NCBI RefSeq assembly: GCF_016735595.1
Contig: NZ_JAERRB010000002.1
Location: forward strand, 384,996 to 448,995
Direction of reading: 5' to 3'
DNA length: 64,000 bases
From: Chryseolinea lacunae
Lineage (GTDB): Bacteria > Bacteroidota > Bacteroidia > Cytophagales > Cyclobacteriaceae
Shown: positions 1 to 64,000 of the stretch, piece by piece
How positions within the stretch are numbered: position 1 is the stretch's first letter
Layout: every line of letters begins with the position of its first letter
Program-made: the position numbers and the translations under genes
The notes under the pieces: generated by a model
What the model was told of the DNA's origin: nothing
Database searches by the model: none
Seen by the model: only the letters and a program-made list of their open reading frames with translations

Positions 1-639
1 ACCCTCATTCAAAGGTGTGATCATGCTGGCAGAATGCTTGGTGCCAGGTTACGAGCCTACAAGGACTCCGATGCCGTGGTTGTGGGAGTTCCTCCGGGTG
101 GCGCGTTGACGGCCGCAGCCCTGGCGGAGACGTTGCATCTCGCGTTTGATGTGATGCCGTGCAGAAGGATTGCCCATCCGGCCGACCCCACGCAAAGCAT
201 TGCGTCGGTGAGCACCCATGAGATCGTGCTCAGCCCACTCACGCACGGCATCCCACAAGACTATGTGGGGCACCAAATTGCCATGATCCGCCATGGCTTG
301 GATGCCGAAGATCGCTATTATCACGACGCAGTGCCACGCCTGCCGCTCAAGGATAAAACGGTGATCGTGGCAGAAGAATCTCTTCAATCAGCAAGCAGTG
401 TGATGGCCTGCCTGGTGGGCATCAAAAAAGAAAACCCAAGGAAGGTTGTGCTGGCGTTGTCTGTTGCGGCTCCCCATGCCACCGCAGCAATGGGCAGAGA
501 GGTTGATGAAGTTGTTTTTCTTCGCGTAGAACCAAATCAATATGATGCATTCTCTCGCGAATCGACAGGTGCTGAATCCTGCGCCGTAAAGGAGCGACTG
601 TTGAGGCTGCGTGGTCTCGTGCCGTCCGAACGGACATGA
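1..639 (+). CDS. Phosphoribosyltransferase family protein, 5' end outside window
   Basis: The reading frame is open to base 1, so the true start lies before the window; an internal ATG sits at 34. The visible part resembles the COG1926 type of predicted phosphoribosyltransferase: an early strand followed by VVVGVPPGGALTAAALAE, then a strand-acid motif KDKTVIVAEESLQSASSV where the PRPP-binding loop of the family lies. That loop usually reads as two acidic residues plus a small-residue stretch; here it is AEES, so catalytic competence is uncertain. The family often occurs with Hsp20, dehydrogenase and DUF302 genes in stress-response clusters, as here. The substrate is unknown. Confidence 0.65.
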   Translation, partial: TLIQRCDHAGRMLGARLRAYKDSDAVVVGVPPGGALTAAALAETLHLAFDVMPCRRIAHPADPTQSIASVSTHEIVLSPLTHGIPQDYVGHQIAMIRHGLDAEDRYYHDAVPRLPLKDKTVIVAEESLQSASSVMACLVGIKKENPRKVVLALSVAAPHATAAMGREVDEVVFLRVEPNQYDAFSRESTGAESCAVKERLLRLRGLVPSERT

Positions 640-668
640 ATGGTGTGCGAAATTTCCGGGCGGGAATT

Positions 669-1112
669 TTATGGCCGGTGTGCCAGGGTGAGGATTTCAC
701 GGACTTGCTTTGGCAGTGTGTTCAGTGCCTGGTCTATTTCTGCGGTACTAACATATAGGTTCATGGTCTGAATAACCGCATTCACAGCATGTTGCATGTC
801 TTCCAGGCTGGCAAAGTCTGTCCACACCGACATACCGTCTGCTTCGGCGATCTCCTGGATGAAGTCTATAGAGTTTTTTATCCTGAAATGATCCTTTTTT
901 TGCCACCCGTCAACGTAGACTGCCTTTATCGCCATGGGGAGTTGCGCCAGTAATTGTAAAGACTCCTCAAAGGTCAGGTGATTCCGAAGCACGCGAAAAG
1001 TGGCCTTCAGAATTCTCGCCGCACGATCACGGTCGGCGGTGTGAAGATTTTCTTCCAGTTGGTGAAGAAATTCATTTCCCTTCATCGCGTACTTTTCAAA
1101 ATCGAGTTGCAT
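669..1112 (-). CDS. DUF2267 domain protein
   Basis: 147-residue soluble protein with the DUF2267 pattern: an N-terminal helix MQLDFEKYAMKGNEFLHQL, then RAARILKATFRVLRNHLTFEES and a middle segment LAQLPMAIKAVYVDGWQ. Family members are small all-helical proteins of unknown biochemical function, found in bacterial stress and chlorination-tolerance clusters. The ATG at 1112 is the first start in frame and fits the family N-terminus. Convergent with the upstream phosphoribosyltransferase gene. Confidence 0.75.
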   Translation of the reverse strand: MQLDFEKYAMKGNEFLHQLEENLHTADRDRAARILKATFRVLRNHLTFEESLQLLAQLPMAIKAVYVDGWQKKDHFRIKNSIDFIQEIAEADGMSVWTDFASLEDMQHAVNAVIQTMNLYVSTAEIDQALNTLPKQVREILTLAHRP

Positions 1113-1313
1113 AGCTGTGAATTTAGGAGATCAAAACCATCGCATTTTTTTATGACCGAGGTAAATGCGTCGCCGCGCTGGCGGGTTGGCGCGCACGGTC
1201 CTGGTGAATGGGAAAACGTGTCAACAGGGCTATGAACGTAGCGATCCGATTTGACTTGTTTTTTTTCATGCAATGAATATACAGCCAAGCAGCCACCATG
1301 GCGATGATGTTGG

Positions 1314-3056
1314 TCACGCCGGGGCCTGAAATTCGTCACCACGCAATGCACCGGAAAGACCGGCTGAATTTTGATTGGTTAAGATCACAAACTGACCCGG
1401 GTTGAGCTTCACCTTCACAAAATGGTGACTGCCGTCTTCGTTTTTCAACACATGTATTTTTCCCTTGCCGCCATAGCAAAACCTGAACACAGAACCTTCT
1501 GCATTCAAATGCTTGTCGACCACGATGTATTCTTCATCCGATTTTGTCAGCGAATGATTGTAGACCACCAGAATTTCCTCGTCATACAATATGCGTGAGA
1601 ACGCCAACATGCAGTCGGCATAAACGGGCAGATAGAAGTTTTTGCCGGAGCGAGAGGATTCACGCATATACATTCTTCCGAATTTTAGGACAGCATTTTT
1701 TTTGCGCAAATTCGCGATGGTGGCGATCTCGCGATAAATCGGGTTTTGTTGATTGAGAACATTCTGGGTGTCGTTGTCGAGGCTGAACATGGCTTCACGT
1801 ATGTTCCAATCGCAGGCGCCAGCGCCCTGAAAGCCCTGTTCGGTGCCATAGTAGATGCACGGTGTGCCCAGGGCACACAACAAGAAACCCATGCCGGCAA
1901 TGATCTGTTCTTCGGTCGCGTCGTGTCCGAAGCGTGTCTTGATAGCCTGGCCAACCTGATCGTGATTGTCGATAAAAGTGACCAGGAATTCGCCGAACTC
2001 TCCACGAGACAACGCATTTTTTCGAAGGGATTCGTAGCGTTCGATCAGTTTCTCGGGGGTAGATTTTCCGAGAATAACGTCGGCCAAAACATGATACAAT
2101 GGAAAATCAAGAACTGAATTTAGTCCATAATAGATGGCCTTGTCTTCTACCTGAATGGATGTTTTTGGGCCGATGTAATGGTTGTACAATTCCTCGGGCC
2201 CAAGCAGCTCACCGAAGAGAAAGAAGTCGTGCTTGCCGAGCGTATAGGCATATTCACGTATCAGCGAACAAAATTGACTTATTGCCTTTTCGCCCATGTG
2301 TTTGACAGCGTCCAGGCGAAATCCGTCTACATCCGTTTCACGGATCCAGTAGCAATGGATTTTAGTGAGGATATCCTGCACATAGAGAGCCTCGGGTGAA
2401 TCGTCGTTTTTGAATGTCTTTAAATTTTCGAAATCACCTTCGCGTGTTTCCGGATAACAATCAAAGTTCCTGATCTGTCCTTTCCGTTCATAGAGATCGG
2501 GGTTGCGCAGCTCCAAGGGTGAAGGTTTTTTGTCGTAGCGCCAGGATCCGAACGGGAATGTCGCGCCCTCGTAATAATAGTATGGAAAGTCGCCTGGGTA
2601 GGACCAGTTGTCGCCGGAATGATGTAGCACGATGTCCAGAAACACACGCATATCCATGGCATGTGCTTCATCCACCAGGTCGGCAAGATCGTCTACGGTT
2701 CCGAAGCGCGCGTCAACTTGCAAATAGTCCTGGATCGCATAGCCGTGATAGATACCGACGTTGTTTTCAAAAACAGGACTTAGCCAAAGGGACGTACACC
2801 CGAGTTCCTGAATATAGCGCAAGTGTTTGCGGACACCCTGCAAGGTTCCGCCACACGCTTGCATCAATTGGCTGGACGTGCCAAAGCCCCTTGTTTTTCC
2901 AGCTCCAGGCAACGCGGTTCGTTCTTTGCTGTCGTGGAAACGATCGACCATCAGGAAGTAAATAAATTCTTCACGCCATTCGCGGGCGTCCTTCCCCCAA
3001 TATTTTTTACCGGGCTTGGGCGAGAGATCCAGATGCTGAGTGGTAGTGAGTGACAT
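1314..3056 (-). CDS. Alpha-amylase family glycoside hydrolase (GH13)
   Basis: About 580 residues with all GH13 landmarks: GCTSLWLSPVFEN and the YHGYAIQDYLQVDARFG region, the nucleophile Asp in DVDGFRLDAVKH, the acid/base Glu in FLFGELLG, and the transition-state Asp in FIDNHDQ. The barrel is followed by a beta-sandwich domain ending LNPGQFVILT. No signal peptide is visible, so it probably acts in the cytoplasm on glycogen-like or imported alpha-glucans. A longer frame begins with TTG at 3077, but the ATG at 3056 (MSLTTTQH) is the more plausible start. The exact substrate cannot be read from the sequence. Confidence 0.9.
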   Translation of the reverse strand: MSLTTTQHLDLSPKPGKKYWGKDAREWREEFIYFLMVDRFHDSKERTALPGAGKTRGFGTSSQLMQACGGTLQGVRKHLRYIQELGCTSLWLSPVFENNVGIYHGYAIQDYLQVDARFGTVDDLADLVDEAHAMDMRVFLDIVLHHSGDNWSYPGDFPYYYYEGATFPFGSWRYDKKPSPLELRNPDLYERKGQIRNFDCYPETREGDFENLKTFKNDDSPEALYVQDILTKIHCYWIRETDVDGFRLDAVKHMGEKAISQFCSLIREYAYTLGKHDFFLFGELLGPEELYNHYIGPKTSIQVEDKAIYYGLNSVLDFPLYHVLADVILGKSTPEKLIERYESLRKNALSRGEFGEFLVTFIDNHDQVGQAIKTRFGHDATEEQIIAGMGFLLCALGTPCIYYGTEQGFQGAGACDWNIREAMFSLDNDTQNVLNQQNPIYREIATIANLRKKNAVLKFGRMYMRESSRSGKNFYLPVYADCMLAFSRILYDEEILVVYNHSLTKSDEEYIVVDKHLNAEGSVFRFCYGGKGKIHVLKNEDGSHHFVKVKLNPGQFVILTNQNSAGLSGALRGDEFQAPA

Positions 3057-3216
3057 CTTATTTCGTATAGCGATCAATCACGATCATTTTTTCCATTGCA
3101 CTCATGATAGACGTCAGAATTCCTGTATGATTTACATCATAGTCTGTAGCCCTGAATTTTTTTGACGCGGTCCGCATGACAAGAATTAGCCATTCAGATG
3201 ATCGACCTCATCTGAT

Positions 3217-3747
3217 ATGAAGAAAGCACATCGGACATTTCGAAAAAAGAATATGACAGCCCAGGCAACAGTCGCGAGACTTAAAATCGAAAAAAACACC
3301 CTCCCTTCGGCAGCGAATCGTGCACTCGTCTATGACGGCACCTGGCAGACATTTTATGTGGCGACAGATCAATGGAAAACTGAATTAAACTACGTGGACT
3401 GTGAACTGACCTTTTTTAGAAGGCTGATGTTCGAATATTTTGCGCCGTGCATTGACGGCGCACCGCTGGAGCAAACGCGGAAGTTATCGGGCCAAGAGAC
3501 CAGGATTGAAAAAAGACGTGCGGCGCTTGAAGAGCGTGTGCTGGACCAGCGTCACCACTTGGCGCACCTTCTGGAAAATCCCATTGCGCGCGATGCTCAA
3601 ATCTGCTATGATCAGCAAATGATTCTACAAGAGGAGCTGGCCGAGTTTCTAAAGGCTTTCCGTCAGTTCAAGCAAAACCTTTTTGTTGTGGCCACGAACA
3701 TTCTGAGGGGCGCGAAAGGCGAGGTCCTTGCTTCGGGGATAACATGA
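3217..3747 (+). CDS. Hypothetical protein, helical
   Basis: 176 residues, unrecognised. The central and C-terminal parts are charged and helical (KLSGQETRIEKRRAALEERVLDQ, then an EELAEFLKAFRQFKQNLF stretch), suggesting a coiled-coil bundle without signal peptide or membrane segment. The stop overlaps the ATG of the broken kinase gene by four bases (ATGA at 3744-3747), so the two were probably co-transcribed. An alternative ATG at 3253 would remove a very basic leader. Confidence 0.6.
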   Translation: MKKAHRTFRKKNMTAQATVARLKIEKNTLPSAANRALVYDGTWQTFYVATDQWKTELNYVDCELTFFRRLMFEYFAPCIDGAPLEQTRKLSGQETRIEKRRAALEERVLDQRHHLAHLLENPIARDAQICYDQQMILQEELAEFLKAFRQFKQNLFVVATNILRGAKGEVLASGIT

Positions 3748-4069
3748 CGAAAAATGAATCGGAGGCACGATGCCTGGTGCCGGTGGTCGGTCTGCCCGGG
3801 TCGGGGAAAAGTTTCTTTGCTTCGCGCTTTGCTGAAGCACTGGGAGCCGTTTACCTGAGTAGTGATGTTATGCGGATGAAATGCTGGTGAAACAGCGAAC
3901 CAGTAATCCACGGCCCGACAGTGAAGCAGATTTTGCCGTCTATCAGGCCTTGCGGAGTCAAGTTGAGGCGATCGAATTTCCGTATCTGACCCTGAAGTCT
4001 ACGGACGATGACGAAACTCATGGTCGGGTTGTTCTGGCCGGCCTATTTTTATATCCACAACCAATATAA
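3744..4069 (+). pseudogene. P-loop kinase remnant (COG0645-like), internally deleted
   Basis: The frame from ATG 3744 encodes a Walker A motif GLPGSGKS and the next strand AVYLSSDVMRMK, then stops at 3888-3890 after 48 codons. A second frame (from about 3881 to 4069) encodes a C-terminal-like segment with RPDSEADFAVYQALRSQ and ends normally. In intact predicted kinases of this family these parts are separated by roughly 80-100 residues containing the lid and Walker B region, which are missing here. The gene therefore appears to have lost its middle and suffered a frameshift at the junction. It cannot encode a working kinase unless the sequence is misassembled. Confidence 0.65.
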
Positions 4070-4075
4070 AATACT

Positions 4076-4330
4076 ATGGATTCAAAAAAAGCATTGCTGG
4101 GCATTGTGGCAGGGATTGCTGCCGGTGCTGTGTTGGGCGTGTTGTTCGCCCCGGAAAAGGGATCGCGTACCCGGAGGGGTATTGACCGCAAAGGCGAAGA
4201 TCTGGCGGATGCACTCAACGACAAGATCGACGAAAAGTTCGATGACCTTCTTGATGTTGTGTCGTGCAGAATGAAAAAGAACAACGTGCAAAACAACGGT
4301 GAGCACGTTAGAACGGAAGTTTCGGTATAG
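4076..4330 (+). CDS. YtxH-type membrane-anchored stress protein
   Basis: 84 residues starting MDSKKALLGIVAGIAAGAVLG, a single N-terminal transmembrane helix rich in Gly and Ala, followed by VLFAPEKGSRTRR, the hallmark of YtxH proteins, and a charged helical tail. The family is associated with general stress but has no known enzymatic activity. It starts six bases after the kinase remnant and 12 bases before the dehydrogenase gene, so it is likely part of one operon. Confidence 0.8.
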   Translation: MDSKKALLGIVAGIAAGAVLGVLFAPEKGSRTRRGIDRKGEDLADALNDKIDEKFDDLLDVVSCRMKKNNVQNNGEHVRTEVSV

Positions 4331-4342
4331 GAGCAGTGCCCC

Positions 4343-5368
4343 ATGAAAGCCTGGCTCTTGTCGAGAATTGGCAACGTAGGCAGCATGGCCTCACCGTTGG
4401 ATTGGCGCGAAGTGCCAACGCCGCAACCCGGGGAGAATGAAGTCTTGATTAAAGTTTCCTGTTGTGGCGTGTGTCATACCGAATTGGATGAGATCGAGGG
4501 ACGCACGCCGCCACCCAGGTTGCCGGTGATTCCGGGACACCAGGTGGTCGGGTTTGTGATCGGGACGGGCAAAACGGCAACCCGGTTTCATGTAGGAGAT
4601 CGTGTAGGGGTAGGGTGGATCCATTCAGCCTGCGGGAGTTGCATGTTTTGTATCAGCGGGAAAGAAAACCTGTGCCCGAGTTTCGTGGCCACCGGCAGAG
4701 ACCGCAACGGGGGATATGCTGAATTTCTAGTCGTGCACGAACAGTTCGCCCATAGCATACCTGCCGTGTTTTCCGACGCTGAAGCTGCGCCGTTGCTTTG
4801 TGCGGGTGCGATTGGCTATCGTTCATTAAAGCTGGCCGGTGTTTCCGATGGGCAAACACTGGGTCTTACGGGCTTCGGTGCGTCGGGACATCTGGTGTTG
4901 AAACTTGCCCGGCACCTGTATCCCCAAAGCAAAATTTATGTATTTGCCCGGAGCGAAAAAGAGCAGGAGTTTGCGCGTAAACTTGGTGCCTCCTGGGCAG
5001 GCGCACCGCAGGAAAAAGCACCCGGGCTGTCGGACGCCATCATCGACACGACACCGGTCTGGTCTTCTGTGGTGAATGCATTGTGGCAACTCAGGCCAGG
5101 CGCGCGACTTGTCATCAATGCGATACGAAAAGAGTCTGCCGATCAGCATGCGCTGCTGGGCATTCGTTATCACGATCATCTATGGATGGAAAAAGAAATT
5201 AAATCCGTAGCCAATATAACCCGCGCCGACATTGGCGAATTCCTGTCCGTCGCCGCGGCCATTCCATTAAAATCGGAAATTGAGTTGTATCCGTTTGAGC
5301 AGGCTAACCGCGCATTGGTAGAACTCAGGCATAAACCTGTGCGGGGAGCAAAAGTGCTGATGCTTTAA
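4343..5368 (+). CDS. Zinc-dependent alcohol dehydrogenase family protein
   Basis: 341 residues of the medium-chain dehydrogenase superfamily. The catalytic zinc site is visible in SCCGVCHTELDEIEG and PGHQVVG. The structural zinc site is visible as the four Cys of CGSCMFCISGKENLC, and a Rossmann motif as LTGFGASGHLVLKLA. It should oxidise alcohols or reduce aldehydes with NAD(P)H. It follows the YtxH gene closely and ends 33 bases before the convergent DUF302 gene. Clustering with Hsp20 and DUF302 genes is typical of stress or low-oxygen loci. Confidence 0.88.
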   Translation: MKAWLLSRIGNVGSMASPLDWREVPTPQPGENEVLIKVSCCGVCHTELDEIEGRTPPPRLPVIPGHQVVGFVIGTGKTATRFHVGDRVGVGWIHSACGSCMFCISGKENLCPSFVATGRDRNGGYAEFLVVHEQFAHSIPAVFSDAEAAPLLCAGAIGYRSLKLAGVSDGQTLGLTGFGASGHLVLKLARHLYPQSKIYVFARSEKEQEFARKLGASWAGAPQEKAPGLSDAIIDTTPVWSSVVNALWQLRPGARLVINAIRKESADQHALLGIRYHDHLWMEKEIKSVANITRADIGEFLSVAAAIPLKSEIELYPFEQANRALVELRHKPVRGAKVLML

Positions 5369-5401
5369 TCTTTTTTCAACAACCGGTTGCCCCGACAAGC
5401 A

Positions 5402-5836
5402 TTATTTTTCGCAGGGCAACGCTTCTGCATGTTGCTCGGGAGCCGAACGGTGAAGGTCATCTACGGCGGCGCGCAGTCGGTTGCTTACCTCCAGTGCCAA
5501 CTCGCTTAAGAGGGGCGTGCGGATATTTTTGTCAAGGCTTTCAAGTGGATTGACGGCAGAAACTTCTACTTCTCCGTTTTCATGTTGCTGGATAACTACA
5601 TTGCAAGGCATCATGATGCCCAGGTGCGACTCCAGACTAATGGCCTTATAGGCAAACTGTGGATTGCAGGCGCCAAGAATCCTGTAGTTTCTGAAATCGA
5701 CATTAAGTTTTTGTTTAAAAATATCCTTAACATCGATGGAGGTGACGATGCCAAAGCCCTGTTGTTTTAAATTTTCGGTCAGCTTGTCCATCACGTCCGC
5801 AAAGGGCAGATGCAATTTTCGGGAGTGGTATGTCAT
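5402..5836 (-). CDS. DUF302 domain protein
   Basis: 144 residues from the ATG at 5836 (MTYHSRKLHLPF). The pattern is characteristic: LKQQGFGIVTSIDVKDIFKQ, the RILGACNPQFAYKAIS segment with its conserved Cys, and GIMMPCNVVIQQ with a second Cys, then EVSAVNPL. DUF302 proteins are small alpha-beta proteins of unknown reaction, often near Hsp20 and redox genes. A longer frame reaches 5926, but the extra 30 residues do not resemble the family and overlap the Hsp20 terminator, so I chose the shorter start. Confidence 0.85.
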   Translation of the reverse strand: MTYHSRKLHLPFADVMDKLTENLKQQGFGIVTSIDVKDIFKQKLNVDFRNYRILGACNPQFAYKAISLESHLGIMMPCNVVIQQHENGEVEVSAVNPLESLDKNIRTPLLSELALEVSNRLRAAVDDLHRSAPEQHAEALPCEK

Positions 5837-5882
5837 GATTTTTTTTGTTATGGTGCGAACGTCGGTTTGACCGGCAACGGTA

Positions 5883-5910
5883 AATAGAAAAGCCTCCATT
5901 CCGGGAGGCT
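5883..5910 (-). terminator. Rho-independent terminator of the Hsp20 gene
   Basis: On the minus strand AGCCTCC pairs with GGAGGCT around a six-base loop and is followed by a T-rich run (TTTTCTATTT). It lies 24 bases past the Hsp20 stop codon. Confidence 0.75.
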
Positions 5911-5933
5911 GTTCTTCAGTGTTCACCCCGCAC

Positions 5934-6371
5934 TTACCGGACTTCGATGGCCTTCTGTGCTTTGGGTTGACTGATCATCTTTTTGGAGAGTTTCAACTTC
6001 AGAATACCATCCTCGTAGGTTGCCTTGATGTCGTCTTCGTTGATGTTTTCAGGCAATGTAAAAGTTCGGCTGAACGTGCTATAGTTGAACTCCTTTCGTG
6101 TATAATCGTTTTCCTTTTCTTCTTTCTCCTCTTTTTTCTCTGAGGAAATCGTCAGCAAGCCGTTTTCGGAGGTGATCTTAAAATCTTTTTTAGACAAACC
6201 GGGAGCGGCAACCTCAACATCAAAAGACTTGTCGGTTTCCCGCACGTTGACTGCGGGGATAGAAAAATTCTTCATCCAATCAGAGTCAAAGAATTTTTCG
6301 GTGTCGAAAAAATCAGATAGCCAGGAGCCATTACCTAGTAACGGCCAGGTTGAGCGTTTGATGAGTGACAT
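5934..6371 (-). CDS. Hsp20/alpha-crystallin small heat shock protein
   Basis: 145 residues from ATG 6371 (MSLIKRSTW). The alpha-crystallin domain runs from about residue 40 to 140: PAVNVRETDKSFDVEVAAPGL, the GLLTISSEKKEEKEEK turn, and the conserved end FTLPENINEDDIKATYEDGILKL. The C-terminal tail has no clear I-x-I motif but ends KAIEVR. It is an ATP-independent holdase that forms oligomers on unfolding proteins in the cytoplasm. The upstream extension to 6503 is not family-like. The 3' terminator at 5883-5910 isolates it from DUF302. Confidence 0.93.
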   Translation of the reverse strand: MSLIKRSTWPLLGNGSWLSDFFDTEKFFDSDWMKNFSIPAVNVRETDKSFDVEVAAPGLSKKDFKITSENGLLTISSEKKEEKEEKENDYTRKEFNYSTFSRTFTLPENINEDDIKATYEDGILKLKLSKKMISQPKAQKAIEVR

Positions 6372-6459
6372 ATGTGTTGTTTTTTTTGTTACACAAATAT
6401 CACGGAGCGCGATGAATCTCGATATGACGAATGTCACTGGAAGCAGATGATCGTTGTGC

Positions 6460-6915
6460 CTACGCAACGCTTTTGTCTGGCAAAGTATGTGTGGATGTTT
6501 CATTCATCAGTTTTGAAAAGAGAAGCCCCAGGCAGGTGAACTCGGCCAGGGCACTGACAGCCCAGGTTGCCGTCATGAGCAGCGATATGGGAAAGGAGGC
6601 GTAGGAGATCATCATTCCGGGCACAGTGGATACTATCCAGCAGGCGAATGCAAAACGTATGGCCTTGCGCCAGTTACTGCCTGTGTCGCTGAGCGCACGG
6701 GTCTTTTTCCATACCCATGCAAATGCCATGGAAAAGAAAAAGGGGTGTACGAAATATACCAGCATCGCCGGATCGGACTGTGTTCGAAAGAGATGCACGT
6801 TTTGATATTCGGTTTGGAGCGCCGGGAACAATGCTTGAACGACTTGAGCAATCAACATGCCGATGGCAAGCACAAGGATGCCACCAAGGATGGAGGTAAG
6901 AATAAGCTTTTTCAT
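6460..6915 (-). CDS. Four-helix membrane protein, unknown function
   Basis: 151 residues from ATG 6915 (MKKLILTSILGG). Hydrophobic segments are visible at about residues 5-28, 55-72, 85-105 and 110-135, with short charged loops (KKTRALSDTGSNWRK). The length and topology match small uncharacterised Bacteroidota membrane proteins; no enzymatic motif is visible. It lies upstream of and in the same direction as Hsp20, but with an 88-base gap, so co-transcription is uncertain. Confidence 0.7.
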   Translation of the reverse strand: MKKLILTSILGGILVLAIGMLIAQVVQALFPALQTEYQNVHLFRTQSDPAMLVYFVHPFFFSMAFAWVWKKTRALSDTGSNWRKAIRFAFACWIVSTVPGMMISYASFPISLLMTATWAVSALAEFTCLGLLFSKLMNETSTHTLPDKSVA

Positions 6916-7022
6916 AAGATCATTTTTTTGATACATAAGACAAGAGACAGCCTGCAAAGTAGGGTAGCGCTGGACGGGGCAGTATGATCAAAGGCTCCAA
7001 ACGAAATGATTGATGTCACTTG

Positions 7023-7052
7023 CCCTGCCGGCGATCTGTAGCCCCGGCAGGG
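7023..7052. repeat. Hairpin formed by inverted repeat overlapping the 37-bp repeat
   Basis: CCCTGCCGG (7023-7031) and CCGGCAGGG (7044-7052) form a perfect nine-base inverted repeat with a 12-base spacer. The right arm is part of the 37-bp direct repeat that recurs at 9273. The other copy lacks the left arm. Confidence 0.6.
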
Positions 7053-7074
7053 ATTACAAAGCCCTTATAAATGC
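7038..7074. repeat. 37-bp direct repeat, left copy (tRNA 3'-end-like)
   Basis: Matches 9273-9309 at 36 of 37 positions in the same orientation, the only change being A/G near the middle. The first 14 bases (GTAGCCCCGGCAGG) also match 52426-52439, the 3' end of the tRNA-Arg gene. The two copies bracket the OYE/HxlR pair, suggesting an old insertion or duplication at a tRNA-derived site. Confidence 0.7.
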
Positions 7075-7166
7075 AATTTGCGGTATCCTTTCCTGCCTTA
7101 AGGATAACAAATCTTTCATTCCTTAACCAAAAGAAAACAACGATAGCTTTCTCAAGTCTTCTGGAT

Positions 7167-7206
7167 GGAAACGTCCTGGGTTCATTACCTACCAGGACGT
7201 TTTTCA
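7167..7206. terminator. Terminator-like hairpin after the OYE gene
   Basis: AAACGTCCTGG and CCAGGACGTTT form an 11-base perfect stem with a 12-base loop, followed on the plus strand by further T residues. It sits just past the OYE stop codon at 7216 and could work in either direction. Confidence 0.65.
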
Positions 7207-7215
7207 TTTCATGTA

Positions 7216-8328
7216 CTAAGCATAGTGTTCATTTAATGACAAAGAAGGATAATCGATGTATCCGTTATCATCTCCTACAAAGAAAGTGGCGGGATCAGCG
7301 TCATTTAAATTTGCATTCGTTCGAAAACGCTCCACAAGGTCAGGGTTGGAAATATACAGCGTGCCGAACGAAATTATATCCGCATAACCATCTTCCAACA
7401 GTTGGTTTGCTTTTTCCAAGGTAAATCCACCGTTGGCCATGATAGTTCCTTTGTATATTTTTCGAAAATTTTCGAAAAGTTTCCGGTCCTTCTGTGCCTC
7501 AGGCGATATTCCAGGTTCCGGCCGGTCTACGATGTGAAGAAATGCCAGATCGTACTTATTTAATTGTTGCGCTACAAAGCGATACGTATTCTCAGAATCA
7601 TCGGGCGTTTCTCCAGGCTGCGAATAACTTAAATTGGGAGTGATGCGAACACTTATTCTTTTTGAGTGCCACACCGTCATTACCGTGTCCAACACTTCTA
7701 ACAGAAAACGTGTTTTGTTTTCCATCGTGCCTCCGTACTGATCCGTACGCTTATTCAATGCATTGCTCAGGAATTGAGAAAGTATAGATGGATGCTGTAC
7801 ATGAAGTTCTATTCCGTCAAAACCTGCATCCTTGGCGTTCTGTGCGGCATTTCTGTAATCGGATAGCGTACGCTGAATATCTTCAAGACTCATTTCCCTT
7901 GGAGTTACTGTGTCCTGCACTCCTTGAGCAGTATATGATTTTGTAAGAGGATTTATAGATGACGGCCCAAGGGGAAGCTCACCGTCCAAATGATGCGGAT
8001 GGGATAATAACCCGGCATGGCCCAGTTGTAAGAATATCCGGCCTTCCTTTTGATGGACGATTTCGGTGATGGCTCTCCAGCCTTCCACCTGCGCTTCAGA
8101 AAAAATTCCTGGAACGTTGATGAAACCGATAGCTTCTTTGCTAATCCAGGTACCTTCTGAAATAATTAACCCTGCCGAGGCGCGTTGTCCATAATAGAGA
8201 GCTTGCATTTCAGTGGGAACAATTCCCGGATTCTTCGACCTACCACGGGTCATTGGCGCCATCGCTATGCGGTTGGGAAGTGTAAGTGATCCAAGCGAAA
8301 TAGATTGGAATAGTGGTGATGAACTCAT
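7216..8328 (-). CDS. Old yellow enzyme family ene-reductase (NADH:flavin oxidoreductase)
   Basis: 370 residues forming an FMN-binding TIM barrel. Start MSSSPLFQSISLGSLTLPNRIAMAPMTRGRS is the classical OYE N-terminus. The substrate-binding pair appears as H-x-x-H in GIELHVQHPSILSQFLS (around residues 175-178), followed by the family motif NKRTDQYGG. The FMN phosphate region is IMANGGFTLEKA and DIISFGTLYISNPDL. It should reduce activated C=C bonds or nitro and quinone compounds with NAD(P)H. It is divergent from the HxlR regulator at 8457, the usual arrangement for an electrophile-inducible detoxification gene. Confidence 0.92.
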   Translation of the reverse strand: MSSSPLFQSISLGSLTLPNRIAMAPMTRGRSKNPGIVPTEMQALYYGQRASAGLIISEGTWISKEAIGFINVPGIFSEAQVEGWRAITEIVHQKEGRIFLQLGHAGLLSHPHHLDGELPLGPSSINPLTKSYTAQGVQDTVTPREMSLEDIQRTLSDYRNAAQNAKDAGFDGIELHVQHPSILSQFLSNALNKRTDQYGGTMENKTRFLLEVLDTVMTVWHSKRISVRITPNLSYSQPGETPDDSENTYRFVAQQLNKYDLAFLHIVDRPEPGISPEAQKDRKLFENFRKIYKGTIMANGGFTLEKANQLLEDGYADIISFGTLYISNPDLVERFRTNANLNDADPATFFVGDDNGYIDYPSLSLNEHYA

Positions 8329-8359
8329 TGTTTCTAATTTTAGTTATGTGGAATATATC

Positions 8360-8416
8360 TTTACTTGCTATTTACAAGTAAAGCATTGAAATAGTTCCTT
8401 GCTATTTGCAAGTAAA
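8360..8416. promoter_or_regulatory. Tandem palindromic operators, probable HxlR binding sites
   Basis: TTTACTTG (8360-8367) and CAAGTAAA (8375-8382) are a perfect inverted repeat around CTATTTA. A second, weaker copy lies at 8398-8416, with CTTGCTATTTGCAAG and the same AAGTAAA flank. The sites are 37 bases apart in the divergent OYE/HxlR promoter region, as expected for control of both genes by the HxlR protein. Confidence 0.7.
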
Positions 8417-8456
8417 AGAATAAATTTTTGCTTAATTTTAGAAATCGTAGAAAACT

Positions 8457-8888
8457 ATGAAATCAATACAACATCGTTCCGACTGCCCGATCAGCTATAC
8501 ACTTGATATATTAGGTGATAAATGGATGCTCCTTATTCTACGAGATATGATTTTTGCAGAAAAGGAGTCTTATAAGGAATTCATGCAATCCGGAGAAGGA
8601 ATTGCCACCAATGTACTGGCAGACCGTCTTAGCATACTTGAGACTGAGAAGTTTATCACGAAAAAGGTGTCGCCTGCCAATAAAAAATCGTTTGTCTATC
8701 GCCTAACAGACAAGGGAATTACACTGATCCCACTTATCATGGAAATTACCCTATGGGGCTCCGCCTTCAACCCGAAGGGAGGGAATAAGGAACTTCTCAA
8801 AAAACTTAAAAAAGATAAAGAAGGCGTAGTCGCTGAATTCACAGCGAAAATGAAGGAACGTACTTTCAAGTCAGTAGCGAGGGTATAG
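8457..8888 (+). CDS. HxlR family winged-helix transcriptional regulator
   Basis: 143 residues with the HxlR hallmark: a Cys near the N-terminus in DCPISYTLDILGDKWMLLILRDM, then a winged helix with ATNVLADRLSILETEKFI and YRLTDKGITLIPLI. Cys10 is at the position that senses electrophiles or oxidants in this family. The divergent neighbour is an OYE ene-reductase and the shared intergenic region holds two palindromes, so autoregulation and control of the reductase by reactive compounds are likely. The ATG at 8457 gives the family-typical N-terminus. Confidence 0.9.
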   Translation: MKSIQHRSDCPISYTLDILGDKWMLLILRDMIFAEKESYKEFMQSGEGIATNVLADRLSILETEKFITKKVSPANKKSFVYRLTDKGITLIPLIMEITLWGSAFNPKGGNKELLKKLKKDKEGVVAEFTAKMKERTFKSVARV

Positions 8889-8980
8889 ATATGCCTGAGG
8901 TTTCTTTGTCCATTTCCGGCGTTACATGAAGTCCTTCTGGGAATTTTATATAGCGCTATTGGGATTTATTAACATAGAGT

Positions 8981-9180
8981 GGAGATTCCGACCCCATTGA
9001 CCACTTTGTTTCAGGAGGGCGTGACCAGCTAAAGTTACCTGACAACTTGAACTACGTCTAGGTTTCGAACCACTTGATTGCTAGACTTGTTTCTGGTCAA
9101 ATGGTGGCGGAATTGGGTGGTCACCTGATCTGAAAATTGATGGTCAGACAAAACGGAAAAAGATGGTCAGCCTCTTCGGA
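8981..9180. mobile_element. MITE-like repeat, copy 1
   Basis: About 200 bp, one of four copies (others at 28405, 29626 and 50463). It starts GGAGATTCCGA and ends in the matching inverted end TCGGA, the last six bases being lost here. The left half carries two TGACCA-type boxes and the right half four TGGTCA boxes in opposite orientation. This looks like terminal transposase-binding repeats brought together without a transposase gene. The arrangement recalls IS21-family ends, but the parent element is not in the window. Confidence 0.7.
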
Positions 9181-9216
9181 AACTTATACGAAACAATTAC
9201 GAAACAACTTCATGGT

Positions 9217-9253
9217 AAAAAAGGCTGTTGCGGGTATCGCTAACAGCCTTTTT
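9217..9253. terminator. Strong bidirectional terminator-like hairpin
   Basis: AAAAAAGGCTGTT and AACAGCCTTTTT form a long stem closed by a short GCG/CGC inner stem, with A and T runs on both flanks. No gene ends directly next to it; it marks the left edge of the integrated element. Confidence 0.7.
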
Positions 9254-9272
9254 GCCTCGATCTCACGAGGAA

Positions 9273-9309
9273 GTAGCCCCGGCAGGGATTGCAAAGCCCT
9301 TATAAATGC
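9273..9309. repeat. 37-bp direct repeat, right copy
   Basis: Second copy of the repeat at 7038-7074, with one difference. Its first 14 bases equal the tRNA-Arg 3' end at 52426-52439, in the same orientation. It lies 36 bases left of the proposed attL core. Confidence 0.7.
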
Positions 9310-9345
9310 TTGGTTTACAACTGAAAACAGAATCCTAGGAAATCT

Positions 9346-9360
9346 CATTCACCTAATCTC
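9346..9360. repeat. Proposed attL core of the integrated element
   Basis: CATTCACCTAATCTC occurs here and again, in the same orientation, at 52306-52320 next to the integrase gene; it is followed by CAC(C)CAG-like bases in both places. Base composition shifts to AT-rich from this point rightward. The stretch 9186-9757 holds only this site, the 37-bp repeat and the hairpin; I see no convincing gene in it. Confidence 0.6.
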
Positions 9361-9757
9361 TCACCCAGTCATTTTCGAGTAATCGTTATCAAATTTAATG
9401 ATAAGAAACCTAAAAACGCCATTCAATTGTGGAATTCTTGAGACGTAGCTGTCCGTCCGCTTAAAATCACACGCTAAAAATTCGGTCCAAAATCGATCGT
9501 GAAGCTCGCCGCTGATTCTTTAGAATTCTTGCAGTCCAATACCGATATTCCAAAAGTCTTTTTAATGAAACATCGGTGCCAATACTCTTGTTCAGTTTAC
9601 TCGTCAAATGGGAACAAAAAGGAAAAGATGATTTCTATTGCTGAGCGGAGATTCCGGCTCAACACGCTCAGAATTTTCACGTTGACCATATCCGCTACAG
9701 TGATAGCGTTCTCGCGATCATGGTGAAACTCTTATCTTCATCTCACTTGCGGATTTT

Positions 9758-10168
9758 CTAGTTGTTCGCTGCATTTACTTTAAAAACAGCATTCGGGAAC
9801 GGCTGCTCCTCTGTTGCCAACTCCGTCCCAGCGTTTTCTCTATTTTCATACATTGTTAGTGACCCCGAGCCACAAGTAAAGAGGTCCGCGTCATCTTCTG
9901 AATAGGTCAACCAGTCAAGCTTAAGTGTTGAGGGTAAATTTAACGCATCCATAACACCAGAAAACGCTGTTGAAAACTTCAAGCGTCCTGTTGATGAAGT
10001 CCATTCAATAAAAAATGCTATGTCGGTGATCGTGTCATTTCTTCGAACATAGATGCCCTGCAATTCATGGATATTTATTCGATTGTCGAACGTCTTAAAC
10101 AAACCACACAACTTTTGTTCTGAAAATGACAAGGATAAAGCAAACTGACGAGAATAGAACGTTTTCAT
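9758..10168 (-). CDS. Hypothetical protein at the end of the lanthipeptide operon
   Basis: 136 residues from ATG 10168 (MKTFYSRQFALSLSF). It contains strand-rich segments such as INIHELQGIYVRRNDTITDIAFFIEW but I recognise no family. It is the last gene of the minus-strand series that begins with the precursor gene and lies 263 bases after the SpaB_C-like gene. A longer frame starts with TTG at 10348, but the added residues are compositionally unlike a normal N-terminus. A role in the lanthipeptide pathway is inferred from position only. Confidence 0.5.
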   Translation of the reverse strand: MKTFYSRQFALSLSFSEQKLCGLFKTFDNRINIHELQGIYVRRNDTITDIAFFIEWTSSTGRLKFSTAFSGVMDALNLPSTLKLDWLTYSEDDADLFTCGSGSLTMYENRENAGTELATEEQPFPNAVFKVNAANN

Positions 10169-10431
10169 TACATAGCTTTTAAAAATACAACAGTAACTTG
10201 TCTTAGTTTTGAATTTAGTAAAAAAAATGCCCATGCATTCAGCGGTACCGTTACTCTCTTCTTTTTTTTGAAGAACGGTAGTATTCTTAAATGAGTAACA
10301 AGTCAGTAAACTAAGGGGAACGAAATAGTCTGTTGGAATATTATGCAACTTCTCAGATAAGGTCGTATTCCCGGTTTAAAACACAGGCAACATCCATAGC
10401 AGCCAAAAAAAGAACAATTTTAGAATCTCTT

Positions 10432-11379
10432 CTATGCCAGTACGGGCAATGTACTTTCATTTCGTCGAATTCCGTTGGCGGCGTGCAGTGGTGTTCGATA
10501 CATTCTTTCAAGTAAGTCGGAATACATTAGGTGTATCTGGTTCGATAGACCAAGTTGCCAGGAAATCGATGTAACCACATTCAGAATACACTGACCCACC
10601 TCTATTGTTGAAGTATTTGCTTGTAGTGCAAGGAATTCTCCAATAGCGACTATCATTTCCGAACATAACCAATTATACTTTTCATTTGTTGAACGCGTTC
10701 CTGCAATAATCAATTTACTCACTCGCTTAAAAAATTTAGCTTCATTGTGATAAAGCGTAACCGTGTCCTTCAATAGTTGATCCACATCAACTATTGTATC
10801 ATTAAGTTCGGCGATATTCCGAGATCTCAACCATTTTAACATCCTTAGTGTCTCGGCCAAACCAAATGCCTTCTCTACTTGATGAAAAGCGATATGACCA
10901 ACGGCAAGATAGAAAAATAGGGAGGACTCCGGTGACACTTCATGATCTTGGAAAAAGCGGACTAACATTCTTGATATTCGACAGCCAAATTTTGACAATT
11001 TCCGGTTTTTTGAGACCCATTTTTCATGTCGTTTTGAATTAATAGAATGAAAGAAAAAGGAATCGTTTGGGAAATTTGCAAAAATAAATGATTGGCCGTA
11101 TGCAATACCAGAACAATGACCGGCAAGATACTTCTGAAACAACAGAGATATCTTTGCCTTGACAGCGTCTTTTGATGACGCCTTAACCAATAAAAGAACT
11201 CGTATGTGACTTCCCTGCACACTTGAGAACGATAAGTGAAAATTATCATTTTTAGTTGTCCTTACAAAAGGCTTAAGTTCGTTCCAGATACAATCTCGGA
11301 TCAGGCAATGGAGAAGCCTCTCGCTGTAGTAAACAGAAAATGAAACCCAGACATGGTTGTTAGTATTCGTATTTGCCAT
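10432..11379 (-). CDS. SpaB_C-like (thiopeptide-type bacteriocin biosynthesis) domain protein
   Basis: 315 residues. The N-terminus follows the pattern of the LanB elimination domain: HVWVSFSVYYSERLLHCLIRD, then an FHLSFSSVQGSHIRVLLLVKA block where canonical proteins have W-F-F-I-R-Y...PHLRLR. The conserved His-Arg appears as SHIR. The rest is helical with no recognisable motif. Stand-alone proteins of this type either complete split dehydratases or act in aminoacyl-tRNA-dependent peptide modification. A complete LanB with its own elimination domain is present in the same cluster, so the job of this extra copy is unclear. It starts five bases after the glycosyltransferase stop, in the same operon. 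Confidence 0.6.
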   Translation of the reverse strand: MANTNTNNHVWVSFSVYYSERLLHCLIRDCIWNELKPFVRTTKNDNFHLSFSSVQGSHIRVLLLVKASSKDAVKAKISLLFQKYLAGHCSGIAYGQSFIFANFPNDSFFFHSINSKRHEKWVSKNRKLSKFGCRISRMLVRFFQDHEVSPESSLFFYLAVGHIAFHQVEKAFGLAETLRMLKWLRSRNIAELNDTIVDVDQLLKDTVTLYHNEAKFFKRVSKLIIAGTRSTNEKYNWLCSEMIVAIGEFLALQANTSTIEVGQCILNVVTSISWQLGLSNQIHLMYSDLLERMYRTPLHAANGIRRNESTLPVLA

Positions 11380-11384
11380 TTTGC

Positions 11385-12458
11385 TCAGGTTGTCAAATCT
11401 CGTTCGTCAAATTTCCCAAAACCATTTTTATTTACAGCAGTGATGTTTTTTCTGTTATTTCCTCTAAAGACAAGTCTATTAGATACTTCAGACATCACAG
11501 TAGATACAAAAAGGAACATATCAGTGCTGTCAATTTTAACGAATGATCCGTTTTTAGAAGTTATCTTAGAATTAATATCGTCTTGGATAAAGATTTCTGA
11601 TCCTTGGCTCCAGGATATGACAAGTCTACCTGAATTGTCTTTGATCCAGCTTCCGGCTTCGTTGCTGCGAATTGAAATCAAGGCGGCCATGCCCATAGGG
11701 GTATCGAATACTGGGCTGTGCAGAACACTTTTATTTGCAATATGAACGCGCTCACATCTGTTGTCCGTGTACAGAACAATTATTATTGTATTTGTGGGGT
11801 CCGAAAAATGCATATAGAGCGTCTCAGCAAATTTCAAAAAATACTCATTTTTAATCCGAAGAGTGAATCCGTGACTGATCGCTGACAGGAAATGCTTTCC
11901 CCTAATAATACTTCTTTTAAGCCCTTTCCGGTGGAGCCGCTCCACCAAGTCGAAATCCTCAAATCCATAAGCATGCATGGTTTCATCAAAACCTCTAACG
12001 TTCATAAAAGTTTTCCTCGGTACAGCGAGGCGCCCAAGAACATCACGCGATTTGATGCTTGCGTGGTTAACGGGAATGCCAGTCAATACGGTATTTTTTT
12101 CTTTGCTGAATATCTTGTTTACATAATCCGCAAATCTCGGTCCTGTAAAATTATCAGCGTCTACGTTGCAAACTATATCTCCTGTCGACAGACTAAATGC
12201 GACATTTTTCGCATGACTTCGCCTGAAGTATTGCGGGGAATTTAGCCGAAAATAGCGTAATATGTTTTCATCGATGTATTTCCTCATATTCATTTTAATC
12301 CAGTCTTGCAACCCATCATTCGAATTGTAATCCAATAATACAAATTCAACATTTGGATAGTCTTGATTGTCTTCAATGTTCTTTCGAAGAGTCTCTTTTA
12401 CATGTATTAGTCTGTTCATTGAAACAGTACAGAAAGATATTTTGTAGTTCGTTCGCAT
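11385..12458 (-). CDS. Family 2 glycosyltransferase
   Basis: 357 residues. GT-A fold visible from residue 6: ISFCTVSMNRLIHVKETL, then FVLLDYNSNDGLQDWI, the metal-binding DXD-type motif in GDIVCNVDADNF, and GFDETMHAYGFEDFDLVERLHRKG. The last about 130 residues (after HFSDPTNTIIIVLYT) form a separate strand-rich part that I do not recognise. It likely transfers a sugar from a nucleotide sugar. Its position between the exporter and the SpaB_C-like gene in the lanthipeptide operon suggests glycosylation of the peptide or supply of the sugar that the carbamoyltransferase modifies; this is inference. Confidence 0.8.
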   Translation of the reverse strand: MRTNYKISFCTVSMNRLIHVKETLRKNIEDNQDYPNVEFVLLDYNSNDGLQDWIKMNMRKYIDENILRYFRLNSPQYFRRSHAKNVAFSLSTGDIVCNVDADNFTGPRFADYVNKIFSKEKNTVLTGIPVNHASIKSRDVLGRLAVPRKTFMNVRGFDETMHAYGFEDFDLVERLHRKGLKRSIIRGKHFLSAISHGFTLRIKNEYFLKFAETLYMHFSDPTNTIIIVLYTDNRCERVHIANKSVLHSPVFDTPMGMAALISIRSNEAGSWIKDNSGRLVISWSQGSEIFIQDDINSKITSKNGSFVKIDSTDMFLFVSTVMSEVSNRLVFRGNNRKNITAVNKNGFGKFDERDLTT

Positions 12459-12523
12459 ACTTCCGATAGAAAATGTAAATAAATCAAGGATTGTTTCCTG
12501 TGCCGGTTATTAGCTTCTTCAAT

Positions 12524-14263
12524 CTATATTTTGCACTGATAGGTGTAAAGTTCAAAATATCTTCCTCTCAATTCAATAAGTTCCTCATGGGTACCTTTTT
12601 CGGCGACTGCGCCCTGCTCGATAACCAGGATTTGGTGTGCCATGCGAATGGTGCTTAGGCGATGAGCAATAACAAAAGTTGTCCGTCCCTTCATTAATTC
12701 GGTCATACTTTCTTTAATTAGATTTTCACTTTCCGAATCAAGATTCGAGGTGACTTCATCAAGAATAAGGATCCTTGGATCGGCTAGAATTGCTCGGGCG
12801 ATTGCGATTCGTTGACGCTGGCCTCCGGACAATTTAACCCCGCGCTCACCAATTACTGTGTCTAAACCGTGTTGAAATCGTTCTGAAAATTCAGAAACGC
12901 GAGCCGCTTTTATTGCATTTGTCAGTTCGATCGACGAGGCATTTCGGTTGGAGAAAAGAATATTCTCTCGAATTGTGCCGTCAAAAAGGAAGTCGTCTTG
13001 CAATACAACTCCCAACTGATTCCTATAGCTTCCTGGAGTTATTGAAGAAAGATCTAACTGATCGATAGTTATTGAACCCCGTACAGGTTTATAAAATGAT
13101 GCTACCAATCCCGCTATTGTTGTCTTTCCAGAACCTGAGGAACCGACCAGTGCCGTAATGGTCCCGGCTTCGGCTCTAAAGGATACCATATCCAATATGG
13201 GTTTACCTGGTTCATACTCAAAAGTAACATTGTCAAAAACCACGTCGCCCTTTATTGTTCCAATTGGTGTAGTTCCCTTTTCGTTCTCATATTCGGTCTT
13301 AAGATTTAGAAGTTCCTCGGTTCGATCAAGACCCGCAAAAGATTCAGTGAGCTGCGTACCGATGCTGCTCATTTGACTAATAGGAGTGATGATGAATCCA
13401 AGGTATAGGGCGAACGCGATAAGTTGCCCAACAGTCAATTGATTGTCAACGATCAAATATGCGCCAAGGCCCATTATGCCCACAGTAGCAAGCTGCAATA
13501 GAAAAACTGAAGACCCCGTGACAAGGCTAACTGACATAAGACTTCTCTTTACGTTCTGAAATATTTGTTCCACACCCCGTTCGAATGTTTTTATCTCGTG
13601 ACTTTCCGCGTTAAACCCTTTGATAACCCGTACACCTTTGAAAGTTTCTGCCAGCCTGCTTGTTACTTCAGCATTTACCCGGCTTCGTTCTTGGTAAATA
13701 GGCCGGATAAATGCAAAGGTCTTTAGCGAAATAGCCCAGAATATTGCTATCGGAACTAGTATACATCCTGTTAACAAGGGACTAATTGATACAAGGAAGA
13801 AGAAAGAGATAACAATACTAATTGCTCCTCCGACAAGTTGGACAACCCCTGTTCCAATAATATTCCGTACACCCTCAACGTCTGTCATAACCCTTGCTAC
13901 CAACGAACCGGAATTGTTGTCGTCAAAAAACTTCATTGGGAGCATGAGTATGTGCCGTTGAACCCTTGCCCGAAGAATTGATATTACGCGCTGTGCCTCC
14001 ACGCTTAGAAGGTTGGTGAGCACAACAGAACTGATCGCTTGAACAGAAATTGCGGCCGCAGCCACAGCCAACAATACTTTGAGGAGTTTTATGTTTCGGT
14101 TCGACAAGACTTCATCAAGCAAATATGTGCTCACGCTAGGTAAAACGAACCCAGTGAGTCGATTCACAGTAATTAAGATCAGTCCAACAAATAGAAGCTT
14201 TCTCCGAGGCCAAACAATTGTCTTAAATACATAAGCGATGGTGACACGATGCTGCCTTGTCAT
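12524..14263 (-). CDS. ABC exporter, fused permease and ATPase (MsbA/LmrA type)
   Basis: 579 residues: six transmembrane helices in residues 1-320 and a nucleotide-binding domain with Walker A GSSGSGKTT, Q-loop GVVLQDDFLF, signature LSGGQRQRIAIARAI, Walker B ILILDEVTSNLD and H-loop VIAHRLSTI. It lacks the C39 peptidase domain present in the second exporter of the cluster. It follows the precursor gene after a hairpin and precedes the glycosyltransferase. It may give self-protection by pumping out mature product or handle an intermediate; the direct substrate is not known. Confidence 0.9.
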   Translation of the reverse strand: MTRQHRVTIAYVFKTIVWPRRKLLFVGLILITVNRLTGFVLPSVSTYLLDEVLSNRNIKLLKVLLAVAAAAISVQAISSVVLTNLLSVEAQRVISILRARVQRHILMLPMKFFDDNNSGSLVARVMTDVEGVRNIIGTGVVQLVGGAISIVISFFFLVSISPLLTGCILVPIAIFWAISLKTFAFIRPIYQERSRVNAEVTSRLAETFKGVRVIKGFNAESHEIKTFERGVEQIFQNVKRSLMSVSLVTGSSVFLLQLATVGIMGLGAYLIVDNQLTVGQLIAFALYLGFIITPISQMSSIGTQLTESFAGLDRTEELLNLKTEYENEKGTTPIGTIKGDVVFDNVTFEYEPGKPILDMVSFRAEAGTITALVGSSGSGKTTIAGLVASFYKPVRGSITIDQLDLSSITPGSYRNQLGVVLQDDFLFDGTIRENILFSNRNASSIELTNAIKAARVSEFSERFQHGLDTVIGERGVKLSGGQRQRIAIARAILADPRILILDEVTSNLDSESENLIKESMTELMKGRTTFVIAHRLSTIRMAHQILVIEQGAVAEKGTHEELIELRGRYFELYTYQCKI

Positions 14264-14437
14264 CTAACTACTTGAGTTAAAAATAGCGAATGTTGTCATT
14301 GCCAATCTTGGTTTGAAAACCTGGTGTGCATTGATTTAGGCATTATGATTTCTAAACCAATAGCTTGTCATGCGGCGTCTCTAGAACACCGAGCCTAATA
14401 TCTTTTGGAAATGGAAAGTGCAAATTGACCTTTCGAA

Positions 14438-14471
14438 GTATAGAAGGACTCATAACGGAATCCTTCTATAC
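14438..14471 (-). terminator. Stem-loop between precursor gene and exporter, probable attenuator
   Basis: GTATAGAAGGA and TCCTTCTATAC form an 11-base perfect stem with a 12-base loop. There is no strong T-run on the minus strand, so it probably causes partial termination or protects the precursor mRNA, giving more precursor than downstream enzymes. Hairpins in this place are common in lantibiotic operons. Confidence 0.6.
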
Positions 14472-14556
14472 ATAGGAGATTATTAGTAGTAGGATTTAGA
14501 ATTTGCGGACATGCCACAACAAAGAGCCTACAACATAAGGACCGTCAGAGCTTCGA

Positions 14557-14727
14557 TCAACAATACGTTTCGCAAACAGAGATTTTGCAGCTGTTGATAC
14601 ACGTGTAGACCGAACCCGAAGATCCTCCCCCGAAAATGGGTTGTGATAGATGTTTTTCAAGGGAAGAAATAGTTTTTTTGCTCAACGATAATTTTTTGTC
14701 AAGCGTAAGCGTGCTTTTCTTTTTCAT
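14557..14727 (-). CDS. Class I lanthipeptide precursor peptide (LanA)
   Basis: 56-residue peptide from ATG 14727. The leader begins MKKKSTLTLDKKLSLSKKTI and ends in a GGG run after QPIF, a double-glycine cleavage site matching the C39 peptidase exporter at 21939. This leader style (KKLSLxKKTI...GG) is typical of Bacteroidota natural-product precursors. The 21-residue core starts SSGSV and contains seven Ser/Thr and four Cys arranged as TC, SC, SxC and TxC pairs, ending with Cys. Up to four lanthionine-type rings are possible. It is preceded by an A/T-rich leader and the 16-bp palindrome, and is followed by a hairpin and the exporter gene. The gene is too short for usual length cut-offs. Confidence 0.85.
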   Translation of the reverse strand: MKKKSTLTLDKKLSLSKKTISSLEKHLSQPIFGGGSSGSVYTCINSCKISVCETYC

Positions 14728-14769
14728 AACATTTTTTTGTTTTAATAATGAATAAATAAACTATAAGAA

Positions 14770-14785
14770 AAATGAGGCCTCATTT
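14770..14785. promoter_or_regulatory. 16-bp perfect palindrome upstream of the precursor gene
   Basis: AAATGAGGCCTCATTT lies 43 bases before the precursor ATG in the divergent region between lanA and lanC. It could be an operator or part of the promoter. No dedicated regulator is encoded in the cluster, so the binding protein is unknown. The remaining bases up to 14988 show nothing else I can support. Confidence 0.5.
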
Positions 14786-14988
14786 CAATTCAGGACATTG
14801 TGATGCATCAATCCTCGAGATATACACGGGCATTGACAATATTTTCTAACGTCGCTTTGAAGGCGTTACACTTCTTCTCTCAAAAGTATTAATATTTAAA
14901 ATTATGAAATAATCGATGAGTTCAAAAGAAATGGATTTAATTTCGACGGGCAATTCGCTTTTTTTTTGACGAAGTAAAAACTTGCACT

Positions 14989-16170
14989 ATGAAAAATCGG
15001 GTAATAAAGAAGATACTTGAAATCGAACGATGTCTAGGACTTTATAATGAACCAACGATTGGACTACTAACGGGCTCGATGGGTATTTCAATCTTCTACG
15101 CCGAATTATACAAATTAACCGGCGAAGAGAGGTATTTCGAACGATGTCTTTCAGTAGCATCAACAGCAATGGATAACCTGGCCGAGCATAGCTTTTCTCA
15201 CGACTATTCGGACGGCTTCATTGGTATTGGGTGCGGCATAAACTGGCTTGTGAAAAATCAATTTCTAGAAATAACTGAGCATTTTTTTGATGAGATTGAC
15301 GACGAAATTTTCCGTGGTGGTGTGCACGACATAGACAATGGACAGTATGATTTTTTGCACGCCGCAGGCGGCGCCGTAATTTATGCGTTGTCTCGGCTTT
15401 CCAATCCGAAAGCCCTGGTTTTTATCAATCATTTCGTGGAGGCACTTTGTAAAATCAAACAAGCCGATCAAGATGGAATAAAATGGGAAGACCTTTTATC
15501 AAAGCAAGTTCTCCAATCAGTCACACCAGTATACAACCTGGGGCTAGCTCATGGTATACCAAGTATCGTGATGATTCTTCTCAGAATATTTCATGCCGGC
15601 CTCCATAAAGAGATTATTGGGGCTCTCGTACCTCAGAGTCTTAACTGGGTCGTTAGACAACGTCTCAAATCAGGTAGTACCTCTGTCTATCCTGGCAGGA
15701 TTGTTGACCCTCGTCAAGCACAATCATCCCGACTGTCGTGGTGCTATGGCGACTTAGGCCTTGCTACGACATTCTGGGCTGCCGGGATAACGTTAAACGA
15801 TAAGTCATGGCAGAACGAGGGGGTTACGCTGATTAGGCATTCACTTCAGCGAGTGGACCCCTTGGACGATGCATCACTCGATGCGGCGTTTTGCCATGGC
15901 ACAGCGGGTATCGCATGTTTCTTTCGAAGATTTGCTACGACTATGCAAGTTGCTGACTGTGACGTTAGACATGATTTTTGGATAGACAAAACGTTAAAAT
16001 TGGGCGAGACATCGAACGGCATAGCAGGGTACACATTTTCAACGCAAACGAACGAATTTGGATCCAAGAATATTGGTCTCTTGGAAGGACTGACTGGTGT
16101 TGGTTTGGTCCTGATGGATCATATTCAGCCTTCAAACACCCTGGACGAGTTTATGCTCATTGGAGTTTGA
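14989..16170 (+). CDS. lanC: Lanthionine synthetase C family cyclase (LanC)
   Basis: 393 residues with the LanC alpha/alpha-barrel signatures: repeated GxxG turns (LLTGSMGISIFYAELY, DGFIGIGCGINWL), LGLAHGIPSIVMIL, and the zinc ligands Cys in SWCYGDLGLA and Cys-His in AAFCHGTAGIACF. It catalyses Michael addition of Cys thiols onto Dha/Dhb to close lanthionine rings in the cytoplasm. It is transcribed away from the precursor and its last 39 bases overlap the 3' end of the convergent lanB gene. Confidence 0.93.
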   Translation: MKNRVIKKILEIERCLGLYNEPTIGLLTGSMGISIFYAELYKLTGEERYFERCLSVASTAMDNLAEHSFSHDYSDGFIGIGCGINWLVKNQFLEITEHFFDEIDDEIFRGGVHDIDNGQYDFLHAAGGAVIYALSRLSNPKALVFINHFVEALCKIKQADQDGIKWEDLLSKQVLQSVTPVYNLGLAHGIPSIVMILLRIFHAGLHKEIIGALVPQSLNWVVRQRLKSGSTSVYPGRIVDPRQAQSSRLSWCYGDLGLATTFWAAGITLNDKSWQNEGVTLIRHSLQRVDPLDDASLDAAFCHGTAGIACFFRRFATTMQVADCDVRHDFWIDKTLKLGETSNGIAGYTFSTQTNEFGSKNIGLLEGLTGVGLVLMDHIQPSNTLDEFMLIGV

Positions 16171-19100
16171 CGACTCTATGATTTGTTTATTTCTAGCACA
16201 AATTGAATTGTAGTATTTGAACATGTAGTGATACAAGACCAACTCCTGTTTTCTTTGGCTGGACGTAAATAGCCTGTTAATGAACATGTGCAGGTAGCTA
16301 CTTAAAAGATCATACAATGCCCGATCGGCATGGCCGGTAACCTTTAGGCAAATACCCTGCGCAACTTTTTTTAATGACGAGCTACGTTCGTCCAATATGC
16401 TTAATATCTCATCAGAAACCGTGTCATTTTGTAAATGTGTAGTCATGAATAGTTGAATCTCTTTCATTTTGCTCCTGTAATTTAAGTCGAGTTGTCGTAT
16501 CAGTTCCCCGTCTCCCTTTACTTCTTCAAGAAAACCGTTTCTCAAGGAAAGCATCAATTCCTTTCTGGATTCAATAGCGAGCCCAAAATCATCAAGGAGT
16601 CTATCAATACCTTTCAGCGCAAACGTAACACGTAGGGATTCGTCATTTTCTTCCCGCAGCAAGAAAAGAAATTTTAGGACAGCTGCGCTATCAAAAAAGA
16701 ACAAATGTTCGCTGTCGACGATGGTTTCACTTCCGTACCGTTCGATCTCTCGAACATAAGTGTCTGTGTCAACCTTGGCAATCATATCTGACTCAATTAG
16801 AGGTTGAAGTTTGGCCATTAAATATTGAATTACCTTGTTCCAAAGCAAATCCTGTCCATGGAAGCGCAACCGCAAATGGGGATCTGGTAAGTTGTATCGA
16901 ATAAAAAACCATCGGTCAATAACTTTTTCTTTCAGTAGCTCTTCAACGATTGGTCCAACAATGTCAAGGAGCACTGTCTCAGCAAATTTGAACCCACAAA
17001 AAACTTTAACGTATAACCAGTCTGATCCCGGAACAAAGTGTCTCTGCGGAATTTGGGAATATTTCCTCAACGTCAACGACACATTTGGCGTTTCATCAGT
17101 TCTACGTAAGGGTATAACAATCTCATTGAAGAAGCCTTTACCATCGACATCGTTCACCACGCAGTTACTGGATCCTTGTGGAAATTCTAACAGAATCAAA
17201 AAATCGGTCTTAAACAGCTTGTCAAAAAGGATATCCACGCAATGAACGTTTGCCAGGTCTATGGGTAGCTCGTTGTCTGCTTGGCTAATTGCTACAAACC
17301 TGGGCATCCCAATCTCTAAACAAACCTGTTTAATATAGTTCACTCGCTGATTTTCTGCCAACCTTTTGCAATTCGCATGATCCTTTGAATTGAGCCTCCA
17401 TCGGGCTCTTGTTATTATTATGTTCTTATACGTAGTCCGAGGCAAGAAGGGTAACAAATCGTTTGGACCCCAATTGATCAAACTACCATGGTTAATATTT
17501 TGAAAACGAAGATCACACAAAAATGCATAGATCGGCAGTCCTTTCGTTCGGTAGTTATGGGCATTTGTCATTTTCGGTATTACTCGTTTCCCAAGCCGCC
17601 GGCTGCGAAGTACTAGTTCGTTGTTGATAATACTAAGTAGCAAGTCGTCAATTGGGATTTGAAATTCTTCAGATACCGATGAGTTGACCAGGTACGGGAT
17701 TTCAAATTCCCTTAATACTGGTCGCGAGGTTAGGTTGACCATATGAGGTTCTTGCAAATAGGCAACTTCGGCGAATATACAATCTTTCGAGAATGATTCT
17801 TCGACCTGATTATAGTTACGGACTTTAAGGGCAAATTCCGGGTTACCGTGACAGAATCTACCTAGACCGGTTGTTGCCGATGATGGATTGTAGTCCAGCA
17901 GAATGAATTTCATGGAGCTATTTTCTTCAGGCTCGCGCAAAAGTGTCCCTCTAATATACAAGCAATCTGAAGTAGAGTCAAATTCACTATTGCTATGTTT
18001 TTGCAATTCCTCTTCGGAAAATGTAATTTCAAATGCGCCACATCGAATAGCTTCGTGCAATTTGAAATTTAGTAATTCGTCAAAATCTGAAAGTGGGACT
18101 TTTTGTTCATCACGCTCGTTTTTAAAAATGAGATTATCAAGAAGTGCTGGATGGTCTGTATTGGTGTTGTCAAAATCGCCATATCCAATTCCTATTTCTG
18201 GATCCAACGCATACGCAAGGGGTACCTCCCTAAATTCGTAACGTTCGAAAAATCTTTCCTTAAAGTAGCTCATGGACGAAAATTTGCTATTCTTTTTTAA
18301 GTCAAGAACTTTTTCTATGTCGATTGCGAGTTGGTCGACCCATTCTTTTTCCAACGATATCCCTTTTGTTGATAGAAAAAGATCAGAATGAACCAAATGC
18401 TCTTTCTTTAAATGGCCACCGATTATTGACACCACAATTTCCTCTAGGCGATCCATGTCGGCCAGGCCGATCCTACCAGAGTTTAGTATTTTTTGTATTT
18501 CTTGAAGCTGACCAACATAAGCAGTGGCAGCGGGAATGCGACTCAATTTCTCTATCAGAGCCTCCAGATGAGGTTTTCCCGTTACATTAGGACTTAACTC
18601 GTGAACAAGGATATTGTTCGCAATTACCTCCATGACGAAATCTCGGCGTTCTTCGAGTGATGTATTCCCATCGTCAATTACGGTAAGCAAATCACCAACC
18701 TCAGCGCCATTCCTTGCCCTACTCATGATAGCATCCAAGGCTGGCTGGCGTTCTACTTCAGCTATCGAATAAATTCGTTTCGAATTCACTGTTTTAAATT
18801 CAACATATTTGACACGATCCCCCACAGGATAAATGCTAGAATTAGTGTGGAATTTCAAACGCTCAAAAATTTCAGGGACACTAGCGAGATAATCAGAAAT
18901 GCCGCACAAAATTGTCGAATCCAATCTAGAGTATATAAGATGGTCTGCTGGAGGCTGAATACATAATTTTGTAATTTCTCCGATTTTTCCCATTGCTATT
19001 CCGGCAAAAGTGCCGAATGGTGTAGATCTGGATGACATCCTAAGCCAATATCTCATAATGGCAGAGTATATCTTACTAGTATCTTCTGAGCTGGTGCTGC

Positions 19101-19308
19101 CCTCTTTTATTAGCAACGAGCGATTGAAGAGGTCCCTAGAGGCAAGATAAAGGGACGACAAAAAGTACTTGTCATTGAGTAGTTCCTTTATTAGGACCTC
19201 AATGTCATTTGGGATACTGAAGATGTTGTTAAGTGGATACACTGGAGCTCTGAGGTAGAATTCGTCGAAAGCCTTGTACTTTCCGTTTTTTGATTTTTTA
19301 ATATGCAT
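16132..19308 (-). CDS. lanB: Full-length lantibiotic dehydratase (LanB)
   Basis: About 1058 residues from ATG 19308 (MHIKKSKNGKYKAFDEF). The N-terminal glutamylation domain shows FYLRAPVYPLNN, RYWLRMSSRSTPFGTFAG and a conserved Arg-rich middle (TRARWRLN). The C-terminal elimination domain begins near residue 755 with SDWLYVKVFCG and contains DRWFFIRYNLPDPHLRLRFHG. The enzyme uses Glu-tRNA to glutamylate Ser/Thr of the precursor, then eliminates glutamate to give Dha/Dhb. A TTG start at 19380 would add 24 residues and is less likely. It is alone on its strand, with its own upstream region 19309-19726, which contains no other gene. Confidence 0.95.
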   Translation of the reverse strand: MHIKKSKNGKYKAFDEFYLRAPVYPLNNIFSIPNDIEVLIKELLNDKYFLSSLYLASRDLFNRSLLIKEGSTSSEDTSKIYSAIMRYWLRMSSRSTPFGTFAGIAMGKIGEITKLCIQPPADHLIYSRLDSTILCGISDYLASVPEIFERLKFHTNSSIYPVGDRVKYVEFKTVNSKRIYSIAEVERQPALDAIMSRARNGAEVGDLLTVIDDGNTSLEERRDFVMEVIANNILVHELSPNVTGKPHLEALIEKLSRIPAATAYVGQLQEIQKILNSGRIGLADMDRLEEIVVSIIGGHLKKEHLVHSDLFLSTKGISLEKEWVDQLAIDIEKVLDLKKNSKFSSMSYFKERFFERYEFREVPLAYALDPEIGIGYGDFDNTNTDHPALLDNLIFKNERDEQKVPLSDFDELLNFKLHEAIRCGAFEITFSEEELQKHSNSEFDSTSDCLYIRGTLLREPEENSSMKFILLDYNPSSATTGLGRFCHGNPEFALKVRNYNQVEESFSKDCIFAEVAYLQEPHMVNLTSRPVLREFEIPYLVNSSVSEEFQIPIDDLLLSIINNELVLRSRRLGKRVIPKMTNAHNYRTKGLPIYAFLCDLRFQNINHGSLINWGPNDLLPFLPRTTYKNIIITRARWRLNSKDHANCKRLAENQRVNYIKQVCLEIGMPRFVAISQADNELPIDLANVHCVDILFDKLFKTDFLILLEFPQGSSNCVVNDVDGKGFFNEIVIPLRRTDETPNVSLTLRKYSQIPQRHFVPGSDWLYVKVFCGFKFAETVLLDIVGPIVEELLKEKVIDRWFFIRYNLPDPHLRLRFHGQDLLWNKVIQYLMAKLQPLIESDMIAKVDTDTYVREIERYGSETIVDSEHLFFFDSAAVLKFLFLLREENDESLRVTFALKGIDRLLDDFGLAIESRKELMLSLRNGFLEEVKGDGELIRQLDLNYRSKMKEIQLFMTTHLQNDTVSDEILSILDERSSSLKKVAQGICLKVTGHADRALYDLLSSYLHMFINRLFTSSQRKQELVLYHYMFKYYNSICARNKQIIESSNSNEHKLVQGV

Positions 19309-19726
19309 GTGAAAGTATTTGTAAACTGTGGTATCCAAAATATTGTAGCCGTCGAATATTGTCTTCGGAATCAGAATCAATAGCCGGGCAGTTTGAAAAA
19401 CAAACTATTCAGGAGTTCAAGGGATGATGAGCCTCAATTATTTTCTTGGGGTTTATTGGACAAGTGCACTTTGATTTCCTCGATTCCTTAATCCATGGTC
19501 AATTTAAAACAAATAGAACCGAAAGTCCAAAATGAACCTTTGATTTTTTATTCGCAATATTTTTACAAAACCGATATTAATCCTATTTTGTAGAACAATT
19601 CATAAAAACTGGCACTGGTAATAAATCCAACATGCTACCTGCCGGTATTCAGATGGTTTACTTCGGCGTCAGGTTCGTCGCGCCTATTCGTTTTTACTTT
19701 AATGCTTAACATAAATTGTAATTACA

Positions 19727-21394
19727 ATGGTTATATGTGGTCTGAAATTAACTCATGATAGCTCTGTTACTATCATCGAGGATAACAAAGTTGTTCTATG
19801 CCTGGAATGGGAAAAACTCAACAACAATAATAGATTCAAGCTTATTGATTGTTTGGAGGATATCGACAAAGAAATAATACCTTACGGGTATAACCTTGCG
19901 AATGTTGACCGTATTTCTATAGATGGTTGGGTCGGTGAAGAACATTCTACAATAAAGACTCGGTACTTGGGCATTGAGAGTGAGATTTTGGCCGCCCCTT
20001 ATCATGAGCCCAAAGGTAGTTCTGTTTTAAGGAAATATGGCTTTGATAAACTTGCACATTCGGATTTGGCCTTGCCATATGAGAGTTTTACTCATGCCGC
20101 AGGACATGTTCTCTCGTCTTACTGCACAAGCCCTTTTGCCAGTAGAATGGAGAGCTCCTATATACTGGTCTGGGATGGGGGCATGTATCCAAGATTGTAT
20201 TTTTTTGATTCCGTTAGAAGATCGGTTGTCTTCATTTGCGATTTATTCTACATGGCCGTCAATGTGTACTCGATTTTTTGCCAGCACTACGGGCCGTTTA
20301 AGATTAATGAAAATGTTATTAAGGACGAACTTTCGGTTGCTGGGAAAGTGATGGCTTATGTCGGGTACGGACGAATAGACAATGAAATTATTGAAGATCT
20401 AAAGAGGTGCTACTCTAAAACACTATCGTTTGCTACTAACCCCAAACTAATTCCCCAGTATCCATATATTTTTTCAAAAGAGTTTCAAATTTGTTCGAGA
20501 GACAAAAAATATACTGATGAAGATGTTATATGCAGCTTGCACTATTTTCTTGAAGGCCTCATTATCTCATCCATTAAGAAAGCAGTCGCACCAAGGGCAG
20601 GACGGATGAATCTTTGTCTTGCGGGCGGAGCTGCGCTTAACATTAAGTGGAACACCGCACTAAGGAACTCAGGAATATTCGATGAAGTATGGGTCCCTCC
20701 GTTTCCGAATGATGCGGGCAGTTCCCTAGGTGCCGCTTTGGCAAGTTGGGCTGGAAATGCAGATTGCTTGGCTATTGCGTGGAACGTATACAGCGGCCCT
20801 ACTCTTACGAGGGATTTTGTTCCAGACGGTTGGACAACTGAGGAATGTTCGCCCGTCGAGCTTGCAAGAATTCTTTATCAAACAAGATTGCCCGTTACAG
20901 TCTTGAATGGACGTGCTGAAATAGGTCCGCGTGCACTCGGAAATCGGAGTATTGTCGCCGCTCCGTTTGATCCAAAAATGAAAGATCAGTTGAACTATCT
21001 AAAAATTAGGGAATATTACCGTCCTATAGCCCCTATGTGCTCAGAAGAGCGTGCAGTTGAATTTTTTAACCCGGGATGTCCAGATCCCTATATGTTGTTT
21101 GAGCATACTATTCGAGACGAATGGGTTGACCTTCTAGGCGCTGTAAGCCACATTGACAATTCAGCTAGATTACAAACGGTAAACAGCCTAAGCCATCCAT
21201 TCTTGCATGAGCTGTTAATGGAATTCGAAAAGCTCAGTGGAATCCCTATTTTATGCAATACGAGCGCCAATTTCAAAGGTAGAGGATTTTTTCCAGACAT
21301 AGAAAGCGCTATTAGATGGGGATTAACACCTATGATTTATTCCGACGGGCGGCTGTACACTAAGGAATCCGTTCTGTCAATGGCTAGCATTTAA
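19727..21394 (+). CDS. NodU/CmcH-family carbamoyltransferase
   Basis: 555 residues. The N-terminal Kae1-like half starts ICGLKLTHDSSVTIIEDNKVV and holds FTHAAGHVLSSY (metal-binding His) and YILVWDGGMY. LCLAGGAALNIKWN, PFPNDAGSSLGAAL and GRAEIGPRALGNRSI are hallmark motifs of the family, and the C-terminal domain ends with CNTSANFKGRGFF. Members transfer carbamoyl phosphate-derived carbamoyl to hydroxyl groups of sugars or antibiotics via carbamoyl-AMP. It heads the plus-strand operon with DinB, LanT and methyltransferase genes. Such an enzyme is rare in lanthipeptide clusters and suggests O-carbamoylation of the peptide or its sugar. Confidence 0.9.
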   Translation: MVICGLKLTHDSSVTIIEDNKVVLCLEWEKLNNNNRFKLIDCLEDIDKEIIPYGYNLANVDRISIDGWVGEEHSTIKTRYLGIESEILAAPYHEPKGSSVLRKYGFDKLAHSDLALPYESFTHAAGHVLSSYCTSPFASRMESSYILVWDGGMYPRLYFFDSVRRSVVFICDLFYMAVNVYSIFCQHYGPFKINENVIKDELSVAGKVMAYVGYGRIDNEIIEDLKRCYSKTLSFATNPKLIPQYPYIFSKEFQICSRDKKYTDEDVICSLHYFLEGLIISSIKKAVAPRAGRMNLCLAGGAALNIKWNTALRNSGIFDEVWVPPFPNDAGSSLGAALASWAGNADCLAIAWNVYSGPTLTRDFVPDGWTTEECSPVELARILYQTRLPVTVLNGRAEIGPRALGNRSIVAAPFDPKMKDQLNYLKIREYYRPIAPMCSEERAVEFFNPGCPDPYMLFEHTIRDEWVDLLGAVSHIDNSARLQTVNSLSHPFLHELLMEFEKLSGIPILCNTSANFKGRGFFPDIESAIRWGLTPMIYSDGRLYTKESVLSMASI

Positions 21395-21420
21395 GCATTT
21401 TATTCAAACCATATTAATTT

Positions 21421-21942
21421 ATGACACCTCCGGATACCTTGTGCGAAACAAGATTTGAAACGCTTTTGATGCTATTAGAAACGTCAAAGGAGAACATTTC
21501 ACAGCGAGTCTCGGAATTGGCAAATGATCAACTCGACTTCTTTCCTGACGACTGGACTCCTTCGATCGGGACACTTCTTCGTCACATGATAGCAACGGAA
21601 GATTACTATCGGGTTCTGACTTTTGAAAATAGAAAATTCAACACAGAAGAAGGGACCTATTGGAATGGGTCCTTGTCTGGTCAACTTTTAACTCGCCGGA
21701 TAAAAGGAAACCCGTTTGACTATTATGCAACGCTTTGGGCCGACGTTCGAAATAAGACAAGCACCGCCTTTATCGGTGTTAATGACAAGTGGACGACTGA
21801 AACGGGTAGAGAAGAACAAGACGCGCTTTTTTTTGCCTGGTATCACATTCTTGAGGACCATCTCTGTCATTTTGGGCAAATCAAATCCATCATTAGTAAA
21901 CTAAAAAGACAAACTCCAATAATATCCGACGAATTAGCATGA
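21421..21942 (+). CDS. DinB-superfamily putative metalloprotein
   Basis: 173 residues of the DinB four-helix-bundle type. The metal-binding histidines appear as TLLRHMIATEDYY in helix 2 and WYHILEDHLCHFGQIKSI in the last helix (H-x4-H-x2-H spacing). Family members include thiol-dependent transferases that use bacillithiol or mycothiol, and many uncharacterised proteins. It lies between the carbamoyltransferase and LanT genes and overlaps the LanT start by four bases (ATGA), so it is a true member of the operon. It may tailor the peptide or protect the host; neither is shown by the sequence. Confidence 0.75.
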   Translation: MTPPDTLCETRFETLLMLLETSKENISQRVSELANDQLDFFPDDWTPSIGTLLRHMIATEDYYRVLTFENRKFNTEEGTYWNGSLSGQLLTRRIKGNPFDYYATLWADVRNKTSTAFIGVNDKWTTETGREEQDALFFAWYHILEDHLCHFGQIKSIISKLKRQTPIISDELA

Positions 21943-24146
21943 AAGGCTTCCCGTATTATAAACAGTTTGACTCGATGGATTGTGGACCTGCTTGTCTACG
22001 GATGATTGCAAAGTTTTACGATCTGCCACTTTCCCGTAGCTATGCAGAAAGAATTACCTTCTTTGGGCGCGAAGGAGTGAGCCTTTCTGCCCTTAGCGAT
22101 GCAGCCGAGGTACTTGGGTTCAAAACCTTGTCCGTTAAAATAGGGCTCGAAGAGCTTATTGACCTTGTACCACTCCCGTGTATACTTCATTGGAAATCGA
22201 GCCATTTCGTTGTTATTCCGCCGCACCGATTAGGGGGCGACCGCAGCAAACTTAATATCACAGTGGTCGATCCGCAATTCGGACCAATAAAATTGAATAA
22301 AGATGATTTTATGCGACTCTGGATACCACCCAATGAAACGAATGGGATATGCCTCATTCTCGAACCTCCTGACGAATTTAAAACAACTTCAGACATTAAT
22401 AAGCAAACATCGAAATTCGCTTTTTTTTTAAAGCATCTTACCCCGTACCGTGGGTCGATATTTTATATTTTATTCTTTGTGTTGATGTCGGCCGGCTTTG
22501 CGCTACTTCTCCCATTTTTGATCCAATCACTCGTTGATAAAGGTATTGGGTTTGGTGATTTACACTTTATTAAAGTGATTATAGGAGCGCAAGTCTGTAT
22601 TGTTATTTGTTCCTCCACAATAGACCTAGTCCGAAACAAGATTATTATTAAAATGACCAATCGGATCAATATATCGATGGTTTCAGAATTTTTGACTCGT
22701 CTTATGAATCTGCCGATAAGTTTTTTTGATTCCAAAATGGCCGGTGATGTTCATAATAGAATTGCAGACAATTATAAACTACAAAAGTACATAACCAGCA
22801 GTGCATTTACCACAGCTGTTTCGGTAAGCACGCTCATCGTTCTTTGTGGGTTTGTCTACATACATAGTGTTCAAATACTGTGTGTGTTTTTGGTAGGAAC
22901 TGTATTATCATCATTGTGGACACAATTATATACTAGGCATCGAAAGGAACAGGGGTACAAGGCATTTAGCCATGAATCGCGAACAGAGAATTCTCTCCTT
23001 GAAATGATATCAGCCATACAAGAAATCAAGGTCAACAACTGGGAGCGATTAAAACGTTGGGAGTGGGAGGGGATGCAGCGTAGGCTATTGAAATTGAAAT
23101 TGAAGAGTTTATCCCAGGAGCAGTATCAGCAAATTGGCGCGGTCATGTTCACACGGTTGCAAAACATCATCATAGGTTGGATAGCTGCATTAGATGTAGT
23201 GAATGGGACACTTTCAATAGGGACCCTGATCGCGGTGATATTTGTTACGGGCATAATGACTATCTCGGTTGAACAAATCCTGTCGTTTATACGATCCACC
23301 CACGAGGCAAAGATATCAGCCGAAAGAGTAGGGGAAATTTACGAATTGAAAGGCGAGGATGAAGGACCACTTGAGCATAACCGGTGTCAGCTGCTTGCAA
23401 ACCTGCCCCCTTGCAATATTTCATTTAAAGATGTTTGGTTCCGATATGGAGGTTTTAATGGTCCGTATGTTCTTCAGGGTATCAACTTAGTTATTCCACG
23501 AGGAAAAACTACCGCGATCGTCGGAACCAGTGGAAGTGGAAAGACCACACTTCTTAAATTATTGTTACGCCTGTATCAGCCATCTTCTGGGACAATTCAG
23601 ATGGGCGAAATAAACTTAAATGAGATACCAGCCAGCGTGTTAAGAAATCATTGTGGCGTTGTGATGCAAGACGGGTTTATCTTTTCTTCAACGATTTCCC
23701 GGAATATTACCCAAGAAGAAGAAATTTCTGAGGAAAGATTGCTTGAAGCTACTCGGATTGCTAATATCGAATCTTTCATCAATGGGTTACCTCGTAAGTT
23801 TGACACAATGATCGGCAATGCCGGATCTGGGATCAGCATGGGACAACGCCTGAGAATACTTATCGCAAGAGCCGTTTATAGAAATCCAGAGTATTTATTT
23901 TTCGATGAAGCCACGAGTGCGCTGGATGCCGAAAATGAGTTTATTATTATGCAGAACTTACGGAAATTCATTCATGGTAGAACCGCGGTGATAATTGCTC
24001 ACCGACTAAGCACCGTTCGTGATGCGGATCAAATACTGGTTTTAGATGGAGGCAGACTGGTGGAGTGCGGGAATCATTCGGATCTTGTTTCGAAAAAAGG
24101 GAAGTACTTTGACCTCATAAAGAATCAACTTGAATTGGGGTATTGA
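21939..24146 (+). CDS. lanT: Peptidase-containing ABC exporter (LanT-type, C39 peptidase)
   Basis: 735 residues in three parts. The C39 peptidase occupies residues 1-130: catalytic Cys in DSMDCGPACLRMIA, His in SSHFVVI and Asp in TVVDPQFG. The six-helix permease spans about 160-430. The ATPase has Walker A GTSGSGKTT, Walker B YLFFDEATSALD and H-loop IIAHRLST. The ABC signature is degenerate: SGISMGQRLRILIARAV instead of LSGGQ. It should cut the leader after the double glycine and export the modified peptide to the periplasm. It agrees with the GG site of the precursor at 14557. Confidence 0.93.
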   Translation: MKGFPYYKQFDSMDCGPACLRMIAKFYDLPLSRSYAERITFFGREGVSLSALSDAAEVLGFKTLSVKIGLEELIDLVPLPCILHWKSSHFVVIPPHRLGGDRSKLNITVVDPQFGPIKLNKDDFMRLWIPPNETNGICLILEPPDEFKTTSDINKQTSKFAFFLKHLTPYRGSIFYILFFVLMSAGFALLLPFLIQSLVDKGIGFGDLHFIKVIIGAQVCIVICSSTIDLVRNKIIIKMTNRINISMVSEFLTRLMNLPISFFDSKMAGDVHNRIADNYKLQKYITSSAFTTAVSVSTLIVLCGFVYIHSVQILCVFLVGTVLSSLWTQLYTRHRKEQGYKAFSHESRTENSLLEMISAIQEIKVNNWERLKRWEWEGMQRRLLKLKLKSLSQEQYQQIGAVMFTRLQNIIIGWIAALDVVNGTLSIGTLIAVIFVTGIMTISVEQILSFIRSTHEAKISAERVGEIYELKGEDEGPLEHNRCQLLANLPPCNISFKDVWFRYGGFNGPYVLQGINLVIPRGKTTAIVGTSGSGKTTLLKLLLRLYQPSSGTIQMGEINLNEIPASVLRNHCGVVMQDGFIFSSTISRNITQEEEISEERLLEATRIANIESFINGLPRKFDTMIGNAGSGISMGQRLRILIARAVYRNPEYLFFDEATSALDAENEFIIMQNLRKFIHGRTAVIIAHRLSTVRDADQILVLDGGRLVECGNHSDLVSKKGKYFDLIKNQLELGY

Positions 24147-24166
24147 TACATATTAAATATTTCATT

Positions 24167-24760
24167 ATGTCAACACTATTATCGTTTAGAGAACGCACTA
24201 AAAAGATAGAAGGATGGCTAAGCGAAGCAGAAACTGATTTGCTTATGGTGACAACTATACAAGCCTGTGCCAGTTTTGGACCAAGGCCAAACATCGTCGA
24301 AATAGGAAGCTACCAAGGAAAATCTACCGTCGCCATTGGAGGTGTTGTCAAGGCGTTATTTCCACTGGCTAAGGTGTTCGCTATTGATCCACACGACGGT
24401 GTGGTTGGTGCATTGGACAAAGAAGTCCAAGAATTTCCCCCAAGTTTATTGATGTTTAGGAGAAATATTGAAACGGCGGGACTTGGAGATGTCGTTGAAT
24501 TGATCCGAGATTTTTCTTATAATGTAAAGTGGTTTCTTCCAATTCACATGATTTTTATTGATGCACTACATGACTACTCAAGCGTTTCGGCCGATTTCAG
24601 ACATTTCTTCAGATGGGTCGTTCCTCAAGGTCATGTTGCCTTTCATGACTATTCTGAACATTTTCCGGGAGTCGTCAAATTTGTTGATGAACTTGTAGCA
24701 ACCGGTGAATGCAAGCGATTGACATTGTCAGATAGTTTAATAGTCATTCAAAAAATATAG
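24167..24760 (+). CDS. Class I SAM-dependent methyltransferase
   Basis: 197 residues from ATG 24167 (MSTLLSFRERTKK). SAM-binding motif I is NIVEIGSYQGKSTVAIG, motif II VFAIDPHDG, and the later acidic motif IHMIFIDALHDYSSVSADF, a pattern shared with Methyltransf_24 / CmcI-like sugar and antibiotic O-methyltransferases. It is the last gene of the operon that begins with the carbamoyltransferase. A sugar or amino-acid hydroxyl is a plausible target. A TTG frame overlapping the LanT stop gives eight extra residues and was not chosen. Confidence 0.8.
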   Translation: MSTLLSFRERTKKIEGWLSEAETDLLMVTTIQACASFGPRPNIVEIGSYQGKSTVAIGGVVKALFPLAKVFAIDPHDGVVGALDKEVQEFPPSLLMFRRNIETAGLGDVVELIRDFSYNVKWFLPIHMIFIDALHDYSSVSADFRHFFRWVVPQGHVAFHDYSEHFPGVVKFVDELVATGECKRLTLSDSLIVIQKI

Positions 24761-24818
24761 TCACCAAATAAGGTCAAGAGCTGGTCTATTCTCTGTAAAA
24801 AAATGTTTGAAGGCAGGA

Positions 24819-25682
24819 TTAAAATAGCTCTCCTTCAAGTTTTTCAACGAGCTTTTTCAGCTCTCGCATTGCCTTGATGTCTTTGTCGTTAATAGCCTTA
24901 TTAATGGAGCTTAGAATCATCCCTTTTAATCGGCGTAGCTTGTCACCCTTTTCCAAAAATAAAGGTTCCCGATTATCCTCATCGTCATTATTTTTTCTCT
25001 TCCCAAGATCTTTAAGTCCCTTTTCAACCTGCTGTAGAACTTCCTGCTTAATTATCTTGGCCTTATTATAAAGGTCCTTTTCATTTTTGATGGTCAGTCT
25101 ACCGGGGTTTCTTGCGCTGGCAAGTGCCTGCACATCTCCCTTTTTTACTTTGGCTTCACCAAGTAGAATTTTTGTCTTTAGCATGGGATTTGACTGGCCA
25201 ACAATGTCCAAGCCCTCCGCAAATTTAGCGTCTCTCTTGATAGTACTTTCACTAATATTGAAAGACTTGGAAACTTTGCCGGACGTCGAAATATCTTTTT
25301 GACCCTTAGATGCGACATTTGCATATCCACCCTTCTTCTGTTTGAGGGAATTGTATCTGAGGCCACGGTAATAACTCATTTGATCGTTAGTCAAGTTTCG
25401 TCTACCCATTTGATTGTCAATCATCCATACCTTCGCCTCCTCCATGTTTTGGAAAGGCATCTTGCGAATTTTGAATGCGATTCCATTCTTCTGGCAAATC
25501 TTGTATCGGTTGTGGCCATCCACCAGGATTAATTGACCATCTTTTTCCCAAACAATAAGAGGTTCCCGGCAGCCCTCGTGTAAGAGGCTTGTCTGCAGCA
25601 ATGACAGTTCCTCATCATTTAGAGGAATGATGTATTCTCGGAGTTCTTTAACAATGGTAATAGTTTGATCCAACCTGACCAT
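24819..25682 (-). CDS. ParB-like nuclease domain protein
   Basis: 287 residues from ATG 25682 (MVRLDQTITIV). The ParB N-terminal fold is visible in YIIPLNDEELSLLQTSLLHEG, then the hallmark LVDGHNRYKICQKNG. A central region with a possible helix-turn-helix (SKSFNISESTIKRDAKFAEG) and a lysine-rich helical C-terminus follow. ParB-like proteins in mobile elements serve in partition, regulation or, in CTP-binding forms, clamp loading. No partner ParA is adjacent; the ParA-like gene is at 30367. It is convergent with the methyltransferase gene and marks the end of the lanthipeptide region. Confidence 0.75.
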   Translation of the reverse strand: MVRLDQTITIVKELREYIIPLNDEELSLLQTSLLHEGCREPLIVWEKDGQLILVDGHNRYKICQKNGIAFKIRKMPFQNMEEAKVWMIDNQMGRRNLTNDQMSYYRGLRYNSLKQKKGGYANVASKGQKDISTSGKVSKSFNISESTIKRDAKFAEGLDIVGQSNPMLKTKILLGEAKVKKGDVQALASARNPGRLTIKNEKDLYNKAKIIKQEVLQQVEKGLKDLGKRKNNDDEDNREPLFLEKGDKLRRLKGMILSSINKAINDKDIKAMRELKKLVEKLEGELF

Positions 25683-25848
25683 ACGATAATGTCGACGTTT
25701 GTGCAAGTTATTGATTTTCCATCAATCCCCCTAGCCTGTCTTGCGTATCCTAGCTGTCAGCGAATTTAGGTTAATTATGCGGCTTGGATCGCCGTTCAGA
25801 ATTGGGTCAACTATTCAGCCTAGGAATCGGAAATAGTATCCCAACTGC

Positions 25849-25870
25849 ATTCACAAACGTTAACGTGAAT
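25849..25870. promoter_or_regulatory. Inverted repeat in the ParB-like/FtsX divergent region
   Basis: ATTCAC and GTGAAT flank a ten-base centre in the 333-bp divergent intergenic region 25683-26015. It may be an operator for the ParB-like protein or another regulator. Nothing else in this gap is recognisable. Confidence 0.35.
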
Positions 25871-26015
25871 TAAGTTTCTATCTCTTTGGTGATTGAAAAA
25901 ATGGATTTTGGTATAAATTTTCATAACTTTTGGATGTCTTCGAAAATCAAGTGCTGCCAGCAGCGCTTAGGGTAACTCGCTTAAATGTTAAGTATTCCAC
26001 TATTTATTCGTTAGT

Positions 26016-28376
26016 ATGATAAAGAATTATCTTTTGGTAACGCTCAGAGGCCTTCGAAAAAGCGGGATCTACCCATTCATCAACATTATCGGACTTGCCA
26101 TTGGTATACTATGTTTTCTTCTGATCTCTCTTTGGGTTTTAGATGAACTTTCGTACGATCGGTCACATGCGAAGCGAAATGAGTTGTATAAGATCATGGC
26201 CAATGTTCCTTACGACGGTAAAATTAATACTTGGGGTGCGGCTCCTCCCGCTGCGTATACACGAATGAAGGCGTTTGATAGCCGAATCGTTAACTGTGCG
26301 ATCACAGACTATGGTGGTGAACACGTTCTCAACAAGGGAAACGAACCCATAACAAAAATTGGATATTATGCCAGCCCGGAATTTCTGCAAATGTTCAATT
26401 TTCCGCTGGAATCAGGAAGCATAGACAATGTTTTGCGCGAGCCAACGTCAATTGTAATTTCATCCGCTACAGCCAAAGCGCTTTTTGGAAGTGAGGATCC
26501 GATTAACAAGGTCATTCGAGTTGACAACGTCTTTGATCAAAAGGTGACGGGAGTTCTGCAAGATGTTCCCGCAAATTCATCTTTGCAATTTGACTTCCTT
26601 TTACCTTGGAGCTTGTCATTGGAACATGTTAAAAATAGTGCAAGTGATTGGAGTAATTACTCCTATAACGTTTACGTTGAGCTAACCAAAGGTGCTACGG
26701 AACATGAGGTTGAAAATCGAATCCGTGAACTGCCATCGCAAAATGACCTAACTGCGGAAAAAAAGACATTTATTCTTTACCCCCTCTCCAAATGGCATTT
26801 GTATTCCAATTTTGAAAACGGAAGAATTGTTGGTGGGCTGATTGAGTATGTTAGGCTTTTTTCGATCATAGCGATTTTCATTCTTATTATGGCATGTATC
26901 AATTTCATGAATCTTGCTACCGCCAGATCGGAACGTCGCGCCCTTGAGGTTGGTATACGAAAGGCTCTCGGTTCTGGAAAACGTGACTTAGTAATTCAGT
27001 TCATCGGCGAAGCAGTACTGATTGCAACGATCGCCTTTGGCGTTGCGGTGTTATTGGCAGAATTAATCCTGCCATACTATAACGGCTTGGTCAGTAAGCA
27101 TTTGTCAATTGACTATGCCGAGAAAGGTATTTGGCTGTTGGCACTTGGCACAATTCTGTTTACTGGTATAGTTTCAGGAAGTTACCCCGCCTTTTATCTT
27201 TCAACGTTTAGGCCAGTTCAGGTGTTGAAAGGTAAGGTGCAAATTGGTGCAGGAGCTACGTTTCTACGGCGAACTCTGGTGACAATACAAACAGGTTTTT
27301 CAATCATACTAATCATTGGAACTATCGTCGTAAACCAACAAGTTCAGTATGTTAAGAATCGGGATTTGGGATTCGAAAAGGCTAATCTGTTAACAATAAA
27401 ATCCAATCCTGAGATCGATAAAAATTACAGTTCGATAAAGAATGAATTGCTGCAATTGAGGTTGGCCCAAGGTGTCACCCGCTCAAGCTCGCCTATTACA
27501 AATATTATAGGATACAATTGGCTTAAGTGGCCGGGAATTAGCGAGGAAGAAAAAGTACTGGCACTTGAGATTAGCACTGAATTTGACTTTTTGAAGACCA
27601 CTGGAATGAAGCTCATTGCCGGGCGCGATTTTTCGGAAAGATTTGGACAAAACGCACAAGAAATAATAGTTAATAAAGCAGCATTAGATTTAATGGGTTT
27701 GAAAGATCCAATCGGCGCACAGCTTGAACTTAACCAAGGAGTCCGCAAGACGATCGTTGGCATTTCTGAAAATGCAGTAACGGATTCTCCATACCAACGA
27801 GTTCAACCGCTGCTTATAACATTTGAAAAAGATTGGTCTACTGCTGTGACGGTTCGGCTAAACCAGTCAAATGATTTGAAAGGAGCAGTGTCGCAAATCG
27901 TAAGCATATTTAAAAAGTATGCTGTTGCTCACCCAGTTGAATATAGTTTTGTAGACGTCGAGTTTCAGAAAAAATTTACGGAAATCAATTTAATTGATAC
28001 ATTGTCATTGCTCTTCGCTGGTTTAGGAATAATCATTACCGGATTGGGTCTGTTCGGCCTCTCTTCGTTCACTGCAGAGCAACGTACCAAAGAAATCGGA
28101 ATACGAAGGGTTATGGGAGCTTCGACATCTAACGTTGTGGGTCTGATAGCGCTTGACTTTGCTAAATTACTTGGCGTTGCTTTTCTGGTATCAATTCCGT
28201 TTGCCTGGTGGACCCTTCAAGATTTTTTGACTCGTTACACCTATCGAATTCCAATCCCCTGGTGGGCATTTCCGATTGCAGGAGCAGTATGTGCAGTTTT
28301 TGCGCTGACAATCGTCGGAATGCAGGTTTTTCGAGCTGCACGGGCTAATCCGGTTAAGTCCTTGAGAAGCGAATAA
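26016..28376 (+). CDS. FtsX-like ABC transporter permease (MacB type)
   Basis: 786 residues. An N-terminal transmembrane helix (PFINIIGLAIGILCFLLISLW) precedes a large periplasmic MacB-like core domain. An FtsX domain with three helices follows near residue 285 (VRLFSIIAIFILIMACINFMNLATARS). A second core domain and C-terminal FtsX repeat end in FTAEQRTKEIGIRRVMGAS, and the last residues are ARANPVKSLRSE. This duplicated form is abundant in Cytophagales and Sphingobacteria, where it is thought to work with separate LolD-like ATPases in export or lipoprotein traffic. No ATPase gene is adjacent. It could serve resistance to the nearby lanthipeptide, but that is inference from position. Confidence 0.88.
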   Translation: MIKNYLLVTLRGLRKSGIYPFINIIGLAIGILCFLLISLWVLDELSYDRSHAKRNELYKIMANVPYDGKINTWGAAPPAAYTRMKAFDSRIVNCAITDYGGEHVLNKGNEPITKIGYYASPEFLQMFNFPLESGSIDNVLREPTSIVISSATAKALFGSEDPINKVIRVDNVFDQKVTGVLQDVPANSSLQFDFLLPWSLSLEHVKNSASDWSNYSYNVYVELTKGATEHEVENRIRELPSQNDLTAEKKTFILYPLSKWHLYSNFENGRIVGGLIEYVRLFSIIAIFILIMACINFMNLATARSERRALEVGIRKALGSGKRDLVIQFIGEAVLIATIAFGVAVLLAELILPYYNGLVSKHLSIDYAEKGIWLLALGTILFTGIVSGSYPAFYLSTFRPVQVLKGKVQIGAGATFLRRTLVTIQTGFSIILIIGTIVVNQQVQYVKNRDLGFEKANLLTIKSNPEIDKNYSSIKNELLQLRLAQGVTRSSSPITNIIGYNWLKWPGISEEEKVLALEISTEFDFLKTTGMKLIAGRDFSERFGQNAQEIIVNKAALDLMGLKDPIGAQLELNQGVRKTIVGISENAVTDSPYQRVQPLLITFEKDWSTAVTVRLNQSNDLKGAVSQIVSIFKKYAVAHPVEYSFVDVEFQKKFTEINLIDTLSLLFAGLGIIITGLGLFGLSSFTAEQRTKEIGIRRVMGASTSNVVGLIALDFAKLLGVAFLVSIPFAWWTLQDFLTRYTYRIPIPWWAFPIAGAVCAVFALTIVGMQVFRAARANPVKSLRSE

Positions 28377-28404
28377 TCGGACGAAACTTCGGAGCGGATT
28401 GAGC

Positions 28405-28611
28405 TTGAGATTCCGATCCCATTGACCACTTTGTTTCAGGAGGGCGTGACCAGCTAAGTTACTTGAGGACTTAAACTTCGCCAAGGTTTCGAACCCCTTG
28501 ATTGCTAGGCTCTTTTTTGGTCAAATGGCTGTGGAATTGTGTGGTCACGTGATCTGAAAATTGATGGTCAGGGCAAAACGGAAAAAGATGGTCAGTCACT
28601 TCGGATTCTCC
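28405..28611. mobile_element. MITE-like repeat, copy 2
   Basis: Complete copy of about 207 bp from GGAG/TGAG-ATTCCGA to TCGGATTCTCC, beginning 29 bases after the FtsX permease stop. Internal TGACCA/TGGTCA boxes are as in copy 1. A frame through its right half plus following DNA (28539-28883) is an artefact of the repeat. Bases 28612-28879 hold nothing recognisable. Confidence 0.75.
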
Positions 28612-28879
28612 ACAAAGGAAAAACTGGAGGAAAGGGAAGGCCGCGGACGTTTACTCAGAAGTTGCCGAAAGGTACCACAGGCGTGAAAGTGAAGTTGGCA
28701 ATAAGCAGAGACACGACAGTAGAGGACCCCGAGCTTTCTATCAGAAATGGCATGGGACATATTGGTTTTAGAAATGTTGTTTCTGGTAGCCCCAAGACGT
28801 CAAAATATTTTTCAGATAACTTCATAAGTATCAGAATAAAAACAACTCATATTAAAATCAACGGAGGGAGATTGTTCAG

Positions 28880-29263
28880 ATGAACCGAATATTGATTACA
28901 GCGATTCTACTTGTGTCTATTTGTGGTTTTAGCTATGCGCAGTATACTGACACGGAAGTATCCATGGGCTTTAAAGAGCATGACTTTACCCAATATCCTG
29001 CGGGCAAAATGAAAACCAAAGGTCGGGGTAGGGTAAAATATCATTTGGTATTGGATGGTGATGGAAAGCTTGAACGAGCGGATTTGATTAGAAATGATTT
29101 TGACAGCATAGCAGAAGAAACGTGCAGAAAGGAAATAGAGTCACTTGAGTTTATTCCGCCCCCGTTTCGAACAAAAGGCCAGAAATTCCAGATGACTGTA
29201 GCGTTTATTTACAAAACGCGATTCAAAGCATTTTCTCTGACAATACCAAAAAAATACCCTTAA
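28880..29263 (+). CDS. Secreted TonB C-terminal-domain-like protein
   Basis: 127 residues with a Sec signal peptide (MNRILITAILLVSICGFSYA, likely cut after SYA). The mature part resembles the TonB C-terminal fold: GRVKYHLVLDGDGKLERADLIRND, a helix with CRKEIESLEFIPPPF, then the last strand KFQMTVAFIYKTRF. There is no membrane anchor or proline-rich linker, so it is not a classical energy transducer. It probably acts in the periplasm. It stands alone between two MITE copies, in DNA otherwise without genes; 29264-29625 shows nothing that I can support. Confidence 0.6.
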   Translation: MNRILITAILLVSICGFSYAQYTDTEVSMGFKEHDFTQYPAGKMKTKGRGRVKYHLVLDGDGKLERADLIRNDFDSIAEETCRKEIESLEFIPPPFRTKGQKFQMTVAFIYKTRFKAFSLTIPKKYP

Positions 29264-29625
29264 TGGTCTGAGGGTGTTAGATACTTGAAATTCCAGGGCG
29301 GTCGTAAGGAGTTTATTTCGAATGGGCGAGCAAAAGAAAAATTCATGCGTTTGGGGATACGCTCTTTATCTGGAGGAAATTTTTGATAAGAGAAGCGACA
29401 GCCGTCAGATTTGGCTTAAGTAGATGAGGATGAAACAAATTCGTATCTCATTAGTGATACGTAGAATTGGAGCCCGCTAGCGATCGAGTATCGATATCCT
29501 TTGATATGGTAGAAATATAGGGAAAGCCGTGCACATTTACTGACGAGCGTAACTGCTTGTCTATTGGTCGCAGCAGGATCATGGGCATGATGTTTATGTT
29601 CGTTAATATTTTTTAAGAATAGTAT

Positions 29626-29830
29626 GGAGATACCGACCCCATTGACCACTTTGTTTCAGGAGCGCGTGACCAACTAAAGTTACCTGAGGACTTGAACTCG
29701 CCTAGCTTTTGAACCCCCTTGATTGCTAGACTCGTTTCTGGTCAAATGGTGGCGGAATTGGGTGGTCACGTGATCTGAAAATTGATGGTCAGGACAAAAC
29801 GGAAAACGATGGTCGGCCACTCGGATTCTC
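29626..29830. mobile_element. MITE-like repeat, copy 3
   Basis: About 205 bp, from GGAGATACCGA to TCGGATTCTC, with the same box arrangement as the other copies. Its right end touches the first base of the uvrA fragment at 29832, suggesting that the repeat inserted into, or helped to delete, that gene. Confidence 0.75.
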
Positions 29831-29831
29831 A

Positions 29832-29962
29832 GTTATCAACCTGACGGTGAAATTTCCGCTGGACATTATAACGGTGGTGACGGGCGTGAGCGGCTCGGGA
29901 AATCGACACTCATCAAAGAATCTTTGAATGTATTGCCGCGGAACTCATTCACTGAATCGTAA
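29832..29962 (+). pseudogene. uvrA fragment (excinuclease ABC subunit A family)
   Basis: About 40 codons read VINLTVKFPLDIITVVTGVSGSG, the segment around a UvrA Walker A motif. After one missing base the frame continues KSTLIKESL and then diverges to a stop at 29960. Only a UvrA-family ATPase has this combination of FPL...TVVTGVSGSGKSTL. The rest of the gene is absent on both sides, and the upstream boundary is MITE copy 3. It might come from a drug-resistance UvrA-like paralogue linked to the antibiotic cluster or simply be relic DNA. The stretch 29963-30366 holds no recognisable gene. Confidence 0.65.
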
Positions 29963-30366
29963 TCACTAATCATTTTTTTTAACTTTTTGTAAGTCGGCCA
30001 TTTTTTCTCACCGTTTGTGCGTGATTTTCTTGTGAGGTAAACTATCAATGAGTGTTTGCATTTTTGGTAACGGATTGTTTTACGTGGCGATTCTAGCCTC
30101 AACATTTCTTGCTCAGCATTTTACGATTATTTCTTTCTAGTAGACTTCTACTATGCTAAAAACGCTGATGTGAAAACCTAGATTGTTGTCAGATAATCAA
30201 TGCGCAACATGTCAAGGAAAGTTGGCGATTGCGGGGGTGATAAATTGATCGCGCGACTCAGACTATAGCATTTCTCCCGTGCAAATTCATGGAGAATAGT
30301 AAAGGCGATGGTCGGTAAGCAAGTGTATTTGGAACAGTCAACCATTTCTTAAAAAAAACAATAACT

Positions 30367-31053
30367 ATGCAAAAGAAAATTTATTTCATTGTCCAAGGCA
30401 AAGGCGGAGCGGGCAAGTCGCTGCTTGCTTTTATGCTTGCAGAAAAGTATCAAGACGCAGTGATTCTTGATCTCGATGACGCGATCCAGTCAACTAAACA
30501 ACAACTGGCCTATCGCAACCCTACGGTTGTTCCGTTTCTGGATCCAAAGACAAAGAGTATCAACCGCGGTACTTTCATGGAGCTTTTTCAAAGTATAGCG
30601 TTAGCAGGCCACCCGCTCTATATTGCGGATCTAGGCGGAAGTGTTTCGGAGCAGCTGCCCAAATTTTTCATCCTCAATAGCCTTCAGGGGACCTTGAGTT
30701 TGCTTCAGGCAAGCAATATTCATCTCCAACTCGTTTGTGTGGTCGGTGGTGGAAATATTTTTAAAGCTACCATGACGTATCTGGATGAGCTTGTTGAATC
30801 TACCAAGGGAGCCATTGAAATCGTTGTTGCTCACAATGGTATGTATCCCTGTACGCAAAGCCAGCAGGAGCAGTTGCAGCAATATGTCTTGGAGCATACG
30901 CTACCCTTGATACCCTTTGATCTGGCAGAGGATAAAAACGAAAGCGCGATGCGAAACATAGAGACGGTGTTGAAAGACGGCCAGGGACTAGCCAGTGTCA
31001 GTCCTTTTATATCGATCTATTTCATCGAATCAATTAAAAAACTAAATCTATAG
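30367..31053 (+). CDS. ParA/MinD-family ATPase of the mobilization module
   Basis: 228 residues with deviant Walker A GKGGAGKSLLAFMLAEK near the N-terminus, the strand-acid motif AVILDLDDA, and YIADLGGSVSEQLPKF as Walker A'/switch region. Such ParA-like proteins precede the mobilization genes of many Bacteroidota elements (TraA-like position) and may act in stabilisation or positioning of the relaxosome. It begins a tightly spaced plus-strand operon: the next genes follow after 3 and 1 bases. Confidence 0.8.
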   Translation: MQKKIYFIVQGKGGAGKSLLAFMLAEKYQDAVILDLDDAIQSTKQQLAYRNPTVVPFLDPKTKSINRGTFMELFQSIALAGHPLYIADLGGSVSEQLPKFFILNSLQGTLSLLQASNIHLQLVCVVGGGNIFKATMTYLDELVESTKGAIEIVVAHNGMYPCTQSQQEQLQQYVLEHTLPLIPFDLAEDKNESAMRNIETVLKDGQGLASVSPFISIYFIESIKKLNL

Positions 31054-31056
31054 GTC

Positions 31057-31578
31057 ATGGCCATGACTGATAAGGAACGCGTCCAACTAAGGGCATATTC
31101 CATTTCATTGCTAAGCCAGTATGGGTTCAGGTTTAGCGAAAATGACCCCGTGCTGCCAGCACTATATATTATTCATAAAGAGATGCAATCGAACATTGAA
31201 ACCAACCAAAAGATTGTGTCTCAAATCGACCAAGCTTCTTCCCGAATCAGCCCTAAGGTCTTTCATTTTAATTGTGAAGGAGAATCCTGGAAATTCCAGC
31301 TTGCTATCGCAGTCAAGTGGATGATTTGGACTGGACTAGGTATGGCATCCGTTAGCCTTGGAATTTGGTATTGGTCGCTTCGAGCTGACATTAACGAGGC
31401 GAGGAAAATCATCAACGCTCATGACCGTATTAGCCAGCTAGCGACACGGGCGAAAAAAGATAACCTGGGTAATCTCGTCATTGATTTTACCGAAGCCAAG
31501 GGTGATTCGGCAAAGCGTTTCTGGGAATATCGCCGGGTCGACAAAAGGACCATCCGGTTATTCATAGGAGGGGAGTAG
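31057..31578 (+). CDS. Hypothetical protein with one membrane helix, mobilization operon
   Basis: 173 residues, unrecognised. An N-terminal helical part (about 1-85) precedes a hydrophobic segment MIWTGLGMASVSLGIWYW that should cross the membrane, followed by a charged region of about 70 residues. It sits three bases after the ParA-like gene and one base before the next gene. An internal ATG at 31063 is an alternative start. Confidence 0.6.
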   Translation: MAMTDKERVQLRAYSISLLSQYGFRFSENDPVLPALYIIHKEMQSNIETNQKIVSQIDQASSRISPKVFHFNCEGESWKFQLAIAVKWMIWTGLGMASVSLGIWYWSLRADINEARKIINAHDRISQLATRAKKDNLGNLVIDFTEAKGDSAKRFWEYRRVDKRTIRLFIGGE

Positions 31579-31579
31579 A

Positions 31580-31903
31580 ATGGAAAAGAAACTTATCGTG
31601 AGATTTTTAAAAGAGAAAAGACGGGGAGCATATACACTCGTAGTCGAGGAGTATGCTCCCCTGATTTTTGCCATGAGCCACGCCATGGCCCTGGTCATCA
31701 TCCAGGAAGACCTTGCGAAGGAATCAGGCGTGCCGGTAGCCCTTAATTATTTCAGCCTGGTTCGTGCGATCGCCACGTACAAAAAGAAGAACCCCCAGCC
31801 AGCTACAAGGGTAGTAAAATTAAAGCACGAGTTCAAAGATGCCCATGAGCTAAAAGAAGGCCAACCAGAGCCAATCGTATTCAACCTTCCAAAAAAGAAT
31901 TAA
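31580..31903 (+). CDS. Hypothetical small protein, mobilization operon
   Basis: 107 residues, soluble, unrecognised. It begins MEKKLIVRFLKEKRRGAYT and has a basic C-terminus. It is the third gene of the ParA-like operon, separated by one base from the gene before. It could be an accessory to partition or mobilization; nothing in the sequence decides this. Confidence 0.55.
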   Translation: MEKKLIVRFLKEKRRGAYTLVVEEYAPLIFAMSHAMALVIIQEDLAKESGVPVALNYFSLVRAIATYKKKNPQPATRVVKLKHEFKDAHELKEGQPEPIVFNLPKKN

Positions 31904-32096
31904 ACGAGAGATCCAAAGATGTCTAATCAGCTTCAATCATATCCAACTATAGTGAAAGAAGAACACTGTAAAGTACAGCTAGCTTCAATAGACCTACGAG
32001 CTTGCCGTTACGGAGCAAGCCATGTTTCCGCTACGCTCCAACGGCTTGGAGAAGCTTTTTATAAATCAACCTGATCACTTCGTTCGGTTTTTATAG
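31904..32096. other. Candidate origin of transfer region (oriT)
   Basis: The 193-bp gap before the MobC gene holds an inverted repeat GCTTGC/GCAAGC around CGTTACGGA, and further short repeats with TACG and CAACGG, ending in a T-rich stretch before the mobC start. Relaxosome genes of this type usually have oriT directly upstream. A 51-codon frame (31919-32074) exists here but shows no protein-like features. Confidence 0.4.
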
Positions 32097-32456
32097 ATGA
32101 TGTCACGCCCAAAGGTAAACGATATAGACAAGCGTATCTTTCAGGTGAACATTCGCCTGACCGAAACGGAGCATGCCAAAGCTGTTGCCCACGCGCAAGC
32201 TAGCGGCATGACACCCGCGAACTGGATACGTCGGATTGTATTTACCGGCAAATTCCCACCTTTAAAGTTGTCTCCCGTAGAAGCGGCCCTGTATCGAGAG
32301 TTGAAAAGGATCGGCGTTAATCTTAATCAGATAACGCACAGAATCAATCTTAGGGAATTTCCAAAGGAATACCTCGCCCAGCAGGTTGAATTGAAGGAGG
32401 CATTGGATTACATATTAAAAGCATTGACCAGTGACGGGGAACCAGATCAAGGGTAG
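32097..32456 (+). CDS. MobC-like relaxosome accessory protein
   Basis: 119 residues. The N-terminal ribbon-helix-helix segment reads FQVNIRLTETEHAKAVAHAQ, followed by GMTPANWIRRIVFTGK and the conserved LKRIGVNLNQITHRIN block of Bacteroidota MobC/MobA proteins. It should bind oriT and help the relaxase nick. Two ATGs lie at 32097 and 32100. Its 3' end overlaps the relaxase start by 26 bases, so translation is likely coupled. Confidence 0.82.
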   Translation: MMSRPKVNDIDKRIFQVNIRLTETEHAKAVAHAQASGMTPANWIRRIVFTGKFPPLKLSPVEAALYRELKRIGVNLNQITHRINLREFPKEYLAQQVELKEALDYILKALTSDGEPDQG

Positions 32457-33507
32457 GGGATTCCGTGGTGCTTTGCGCTACAACCTGGAGAAACTGGAAA
32501 AAAACCTGGCCGAGGTGCTCGACCATTCCTTTTCCCGCGTCACTGAAAAGTCAATTATGAAAGAAATTCAGATGGTGAAGGTACTCCGGCCAAACCTTCA
32601 GAAATTTTTCTACCACACGTCCCTGAATTTTCCACCACATGAAAATCTTTCCAATGACACCATGAGACAGATTGCCAATGACTACCTGAAGGCCAATGGA
32701 TTCAGTCAGCATCAATTTATCATTTTCAGGCACTACGACGCGGATCACCCACATCTGCACATCCTGGTTAACCGTATTGGCTATGATGGAAAGGTACTAA
32801 GCGACAGCAATGACTTCGCGCGCAGCGAGAAAATACTCCGTGGTCTTGAAATAAAGTACAATCTCACCAACGTGGCTCCCAGCAAACAAGCTACAAAGCG
32901 CGCTGTCACCAAGGATGAATTAGAGATGATGAAGCGCACAGGAGGACCTTCCCTTAAAATACAGCTACAGGCAATGGTGAAAGGCGTCTTGGATGCGGAC
33001 TCCAACATGACAGTTTCGGAATTCATCCAGGCGCTAGAGAAGAAAGGAATAGCACCACAATTTAATATTGCCAGTACAGGGTATGTGAGCGGTGTATCGT
33101 ATTCCTACCAAGGAATGGTAATGACAGGTTCTAAGCTTGGGAATGAATTCAAGTGGACAACGCTAAAAGATAAAATAGACTACGAAAAGGAGCGGGATAG
33201 CCAAATCATTCTTAATGCAAATTCCCGATCGAAAACTGTCGCTACAAAGCGAGGTCACATGGATGGTCTTAAAAAATCACCGATTTCGAGTGAGAATTCA
33301 ACTAAGCCTCCTTTCAGGACCAATAGAAATTTGGACGCTAGTCCAAAGCCCAAAGACCTTCCTAACGCAACGAACCCAAGCGTAGCAGATTCGCTGGCCG
33401 GCATTATTGGTGGCCTAATCAGCCCTCATCTTGAGCATGACCAAGCACCAGAAGCATCGCTAAGGTTGACACGGAAGCGGAAACGTAGAAAAGGCTTCGG
33501 GCGGTAA
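32431..33507 (+). CDS. MobP/MobB-type relaxase (mobilization nuclease)
   Basis: 358 residues starting with GTG at 32431; the sequence MTGNQIKGRGFRGALRYNLEK matches the usual relaxase N-terminus, which supports this start within the mobC gene. The metal-binding three-His motif is HYDADHPHLHILVNR at about residue 100, and the catalytic Tyr is likely in FFYHTSLNF or a nearby segment. The C-terminal third is basic and low in complexity (RKRKRRKGFGR). It nicks oriT and pilots the DNA. No type IV secretion or coupling protein genes are visible in the window, so transfer would depend on a helper element. Confidence 0.88.
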   Translation: MTGNQIKGRGFRGALRYNLEKLEKNLAEVLDHSFSRVTEKSIMKEIQMVKVLRPNLQKFFYHTSLNFPPHENLSNDTMRQIANDYLKANGFSQHQFIIFRHYDADHPHLHILVNRIGYDGKVLSDSNDFARSEKILRGLEIKYNLTNVAPSKQATKRAVTKDELEMMKRTGGPSLKIQLQAMVKGVLDADSNMTVSEFIQALEKKGIAPQFNIASTGYVSGVSYSYQGMVMTGSKLGNEFKWTTLKDKIDYEKERDSQIILNANSRSKTVATKRGHMDGLKKSPISSENSTKPPFRTNRNLDASPKPKDLPNATNPSVADSLAGIIGGLISPHLEHDQAPEASLRLTRKRKRRKGFGR

Positions 33508-33728
33508 AATTTCACACTCGAAGATTTTATTGATTGGGTCCAAATCGTTGAAGAATTAATTCTGTCACAAAGATGCTTCGGGCAGCGAATGCGTCGAGCA
33601 GTCAAAAGCTTACGGCATAAAATTCAGGGGGCCTTCGGCCATGTGTCTTTTTCAAATTTATTCCGTTTCCTTATTGACAGCTCGGCTACCCTTCGCAACA
33701 GCAGTTCCATAATAAATTCTTAACGATT

Positions 33729-34199
33729 ATGGAAAACAACACCAATCAATCAAAACAATTCGAAGTGGCAGAAATTGAACTGTCCTACAAGTCTTCCGTC
33801 AAACCTTCTTCCCGGGCCAAGATCAGTAGCTCCAAAGACGCTGGCGCTCTACTGATGCAATCCTGGGACATGTCAAAAATCGAATTGGTTGAACAGTTTA
33901 AGATACTCTTCGTCAACCGGGCCAATCGCGTCCTGGGTATCTATGAACTCTCTACCGGTGGCATGAGCGCTACCGTCGTTGATCCCAAGCTGATCTTTGT
34001 TGCAGCCTTAAAAGTAGGTGCTTCTGGCATCATATTAAGCCACAACCATCCTTCTGGAAATCTTACGCCCAGTCAAGCGGACATTAGCTTTACCAAGCGA
34101 ATCAGCGAAGGCGGTAAGCTGTTGGAGATCCAACTGATGGACCACATCATAGTTACCAGCGAAAGCTATTATTCATTCGCAGACGAGGGGTTATTATAG
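33729..34199 (+). CDS. RadC-like JAB-domain protein
   Basis: 156 residues with the RadC/JAB1-MPN metal motif: GASGIILSHNHPSGNLTPSQADI, preceded by LFVNRANRVLGIYELSTGG. Proteins of this group are abundant on Bacteroidota mobile elements, where their role is unclear despite the old DNA repair name. The N-terminal helix-hairpin-helix of true RadC is absent. The gap 33508-33728 before it shows nothing recognisable. Confidence 0.85.
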   Translation: MENNTNQSKQFEVAEIELSYKSSVKPSSRAKISSSKDAGALLMQSWDMSKIELVEQFKILFVNRANRVLGIYELSTGGMSATVVDPKLIFVAALKVGASGIILSHNHPSGNLTPSQADISFTKRISEGGKLLEIQLMDHIIVTSESYYSFADEGLL

Positions 34200-34210
34200 C
34201 CCCTTATTTC

Positions 34211-34307
34211 CTCACTTTAAAAACGAATAAGTGAGCCGTTGTATATAAGAATTGGGATCTGGTGTCTGGAAAAACATTTTTGTCTTTGATTAAGTCCACG
34301 CCAATGG
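34211..34307. repeat. Structured non-coding block A, downstream of the Cas12-like gene
   Basis: It contains a hairpin CTCACTT/AAGTGAG (34211-34235), the block ACGAATAAGTG (34223-34233) and the block CCACGCCAATGG (34296-34307). Both blocks recur almost contiguously at 36440-36465 on the other side of the sigma/Cas12-like pair. On the minus strand this region follows the Cas12-like stop codon by 134-230 bases, where TnpB-type proteins often have their guide RNA. Confidence 0.45.
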
Positions 34308-34440
34308 TCTTCTATCATGACGCTCATCATGTTCCTCCGTGGCCCAGAATTCCGGACCTTACTTAGTGAGTGCTAATCTTGGCCTCACTTTACGGGTTTA
34401 CAAGCACCCTCTTTTTTTTTCGACGCTCAAGTCAAAAAAG

Positions 34441-35538
34441 TTATTCTGTTATGATCGTTATCCCTGCCCGCGCGGCTTTGTAGGCCAGTTTCTCTTTCAA
34501 CCCACCATAGCCCCAGTTCCGAAGAACAAAGGTATTGTTCTTCGCCTGTTCTTCCTTTTCCGTTTGGTTTACCAGGATAAGTGTTGCTGCGTTATGAGCG
34601 AGGCAGAGGTCAATCACCTTTTTGCTATAGGTGTGGAGCTTGGTGCGAACAAACTCTCTCTCGATGTCCTTGAATTTGGCAGTACCTTGGAACTTTCGCT
34701 TTTTACCTTTGCCGCCGCGACAAAATGATGCCGCACTCAAGGCGCGTTGTCGCGCAGCCTGGATGGCCATGCGCCTGTATAAAAACTCTTCCTTATTACC
34801 GACCTTGAATACGGCCTTTCCGATAGTTAGCACTACCGGATAGTCAAGGGACAGGGATGCTTCTGCAATTATTTCATCGGAAAGAACTGGCCGCTCCTTT
34901 TTCTGTTCAAACGTGGCAAGCAGGTATAGCTTCCGTTTTGCCAGCCGTAAGGAACTGCCGCAGAATTTAACCGTCCCCTCCAGCCATTGTTGCATTAGTC
35001 TGCGCTTGTCCACCTGGTCGTGACCCAGATAGGTTCGAAAGGGAATGGAGAATAGTTGAAAACTGTATTCGTTCCGCTCCTTGATATAGGTGAGCCGGCG
35101 TACGTTCTCTGCCAGAAACGGGATAGGAATATCGTGCTTATAATTTGAGATCGATTCTTCTCCGCGCTGATAAGCTCCCGCTTTCTGAGAATAGGTGCTG
35201 ACTAGTGTATGGTTCAACGCATTTAGAATATGCATTGGGATCAGCCCTTTAAATTGACTGGAAAGGAACCGGTAGGTGCTGTTCTGGCGCGAGGTTGTCA
35301 GCATCCCTTGAGGATCGGTCGTCCAGTCGGCAAGTTTGAGTTGGATGTCTTCCCTTAAATACACCATGTCTTTTAATTGATGCTGGATGAACTGGTGCGT
35401 GAAAAGGTAGTTAGCGCTTCGTTGACAGATTGCCTGCCAGCGGGACAAGGTCTTGTAAGCATCCTTGATGAAGTCTTTGTCAGGGCTATCTACCAGTATC
35501 TGGATCTTTCGCGTCGTGGTGATTGTAGTTTCTTTCAT
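34441..35538 (-). CDS. TnpB/Cas12-like RuvC-fold protein, probably nuclease-dead
   Basis: 365 residues. The N-terminal half is helical with R-x2-C-type spacing (LSRWQAICQRSANYLFTHQF), then a beta-rich part FSIPFRTYLGHDQVDKRRLM and a strand LAKRKLYLLATFEQKKE, as in the wedge/REC layout of TnpB and small Cas12. The C-terminal part looks RuvC-like: SLDYPVVLTIG in place of RuvC-I, YRRMAIQAARQRAL as bridge-like basic helix, and LILVNQTEKE at the RuvC-II position, where a catalytic Glu is expected but Asn/Gln occurs. The protein ends at YKAARAGITIITE, before the zinc ribbon and RuvC-III Asp. The gene starts 18 bases after the sigma-factor stop. Remote family assignment is from pattern reading only. 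Confidence 0.55.
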   Translation of the reverse strand: MKETTITTTRKIQILVDSPDKDFIKDAYKTLSRWQAICQRSANYLFTHQFIQHQLKDMVYLREDIQLKLADWTTDPQGMLTTSRQNSTYRFLSSQFKGLIPMHILNALNHTLVSTYSQKAGAYQRGEESISNYKHDIPIPFLAENVRRLTYIKERNEYSFQLFSIPFRTYLGHDQVDKRRLMQQWLEGTVKFCGSSLRLAKRKLYLLATFEQKKERPVLSDEIIAEASLSLDYPVVLTIGKAVFKVGNKEEFLYRRMAIQAARQRALSAASFCRGGKGKKRKFQGTAKFKDIEREFVRTKLHTYSKKVIDLCLAHNAATLILVNQTEKEEQAKNNTFVLRNWGYGGLKEKLAYKAARAGITIITE

Positions 35539-35556
35539 TGCGACAGGTAACGGGTA

Positions 35557-36324
35557 TTAAATCTCTTTTAAGATGGCATGTGCTTTTACATATTGCTGCT
35601 GGACATAGGGTAGAGGGAGTTTTAGAAGTTCGGAAATTTGCAGGAAGGTATAGTGAAGATTTAGCCGCATTGAATATATGTGACTCTGTTCAGTCGTTAG
35701 CCTATCATGATAGAATCGAATTTCTGTGGAAGTTCGTCTGTAGATTGATGAAGACGTTTTCGGGACTAATAGCGAGCGCAGGTATTCACAGGCGCTTTCA
35801 ATTTCCTTGTTCACTGTTTGAACAGGTAGCTTTAAGCGTTGAGAGATTTCTTTCGCGGTTAATCCCTCACAAAGATGCAGATCAAGTATCCGTCGTTGCC
35901 CGTGATTGGGAAGTGACGGGATAAGCAGGAGCACTTCATTTAGGAATTTACTCTTTGAGTCTACTCCATCTTGTTCAGGGAATGAATCAATAGCTTTTGT
36001 GTCAAACCAGTCAAGACTGACAAGGCGGCGGTAGAATTGTAGCTTTGAATTTCGATAATAGGCCATACATTCCCAACGCACAATTAGTTTTAAGAATCTT
36101 CTAATGTGGTCCATGCTGGTCATTCTCTCTCTGAATACCCACATCTTCAAAAAGGCTTCCTGAATAATGGAATTTACAATGAATTCGTCTTGGACGAGAC
36201 GAAGGCCATATCGTTGAATAGGCTTTGACAGTCTATTATATATTAACGTCAGCCCATGCTCAGAGTCAGAGGAAAAAAGTCTGAAAATTTGGTACTCGTC
36301 AGTTTTGATTTGGGCTATGTCCAT
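35557..36324 (-). CDS. ECF-type sigma factor with extra C-terminal helix-turn-helix
   Basis: 255 residues. Sigma region 2 is seen in LTLIYNRLSKPIQRYGLRLV and IIQEAFLKMWVFRERMTSMDHIRRFLKLIVRWECMAYYR. Region 4 is LPNHGQRRILDLHLCEGLTAKEISQRLKLPVQTVNKEIESACEYL. After this come about 60 more residues with a second helix-turn-helix-like pattern (FLQISELLKLPLPYVQQQYVKAHAIL). No anti-sigma gene is nearby. Instead the Cas12-like gene follows by 18 bases. The N-terminal ATG at 36324 is clear. Confidence 0.75.
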   Translation of the reverse strand: MDIAQIKTDEYQIFRLFSSDSEHGLTLIYNRLSKPIQRYGLRLVQDEFIVNSIIQEAFLKMWVFRERMTSMDHIRRFLKLIVRWECMAYYRNSKLQFYRRLVSLDWFDTKAIDSFPEQDGVDSKSKFLNEVLLLIPSLPNHGQRRILDLHLCEGLTAKEISQRLKLPVQTVNKEIESACEYLRSLLVPKTSSSIYRRTSTEIRFYHDRLTTEQSHIYSMRLNLHYTFLQISELLKLPLPYVQQQYVKAHAILKEI

Positions 36325-36390
36325 ACGCTCCTTGATAGTTTGGATTGAAAATCTGGAACGTCCCCTATCAGTAGTGGCCTACACAAAAAG

Positions 36391-36484
36391 TATGGCGTGG
36401 AACCCAACTTACTGTCCTGAGGTACTGGTATACCTGACTACGAATAAGTGGGCCCACGCCAATGGCGTGAGCATCTCACTTATT
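36391..36484. ncRNA. Structured block B upstream of the sigma gene, candidate guide RNA or target
   Basis: TGGCGTGG (36393-36400) pairs with CCACGCCA (36454-36461), extended inward by ACTTA/TAAGT and CCC/GGG. An alternative fold pairs AATAAGTG (36443-36450) with CACTTATT (36477-36484) and CACGCC with GGCGTG. The segment 36440-36465 repeats the two blocks of region A at 34223-34307. The 360-bp gap 36325-36684 contains no gene; this structured part and the XRE operator are all I see. Confidence 0.4.
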
Positions 36485-36624
36485 GCCTCGAAGTCTTGGA
36501 AATTACCAGTTTTCAGGACGAGACGCTAAGTGCGAATACCTCTAAAATCAATTGAAGAATTCGCTAAAATATTATTTAGAAAACAAAATCTACTTCATTG
36601 CGAGCAAATATAGCGATTTAGTTC

Positions 36625-36652
36625 ATTTTACCTAATTATGATTAGGTAAAAT
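36625..36652. promoter_or_regulatory. Operator-like perfect inverted repeat before the XRE gene
   Basis: ATTTTACCTAAT and ATTAGGTAAAAT form a 12-base perfect inverted repeat with a four-base spacer, ending 32 bases before the XRE start codon. This is the classical place for autoregulation. Confidence 0.75.
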
Positions 36653-36684
36653 TATGCCAACATTCAGCGTCATTTCTGATTGAA

Positions 36685-37053
36685 ATGAGCGGAAAAGGAC
36701 AAATATTAGAAATTACGATTTCTCAACTTGACTGGTATTTGATAAATCAAGTCAAGAAGTTGAGGAAGCAGAAAGGGATTTCGCAAGCTGATTTGTCGGT
36801 GAAAATGGGGTTCTCTGAAAAGCTGGTGGGAAGTATTGAAAACCCAACTCTTTCAGCGCGATATAATGTAAGTCATATTAACCTATTGGCTAAGGCCCTT
36901 AATTGTAATATTCATGACTTGCTTCCTGTGAAAGCTTTTAGTGCTGATTTTTTAAAGCTAAAAGTGAAAAGAACACATAAGCTTTCTCGAGATGGTAAGC
37001 CTTCAAAAAAGACTGTATTGGAAGTAATAGATATCATTCCGCTGAACAATTGA
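36685..37053 (+). CDS. XRE-family helix-turn-helix regulator
   Basis: 122 residues. The HTH reads LINQVKKLRKQKGISQADLSVKMGFSEKLVGSIENP, followed by HINLLAKALNCNIHDLLP. The C-terminal 35 residues are basic and unrecognised. It lies downstream of a perfect inverted repeat at 36625-36652 and is convergent with the Detocs-like operon. It may control itself and the neighbouring sigma/Cas12-like operon or the defence genes; only self-control is suggested by the site. Confidence 0.85.
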   Translation: MSGKGQILEITISQLDWYLINQVKKLRKQKGISQADLSVKMGFSEKLVGSIENPTLSARYNVSHINLLAKALNCNIHDLLPVKAFSADFLKLKVKRTHKLSRDGKPSKKTVLEVIDIIPLNN

Positions 37054-37127
37054 ATGGCAGCAAAAGTTGGTATAAAGCAAAAGCACACTCCTCAGTTTTG
37101 GAATTATTTTACATTGTCAAATACGAC

Positions 37128-38378
37128 TTAGTGCACCAGTTCTTCATTGATGAAATGGTAAATGAATTGTGCGCTTGTAAAAGATGAATAGTCCTGATAT
37201 TTGTCATTTTTCGTTGAATCACCAAAGTCTGAAACGGATTTTATCATAAGTCCTTTGACGGACTTGTCTTGGTTGTGTTCGCACGTGTAATAAAGACCAT
37301 AGCCTTCCATCTCAACTCCCAATAGTTTTCGTTGTAGCTGTTTTATTTCGTTGAGTTTGCTTTCACTTGATATTACATACGATCCAGATGCAATTGGGCC
37401 AAGATATGCCTTTAGCACATTTGTCGGCTTCGTATATTTACACTCGTTTTGTATTTTGGATAGGATGTCATTTCGCCTTAACAGATTGTGGATTTTTGCT
37501 TTTAGGTTAGCGGCTAGCTGAATTGGACGCGTGTCGGGCTCGAATTTGGTTTCCTTTATTCCCGTTGACTCGTCTTCAATATCTTTCATTTTCCCACTGC
37601 CATAGTCCCAAGACTGCTCTGCGATTAGAATGTCTCCGTAATTTAATTCGCGCTCTTTTAAGCCAGCGCAAATTCCACCCATTATGATTGTATGAGGACG
37701 GAACTGATGGATGATTTTTGCAGTAAGCACTGCGGTTGCGGTCATTCCCATTTGCTCACAGCAGGCGGCGATAATTCGAATCTTTTTACCCGAGTTTTCT
37801 ATGATGCAGTTAAAATATGTAGTCGGGTCATTATCTAAATTGAATTTAGTCCAGCTTACAGGCCAATCCAATATTTTGTCAAATTCGGGAGTACTTATTG
37901 CTGTGATTACTGCAATTTCACATTGGCGAATGATCGATGTGCCTTCGATGTATCGTTTTCTGATACTAACCAAATGATATACAATGTTCTTAAGCTTATC
38001 TTGCCAATTAATTTCCATGGCATTATAGGCAATTAAATGCCAGACATATTTGCTGAACTCACTCTCAAATTGCTGTTTAAGATCGCCGAAGGCAGTTAGT
38101 CCGATGATGTAGAGTGGGGGCTTTAGCGATGGATTTGTTTCCAGGTCCTTTAAAAAAGTTATTCCTTTTTCAGGTGTAGGTGTATCGCCTGTGTCTAAAG
38201 GTAATACTAGGTCTAAGATTACAAGATCAAAGGATTCATTTATGAGAAGACGTTTTGCTGCCTTGATAGTCGGGACACACGTAATATCGGTAGGCAGAAT
38301 CATAGCATCATCAGTCAAGAGTTGTTTAACTTGGTCAGATTTGTGACTTGCGTCGTCCACAATAAGAATTTTGATCAT
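37128..38378 (-). CDS. dtcC: Detocs-like DtcC: receiver domain fused to nucleoside phosphorylase-type effector
   Basis: 416 residues. Residues 1-130 are a response-regulator receiver (ILIVDDASHKSD, phospho-Asp in LVILDLVLPLD, IIGLTAFGD). Residues 150-416 are a purine nucleoside phosphorylase/MTA-nucleosidase fold: IAVITAISTPEFD, TIIMGGICAGLKERELNYGDILIA, LLGVEMEGYGLYY and the active-site MIKSVSDFGD. In characterised Detocs systems such a fusion is the effector, degrading ATP in infected cells after phosphorylation. The gene overlaps dtcB by four bases at its start and ends convergent to the XRE gene. Confidence 0.85.
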   Translation of the reverse strand: MIKILIVDDASHKSDQVKQLLTDDAMILPTDITCVPTIKAAKRLLINESFDLVILDLVLPLDTGDTPTPEKGITFLKDLETNPSLKPPLYIIGLTAFGDLKQQFESEFSKYVWHLIAYNAMEINWQDKLKNIVYHLVSIRKRYIEGTSIIRQCEIAVITAISTPEFDKILDWPVSWTKFNLDNDPTTYFNCIIENSGKKIRIIAACCEQMGMTATAVLTAKIIHQFRPHTIIMGGICAGLKERELNYGDILIAEQSWDYGSGKMKDIEDESTGIKETKFEPDTRPIQLAANLKAKIHNLLRRNDILSKIQNECKYTKPTNVLKAYLGPIASGSYVISSESKLNEIKQLQRKLLGVEMEGYGLYYTCEHNQDKSVKGLMIKSVSDFGDSTKNDKYQDYSSFTSAQFIYHFINEELVH

Positions 38379-38818
38379 ATTACTTCATGAATTTTGGTTA
38401 ACAAGTTTTCTTTCCAATTTGTATTTCCAGGGGAGAAATAAACGAAGCCTTTGTAGTTTTCACTGAATTCCCGATGGAGTTGTTTGTCTAGCGCCGAAAG
38501 CTTTGTTCCATCAACAAAGCTTTCATACATTGTGACCACAATTACCTTTGTTTTGATATCGCGTAGATACATCTCGTTAAGGAGCAATTTTCCAGCCAGC
38601 GGCATCGGATCCCCACCAGGTTCTCCTGGTTTTATATCATAGGTGGGCATACTAATGTCTAGCAATACCAAATCATAAATATTATTGAGCAATAATTCCT
38701 TTAGGCCACTATGATAAGATTTCTTGGTCTCAATTTTTATTGATAAAAATTGGTCATTAAGGAAGGTCTGCAGCTGTTCTATTTTATAATTGTTGTCTTC
38801 GATAAGTAGGAGATTCAT
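38375..38818 (-). CDS. dtcB: Detocs-like DtcB: stand-alone receiver protein
   Basis: 147 residues, a single receiver domain without output: LLLIEDNNYKIEQL, phospho-Asp in DLVLLDISMPTYD, Thr in VIVVTMYESF. In Detocs the stand-alone receiver is thought to act as a phosphate sink that limits accidental effector activation. It overlaps dtcA by four bases (ATGA) and dtcC likewise, so the three genes form one translationally coupled operon. Confidence 0.85.
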   Translation of the reverse strand: MNLLLIEDNNYKIEQLQTFLNDQFLSIKIETKKSYHSGLKELLLNNIYDLVLLDISMPTYDIKPGEPGGDPMPLAGKLLLNEMYLRDIKTKVIVVTMYESFVDGTKLSALDKQLHREFSENYKGFVYFSPGNTNWKENLLTKIHEVI

Positions 38819-41800
38819 GCTGTTAAATTGTCAAGTGATATTTGTAATCTCACTGTGAAAACTTTGTCTTCACCATGTGACCATTCACAGGAGTTGGTTT
38901 CATTCTTAAGGTCCGACTTGATGATTTTATGGGCTTTTGGAAATCCAGACTTGCCTTCTGTTGATAACTTCCTTGGATTAGCCTGAAGATTTGAAGGTAG
39001 ATTTTCTTTTACAGTTTTCTGACTATCGGAATGTGCATTTCTAATCGATAGTATCAATATATTCTCGTGTTGTTTGCCAACTATATCAACATCAATTCGG
39101 TCGATGGATTGATCGGAATGCTTGAGCGCGTTGTCGAGAAATATCCGGAATAAATCAGCGAAGTGCGTATAAAATTCGCCTTTAATATTGATGTCAGCGA
39201 CGTTGAGATTAGTTATGATAAGCTCTCTTTTAGGATAGCTATGGCTTATATTTTCTAAAACAATATGTATTAGTTTGTCGAGTTTAAAGTCTGACGTTTG
39301 ACTGCCACTTCGATTGAACCAACTTGCAATTCGGTTTAATGTAATGTCTGTTTCTGTCAAGCAAGTATTAATATTTGTGAAAATTGGTGAGCTACCATGT
39401 AATGCTGTCTGAAGATCGGATGTCAATGTCTCAATAGCTTGATTGAATTTTGCTTTGACCTCGTTTTGAATTTTATTTCGTATCTTGTAGAGATTAGTAT
39501 CGGTTCGTTGCCAAAGTATTTCTAGTGTTCGCCTTACAAACTCTGAAAAATCTCTTGACTCCCTTGCAGCGACTGCATGAAGAGAAAGATTGGTGTCATC
39601 AAAGTAATAGTCAAACCACCCTTCTTCGTGTTCATCTTCAGTTCGTATTTGCAGGCTGTCCTTGAGAAGTCCTAAAATGATGCTATCTATTTGCTCTGAA
39701 AATTTGGCGAGCGAGCCCTGCATAGACTTACTATTCTCTTCAGTTAGTTGTTGGTATTTCTTCGCCCAATGTGCGATTGGTAGATAGTCGCCAGTGTGGC
39801 TGTCGCGCTGGGCGATTAAGTTAGACTTTTCAAAGATAGGTCTTAATTCTCCAAGTAAGACGCCGTGACGTATCCGCGTGCTTAAGTATGCGGAAATTCC
39901 AAATTTACTAAACAGAAATTTTCTCGTAATTACGTCGAATATGTCAGCAAATGCATCTCGGAGTGGATCAGAGGAATATTGGTCATTCGTAAGAGCGTCA
40001 ACGACGTCATCAATTGATGCCAGTCGAACATTGTTCCGTCGGCGATCGAAAATCAATAAAGCGTCTTTTTTTTGGGTTTTGTATATGTTGGCGATGGTCC
40101 TATATCTGTTAAACAGTCCTTCGAATTCTTTTAGTTCAAAGTTGACCAAACCTGATTCATTTACATAAATTTTACTTTCGTCCAGTTGTTGTAATCCTTC
40201 TTGTATAATTAATGCGTCGGACAATTCCTTAATTTCATTTTTGTAATGTTGTTCATTTTCTTTGTCTAGAAATAGCAGGACCTGGCAGACGTTAATACGC
40301 TCGGAGTACCCATCCTTGGATCCATCAATATGGATGGAGTGCTTGAATGTGTCTGTTGAGCAGGTGTACCGCAAGAAAAGAACCCACTTCATTGTATTGA
40401 CGGAGAAAACATCTGCCTTCAATTGAGATGGCCTATTGACATTGAATGTGTTTAGGAGTTTTTCGTAGGCGATGTGAACCTCGTTTTCATCGGATTTTGT
40501 AAACGTATAAAACAAAGGCAGGTCAATCGATGAGACAACATTTCTGAATTTCTTTTCTCGAATGCGAGTGTGAATTGACGATAGATCGATTCTTGAAATC
40601 AAGAAATTGCTTTTAAGGTAAGTATCAACGTATAAAGAGATTGCTTTATTGAAACTAGATAATTTCACGTACGACATGAATAGATATTCAATAGCTAACT
40701 CGTGGATAGGTATGATGGAGTTGGCATCATCAATAACTTCAAGCCATAAGTTCACGGCCTGATCATATATCCCTTTTGCATGGAGCAATTTTCCTAATTC
40801 TACTTTTTTTATTATTTCAGGAATGTTGAGGCCTTCTAAAAGTCGTTCATACTGAATATCAAAAGATGTCAGTTTGAATTTTACCGTAATTGAGTGTGGG
40901 TAGTTTTGGAGTACTTTTTTAAGATATGTGAGTTGAACGGCAGGGTCGCCAAAGAAGCCAACTATTTCTGGGTTGTTTTGCGAAAGGGACATAAAGTCAA
41001 AATGGCTCCATTTTGAATTTGATTTTGTTTCGTCATTGATGAATTTGTGGATACCGTCAGCGATCGTGAAACTATGAAGATTTTTGAGGGACCTTTGAAG
41101 ATTGATTAGGGCTTCATTTGGGTCGACGCTTCGTGCTAGTAACTGGTAAATTGTTTCTAATATTGAGTTTTGATGGCAAGAAGTTGTTGATGGTAAGCTG
41201 AACGATGTATCGGAATACAAGAAGCATTTAACATACAAGACATAATATTCAATGATAGATGGTGCTTGGGTTAATTTAGTAGTTAGACGTTCAAGGCATT
41301 CATTGTAAAGGCCAGAAGTAAACAAATCTATCAGGGAAAGATCGACGTCGGTTTCGGACTTTGGTGTGAATTTTTTAGACAATAGGGCATTCACGGAAAC
41401 CAAGGATGGGTCTAAGAATTTATTTGATAGATATTTTAGACGATCAGCGACAAAGAACTTGGTAGCTGGATCGATGTTTTCGGCCGACAACGACATTTTA
41501 AGAAGTTGAACCAAGAGTACATACCGATCGATAACGGAATTGTGACTGTCAAAAGTCAACACGTCTTTTAGGTTGATGTAGTTGTCGTACGTAAACCTAT
41601 TTAGCCGTAAATAGTATAGTTCTCTATGTCCTTCCGCGTCATTACCTTTTATTTTTTGCAAAGCAATGTTTAAATCCGAATCAAATCTTGATACGGCTAG
41701 GTTTCGCTCTGAACGTGTACTTAAGTAGTGGGCAAGAGATGCTGTAAAGACGCCAGTTGCTGTTTTGTTTGTCTCGCTTAGAAAAGTCTTATTATGCTCG

Positions 41801-42270
41801 GGCGAGTCCTTAAATTCATGTAACAACATCCGGTTTTCGAGCGACCAAAGTGAGTGACAGACTTCATTTTCTATTTTGGTTAGGTATTTCTCTGCTTCTT
41901 CGTAGTCGCCGATTAAAAACGCGTTTTCGAAGATTTTACGATATTCTATGAAGAGCGAAATGTGCCATTTATGCCTTCTGATACACAACGTTGTCCAATT
42001 GATAGAGTGAATTAATGTTGCTGAGTAAAATGGCCAAAATCGCTTTTCTACCTTACCAAGATCTTGATAAGATTTTGGTAATGGATTTCCGTAAAATATT
42101 CGAGAATGAAATCGATCAATAGTTAATGAATTTCGATCGACCACTTCGCACAGCTGCGGAAATGTTAGTTGATTTTGCAACTCAGAAATGGAATTTTTAT
42201 CGGTGGATCGAAATCCAAAAAACTTTTCAGGTGAACGACCGCGCTTAAACGCGGCAAATGGTGTATTCAA
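38815..42270 (-). CDS. dtcA: Detocs-like DtcA: large sensor with histidine-kinase ATPase domain
   Basis: 1151 residues. Most of the protein is a helical repeat array (TPR-like, for example GDYEEAEKYLTKIENE, KGIYDQAVNLWLEVIDD) that could be the sensor. The C-terminal 170 residues form a HATPase_c domain: N box FADLFRIFLDNALKHS, acidic strand ENILILSIRNAH, and G-box-like TEGKSGFPKAHKII. The organisation matches the kinase of Detocs. There is no membrane segment. The start codon is TTG at 42270; the following residues look genuine, and the next ATG lies about 145 codons in, so a non-ATG start is likely. Confidence 0.82.
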   Translation of the reverse strand: MNTPFAAFKRGRSPEKFFGFRSTDKNSISELQNQLTFPQLCEVVDRNSLTIDRFHSRIFYGNPLPKSYQDLGKVEKRFWPFYSATLIHSINWTTLCIRRHKWHISLFIEYRKIFENAFLIGDYEEAEKYLTKIENEVCHSLWSLENRMLLHEFKDSPEHNKTFLSETNKTATGVFTASLAHYLSTRSERNLAVSRFDSDLNIALQKIKGNDAEGHRELYYLRLNRFTYDNYINLKDVLTFDSHNSVIDRYVLLVQLLKMSLSAENIDPATKFFVADRLKYLSNKFLDPSLVSVNALLSKKFTPKSETDVDLSLIDLFTSGLYNECLERLTTKLTQAPSIIEYYVLYVKCFLYSDTSFSLPSTTSCHQNSILETIYQLLARSVDPNEALINLQRSLKNLHSFTIADGIHKFINDETKSNSKWSHFDFMSLSQNNPEIVGFFGDPAVQLTYLKKVLQNYPHSITVKFKLTSFDIQYERLLEGLNIPEIIKKVELGKLLHAKGIYDQAVNLWLEVIDDANSIIPIHELAIEYLFMSYVKLSSFNKAISLYVDTYLKSNFLISRIDLSSIHTRIREKKFRNVVSSIDLPLFYTFTKSDENEVHIAYEKLLNTFNVNRPSQLKADVFSVNTMKWVLFLRYTCSTDTFKHSIHIDGSKDGYSERINVCQVLLFLDKENEQHYKNEIKELSDALIIQEGLQQLDESKIYVNESGLVNFELKEFEGLFNRYRTIANIYKTQKKDALLIFDRRRNNVRLASIDDVVDALTNDQYSSDPLRDAFADIFDVITRKFLFSKFGISAYLSTRIRHGVLLGELRPIFEKSNLIAQRDSHTGDYLPIAHWAKKYQQLTEENSKSMQGSLAKFSEQIDSIILGLLKDSLQIRTEDEHEEGWFDYYFDDTNLSLHAVAARESRDFSEFVRRTLEILWQRTDTNLYKIRNKIQNEVKAKFNQAIETLTSDLQTALHGSSPIFTNINTCLTETDITLNRIASWFNRSGSQTSDFKLDKLIHIVLENISHSYPKRELIITNLNVADINIKGEFYTHFADLFRIFLDNALKHSDQSIDRIDVDIVGKQHENILILSIRNAHSDSQKTVKENLPSNLQANPRKLSTEGKSGFPKAHKIIKSDLKNETNSCEWSHGEDKVFTVRLQISLDNLTA

Positions 42271-42854
42271 GGCAACAGGATATTTCAGTTAATAGATGAC
42301 ATTCCAAGCTCTTTCATTGAGGTACAAGCTCGGAGGACTTGCCGGGTAAATTATAAATAAAATTTAACTATTTCAACCGTTTGCGTATAGTTATTGGTGG
42401 GCTTTTCGTGATGAATTGGATTAGTGGGGACAATGCATCTTGTATCAACCCCCCCCAATCATTTTGTTTAAAGACTTTGGTTTGAATGGCTCTCTTACTC
42501 TCCGTATTTTAGGGTCTTCCGCAGTGTCCAAAAAAAGCGTTCACTATTGTAGTTCAGTGGATCGAATTTCACCGTATTGATAGTACCAACCTTTTTCTTT
42601 CAGAAAGGAGAAGAAGTCAATTGCCTGTAAACTTTATCAAGACCAATAAAACACTAGCTATTGTAATTGTGACTTCATTAGATTGTTTTTGTGTGATTTT
42701 GTAAAAAAAAAAACAGCAATCAACGAGGAAAATCTAAATTGTAAAAGGAATATTGTTAAACGCCAGGATCTAGGGAAGATGCAAGCCTCTTTGAATAACT
42801 ATTTTAATATGCCTGGACCGTTGCGCCTTAACCACAAAAATTACCCAAACCCCG
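42271..42854. other. Intergenic region between two defence units
   Basis: 584 bases, AT-rich, with a run of Cs near 42450 and a run of As near 42706. It should hold the divergent promoters of dtcA and of the Avs-like gene. A 60-codon frame at 42683-42865 shows no protein features. I see no RNA gene. Confidence 0.4.
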
Positions 42855-45800
42855 ATGAACTTTAACTGGCATTCAATTATTTCGCTTAACAATAGCCAAC
42901 AAGAAGGCTTTGAAGAGCTTGTATGTCAAATCGCCAGCCAGCAAAATATCCAAGGTGCTGCGGGCTTTCGAAGGGTAGGAAAGCCGGACGGTGGTAAGGA
43001 ATGCTACTGGGAATTAACAACGGGCGAGTTCATCGCCTGGCAAGCAAAATTTTTCACGAATAGCCCAAGTCCCGGACAATGGAAACAAATCGAGAAATCC
43101 GTTACGGAATGCATTAGAAATCACGAAACGATTAAACGGATTATTGTCACTCTACCATTTGATTTACCCGATGTTAAAGTTGCGGGCGCAAAGTCTGCGC
43201 TAGAAAAATGGAAGGAAAAGTCAGCTAAGTGGAAGGCATTTGCAAAAGCGAGAAAACAAAAGGTGGACTTTGTGTATTGGGGCAGCACGGAACTTCTTTC
43301 TTTTCTTGCGGCAAATGGCAATGAGGGACTGAAACAGTTTTTCTTCAATAGCAAGGAGTACAGCGATGAATGGTTTGATACAAAAAATCGAGAAAGCCAA
43401 ACAGCTTTAGGAAGTCGTTACACAAAGGAATTTTCTATAGATCTACCGATCGCTGGCGTCTTTTCAGCGTTGGCACGGGATGCCACCTTTCAATCGAAGG
43501 TCTATGACGAGTATGAAGCCTATCTCAAAAGATACCGTGATGTGCAGGTCAATGATAGTAAGGAAGAGGTTACGACGCAGTGGAGACAACTTGAGACCAC
43601 TAACCACGAATTTAGAGTCTTCTTTGAATCGATTCCTTGGACTTCGAACGAACCCATTCCTTTTGATGCAATTCAGAAATTTTTAGAGAAACTACTCACA
43701 ATTTCTAAAGCTTTGCTGAGACTATTCTACGTGCTACAGGCGGCGGAAACTAAGGACGATAAGGCTGGCCATGAATATTACGATCGCCCTTACGCAAGTG
43801 AGCTAACAACGCTGCGGCAATTGATTTCAGGAATCGAGAAATTTCAATACTACTTTGAAGGGCCGTTACTTGCCCTTGCTAACAACCCTTTTTTATTAGT
43901 GAATGGTGACGCGGGTACAGGTAAGTCACATCTACTAGCGGACGTTGTTAATAGCAGAAAAGAGCATGGCCTCATAAGCTTGCACCTGCTCGGTGAGAAT
44001 TTTTCATCTAAGGACTTGCCATGGACACAGATTTTGCAAAACCATGTTCGGAAAAGTACAATCGACGAGTTTACTTTCCTTGGGGCACTTAATGCAAAAG
44101 GCCAGGCGAAACAATCTAGAATCATCATTTTTATCGACGCAATTAATGAAGGCGAAGGACGCGTTGTTTGGCCAAATCGACTTAGCCCATTTATCGAATC
44201 CATAAAGGAGTATAGCTGGATCGGTTTGGTACTTTCTGTAAGGACCTCATTTGTTCCGTTAATTGCATCAAGAGAAGACCTAGATGATCACATTATCACG
44301 CGAGTTGAGCACCACGGTTTTAAAGGACTTGAGCACCAAGCAGCGGCAACGTTCTTTGATCACTATTCGATTGAGTTGCCTGATACACCAATATTAAACC
44401 CTGAATTTCAAAATCCCTTATTCCTAAAGTTGTTTTGTGAGTCACTCAAAAAAAGAGGGTTAAGAAAAATTCCGGAGGGATACGAGGGACTTACTAGCAT
44501 TTTCCAAGGATTCTTAGAAAGCGTTGACAAAAGGCTCGCACAACCCTCGGCACTATTCTATGACGAACAAAAAAAACTTGTGATTAAGGCCGTAAAAGGT
44601 GTTGTTGGAAAATTGGCAGACAAAAAGGAAGACTACCTTGACTATGACCAGGCTAATAGTCTTGTTGATTCCATTTTCGACGGTCAGTGCGCCCACCCGG
44701 AGCCATATTTGCGTAGATTAATTTCTGAGGGAGTCTTTAATGAAGATTTGCGTTGGAATGGCGAACCTAGCTACAAAGCTGTTATCTCTTTCTCTTATCA
44801 ACGGTTCCAAGATCACTTGATTGTTGAAAACATCCTTGAAAAGGAACTTGGCCAAGGGGATCCAAAAATGAGTTTTCAAAAAGGTACGCTGAGGGAGATT
44901 CTTCAGAATGAGGAAAACGCTTACTTCAATATGAATTTGTTAGAAGCTTTATCTGTGCAATTGCCCGAACGAGTTGGGAAGGAATTGTATGAAGTTGCCC
45001 CGCACGCTAAGCATTTTCCACCTGTCGCAGACGCGTTCATCAACGCTCTTCTCTGGAGGAAGAGCACAAGTTTTACAGACGCTTCGAAGGATTTCGTTGC
45101 CCAAGTCATCTTTAAGAAGAAAAAATTGCTCCATGCTTTTTTAAACGTCTCAATTTCTCTTTCAGCCAGGCCCACATATTTCTTTAATGCGGACTCTATT
45201 CATAATATGCTCATGGGCCTCACGCTCCCAAAACGCGACAAGTTTTGGACAACGTTTATCCACGATGAATTCGGCAACGGCGTTAGAAGCAGTTCCATCA
45301 CGACCTTGATTCGTTGGGCGTGGACAACAGACGATAAATCTCACTTGAGCGAATCCTCGATGAGGTTATCTCTTACAATGATTGCTTGGCTTCTTACGAG
45401 TTCTAACCGCCGCCTTCGAGACTCAGCCACCAAGGCTCTTGTATGTCTTTTACAGCAGCGACTAAATCTTGCAGTTTACTTAATTGAGCAATTTAACGAA
45501 GTAAACGACCCATATGTAAAAGAGCGCATATTTGCATCCGTGTATGGTGCTGTTGTGCGCTCAAATTCCGATGCCCATTTACTTGAAATTGCGAATACCG
45601 TCCAGCAACTAATATTCAGCGGCGCCGAAGTTTACCCTCACATACTCGCGCGGGACTATGCAAGGGGAGTCGTCGAATTTGCTGCCTTTATCGGTATTGC
45701 CCTTCCCTTTAATATTGCCACGGTGCGTCCACCGTATAAGAGTGCGCCTCTACCAGAGAAGCTTCCAACAAAAGCAGAGATTGAGGCAGCGTACAGGCCG

Positions 45801-47312
45801 AAGGGCAATAGCGGCAATTATGGGCAAGATAATTGGGGTGTCACAGCAATTCTGGCATCAATGAATCCTGGACCCGGACAAGGGGAGGGATATGGCGACT
45901 TCGGTCATTATGTCTTTGCGTCCGCCCTTCGAAACTTTAAAGTCAATCGCAATGGTCTCAGTTGGTATGGTGTCCAACGGGTCATTGAAATGGGATATGA
46001 TGCTGACAACTTTACAAAATTTGATTTACTGCAAGGCAGTGGACGTGGCAATGAACGCGGTGAACGCATTGGAAAAAAATATCAGTGGATGGTATTTCAT
46101 GAGATACTAGCCCGTGTTGCGGACACACACGAATTAAAGGACGAATCGAATTTTGAAGATCAAAATACGATTCGTTATGACGGACCATGGTATCCTCGTG
46201 TGAGAGACATTGATCCAACTGTCATCATCTCCGAAACCGGCAGCCGAAAACGGCGCCCCGGAATTACCGAGTGGTGGAAAATACCAGAGTATTCAAATTT
46301 CGCTTTGTCAGCTGAAGAGTGGCTTGGAAAAGCAAATGATTTGCCAAGTATTCCGAAAATTGTTGACTTGGTTGACGACAAAGGAACATCTTGGGTTTAC
46401 TTGGAGATTCATCCAGAATGGACTGAGAATGAAAAATTGGGTGAAGACAAATGGAGCCATCCTAGAAAAAGGTTATGGTACCAAGTGAGGAGCATAATTA
46501 TTAACAAGGGACAGCTCAACAGCTTCCATGAAAATTTTAGCGACATGTTCTATAGCGGAGCATTTCCTGAAGCAAGATCTCTTTACGACGTGTTCAGTAG
46601 GGAGTACTATTGGTCAGACGCTTTCGATTTTTTCAACAAGCGATTCTACAGTGGAGGGGACTGGGTGGGGGTGTATAAAAATGACAGAATGAGAAAAAAA
46701 ATTGGAGACGGAGTGAGGACGACTGAACGTTTCAACTGGGAAGAAGAGTTTGATAAGTCGAAAGAGTCAGCAATTTCGTTTTATAAACCGACTGCATTCC
46801 TTTTTGAAAATCTGGGAATGAAATTTTCTCCCAACGAAGGAGAATTCGTGGATAAGAATGGTGCCTTAGTCTGCTTCGATCCTTCTGTTAACAACCCCGC
46901 CATAGCAGGCTTGGTTGTGCGGAAGGATATTTTGATGGAATACCTAGATAGAAATAATCTCTGCCTCCTGTGGAGTATTGTCGGGGAGAAGCAAATAATT
47001 GGTAATTATAGAGGAGGCGACTACTCAGGTCGATTAAATATTTCGGGACTATTTGAATTAAAAAGTGGTGAGGTGACGGGAAAATTAAAAGGTGAACGTG
47101 AAGGTGCCGACAGGGAAATCGTAATTAGGTTCAATCCAAAAATTGTTCGCAAGTCCTCAGTGATTGAAAAGCAATCTACGACTAACGCCATAGAGAAGCT
47201 AAAGGCGCGCAAATCCACACTGAAAAAGAAGATTGCGAAGAAGAAAGTCGCACCGACGAAGCATGCGCGGAACAGCGTTACAAAAAAGATTGGAAAAAAA
47301 AGGAAAAAGTAG
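42855..47312 (+). CDS. Avs-like STAND NTPase with N-terminal PD-(D/E)XK nuclease domain
   Basis: 1485 residues. Residues 1-150 look like an Mrr/PD-(D/E)XK nuclease: GFEELVCQIASQQ, GKPDGGKECYWEL and a Q-x-K catalytic strand in EFIAWQAKFF. A STAND/NACHT-type ATPase follows with Walker A LVNGDAGTGKSHLL (about residue 350), Walker B IIIFIDAINEGEG (about 425) and sensor LVLSVRTSF. The long remainder to about 1440 is helical repeat then mixed fold, the place of the phage-protein sensor in Avs proteins. The last about 40 residues are strongly lysine-rich (KKKIAKKKVAPTK and on). In Avs systems recognition of a phage protein assembles the ATPase and switches on the nuclease. Subtype not assigned. Confidence 0.75.
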   Translation: MNFNWHSIISLNNSQQEGFEELVCQIASQQNIQGAAGFRRVGKPDGGKECYWELTTGEFIAWQAKFFTNSPSPGQWKQIEKSVTECIRNHETIKRIIVTLPFDLPDVKVAGAKSALEKWKEKSAKWKAFAKARKQKVDFVYWGSTELLSFLAANGNEGLKQFFFNSKEYSDEWFDTKNRESQTALGSRYTKEFSIDLPIAGVFSALARDATFQSKVYDEYEAYLKRYRDVQVNDSKEEVTTQWRQLETTNHEFRVFFESIPWTSNEPIPFDAIQKFLEKLLTISKALLRLFYVLQAAETKDDKAGHEYYDRPYASELTTLRQLISGIEKFQYYFEGPLLALANNPFLLVNGDAGTGKSHLLADVVNSRKEHGLISLHLLGENFSSKDLPWTQILQNHVRKSTIDEFTFLGALNAKGQAKQSRIIIFIDAINEGEGRVVWPNRLSPFIESIKEYSWIGLVLSVRTSFVPLIASREDLDDHIITRVEHHGFKGLEHQAAATFFDHYSIELPDTPILNPEFQNPLFLKLFCESLKKRGLRKIPEGYEGLTSIFQGFLESVDKRLAQPSALFYDEQKKLVIKAVKGVVGKLADKKEDYLDYDQANSLVDSIFDGQCAHPEPYLRRLISEGVFNEDLRWNGEPSYKAVISFSYQRFQDHLIVENILEKELGQGDPKMSFQKGTLREILQNEENAYFNMNLLEALSVQLPERVGKELYEVAPHAKHFPPVADAFINALLWRKSTSFTDASKDFVAQVIFKKKKLLHAFLNVSISLSARPTYFFNADSIHNMLMGLTLPKRDKFWTTFIHDEFGNGVRSSSITTLIRWAWTTDDKSHLSESSMRLSLTMIAWLLTSSNRRLRDSATKALVCLLQQRLNLAVYLIEQFNEVNDPYVKERIFASVYGAVVRSNSDAHLLEIANTVQQLIFSGAEVYPHILARDYARGVVEFAAFIGIALPFNIATVRPPYKSAPLPEKLPTKAEIEAAYRPKGNSGNYGQDNWGVTAILASMNPGPGQGEGYGDFGHYVFASALRNFKVNRNGLSWYGVQRVIEMGYDADNFTKFDLLQGSGRGNERGERIGKKYQWMVFHEILARVADTHELKDESNFEDQNTIRYDGPWYPRVRDIDPTVIISETGSRKRRPGITEWWKIPEYSNFALSAEEWLGKANDLPSIPKIVDLVDDKGTSWVYLEIHPEWTENEKLGEDKWSHPRKRLWYQVRSIIINKGQLNSFHENFSDMFYSGAFPEARSLYDVFSREYYWSDAFDFFNKRFYSGGDWVGVYKNDRMRKKIGDGVRTTERFNWEEEFDKSKESAISFYKPTAFLFENLGMKFSPNEGEFVDKNGALVCFDPSVNNPAIAGLVVRKDILMEYLDRNNLCLLWSIVGEKQIIGNYRGGDYSGRLNISGLFELKSGEVTGKLKGEREGADREIVIRFNPKIVRKSSVIEKQSTTNAIEKLKARKSTLKKKIAKKKVAPTKHARNSVTKKIGKKRKK

Positions 47313-48465
47313 TGTCGATCGGATCCTGCACCAGTGTGCAGTAGTTCTTTGGCTTAGCGGAGCTACAATATTTATCATCGGTATTATCTAAATAAGTTCG
47401 TAATTAAAGTTTACAGCTCGGTGCGGTATTCAATATTTTATCGGGACTGAGGCTGTGATTTAATTTATCCGCCCATCGGGTATCTGGCCATTGGAATCCT
47501 GTCTTGTCGAGTTTGCCTCGTAGCTCCGCTGATACCAAGTCGGCATCTCGACATTAAATTTTGATCTGATATTCTTCGCAGGTAGGGAACTAGGTTTGGC
47601 ACCATCCGGAACATGAACCTAAAATGCACATCGTTACGCTTCAATGTTTTAGAAACGACAGAATTCTGACTCACCAGTTAACTCACTTTATAAGGTTCCA
47701 TGTAAGTACTTGTCCTAAATACTTACTTTTGCAAAGGAGCGTGCGTTGATGGCGGATCGGACCGAGGGAAAGAGGGAGTTGTTGGACAAATTCCAATTTG
47801 ATGCAGCACAATGACTTGGTTATATTATTTAAAAGTTGGTGCACCGATTTTTCACTTGCTCCGAGCAGCAGACTTTTAGGTGCTTCATGAACAGCTATAG
47901 GTGAAGATTTTGACCTCTTGGCCCTTCATTCCGCCAGGCACTTCGGAATTTCCAATCAGGTGCGGGAGCAATGTCAGCCAATATCGCTAATATATGTAAT
48001 GGTGAATTCCGTCGGAGTGACTTGTTATAGCTCAATGGGAATATGAACTTGCGATCAAATGGAGTGGCAAGTGAGCTATTACGAAAATAACTGGAACCAT
48101 TACAAGGGCACATTGACACCTGAACCCACAAAGATCACCTGGCGAGATGGTTTTCAATCGATCTAAGGGATTTCAATAAACAAAAATCACTAACAGCATC
48201 CGAAAAAACTATCAGGTTAAATTGCAAGGCGATTTCATATTATTTCATGGAACTTGGTGCCGGGGTGGCAAGTGTGACTTGGCGGCCATGTCTTGGCCCT
48301 GCTTGCTGGATGGATCGGAATCAGTATATTTCGACACCTGGCATCACGTTAATTGCCTTCCAAACTCATTCTATAACACTGATAGGTACAAGGCATAACG
48401 AGCTTAAAAAATGCAATTCAAGTGAAGAAATAAAGTGTCAGTTAGAACTACACTCTAAAACAGCA
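47313..48465. other. Long gene-poor interval between Avs-like and SIR2 genes
   Basis: About 1150 bases with short frames only. A 35-codon frame near 48058 (MEWQVSYYENNWNHYKG) has a protein-like look but is too short to judge. The frame upstream of the SIR2 start (48247-48465) is open but not family-like. No tRNA, repeat or clear terminator was found; it may be the remains of a decayed gene. Confidence 0.35.
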
Positions 48466-50166
48466 ATGGCAAAAAGAGACGCTTCAAGTTTTTTGTTCGA
48501 AACGCTTGGAAAGGATTCCACTGCTATATTATGCGGCGCCGGTGTTTCTAGTAATTCAGGTATTCCTAGCGTTGGCCCCTTTGTAAAATACGTTCTTTCT
48601 AAGCTTGATATGGATGTAGTTGATATCGCTCGACTAAAGGAAGCCGAACTTCCCTTTGAAGCGTTAATGGAACAAATTGGTCGTAGTTTACCAATAGAAA
48701 ATTTGCTTGATGTCTTTAATGTCGACGCACCAAATCGGACGCATAAACTATTAGTTTCTCTTATCAAAGGAGGAATATGCAATATTATTTACACTACAAA
48801 TTTCGATACAAACATAGAGCTAGCCGCATCCCAATATCAGGTAGGCTTAACAGTTGCTTCCTTGCCTAGGCAGCTAGAATTGTCCGAAGTCAATGTCCCA
48901 TTGTTGGTTAAATTGCATGGGACGATTCAAGATAAATCCAAATTAGGCGTTACAATCAGAACAATAGCCGACAAACAATATATTCAAGGACTCGAAGACT
49001 GGATTAAGTATTTACTAATAGATGGACCTCATAAAAACATTCTAGTTCTGGGCTATAGCTTTTCAGATCGATTCGACATTGGCCCTTTGATGCAGAAATA
49101 CGCATCGCAATCAAAGAAGAGTATGTTTAATATTGAATACGATCCCGCCAACACAGCCGATGAATTGGAATCGATCGTGAGGGGAGAATTAAAATACGAT
49201 CAGCTAAGAATCGATACTGATCAATGGATTAATAATGCTTTCAAAAAATTTGGCGTCGACGACCCTGGACCAAATCCGGTCACACCTGATGGCTCGTTCC
49301 ACAATCTTGTTGACAAATGGGTTGGTGAAGGTGTTACCAATAAAGGAGTGAGAAATAAGTTTACGGCGGTTGTTAAGATATTCCAGCATGTCGGTCTTGG
49401 AGATCTTGTCATCAAGTACGCCACAAGAGGAATTGCAAGTGGTTTGCTGGATGCAGATTCACTGTTTGGCCTATATACTGCGAAGGCCCAGGCTTTAAAT
49501 AATTACCGCCACTCCCCTCAGCAATTACAGGAGAGTTTGTTGGCATTGGAAAGCGCAGTTTATTATTGTACTAGAAGTGGAAGGCCGGATACCCAGGATC
49601 AATTAATGTTTTTAACTGGCACAAGGGGTACAATTTACGGATCGATTGCCTACAAACACACAGTGTCAGGGTCAAAAGATGCCACTAAGTATTACGTTCA
49701 AGCAAAAGAATTCCTGACAAAATCAGTCGAATATTTCGAGGCAAGAATGTCAGACTTTGTATCTAAGGATAGATATTTTGGATTTGTTCTTGATTTAGCC
49801 GTCGCATGTCGTCGCTCTGGTGAAAGTGACCGAGCGACAGGGTACTACGACAAAATTGTAAAGGCCTATGAAGGGATTAGTGATCTCGCAGTAAAACAGC
49901 ACTTGTGTGTTACCTTATACAATTATGGTGCAGTCTATCTTCATCGGGCGAATTTCCCGAAAGCATTGGAGTATTTTACATCAGCCCTGCGCAATAGCAT
50001 TGAAATCGGAATGCAACCACGCGCTTTAACGGCCCTTCGCGAATCTATTTTTTGTCTGAGAAAATTGGGACATAATGATGAAGCAGAGGCATTATACAGT
50101 GTACATCCGTATCCAATCCCGCCATTCGAGTATTTTTGGTTGCATGAAATTAACTTAGAATACTGA
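48466..50166 (+). CDS. SIR2-domain protein with C-terminal TPR-like repeats, probable NADase defence protein
   Basis: 566 residues from ATG 48466 (MAKRDASSFLFE). The SIR2 Rossmann fold occupies about 20-270: AILCGAGVSSNSGIPSVGPF, CNIIYTTNFDTNIELA and VPLLVKLHGTIQDKSKLGVTI, then LVLGYSFSD. The second half is helical with TPR-like units (GESDRATGYYDKIVKAYEG, FPKALEYFTSALRNSIEIG). Proteins of this kind act in anti-phage defence by degrading NAD+ when triggered. The Asn of TTNFD and the His of LHG, needed for NAD hydrolysis, are both present. The longer frame starting at 48247 was rejected because its first 73 residues are unlike a SIR2 N-terminus. Confidence 0.8.
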   Translation: MAKRDASSFLFETLGKDSTAILCGAGVSSNSGIPSVGPFVKYVLSKLDMDVVDIARLKEAELPFEALMEQIGRSLPIENLLDVFNVDAPNRTHKLLVSLIKGGICNIIYTTNFDTNIELAASQYQVGLTVASLPRQLELSEVNVPLLVKLHGTIQDKSKLGVTIRTIADKQYIQGLEDWIKYLLIDGPHKNILVLGYSFSDRFDIGPLMQKYASQSKKSMFNIEYDPANTADELESIVRGELKYDQLRIDTDQWINNAFKKFGVDDPGPNPVTPDGSFHNLVDKWVGEGVTNKGVRNKFTAVVKIFQHVGLGDLVIKYATRGIASGLLDADSLFGLYTAKAQALNNYRHSPQQLQESLLALESAVYYCTRSGRPDTQDQLMFLTGTRGTIYGSIAYKHTVSGSKDATKYYVQAKEFLTKSVEYFEARMSDFVSKDRYFGFVLDLAVACRRSGESDRATGYYDKIVKAYEGISDLAVKQHLCVTLYNYGAVYLHRANFPKALEYFTSALRNSIEIGMQPRALTALRESIFCLRKLGHNDEAEALYSVHPYPIPPFEYFWLHEINLEY

Positions 50167-50462
50167 TCGAAGTTAAATTGACGGATCGTGAGTGCCAAAA
50201 AGAAAGCCGCCATTTTTGAGAAATGCACGAAATCATATATTGATTTTGTGCGACAGAGAACTACTGATTGAATCGTTCATCTTGCCAATTGCATCGGCAA
50301 TTACTTTTTCGTTAGTCTCTACGTATCGCATGAGTGTATTCATTTTCTTTAATCCCTTGTAGCTTTTTTGCTTTAAGAGTTCATTGCTAAATTGTTCATT
50401 GTACCTATGGATAGTCGGCGGTCCGTCCGCTGATCTCATCTCCGAGCAGAATAAGCGCTAGG

Positions 50463-50716
50463 CGGAGAATTCGAAGGGGTGACCATCTTTTTCCGTTTTG
50501 CCCTGACCTAGAGATTCCGACCCCATTGACCACTTTGTTTCAGGAAGGCGTGACCAGCTAAAGTTAGCTAGGACTTGAACTTGGCCTAGGTTTCGAACCT
50601 CATGATTGCTAGACGCATTTTCCTGGTCAAATGGTCGCGGAATTGGGTGGTCACGAGATCTAAAAATTGATGGTCAGGGCAAAACGGAAAAAGATGGTCA
50701 CCACGTCGGATTCTCC
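50463..50716. mobile_element. MITE-like repeat, copy 4, composite
   Basis: The right part (50509-50716) is a normal copy. The left part (50463-50507) is the inverted right end of a second copy: TGACCATCTTTTTCC at 50480 is the exact complement of GGAAAAAGATGGTCA at 50686-50700, and the perfect inversion covers 29 bases. This gives long perfect terminal inverted repeats. The neighbouring interval 50167-50951 otherwise has no supported gene. Confidence 0.75.
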
Positions 50717-50951
50717 AGTATGACGTCACAAGAATTAAAGGACGAGATTGAGACAATTTTACCTGTGCTGGAATCTCCAATTTGCCTAGCGCCCAATTCG
50801 TAGTCCAGTGCATATTCCTAAGAGAGGAGTCGATCCCGAGTTCTTTGCCACACTGAATACCTTGTAATCCTAACTACATTTCTTTGTTCCGCAAGAAAGC
50901 TGACGTTGCGTAAAGCACTCCTTTCTGGTTCAAAATGAAGCTAGTGGTCGT

Positions 50952-52181
50952 CTAGATTAGCAAAGTCTTCTTATACTTTTTCTTAAGTACCCTCATATCA
51001 TTACTGATTTTTGACTCTACTATTTTGGCGTAATGCTGAGTTGTCTTCAGGCTTTTATGACCAAGCATTTTGCTGACCGTTTCGATAGGGACACCGTTTG
51101 TGAGTGTCACAGTCGTAGCAAAAGTATGTCTTGCGCAGTGAAATGTTAAGTCTTTTTTAATGCCACAAATGTCAGCAAGCTCTTTTAAATAACTATTCAT
51201 TCTCTGATTACTCATCACTGGAAGAAGTTTTCTGCTTTGTGCAGTAACAGGATGATCGGAATATTTTTTCACGATTGAACTAGAAATCGGCAGTAGAGGT
51301 ATGCGTGATGGAGTATCCGTTTTCGCCCGCCGAGTGTCAACCCATTTATCTCCGTCAATCCCAACTACAATGCTATCCTTTGTCAACAAGGCCACATCAC
51401 AATAGGCTAGCCCAGTGTAGCAACTAAAGACGAAAATATCGCGTACTTGGTTTAATCTGGCAATGCTAATTTTTTTATTGACGATTGCCATCAACTCACC
51501 TTCTGTGAGAAATGTCTTTCGTGTCTCGCTAACGGACATCTTGAAGCCGGTAAATGGATTTCGTTCGATCCAATTCTTGGCGATGCATTGGTTTACTATT
51601 TTCTTTATTTTTTTAAGATAGTCCATCGTGGTGTTGTGACAGCAGTTCTTATTGGACTTAAGATACACTTCAAAATCTCGAATAAATTGGTAGTCTAACT
51701 TGTCAAGTCTGATGTCATCGCGCTTATATTGGGATTTCAAAAACGCGGAAACATATCCCTTGATGGTTTTGTATTTTTGAAGAGTTCTATAGGACAGGCC
51801 CTTTCCAACAAGTTTCTCAAATTCAATATTGTGAAGTTCATATACCTCCAGCAACATTTTCGGAGGTTCGATATCAAGACCTAGATATGTTGCTTTAATT
51901 TTTTCTCCGTCAAACTCTAAGCCTGACGAAATTAGCTGTTGGAATATTTCATAGACTCTTCGCTCTATTGAGTCAAGGTACTTGTTGAGAGACTTTACGT
52001 CTTCCGTCTTTCCGGCTAGTCGTCCTCGTGTTGGAATCCACTGTAACGGATCGCATTGTCGCTGAACAGAAAATTCGGTTCGGGCGCCGTCGATTGTAAT
52101 TCGCAAATAGACCGTTGCCTGTGAAGTCATCTTAGGATTTGTTTTCCTGATAATGAAATTTTGATTGAATGTCTTTTTCAT
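50952..52181 (-). CDS. Tyrosine recombinase (integrase), Bacteroidota IntDOT-like
   Basis: 409 residues from ATG 52181 (MKKTFNQNFIIRK); a GTG two codons earlier is possible. Domains: arm-binding N-terminus (about 1-90), SAM-like core-binding domain (about 105-210) and catalytic domain. Catalytic residues seen: Lys in RRAKTDTPSRIPLL, H-x2-R in FHCARHTFATT, His in LGHKSLKTTQHYAK and the Tyr nucleophile in the same motif. The first Arg is replaced by Ala in SCYTGLAYCDVALL, as in IntDOT-related enzymes that lack the canonical Arg I. It is the right-most gene of the element and is transcribed inward from the att site at 52306. Confidence 0.92.
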   Translation of the reverse strand: MKKTFNQNFIIRKTNPKMTSQATVYLRITIDGARTEFSVQRQCDPLQWIPTRGRLAGKTEDVKSLNKYLDSIERRVYEIFQQLISSGLEFDGEKIKATYLGLDIEPPKMLLEVYELHNIEFEKLVGKGLSYRTLQKYKTIKGYVSAFLKSQYKRDDIRLDKLDYQFIRDFEVYLKSNKNCCHNTTMDYLKKIKKIVNQCIAKNWIERNPFTGFKMSVSETRKTFLTEGELMAIVNKKISIARLNQVRDIFVFSCYTGLAYCDVALLTKDSIVVGIDGDKWVDTRRAKTDTPSRIPLLPISSSIVKKYSDHPVTAQSRKLLPVMSNQRMNSYLKELADICGIKKDLTFHCARHTFATTVTLTNGVPIETVSKMLGHKSLKTTQHYAKIVESKISNDMRVLKKKYKKTLLI

Positions 52182-52279
52182 ATTCACCAGTTAGGGTTAA
52201 AAATAGGTCTGGCGACTACTCTAAAGCAAGATGTTCAATTGATGCACATGATTGATAATCATTGTGTTATCGCAATTCT

Positions 52280-52320
52280 GGTGAATGTAATTTGGTTAGG
52301 TTTTACATTCACCTAATCTC
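52280..52320. repeat. Proposed attR with core direct repeat and inverted integrase-binding arms
   Basis: GGTGAATGTAA (52280-52290) and TTACATTCACC (52303-52313) are a perfect inverted repeat. The core CATTCACCTAATCTC (52306-52320) repeats 9346-9360. The site lies 100 bases upstream of the integrase start, the usual layout for a tyrosine-recombinase att site. Confidence 0.65.
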
Positions 52321-52370
52321 ACACCAGCAGTATGACTTTTATTGAACAATTTGGGTGGGCTGGAAAATAA

Positions 52371-52403
52371 AAAACCGCTTTTCCATAAGAATTAAGCGGT
52401 TTT
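52371..52403 (-). terminator. Terminator of the tRNA-Arg gene
   Basis: On the minus strand AAAACCGCTT pairs with AAGCGGTTTT and is followed by TTATTTT. It lies 24 bases after the tRNA 3' end. Confidence 0.8.
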
Positions 52404-52426
52404 GATTTCTTTTGATCGTTATGTCG

Positions 52427-52498
52427 TAGCCCCGGCAGGAATCGAACCTGCATCTTAAGAATCGGAATCTTAAATTCTATCCATTGAAATACGGAGCC
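52427..52498 (-). tRNA. tRNA-Arg (anticodon CCG)
   Basis: 72-nt cloverleaf: acceptor GGCTCCG with CGGGGCT, discriminator A, D-loop with AATGGATA, anticodon stem TAAGA/TCTTA with loop TTCCGAT, and T-arm GCAGG TTCGATT CCTGC. The acceptor has a G-U at the first pair, and the D-stem is short. CCA is not encoded. It lies just outside the proposed attR and its 3' end is partly repeated at 7038 and 9273. Confidence 0.88.
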
Positions 52499-52637
52499 TG
52501 GTTTGGCCGCCGGTGTGGGTGGACGGTCAATTGCCTGCAAAAATAAGGAAAGGTTCCAGCCTAAAAAATCCTGCTAAAAAAAAGGAATGGGTTGGGTGGC
52601 TATTTATCTTCGGGGCTTACAGGAAAAGCCCATTCCC

Positions 52638-53411
52638 ATGGCCATGAACCCCCATCACAAAGAGATTCTGGATCAAATACGCCAACGTTCGGGCACCCCC
52701 ACCCAGCACACATTTCTCAATAATTATCTGGGCAACGAGCATCCACGCTTCCCCATAAACGCACCCACGCTGCGTGCGCTGGCCAGGGAGTGGATGAAGG
52801 CGCACCGCGAGCTGTCGGCGAAGGCACTGGTGGCCGTGCTCACGGGGCTGATTGAAGGTGAGTCGGGCACAGAAAAATCAATGGCCGGCATCCTGCTCGA
52901 CTACGCCACCCCAGACCAGCGACAATTCCCACCCAAGGTGTTTGGTTCATGGCTTGAGCATTTGGTGGGTTGGGCTGAGGTGGATTCGTTGTGCACCGGC
53001 AAGTATACGCTCACCGAAGTGCCTGCACAGTGGGAGACATGGAAACCGCTGTTGCTGAAGTTTGCAAAAAGCAAAAACATACAGACACGTCGTGCCTCGC
53101 TCGTGTTGCTCTGCTCGCCGCTGAGTCGCGCCGTGGATGGCGACCTGGTGACCGTGGCGTTGCAAAACATTGATCGGCTAAAGGGAGAGAAAGAGATTCT
53201 CATCACGAAGGCCATCTCGTGGCTCATGCGCAGCATGGTGAAACATCACCGGAAGCCCCTGGAAAAATATTTGAAAGACAACATCGACTCGCTTCCCAAA
53301 ATCGCCGTGCGCGAGACGCTGATGAAATTGAAGACCGGGAAAAAAACGTCGGGTAAAAAGATGTCGCCTAAAAAGAGTATGGGCAGTGCTGTAAAACGCA
53401 AGGCTAAATAG
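52638..53411 (+). CDS. AlkD-like DNA alkylation repair protein
   Basis: About 257 residues from ATG 52638 (MAMNPHHKEIL). HEAT-like helical repeats typical of DNA alkylation repair enzymes: FPINAPTLRALAREWMK, EGESGTEKSMAGILLDYA, VGWAEVDSLCTGKYTL with the family-conserved W...D motif, and KSKNIQTRRASLVLLCSPL. A lysine-rich tail follows. Family members bind DNA and cleave alkylated bases without flipping. First core gene right of the tRNA; the earlier in-frame start at 52587 is less likely. Confidence 0.8.
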   Translation: MAMNPHHKEILDQIRQRSGTPTQHTFLNNYLGNEHPRFPINAPTLRALAREWMKAHRELSAKALVAVLTGLIEGESGTEKSMAGILLDYATPDQRQFPPKVFGSWLEHLVGWAEVDSLCTGKYTLTEVPAQWETWKPLLLKFAKSKNIQTRRASLVLLCSPLSRAVDGDLVTVALQNIDRLKGEKEILITKAISWLMRSMVKHHRKPLEKYLKDNIDSLPKIAVRETLMKLKTGKKTSGKKMSPKKSMGSAVKRKAK

Positions 53412-53611
53412 CCAGACATTTAAGCTTTGAGATATGACATTTAATAAGGTATCACGCTCGCAAGCTGAACGGGATTTTGGCGACATTTCTCCACACTTTG
53501 CTGGAGGCTTTGGTGGAGCAGCGCGCGTGAGAGTGCTGAGAAGGTGCTTTCGGTCGTTGGCTACGGCGGGCACAACTTTTGGACTAGTGTAATGGTAAAC
53601 CAAAAAAAGTT

Positions 53612-54058
53612 ATGAAAAGCAGGATATTGATTACAGCGCTCGTGCTGTTCACCACGTTAGCCATGGCCCAGAACACGTTGCAAGTAAAGATCGATCACAT
53701 CAAGAGCAGTAAAGGCAACATCATCGTGGGGTTGTATGACAAGGGCGACAATTTTCCGCGTGAAGCCATGGACGGAAAAATTGTGAAGGCTTCCAAGAAT
53801 GGGGTAGTGGTGGTATTCGAAAATGTGAAACCGGGCAAGTATGCCGTCAGCACCATTCACGACGAAAATAAAAATAAGGACCTCGACCAGAATAAACTCG
53901 GCATTCCCAAAGAAGGATTCGGATTTTCAAACAACGCCATGGGTGCCATAGGTCCTCCCTCGTTCGACAAAGCTTCCATTGAGCTGACGGCCGATCAAAA
54001 AGAGACCAACATCTCCATCGACATGCGCTACATGATCGGCAAAAACAAAACGGATTAG
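53612..54058 (+). CDS. DUF2141 secreted protein
   Basis: 148 residues with a signal peptide (ILITALVLFTTLAMA, cut before QNTLQVK). The mature part has the DUF2141 pattern: GNIIVGLYDKGDNFP, VFENVKPGKYAVSTIHDENKNKDLDQNKLGIPKEGFGFSNNA, with acidic Ca-binding-like residues. Periplasmic or surface beta-sandwich of unknown function. The gap 53412-53611 before it holds no gene. Confidence 0.88.
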   Translation: MKSRILITALVLFTTLAMAQNTLQVKIDHIKSSKGNIIVGLYDKGDNFPREAMDGKIVKASKNGVVVVFENVKPGKYAVSTIHDENKNKDLDQNKLGIPKEGFGFSNNAMGAIGPPSFDKASIELTADQKETNISIDMRYMIGKNKTD

Positions 54059-54161
54059 TCGAATAGAATATGCAGGCTTGGGATGGACGTCAGGGCGTTG
54101 TCGTGGCGTCCGTCACGCGTCGTTGCATAACTTTGGTAGTTGTTCGTGCGTTCAATACGGC

Positions 54162-54962
54162 ATGAAATATACCCAGATACCACCCCCGGACTATCTCAAG
54201 GATTTCATTCAATGTTTTTGGACCATGGAAGACGACGGCACAGACCCGTCGCCCAAAACCATCGGCCCGTTGGTGGACGGTTGCCCCGGCATAATTTTTC
54301 AACAGGCCGGCGACGGAAATTTCTACGACAAGTCGGGCAAACAAATGCCGGCCACGTTTTTATACGGACAAACCCTGACGCGCACAGAACTTTATGTGAA
54401 AGGCAAGTTCAAATGGATGGGCATTCGTTTTTATCCTAACGCGCTGAAGTCGGTGTTCCGGTTCAACGCACATGAGCTCACGGACCAATGTCTTGATCTT
54501 CGGCTGTTGCCCGTGACCCAGCAAATGCCCAACCGCCTGCTCGAACTGCCGTCTACGCTGGATCAGGTTGATCTGTTGTCGTCGCATTTCATCACGCTCA
54601 TCAAACGCAACAACGCCATCGTCGATCCGGTAACGCACTATGCCATGTCGCACATTGTGCAGGCAAACGGCAACGTGTCGCTGAAGGAATTGCATACCAC
54701 ACTAAAGCTTTCCGAGCGCAGCTTCGAGCGCAAGTTCGAACAGCATGTGGGCATTTCGGCAAAGCTGTTTTCCCGGATCTGCCGTTTTCAGGCGTCGCTA
54801 AAACAGCTGAAGACAAATCAGTTCACCAAACTGTCGGATGTGGCCTACCAAAACGGCTATGCCGACCAATCGCATTTCATCCGCTCGTTCAAAGAATTTG
54901 CGGGCTATTCTCCCAACGAATTTCAAAAGCAATCCGACGGGTCCGAAAGTTTTTCCCTGTGA
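54162..54962 (+). CDS. AraC-family transcriptional regulator
   Basis: 266 residues from ATG 54162 (MKYTQIPPPDYLK). N-terminal DUF6597-like sensor part (DFIQCFWTMEDD, GCPGIIFQQAG) and C-terminal double HTH: NVSLKELHTTLKLSERSFERKFEQHVG and KLSDVAYQNGYADQSHFIRSFKEFAGYSPNEF. The ORF extends upstream to 54078 without family-like sequence. It precedes the DUF1772 gene by 74 bases and may regulate it. Confidence 0.88.
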   Translation: MKYTQIPPPDYLKDFIQCFWTMEDDGTDPSPKTIGPLVDGCPGIIFQQAGDGNFYDKSGKQMPATFLYGQTLTRTELYVKGKFKWMGIRFYPNALKSVFRFNAHELTDQCLDLRLLPVTQQMPNRLLELPSTLDQVDLLSSHFITLIKRNNAIVDPVTHYAMSHIVQANGNVSLKELHTTLKLSERSFERKFEQHVGISAKLFSRICRFQASLKQLKTNQFTKLSDVAYQNGYADQSHFIRSFKEFAGYSPNEFQKQSDGSESFSL

Positions 54963-55036
54963 TGGGCTGAGCTGTCGGTTTTGTTCAATTTTGCGTTTCG
55001 CGACCGCCGTAGTTTTACTAAAAAATAAAACTACAC

Positions 55037-55534
55037 ATGGTCACAACGTCCAACCTCATCCTGCTTTGCGCGGCCGTAGCCACCGCCCTCATGGCCGGTC
55101 TGTTCTATTCCTGGTCATTTTCGGTCACCCCCGGCCTGGCCAAACTGCCCGACCGTGAGTATATCGCGGCTATGCAGGCCATGAACAGCGCCATTCTCAA
55201 CCCGGTATTCTTCGCGGGCTTTTTTGGAGCGCTGGTCTTGCTGCCGGTGGCCACCTATCAACAGTTTGCCCAACCTATGCCTGCACGGTTTTGGTTTTTG
55301 CTGGCGGCCACGCTGGCCTATGGGGTTGGTGTGTTCGGCGTCACCGTGGTGGGCAACGTTCCACTAAACGAAGCGCTGGCCGCGTTTGATGTGGCGAGCG
55401 CTTCGCCCACTTCGGTGGCCGCACGGCGACTGTCGTTCGAACAACCCTGGAACAGTCTGAACATGGTGCGAACCGTGTGCGCCTTCTTCTCCATCGCCTT
55501 TGTTATTCTGGGATGCCTTAGTGCTGAAAAGTGA
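55037..55534 (+). CDS. DUF1772 four-helix membrane protein
   Basis: 165 residues with four hydrophobic segments (LILLCAAVATALMAGLFYSW, then about 55-75, 85-105 and 140-160) and the DUF1772 signature FYSWSFSVTPGLAKLPDREYIAAMQAMN with NVPLNEALAAFD. Function unknown; related proteins are called anthrone oxygenase-like. It follows the AraC regulator gene. Confidence 0.85.
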   Translation: MVTTSNLILLCAAVATALMAGLFYSWSFSVTPGLAKLPDREYIAAMQAMNSAILNPVFFAGFFGALVLLPVATYQQFAQPMPARFWFLLAATLAYGVGVFGVTVVGNVPLNEALAAFDVASASPTSVAARRLSFEQPWNSLNMVRTVCAFFSIAFVILGCLSAEK

Positions 55535-55556
55535 ATCAGTCTACTATCAGAAAACC

Positions 55557-55892
55557 ATGAAATTCAAATACATCCTATTGCTGTCAACTATGGTGTCGCT
55601 GATGCATGTGTCCGTGGAAGCTGCTGGTCCGTTGGGCAGGCAGGCCGGTCGCATCGATGATGTGAAGGCCCGTGCGCTGACCGTGCTGGAACAGAAGTGC
55701 AATGTGTGTCATGTCAGGAACAACCCCCGCAAAGTGTTCACGCCCGCCACTATGGAGCTACACGCCGAACGGATCTACAAGCAGGTGTTTGTGAAACGTC
55801 GTATGCCCAAGGGCGATGCCATCCGGCTCTCGGCGCAGGAGGAAGCCACCTTGCTGCAATGGCTGGAAACGATGGGCGTCGTGAAAAAATGA
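55557..55892 (+). CDS. Small c-type cytochrome-like secreted protein
   Basis: 111 residues from ATG 55557. Signal peptide (YILLLSTMVSLMHVSVEAA), then a single heme motif CNVCH and a Met in KRRMPKGDAIRL that may be the second axial ligand, ending with helical EEATLLQWLETMG. A monoheme cytochrome c is likely; length and motif fit. Overlaps slightly with frames of the DUF1772 gene only outside its true start. Confidence 0.75.
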   Translation: MKFKYILLLSTMVSLMHVSVEAAGPLGRQAGRIDDVKARALTVLEQKCNVCHVRNNPRKVFTPATMELHAERIYKQVFVKRRMPKGDAIRLSAQEEATLLQWLETMGVVKK

Positions 55893-55902
55893 ATGCGTTG
55901 CT

Positions 55903-56502
55903 TTATGCTATCCTGGCCACTTCAAATTGCTCTTCATAGAGCGTCTTCACTTCTTCGGTCCACGCGGCCACTGTTTCGATGGAAGGACGGTCGGCACGGT
56001 CGAAGAAAAAGTGCTTCAGCACATCCAGCCCGCAATAGGTATAGATCCCTTTGTCTGATGTGAGCGACAGCGCCCGGTCCATGCCGGTGGCGGCATATTC
56101 TGCGTTTGACTTGCCGTGGGTGTTGATGATGATGGTGGCTTTGCCGGTGAGCAACCCTTTCTGTATACCCTGGTCGTAGCGATAGGCAAAACCGTAGCTC
56201 ATCACGCGGTCGATGTAGCCTTTCAGGATGGCGGGCATGCCCGTCCACCAGATGGGATAGACGAAGGTGATGACTTCGGCCCAGGCAATGAATTCCTGTT
56301 CCACCGCTACAGTTTCTTCCACCACGCCCTTGCGTTGTTGCTGAATGTCCTCGAGCGACAGCACCGGGTTGAAGTTAAGGTTGTTGAGGTCGCGGACCAC
56401 CACATGATGGTTTCCGGCTTCGAGGGTTCGTACCACCGTTTGCAGAAAATGGTGGTTCAGGCTTGCAGGGTTGGGATGGGCGTAAACGACAAGGTGTTTC
56501 AT
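55903..56502 (-). CDS. Flavodoxin-fold NAD(P)H dehydrogenase (quinone), Kef/MdaB type
   Basis: 199 residues from ATG 56502. FMN-binding pattern: HLVVYAHPNPASLNHHFLQ, YPIWWTGMPAILKGYIDRVMSYGFAY and IIINTHGKSNAEY. It reduces quinones or electrophiles by two electrons with NAD(P)H. It is downstream of a divergent-looking AraC gene on the same strand, with 80 bases between them, a common pair in which the AraC protein controls the reductase. Confidence 0.88.
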   Translation of the reverse strand: MKHLVVYAHPNPASLNHHFLQTVVRTLEAGNHHVVVRDLNNLNFNPVLSLEDIQQQRKGVVEETVAVEQEFIAWAEVITFVYPIWWTGMPAILKGYIDRVMSYGFAYRYDQGIQKGLLTGKATIIINTHGKSNAEYAATGMDRALSLTSDKGIYTYCGLDVLKHFFFDRADRPSIETVAAWTEEVKTLYEEQFEVARIA

Positions 56503-56582
56503 AGCTTTTGTATTTTGGTGTTTGTTGATACAAAAGTAGAGGGGACCACCTCCGTGGCATTGTAAGAAAACGAAACGGACCT

Positions 56583-57383
56583 TTAGTCTGGTGTAGCCAT
56601 ACACACGTCCTGCTGGAATTTCAGGAATTGGGTGGGCGATAAATTGAGGTAATGCTTGAAATCGTGGATGAGCTGACTTTGATCATAATAGCCACAGCGG
56701 CTCACGAGGTCGAGCCAGTCCACGGGTGTCGATGTTTCCGAAAGTTTTTGAAGCTGCTCGATGGCATTCAGAAAACGATGATAACGGTTGATCTCTTTGG
56801 CGCTGTAGCCCAGATATTTTTTATGGTTGAGCTGAACGGTGCGCTCGCTCTGTTGCGTTTCTTCGGCGATGGCTTTGATGGGACTCTCGCCGATGTTGTT
56901 AAAGGTGGCGATGCGTTCGAAAGCGGTGTCGCGTTTTTTCAGATAGGGCCGACAGAATTCGAGCACGTCGTGCACACGCGAGGCCGGAGGTTTGTCGCGC
57001 AGCAAACGCCAAAGGTTGGTGAAACAGTTTTCGTCCAGCAAATCGTCGGGGTGAATGGGCACGTGTTCCGAGGCTAGCGATTGTCCGAAGAAACGATAGA
57101 AGGCGTCGGCCTTGAAGTTGGCCACCAGGATGTCGGCGTTGGGTGGAAGGGTGTAGTCCATGGGCTGCTTCACCGGGCCAACAAGGAGACACTTGTCGAT
57201 CTCCAGTCTGGTTTGGCGTGGCGAGGTGAAATGGACCGGGGTTCCGAAACTGAAAATGAGAATGGTCTGAAAGGAGGGGAGCAGTGTTTTGGTTACGGCT
57301 TCCCGGGTTTTGTTTTCGGCAGCATAGAAATGCGAGAAGGCCTCCTGAAATTCTTCGGTCACGGGAATGCGTCGTCCTTCCAT
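56583..57383 (-). CDS. AraC-family transcriptional regulator
   Basis: 266 residues from ATG 57383 (MEGRRIPVTEEF). Variable N-terminal sensor part and a C-terminal domain with NIGESPIKAIAEETQQSERTVQLNHKKYLGYSAKEINRY and a second HTH DLVSRCGYYDQSQLIHDFKHYLNLSPTQF. It precedes the quinone reductase gene on the same strand and follows the NTF2-like gene with 11 bases between, so the three may form an operon. Confidence 0.87.
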   Translation of the reverse strand: MEGRRIPVTEEFQEAFSHFYAAENKTREAVTKTLLPSFQTILIFSFGTPVHFTSPRQTRLEIDKCLLVGPVKQPMDYTLPPNADILVANFKADAFYRFFGQSLASEHVPIHPDDLLDENCFTNLWRLLRDKPPASRVHDVLEFCRPYLKKRDTAFERIATFNNIGESPIKAIAEETQQSERTVQLNHKKYLGYSAKEINRYHRFLNAIEQLQKLSETSTPVDWLDLVSRCGYYDQSQLIHDFKHYLNLSPTQFLKFQQDVCMATPD

Positions 57384-57394
57384 GCTAAATACTA

Positions 57395-57718
57395 TTAATA
57401 GTTCGCCTGCCCGATGTCGAGCCGGTTTATTTTTCCGTCGGCGTTCACTTGAAACCTGAAGAAGGTTTTGAAATCGCCCCACTGGTCGGAGTGGAACCGG
57501 CCATAAATGTCCAGCCCATTCCCTTCCACTTTGTCGATGTGCGTGAACCGTTCGTGTCCCAGCGCTTTGGTGAAGAAGGTGGTGAAGTTCATTTTGTGTC
57601 CGTCGTCATACAGTTCGGCATCGTGGGTGAACAACGCGAACCAGGCTTTGGCATCACCTTGCTGAAGTGCGTCGATGGCGGCTTTGACGAGTGGGTGCGT
57701 TAATTTGTCGGTTTGCAT
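57395..57718 (-). CDS. NTF2-like (SnoaL-type) protein
   Basis: 107 residues: KAAIDALQQGDAKAWFALFTHDAELYDDGHKMNF matches the first helix and strand of SnoaL-like folds, ending in strands KTFFRFQVNADGKINRLDIG. Such cone-shaped domains bind small molecules or catalyse isomerisations; the substrate is unknown. First gene of the minus-strand set with AraC and quinone reductase. Confidence 0.8.
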   Translation of the reverse strand: MQTDKLTHPLVKAAIDALQQGDAKAWFALFTHDAELYDDGHKMNFTTFFTKALGHERFTHIDKVEGNGLDIYGRFHSDQWGDFKTFFRFQVNADGKINRLDIGQANY

Positions 57719-57759
57719 GGGGTCAAGATCGGGAACAAAGATAGGCGAATTGCAGCGAG

Positions 57760-58188
57760 TTGTTTCGGAGGACGATCCGTGCCCTGAAATTGAAATCGAT
57801 AACCACAGGAGTTTGTTTAATTATAGCGGTTCCTTTACTTTCGGCGTCTGATATCCATCCGGATTCTCGAATGTTAATGGACACAACCCGAACTATTTCA
57901 AAAGAGGTGTTTGCAACGGAGCTGATTCGCGTAACGTTGTTGTTGCTGCTGATCGTTCTTTTGAGAGTATTGCTGCCTTTGCTCCTGATGCCCATCGTTA
58001 GCTATGAATTTTATCCTGTGTTTGAGAGGCACCAGTGGTTGATTGTTAATCTTGTAGTGGCTTTTGGCTTTCTGGCGCTCGCACGGAAACAACGAGCAAT
58101 CAGTATTCCTGTTTTTTTATTGGCCGTCGCCTCGCCTTTGATGGCCGGCATCCTGTATCTCATTTACATAGTAAGAAAACGATCATGA
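57760..58188 (+). CDS. Membrane protein, unknown
   Basis: Up to 142 residues with hydrophobic stretches at residues 14-30, 56-78, 95-110 and 118-138 (for example LLLLLIVLLRVLLPLLLMPIV). No family recognised. The frame opens with TTG at 57760; ATG at 57871 would remove the first helix, so the start is unsure. It overlaps the next gene by four bases (ATGA) and starts a three-gene run. Confidence 0.55.
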   Translation: MFRRTIRALKLKSITTGVCLIIAVPLLSASDIHPDSRMLMDTTRTISKEVFATELIRVTLLLLLIVLLRVLLPLLLMPIVSYEFYPVFERHQWLIVNLVVAFGFLALARKQRAISIPVFLLAVASPLMAGILYLIYIVRKRS

Positions 58189-58541
58189 TAGAAAAATATT
58201 CTGAGCTCATCATACGATACATGCTGTTGTTGGCAGGGTTTGCGATCATAGACTATGCCGCCCGGCAGATCGAGGGGGAGGCCATGCAATATTTTGAAAT
58301 GCTTCCTACGGACAAGGTGTATTTTGCACTTGCTGTCAACATAGGGCTGTCGCTGATTCTGAATGTGATTACCGCCGTCATCATTCAGAGAGACCGAAAG
58401 CGTTTGATTATTGAGGCGAAGCATGTGCTGTGGATCACCCTGATCTTCAGAGAACTTGGAGTGTGTGCGTTTTTGTTATACGCCATCGTGAATGAAAAAT
58501 CACAGCAGGAACAACTTCCGCAAGAAGAGCAACCGGCATAG
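58185..58541 (+). CDS. Membrane protein, unknown
   Basis: 118 residues with three probable helices (about 12-25, 43-68 and 80-105) and a Gln/Glu-rich tail ending QEEQPA. Unrecognised. Start overlaps the preceding stop by four bases; next gene follows after three bases, indicating one operon. Confidence 0.6.
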   Translation: MIEKYSELIIRYMLLLAGFAIIDYAARQIEGEAMQYFEMLPTDKVYFALAVNIGLSLILNVITAVIIQRDRKRLIIEAKHVLWITLIFRELGVCAFLLYAIVNEKSQQEQLPQEEQPA

Positions 58542-58544
58542 CCT

Positions 58545-58973
58545 ATGGACATTAGTTCAATAGTCATTCTCGTGATTCTGGCCGTTGGCGGTGTTATGTT
58601 GAAAACCTTTTACGACCAGGGCAAAGCGGCGTTGTCAATTTTTCCGGATCTGAAAACGGTCACTATCGTCTACCGCGACAAAACGGCGCTCGGCTATTCC
58701 ATGAAATCGTGGAAAACGAAAATAGGAGGTGCAAGCCGTTCGCTCGACATCATTGTTACGGACAAGGAACTTTGGCTGAGAAGTGTTTTACTGTTGGCCG
58801 GCATCACCCGTCAGCACGATCTTGTGCATCGCGTTCCGCTGCATCGGATAGGTTCGGCAAAGGAAAGTAAGGAAGGGATTGTGTTGTCGTTCAAGACGGA
58901 GAAGGGTGAAACCAAACAGATTGTCATCAATACGCGCGATAAGGGTCAGTTCTTGAAAAGTATCGGGGAGTAA
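58545..58973 (+). CDS. Hypothetical membrane-anchored protein
   Basis: 142 residues: N-terminal helix SSIVILVILAVGGVMLKTF anchors a strand-rich domain (LKTVTIVYRDKTALGYSMKSW, LDIIVTDKELWLRSVL, HRVPLHRIGSAKESKEGIVLSFKTEKGETKQIVINTRD) that reads like a pleckstrin-homology fold. Third gene of the small membrane operon. Function unknown. Confidence 0.55.
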   Translation: MDISSIVILVILAVGGVMLKTFYDQGKAALSIFPDLKTVTIVYRDKTALGYSMKSWKTKIGGASRSLDIIVTDKELWLRSVLLLAGITRQHDLVHRVPLHRIGSAKESKEGIVLSFKTEKGETKQIVINTRDKGQFLKSIGE

Positions 58974-59115
58974 ATGCCTCAACCGGCCCATCCCAAGCCT
59001 GCAACGCCGGGCGGGGAATTTTGTCCATGCCCTTGCGTCAATCCTCCATGTTCCCGTCGGCTGCGGCCGCGCACCTTTGTATCGTCAATATCGACGAAAC
59101 CAAAACAACAAGAAC

Positions 59116-59670
59116 ATGACACGTTTAACAGCATTGCACCCCGACGAAGCTACTGGCAAAACCAAGGAATTATTCAACGCCGTTCAGGGCAAACTGGGCC
59201 TAGTGCCCAACATGATGCGCACCATGGGCAATTCTCCTGCCTTGCTGGAAGGTTACCTCACGTTTAGCGGCGCGCTTGGCAAAGGCACACTGGGTGCCAA
59301 GACCGGCGAACTCATTGCCTTGGCCGTGGCGGAAAGCAACAGCTGCGACTATTGCCTTTCGGCCCACACATTCATCGGTGCCAACCTGATGAAGGTGGAC
59401 TCAAAAATTCTGGACGATGCACGCCAGGCAAAATCGGCCGACGCCAAAACTACCGCCGCCCTCCGGTTTGCAAAAACGCTGGTAGAGAAACGTGGTCTGG
59501 TGAACGACGCCGACGTGGCCGCCGTGAAACAAGCGGGCTTCACCGAAGGCGAGGTTGGCGAACTTGTCGGGCACGTAGCGTTGAATATTCTCACCAACTA
59601 CCTGAACAACACGGCAAACACGGCCATCGATTTTCCGGTGGTGAAGAGCCTGGAGCCTGCAACGGTTTGA
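59116..59670 (+). CDS. Carboxymuconolactone decarboxylase-family (AhpD-like) protein
   Basis: 184 residues from ATG 59116 (MTRLTALHPDEATGK). AhpD-like active site with a Cys pair and His: ELIALAVAESNSCDYCLSAHTFIGANL. The N-terminal FNAVQGKLGLVPNMMRTM and C-terminal HVALNILTNYLNN helices fit peroxidase-related members. It probably acts in thiol-dependent peroxide reduction. A hairpin follows at 59697. The earlier in-frame start at 59077 is unsupported. Confidence 0.88.
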   Translation: MTRLTALHPDEATGKTKELFNAVQGKLGLVPNMMRTMGNSPALLEGYLTFSGALGKGTLGAKTGELIALAVAESNSCDYCLSAHTFIGANLMKVDSKILDDARQAKSADAKTTAALRFAKTLVEKRGLVNDADVAAVKQAGFTEGEVGELVGHVALNILTNYLNNTANTAIDFPVVKSLEPATV

Positions 59671-59696
59671 GATCGTTCGGATCTGGTTTTTTTATG

Positions 59697-59737
59697 CAAA
59701 GGAATGTCGGAAGGGAACCACTTTCGACATTCCTTTG
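59697..59737. terminator. Stem-loop between AhpD-like and AraC genes
   Basis: CAAAGGAATGTCG and CGACATTCCTTTG form a 13-base perfect stem with a 15-base loop. A T-run precedes it, but no long run follows, so termination strength is uncertain. Confidence 0.6.
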
Positions 59738-59787
59738 TCAATGCATCGTATCGACACGACAGTTAACCTTCTTACTTCCCTTCACGC

Positions 59788-60678
59788 ATGACAGCGCAAT
59801 CGGTATACACCCTCATCAATCCCCAAAACGGAAACCTCGCGTTTAAGCTCTTCACGTTTGACAACAATTGTGCGTTCGACCATTTGCAACGCAACAACTA
59901 TTACTCCCTCATCTGGATGCAGCGGGGCAGTGGCAAAGTGCGTGTCGATTTTTCGACCTACGATTTTGAGGAAGATACCTTGTTTGCGTTTGCACCCTAT
60001 CAGCCGTTTATGTTCACGGCCACATCGCCCCAGCGGGGAGTGGCCATCCAATTTCATCCGGATTTCTATTGCATCCACATGCACCAGAAGGAAGTGGCCT
60101 GTAACGGCGTGTTGTTCAACAACATCTATCAACCGCCGTTCACGTTCATCGATCCACCTTCGGCCACCACCTTCAACATGCTGTTGGAGAACATGCGCAC
60201 GGAAGTGCAAAATCCCGCCCTTGCCCAATACGAACTGCTGGTTTCTTACTTAAAGATATTCCTGATCACTGCGTCGCGTCTCAAAGCCGAACAACACCCA
60301 CAGCCTGTTAACGTAGATGCCGGTCAGAAAGAACCCTTCATTTTGCAGACGTTGAAAGATACGATCGAGCGCGACTTCAGGACCCGGCACGCCCCCAGCG
60401 ATTATGCCGAGGCCTTGAACATTTCTCCGAAAGCCCTCGCTAAAATCACCAAAACACATTTCAACAAAACGTTGACCGAACTCATTTCAGAACGCATCAT
60501 CATCGAGGCCAAACGTGAGCTCTACCTCACCAACAAGGCCGTGAAAGAAATTGCCTACGCGCTGGGCTATGACGATGAACATTATTTCAGCCGCTTTTTC
60601 AAAACCAACGCCGACGTGTCGCCGCAGATGTATCGCGAAACCGTGGGGTTTGGAAAAATGGATTTGCTCACCCAATAA
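59788..60678 (+). CDS. AraC-family transcriptional regulator
   Basis: 296 residues. Cupin-like sensor half (FDHLQRNNYYSLIWMQRGSGKVRVDF, FFAPYQP-like segment) and two HTH helices near the end: SDYAEALNISPKALAKITKTHFNKTLTELI and VKEIAYALGYDDEHYFSRFFKTNADVSPQMYR. It may control the AhpD-like gene 120 bases upstream. The following 265-base gap to the HD gene is empty as far as I can see. Confidence 0.9.
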   Translation: MTAQSVYTLINPQNGNLAFKLFTFDNNCAFDHLQRNNYYSLIWMQRGSGKVRVDFSTYDFEEDTLFAFAPYQPFMFTATSPQRGVAIQFHPDFYCIHMHQKEVACNGVLFNNIYQPPFTFIDPPSATTFNMLLENMRTEVQNPALAQYELLVSYLKIFLITASRLKAEQHPQPVNVDAGQKEPFILQTLKDTIERDFRTRHAPSDYAEALNISPKALAKITKTHFNKTLTELISERIIIEAKRELYLTNKAVKEIAYALGYDDEHYFSRFFKTNADVSPQMYRETVGFGKMDLLTQ

Positions 60679-60943
60679 GGAATCGTCGTCCTGTATGCTG
60701 ACGCGCGGAACCGACAACCTCGAATTGTACAAGAAAACCTTTGGTTTAGCTATGGAGCTGAGGCTGCGCGGTGTGTAGTTTTGCAGATGGTAACGGGTAG
60801 GTTGCTGCGAAATTCTACAGCGTGTTTCATCACATCTTCGTGCCGGTAGCCGCCTTTTATTGTTGCCTTATTGTTAACGGGGTAGGGTGCGTGAAGCATG
60901 CAGGGATATCGAATTCCATCTTAAAAAATGATAACGAACGGCC

Positions 60944-61558
60944 ATGACAAAGCCTAAATTGAAATGGGTAAAAAGTGCCCGGCGTCACGTGCGGAATCTT
61001 TTTCGTGAACATAAACCCGAAGGCGCGGTGTACCATGATTTTCGTCACACCAAAGAAGTAGTGAAATCCGCACGTCGTCTGGCCAAAGGTCAGCCATTAA
61101 GCAAGCCACAACGCATTGCACTGTTGCTGTCGGCATGGTTTCACGACGTGGGATATGTGCAGGGTTCGGTTGGTCACGAAGCACGCAGCGCGCAGGCGGC
61201 CGAAGTTTTCCTGAACGACAAGGAGGCGGACCCGGATTTTATTCACGAAGTGCGCGGGGCCATTCTGGCGACGCGTTTGCCACAGGAACCCGAAACGCTG
61301 GTGGAGCAGATCCTTTGTGATGCCGACCTGTTTCATTTGGGCACACGCAAATTTGCCCGGCGCAACGTCTTGCTGCGAAAAGAAATTCAATCGACCACCG
61401 GCTTGAAAGTGAACAAAGCCGAATGGTTGGCCGACTCGCTGGCGTTGCTTCGGGAACATCGCTATTTCACGCCTTATGGTCGCAAGAAACTGCAAAAGGG
61501 TCAGCGCAGAAATTTGAAAAAACTGGAAGCCAAACAAAAGGAAGTGCCCGTCGCCTGA
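60944..61558 (+). CDS. HD-domain metal-dependent phosphohydrolase
   Basis: 204 residues with the HD motif series: His in YHDFRHTKEV, the HD pair in SAWFHDVGYVQGS, a helix with GHEARSAQAAEVFL, and the last Asp in LCDADLFHLGTRKF. It should hydrolyse nucleotides or phosphorylated compounds. The C-terminus is basic (KKLQKGQRRNLKKLEAK). Monocistronic by spacing. Confidence 0.85.
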   Translation: MTKPKLKWVKSARRHVRNLFREHKPEGAVYHDFRHTKEVVKSARRLAKGQPLSKPQRIALLLSAWFHDVGYVQGSVGHEARSAQAAEVFLNDKEADPDFIHEVRGAILATRLPQEPETLVEQILCDADLFHLGTRKFARRNVLLRKEIQSTTGLKVNKAEWLADSLALLREHRYFTPYGRKKLQKGQRRNLKKLEAKQKEVPVA

Positions 61559-61656
61559 GGGACAGTGCTCATCCGAAGTCAATGACCAACGACGATCGCT
61601 TGCACAATGCAATCTTTGGGTTTATATTTTGCGTCTGCTCGTTTCGTATTGACTCT

Positions 61657-64000
61657 ATGGGGAAAAAAAATATTCTGTTTGTTTTTATAATCGGTGTATG
61701 GCTGTTGGCGCAACCGAATGTTGCCCAAGGTCAGACCCTGCGCGTTGTGCTCACGGGCAACAGTGCTGATGTTCAGGATGTGGAGGCGCTCTTTTCCGTT
61801 GTCGACCGTTATGCGGCGCAGACTTCCGGACCTGCCGTGTGGGTGTTTAATGGCGATGCATTTTCAACGCCTGCCGAGCCGGCGGTGATCGCGCGATGGC
61901 TTGAGGTTGCCGGCCAGGTCCTCGACAAACATCCACAGCTCACCCTGCTGGTGAATCAGGGCGAACGCGAGTGGAACAATTCGGCCCGCAACGGCTGGGA
62001 GACCTTACAACAATTGGAACACCAAACCCAGAAGGCAAAACACCCGAGACTGATATTCTATTTCGATAGCGGCTGCCCGGGCCCGTGGACATTTTCGCTG
62101 CCGCCATTTGTCGACATCATTTTACTGAATGCACAGTGGTGGAATCATCCCTACGAAAAACCGTTGCCCTACATGAACGCCTGCAGCGTGGCCGACGAGG
62201 GGGTGTTCCTCGAAAAGATGAACGACCTGCTGGATGAAAGCAAAAACAAACGCGTGCTTTTGGTGTCACACTTTCCCGTTGCCTCGCTGGGAAACTATGG
62301 TGGCCATTTTCCGGCCACGGCCTATCTCGCACCACCCCTGATGGGAAGCGCGCTTGTTTCGTTTCACCAGAACATCGGGTCCAGTAACGACCTGGTCAAC
62401 GAACGCCTCGATGGCGTGCGCAAAAAGCTCGACAACATGATGAGCGATTATGCGGGGTTGATTATGGCGTCGGGTCATGAAAAGAATCAATCCATTGTGA
62501 AACACGGCAACAATGTTCTGGTGAACAGCGGCGCGCTGACCGACGGCGCATTTGTCTATCGAAGCCCCGGCGCCATGCTTGCGTCGTCAGCCCCCGGTTT
62601 CATTGAGCTCACCTATAATGCTGAAGGAAAAGTGTCCAGCCGTTTCTTCAAATACACATCCCAAACGCTGGAGCCGCAAACAGAAAGTGTGTTGACACCA
62701 CCCGACGTGGTCGCTGTGCAACCTTTGGCCGACGCCCTGACAACACCGCCCTCGTCACAAACTGTTATTGCCGGCAAGGAGTATGACATCAACAAGGCAG
62801 GCAGGCTTTGGCTGGGCGCACACTACCGGCGCTCGTGGAACGCGGCCATCCAGGTGAACGCTCTTAATCTCGACACGACCTTTCAGGGATTGACCGTCAT
62901 TAAGAAAGGCGGAGGCCGTCAGACCACGTCGTTGAAGTTGTCAGGCGGAGATGGGAGGGAGTATGTGTTCAGGTCTGTCAACAAAGATCCGGTGAAAGCG
63001 TTGAGCTATGATGTGCGGGGCACGGTGGTGTCGCAGGTGATTAAGGACCAGACCAGCACCCAACAACCCTATGGCGCCCTGGCGGCTTCCTATTTGCTCG
63101 ACCGCATTGACATTCTTCATGCACGCCCTACGTTGTATATTCTCCCCGAGAGTGCGCGGTTGGGTGAATATCGTTCGCAGTATGCCAACCTGTTGGGCAT
63201 GCTCGAAGATTCGCCAACGGATAAGATCAGGAAGGAAAAAATTTTTGGCAACGCCGATCACATCGAGCGCAGCTATAAACTTTTTCAAAAACTATATGAG
63301 GACCACGACAACCGTGTGGACCGCTTTGAGTTTTGTCGCGCCCGTGTGTTTGATATTTGGGTGGGCGATTGGGGCAAGCACGAAGACAACTGGAAGTGGG
63401 CCGGCTACAACCGCGACGGCGGCATTTTGTACCGCCCCATTCCACGCGACCGCGATCACGTATTTTCGCGCTGGGATGGTGTGCTTCCCTACCTGGCCGA
63501 TCGCGCGTGGGCCAAGGAGAGCGGCGAAAATTTTGACTACACCATTAAGGGCCTTCGCAGCCTCATGCACCAGGCCCGGCACATGGACCGACTGTTGACA
63601 AACCAGCTAACACGCGCTGACTGGATCAACGCCGCCAAAGAAATTCAAAGCCGCATCACCCCGGAAGACATCGCGCAGGCTGTGCGTCAGATGCCCGCGG
63701 AAATCTATGCAACAGACGGTGCCATTATCGAAGCCAAGCTGCGGGCACGCATAAAAGATCTCCCTCGCTATGCCGCGGCTTACTACGACATGCTGGCGCG
63801 CGAAGTGGATGTGGTGGGCTCCAACAAATCCGAATACTTCAGGGCCACACGCCATGCCGACGGCACGGTGACCGTGATGGTCTGCGATGTGGACAAGCAA
63901 AAGCCCGATACCACGAAAGTGTATTACAGACGGACCTTTGTTCCCTCCGAAACCAAAGAGATTCGTCTCTATGGTCTCACCAACAACGATGTGTTTGTCG
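61657..64000 (+). CDS. Large secreted metallophosphoesterase-like protein, 3' end outside window
   Basis: 781 codons visible from ATG 61657, open at the window end. A signal peptide (ILFVFIIGVWLLAQPNVAQ) precedes a calcineurin-like region with FNGDAFSTPAEP, NQGEREW, LVSHFPVAS and ASGHEKN, corresponding to the D, GD, NH and H/GH segments, though NHE is changed to NQGE. The remainder includes a region with VFDIWVGDWGKHEDNWKWAGY and IPRDRDHVFSRWDGVLPYLADR. This resembles metallophosphoesterase/kinase-fold surface proteins of Bacteroidota of about 1200 residues. Probably exported, phosphatase role inferred. Confidence 0.75.
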   Translation, partial: MGKKNILFVFIIGVWLLAQPNVAQGQTLRVVLTGNSADVQDVEALFSVVDRYAAQTSGPAVWVFNGDAFSTPAEPAVIARWLEVAGQVLDKHPQLTLLVNQGEREWNNSARNGWETLQQLEHQTQKAKHPRLIFYFDSGCPGPWTFSLPPFVDIILLNAQWWNHPYEKPLPYMNACSVADEGVFLEKMNDLLDESKNKRVLLVSHFPVASLGNYGGHFPATAYLAPPLMGSALVSFHQNIGSSNDLVNERLDGVRKKLDNMMSDYAGLIMASGHEKNQSIVKHGNNVLVNSGALTDGAFVYRSPGAMLASSAPGFIELTYNAEGKVSSRFFKYTSQTLEPQTESVLTPPDVVAVQPLADALTTPPSSQTVIAGKEYDINKAGRLWLGAHYRRSWNAAIQVNALNLDTTFQGLTVIKKGGGRQTTSLKLSGGDGREYVFRSVNKDPVKALSYDVRGTVVSQVIKDQTSTQQPYGALAASYLLDRIDILHARPTLYILPESARLGEYRSQYANLLGMLEDSPTDKIRKEKIFGNADHIERSYKLFQKLYEDHDNRVDRFEFCRARVFDIWVGDWGKHEDNWKWAGYNRDGGILYRPIPRDRDHVFSRWDGVLPYLADRAWAKESGENFDYTIKGLRSLMHQARHMDRLLTNQLTRADWINAAKEIQSRITPEDIAQAVRQMPAEIYATDGAIIEAKLRARIKDLPRYAAAYYDMLAREVDVVGSNKSEYFRATRHADGTVTVMVCDVDKQKPDTTKVYYRRTFVPSETKEIRLYGLTNNDVFV

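What the first reader, a model, noticed from the sequence alone, without database searches (positions are those of the whole stretch)
34441..36324. Sigma factor and nuclease-dead-looking Cas12/TnpB-like gene in one operon
The ECF-type sigma gene (35557-36324) and the Cas12/TnpB-like gene are 18 bases apart on the same strand. The RuvC-like part has Asn/Gln where the RuvC-II Glu should be and ends before RuvC-III and the zinc ribbon. Nuclease-dead Cas12f-like proteins that recruit ECF sigma factors for RNA-guided transcription have, as I recall, been reported in Bacteroidota (not checked). This pair has the features expected of such a system, on a mobile element.
Basis: partly seen in the sequence, partly recalled or inferred. 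Interest (0 to 1): 0.88.

Follow-up and report, generated by a model that had tools for sequence, protein, structure and literature searches.

The report
RNA-guided sigma factor on mobile element
A dead CRISPR-like protein and a sigma factor form a known kind of gene switch steered by a guide RNA; the guide RNA found here points at the switch's own control region and at a nutrient-uptake operon elsewhere in the genome.

Summary
The 365-aa protein (34441-35538, -) is a nuclease-dead Cas12f, about 46% identical to the solved dCas12f 9n9c; the adjacent sigma gene matches RpoE of 9n9q. The pair is a new member of the known dCas12f-sigmaE kind. Added: (1) its guide RNA (34219-34415, -), guide GGCTCACTTATTCGT. 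(2) Its targets: GGCYCACTTATTCGT (up to 1 mismatch) occurs five times in the 7.9-Mb genome: in two gRNA copies and three copies of a 130-nt element, 'U'. Two U lie upstream of the two sigma-dcas12f operons, one upstream of a thioredoxin-like/SusC/SusD operon on another contig. All three targets follow a G. (3) U covaries strongly (98.2% of cells paired; 38-48% when slid). In 22 genomes, chosen because a dcas12f locus carried U, 65 U were found: 31 before sigma genes, 20 before SusC, 14 neither; 32 of 65 fit a same-genome guide. (4) 37 of 80 homologous loci have mobilisation or integrase genes nearby. Transcription activation is inferred. Whether U is already in print could not be checked.

The parts
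34441..35538 (-). dCas12f, 365 aa, nuclease-dead Cas12f homologue
   Evidence: 9n9c E 8.6e-108; RuvC residues lost; Foldseek top hits 9n9m, 9n9c
35557..36324 (-). sigmaE (ECF-type sigma factor, 255 aa) paired with dCas12f
   Evidence: 9n9q chain C 'RpoE' E 9.3e-29, residues 13-253; Pfam/NCBIfam
34219..34415 (-). guide RNA (element D): conserved scaffold start, long variable stem, ATACAAC (34238-34244), guide, T-run; ends are inferred
   Evidence: model R1, built without this locus, 55.7 bits at 34348-34415; fold of the longer stretch
34223..34237 (-). guide GGCTCACTTATTCGT
   Evidence: follows ATACAAC; pattern found only in gRNA and U copies
36395..36524 (-). element U, covarying structured element upstream of sigma; similarity to the C5 copy runs to 36571
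   Evidence: model R2 123.6 bits (R2 was built with this copy); similarity to C5 and C24; covariation
36440..36454 (-). target of the guide inside U (GGCCCACTTATTCGT), preceded by G at 36455
   Evidence: 15 of 15 pairs including one rU:dG wobble; 0 of 39 control stretches as good
36391..36412 (-). conserved tail GTAAGTTGGGTTCCACGCCATA; the transcript start is predicted near its first bases
   Evidence: identical in the three own-genome copies; 42 nt from target start here, 42-51 nt in 43 of 44 parsed of 65; the transcription-start distance is recalled, not from a call
32097..33507 (+). MobB-like ORF and MobA-type relaxase (mobilisation module)
   Evidence: PF03432 6.2e-35 for 32431-33507; the MobB label is my reading
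33729..34199 (+). RadC-like JAB protein, between the relaxase and the gRNA
   Evidence: PF04002 5.3e-40; the stretch 32000-36537 is 92.9% identical to contig C24

Best explanation
The locus encodes an RNA-guided transcription activator of the dCas12f-sigmaE kind, carried on a mobilisable element. Shown by sequence: a nuclease-dead Cas12f, its paired sigma factor, a gRNA just downstream with guide GGCTCACTTATTCGT, and G-preceded targets in U elements 131 bp upstream of the sigma gene (both element copies) and upstream of a thioredoxin-like/SusC/SusD operon on contig C5. Inferred: dCas12f with the gRNA opens an R-loop at U, the attached sigma factor brings RNA polymerase, and transcription starts about 45 bp downstream. 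The system thus switches on itself (positive feedback) and a SusCD outer-membrane uptake operon borne on a related element.
For: Full-length homology of both proteins to solved partners; L062 is identical to the solved dCas12f over the 361 residues compared. Fold match. Sigma upstream in 78 of 80 loci. gRNA scaffold in 79 of 80 loci (17 of them gave the model), the 80th (L073) ending inside the gene. The guide/target 15-mer occurs 5 times in the own genome, all explained. Among 129 guides, 17 match at 12 or more of 15 upstream of sigma; the 15 that lie in U are all preceded by G, the two outside U are not. SusC/D downstream on the same strand at 20 of 36 U places without dCas12f, none on the opposite strand, against 2 of 80 dCas12f loci. 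One array guide (GGCGTGTCATCCCAC) fits a deviating U before SusC (L201) at 14 of 15 in the same genome, best control 12.
Against: No transcription data. The U model sees U in only 26 of 80 loci. The F. taeanensis guide next to the solved dCas12f does not fit its own U (10.5 of 15) or the U before its SusC gene (10.0), and 33 of 65 U have no guide at 12 or more of 15 among those I extracted. In one search the best of four control stretches reached 12 or more in 10 of 65. In one search, of the 15 fits in U, L090 (1 of 48) and L106 (2 of 47) had control stretches as good. In the window the pairing is 15 nt with one wobble. Guide boundaries were set by a motif, not by RNA data.
Confidence: 0.83

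Rival explanations
1. The guide pairs with U RNA rather than U DNA: U is a structured leader transcript, and the dCas12f-gRNA-sigma complex or the gRNA alone acts on it as an antisense regulator.
For: U has strong compensatory base changes, which DNA targeting alone does not require.
Against: Targets are preceded by G in 31 of 32 good matches, as expected of DNA recognition with the recalled 5'-G TAM; the solved relatives include a DNA partial R-loop complex (title).
Confidence: 0.1
2. dCas12f binding at U represses (as TldR does) and the sigma factor acts separately at its own promoters.
For: Nuclease-dead TnpB-like proteins that repress are known (TldR; abstract and passages of PMC13418256).
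Against: Sigma linkage in 78 of 80 loci and a PDB entry holding both proteins; the target lies 131 bp upstream of sigma.
Confidence: 0.06
3. A decayed Cas12f/TnpB fragment beside an unrelated sigma gene.
For: Catalytic residues and C-terminus lost.
Against: Full-length open frames, 96% identical protein copy on C24, conserved gRNA and gene order across many Bacteroidota.
Confidence: 0.01

Closest known systems
dCas12f-sigmaE RNA-guided transcription system (PDB 9n9c, 9n9m, 9n9o, 9n9q; dCas12f identical to locus L062, Allomuricauda/Flagellimonas taeanensis, over the 361 residues compared)
   Same: Both proteins homologous over nearly their full length; same gene order; gRNA of the same scaffold family downstream; G-preceded target.
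   Different: About 46% identical dCas12f; long extended gRNA stem; guide set about 5 nt further into the U hairpin than the common GCGTGGGCTC... guides; borne on a mobilisation module with a second copy in the genome. That the published system activates transcription is recalled, not read.
TldR (TnpB-like nuclease-dead repressor)
   Same: Nuclease-dead, RNA-guided transcription factor.
   Different: Derived from TnpB and represses (PMC13418256, abstract and passages); no sigma partner (recalled).
CRISPR-Cas12f nuclease
   Same: Fold and ancestry.
   Different: Catalytic residues lost, ends before RuvC-III and zinc ribbon; gRNA units with a full scaffold rather than a CRISPR repeat array.

Membership tests
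dCas12f-sigmaE system | Cas12f-type protein homologous over its length to the solved dCas12f | tested here: met
   9n9c E 8.6e-108, residues 3-363 of 365; Foldseek 9n9m 8.5e-38
dCas12f-sigmaE system | RuvC active site inactivated | tested here: met
   RuvC-I Asp is Ser, RuvC-II Glu is Val, C-terminal part missing; alignment with two relatives that keep the motifs, L005 and L006
dCas12f-sigmaE system | Adjacent sigmaE homologous to RpoE of 9n9q | tested here: met
   E 9.3e-29, residues 13-253 against 5-251
dCas12f-sigmaE system | Adjacent gRNA of the family | tested here: met
   R1 55.7 bits, E 5.5e-17 over 85 sources; R1 was built without this locus. That D is the gRNA of the solved complex is inferred; the PDB RNA sequence was not seen
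dCas12f-sigmaE system | Target with 5'-G TAM upstream of a gene | tested here: met
   Three own-genome targets preceded by G; the TAM itself is recalled from a preprint that is not held
dCas12f-sigmaE system | RNA-guided recruitment of RNA polymerase and transcription | not testable with these tools
   needs experiment
TldR | TnpB-derived nuclease-dead repressor | tested here: not met
   Closest fold and sequence are dCas12f, TnpB far lower (8h1j E 4.9e-11); repression not tested
CRISPR-Cas12f nuclease | Intact RuvC catalytic residues | tested here: not met
FecI-type ECF sigma with FecR anti-sigma | Adjacent anti-sigma factor | tested here: inconclusive
   The neighbours are dCas12f and, divergently, an HTH protein; no targeted anti-sigma search was made

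The most novel reading that the evidence does not exclude
Element U is an undescribed control module, widespread in Bacteroidota: a covarying hairpin structure that holds the dCas12f target in one arm, with a conserved tail at the likely start of the guided transcript. It marks a whole regulon (the sigma-dcas12f operon itself, SusCD operons and other genes), travels with mobile elements and perhaps adds RNA-level feedback, so that one mobile element's guide RNA controls a nutrient operon on another.
Probability: 0.35. Interest if true: 0.78.

Novelty: new member of a known kind. Interest (0 to 1): 0.62.

Why it matters
RNA-guided activation of transcription by a natural sigma factor is, as I recall, a recent discovery, and its natural wiring is an open question. 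Here the guide, its targets and the regulated genes can be read from one genome, giving a directly testable circuit: self-activation plus control of a SusCD uptake operon. The U model offers a way to list regulons: in 22 genomes chosen for carrying U it found 36 further places without dCas12f in the stretch, 20 of them before SusC/D.

Tried and rejected
First I took U for the gRNA and the divergent bases after its T-run for the guide; the three such guides had no other match in the genome at up to 3 mismatches, and U's invariant 22-mer occurs only in the three U copies. The gRNA lies downstream of dcas12f. Two earlier guesses for the window guide (GGAGGAACATGATGAGCG; GGCGTGGACTTAATCAAA) had, in window, L020, L021 and L022, no match below 4 mismatches except themselves and their C24 copies; they were not searched genome-wide.

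An alternative helix between U's target arm and its conserved tail (terminator-like) is not supported: cognate and non-cognate pairings are equal (5.91 against 5.92; 13804 of 20000 permutations reach the observed value) in 34 parsed of 68 elements.

Plasmids and phages gave no match to the dCas12f protein; in viral contigs 122 stretches matched a pattern but none encoded a relative. A first genome-contig scan with the single protein gave no relative; the second, allowed because of that, used an alignment and found 151, of which 80 were kept. In the order of the window's genome, 6 of 194 genomes searched match at 0.001; only the own genome and G139 hold full-length relatives, the rest are distant (27-37% identity). 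Rfam gave no match to D or U in the ten stretches searched. Literature searches for the dCas12f-sigma work and for SusC/structured-RNA reports did not return it (listings; one recalled preprint DOI is not held); recalled points are marked as such.

Rows dropped before counts: of the 137 D matches I left out L023 (the same locus as L057) and a weak upstream match in L051; of the remaining 135 guides, 6 fell out (no sigma ORF, under 150 bases upstream, or no motif). One search parsed 17 of 29 U (14 distinct); 12 were not parsed. One search was given 23 of the 26 U-bearing loci.

Full report
OBSERVATION. Both ORFs exist as described, minus strand, 18 bases apart. The 365-aa ORF has no Pfam match and sub-cutoff NCBIfam matches to guided_TnpB and Cas12f2, but phmmer against PDB sequences gives 9n9c 'Nuclease-deactivated Cas12f' over residues 3-363 at 8.6e-108. 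The sigma ORF gives one PDB match at the 0.001 cut, 9n9q chain C 'RpoE' (9.3e-29), over residues 13-253, so its C-terminal extension is shared too. One search lists 9n9q among the entries with the same dCas12f sequence, so both proteins occur in one solved entry. The dCas12f of L062 (Allomuricauda taeanensis) is identical to the 9n9c stretch over the 361 residues compared; the window's is 46% identical.

FOLD AND ACTIVE SITE. A model from 33 aligned sequences (mean pLDDT 78.9, pTM 0.54) has as first Foldseek hits 9n9m 'dCas12f-gRNA-DNA complex (partial R-Loop)' 8.5e-38 and 9n9c 'dCas12f-gRNA complex' 1.3e-36, both released 2025-12-24. In an alignment of 83 dCas12f ORFs (80 loci, window, C24 copy, and L023, which repeats L057) with three Cas12f relatives, two of which (L005, L006) keep the motifs, the RuvC-I Asp is Ser in 73 of 83 (Asp in 1), the RuvC-II Glu is kept in 2 of 83 (Val in the window), and the column just beyond the dCas12f end is a gap in all 83, so the part with RuvC-III and zinc ribbon is missing.

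CONSERVATION. A genome-contig scan found 151 relatives; the best 80 were kept (L030-L109), with titles that name Bacteroidota or genera I know as such. A sigma ORF lies upstream on the same strand in 78 of 80, within 110 bases in 73 and at most 750; in L095 and L099 the contig begins shortly before dcas12f. In the order of the window's genome only 2 of 194 genomes searched (the own genome and G139) hold full-length relatives. The own genome has a second copy (contig C24, 96% protein identity); the stretch 32000-36537, from before the MobB-like ORF through relaxase, RadC, gRNA, dCas12f and sigma to beyond U, is 92.9% identical between C12 and C24.

GUIDE RNA. Downstream of dcas12f lies a conserved element D (GAGG[G/C]TGCTTGTACA[G/C]CC...GGTGAGG...CACTCACTAA, a variable stem, ATACAAC, guide). 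A covariance model built from 17 of the loci, without the window's, finds it in 79 of 80; 22 loci have two or more units, up to ten; the 80th (L073) ends inside the gene. In the window it scores 55.7 bits (34348-34415); the stem is unusually long and closes at CTTATATACAAC, giving the guide GGCTCACTTATTCGT followed by a T-run. In the own genome D was found only beside the two dcas12f copies (150 of 1026 first-look candidates scored). The RNA of the solved complexes was not seen, so that D is their gRNA is inferred from place, conservation and targets.

TARGETS AND ELEMENT U. A 130-nt element, U, lies upstream of sigma (window 36395-36524). It was found three times in the own genome (150 of 1611 candidates scored): before both sigma genes and on contig C5, upstream of a thioredoxin-domain (TlpA-like)/SusC/SusD operon without dCas12f beside it. 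The C5 stretch also holds a relaxase gene and a ParA-like gene, and the latter region is 89% identical to window 29625-31150. GGCYCACTTATTCGT with up to one mismatch occurs exactly five times in 7.9 Mb: two guides and three U elements, all at zero mismatches (control, the pattern read backwards: two matches). Guide and U target pair over 15 of 15 positions, one as rU:dG, after a G; none of 39 (window) or 74 (C24) control stretches did as well.

GENERALITY. Over 129 guides (75 of the 80 loci plus window and C24), 17 score 12 or more of 15 in the up to 500 bases before sigma. Fifteen of these lie in U and all 15 are preceded by G; the two outside U (L085, L054) are not. For 13 of the 15 no control stretch was as good; L090 had 1 of 48 and L106 2 of 47. 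The model saw U in 26 of 80 loci, so most loci lack a U that it can see. I then searched 22 genomes, chosen because one of their dcas12f loci carries U (23 of the 26 loci given, one genome not held), and found 65 U in 21; that they have U before sigma is therefore partly by choice, the other places are not. By my count from the listing, with L202 (FecI-like sigma, FecR-like, SusC) counted as SusC, 31 are followed by a sigma ORF (28 within 471 nt), 20 by SusC (15 within 1 kb, the rest at 1.7-2.6 kb) and 14 by neither. Of the 31, 29 have dCas12f behind the sigma; the other two (L189, L205) are cut by the end of the stretch. Of 36 U places without dCas12f in the stretch, 20 have SusC/D downstream on the same strand and none on the opposite strand, against SusC/D in 2 of 80 dCas12f loci. 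With same-genome guides, 32 of 65 U reach 12 or more of 15 (18 of 31 before sigma, 7 of 20 before SusC, 7 of 14 others), at positions 73-77 of the extracted stretch in 31 and 81 in one, 31 of 32 preceded by G; the best of four control stretches reaches 12 in 10 of 65. In Salegentibacter sp. 24 an array guide GGCGTGTCATCCCAC (L090) fits the deviating U before a SusC gene, GGCGTGTCATCCGAC (L201), which shared consensus alone would not give. Against: in F. taeanensis, source of the solved dCas12f, the guide does not fit its U elements (10.5 and 10.0), and 33 of 65 U have no such guide.

STRUCTURE OF U. In 68 aligned U (67 distinct) 98.2% of cells form standard pairs (shuffled 86.1%, slid partners 38-48%), 19 of 30 pairs show changes on both sides, and the covariation score is 0.398 against 0.157 (0 of 500 shuffles); the alignment is fitted to the model, and related sequences can exceed shuffles, both of which favour it. 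A separate test on 14 distinct parsed elements of 29 gives cognate outer stems of 8.2 bp against 4.2 non-cognate, and inner stems 7.0 against 4.4 (0 of 20000 permutations each). So U is a folded RNA or a cruciform, with the target in a hairpin arm. A conserved tail starts 42-51 nt (most often 46) after the target start in 43 of 44 parsed of 65. A transcription start about 46 bp downstream is what I recall of the published system (not from a call), so the tail would be the 5' end of the guided transcript. Why U is folded is unexplained. Pairing between target arm and tail shows no covariation.

MOBILE CONTEXT. Relaxase, MobC-like or coupling-protein genes lie within about 6 kb in 22 of 80 loci (19 within 7.2 kb) and a tyrosine integrase in 22; 37 have either. 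Of 32 U places without dCas12f (7.2 kb or less), 1 has a mobilisation gene and 1 an integrase. The integrase counts are not size-matched, so this control is rough.

MECHANISM. Shown: genes, gRNA candidate, targets, element conservation. Inferred: R-loop at U, sigma-dependent recruitment of polymerase, start about 45 bp downstream, positive self-control and activation of the SusCD operon. Recalled only: the 5'-G TAM, promoter-independent start and RNA-guided transcription of the published systems (Sternberg and Chang groups). No paper on them was returned or read here; the PDB titles and names are what the tools show.

VERDICT. New member of a known kind, with a readable natural circuit. Element U and the cross-element wiring may be new, but that could not be checked against the primary papers.

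Noticed in passing
window 14989-24146: Lanthipeptide-like cluster: LanC-like, LanB-type dehydratase, carbamoyltransferase and a C39-peptidase ABC transporter.
   Followed up: no
window 37128-42270: Three adjacent minus-strand genes: nucleoside phosphorylase domain fused to a response-regulator domain, a response-regulator-like protein, and a 1151-aa protein with a weak GHKL ATPase match; perhaps a signalling or defence module.
   Followed up: no
window 8978-9180, 28418-28615, 29637-29829, 50521-50717: A dispersed repeat of about 200 bases, 83-89% identical to copies on contigs C24 and C5; nature unknown.
   Followed up: no
window 42855-47312 and 48247-50166: A 1485-aa ORF without Pfam match at 1e-5, followed by a SIR2/TPR protein.
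   Followed up: no
L035 5295-7081, L036 7107-8597, L032 7103-7739: Arrays of 10, 8 and 6 gRNA units with differing guides downstream of one dcas12f, so one system may address many sites.
   Followed up: partly
L004 (421-aa ORF): A Cas12f relative in another genome of the order (G055) that has lost the RuvC-I Asp, keeps the RuvC-II Glu and ends early: possibly a separate dead lineage.
   Followed up: no
L203, L204, L213: U elements overlapping the start of a short ORF that looks like a response-regulator receiver (my reading of the sequence, no search), not SusC.
   Followed up: no
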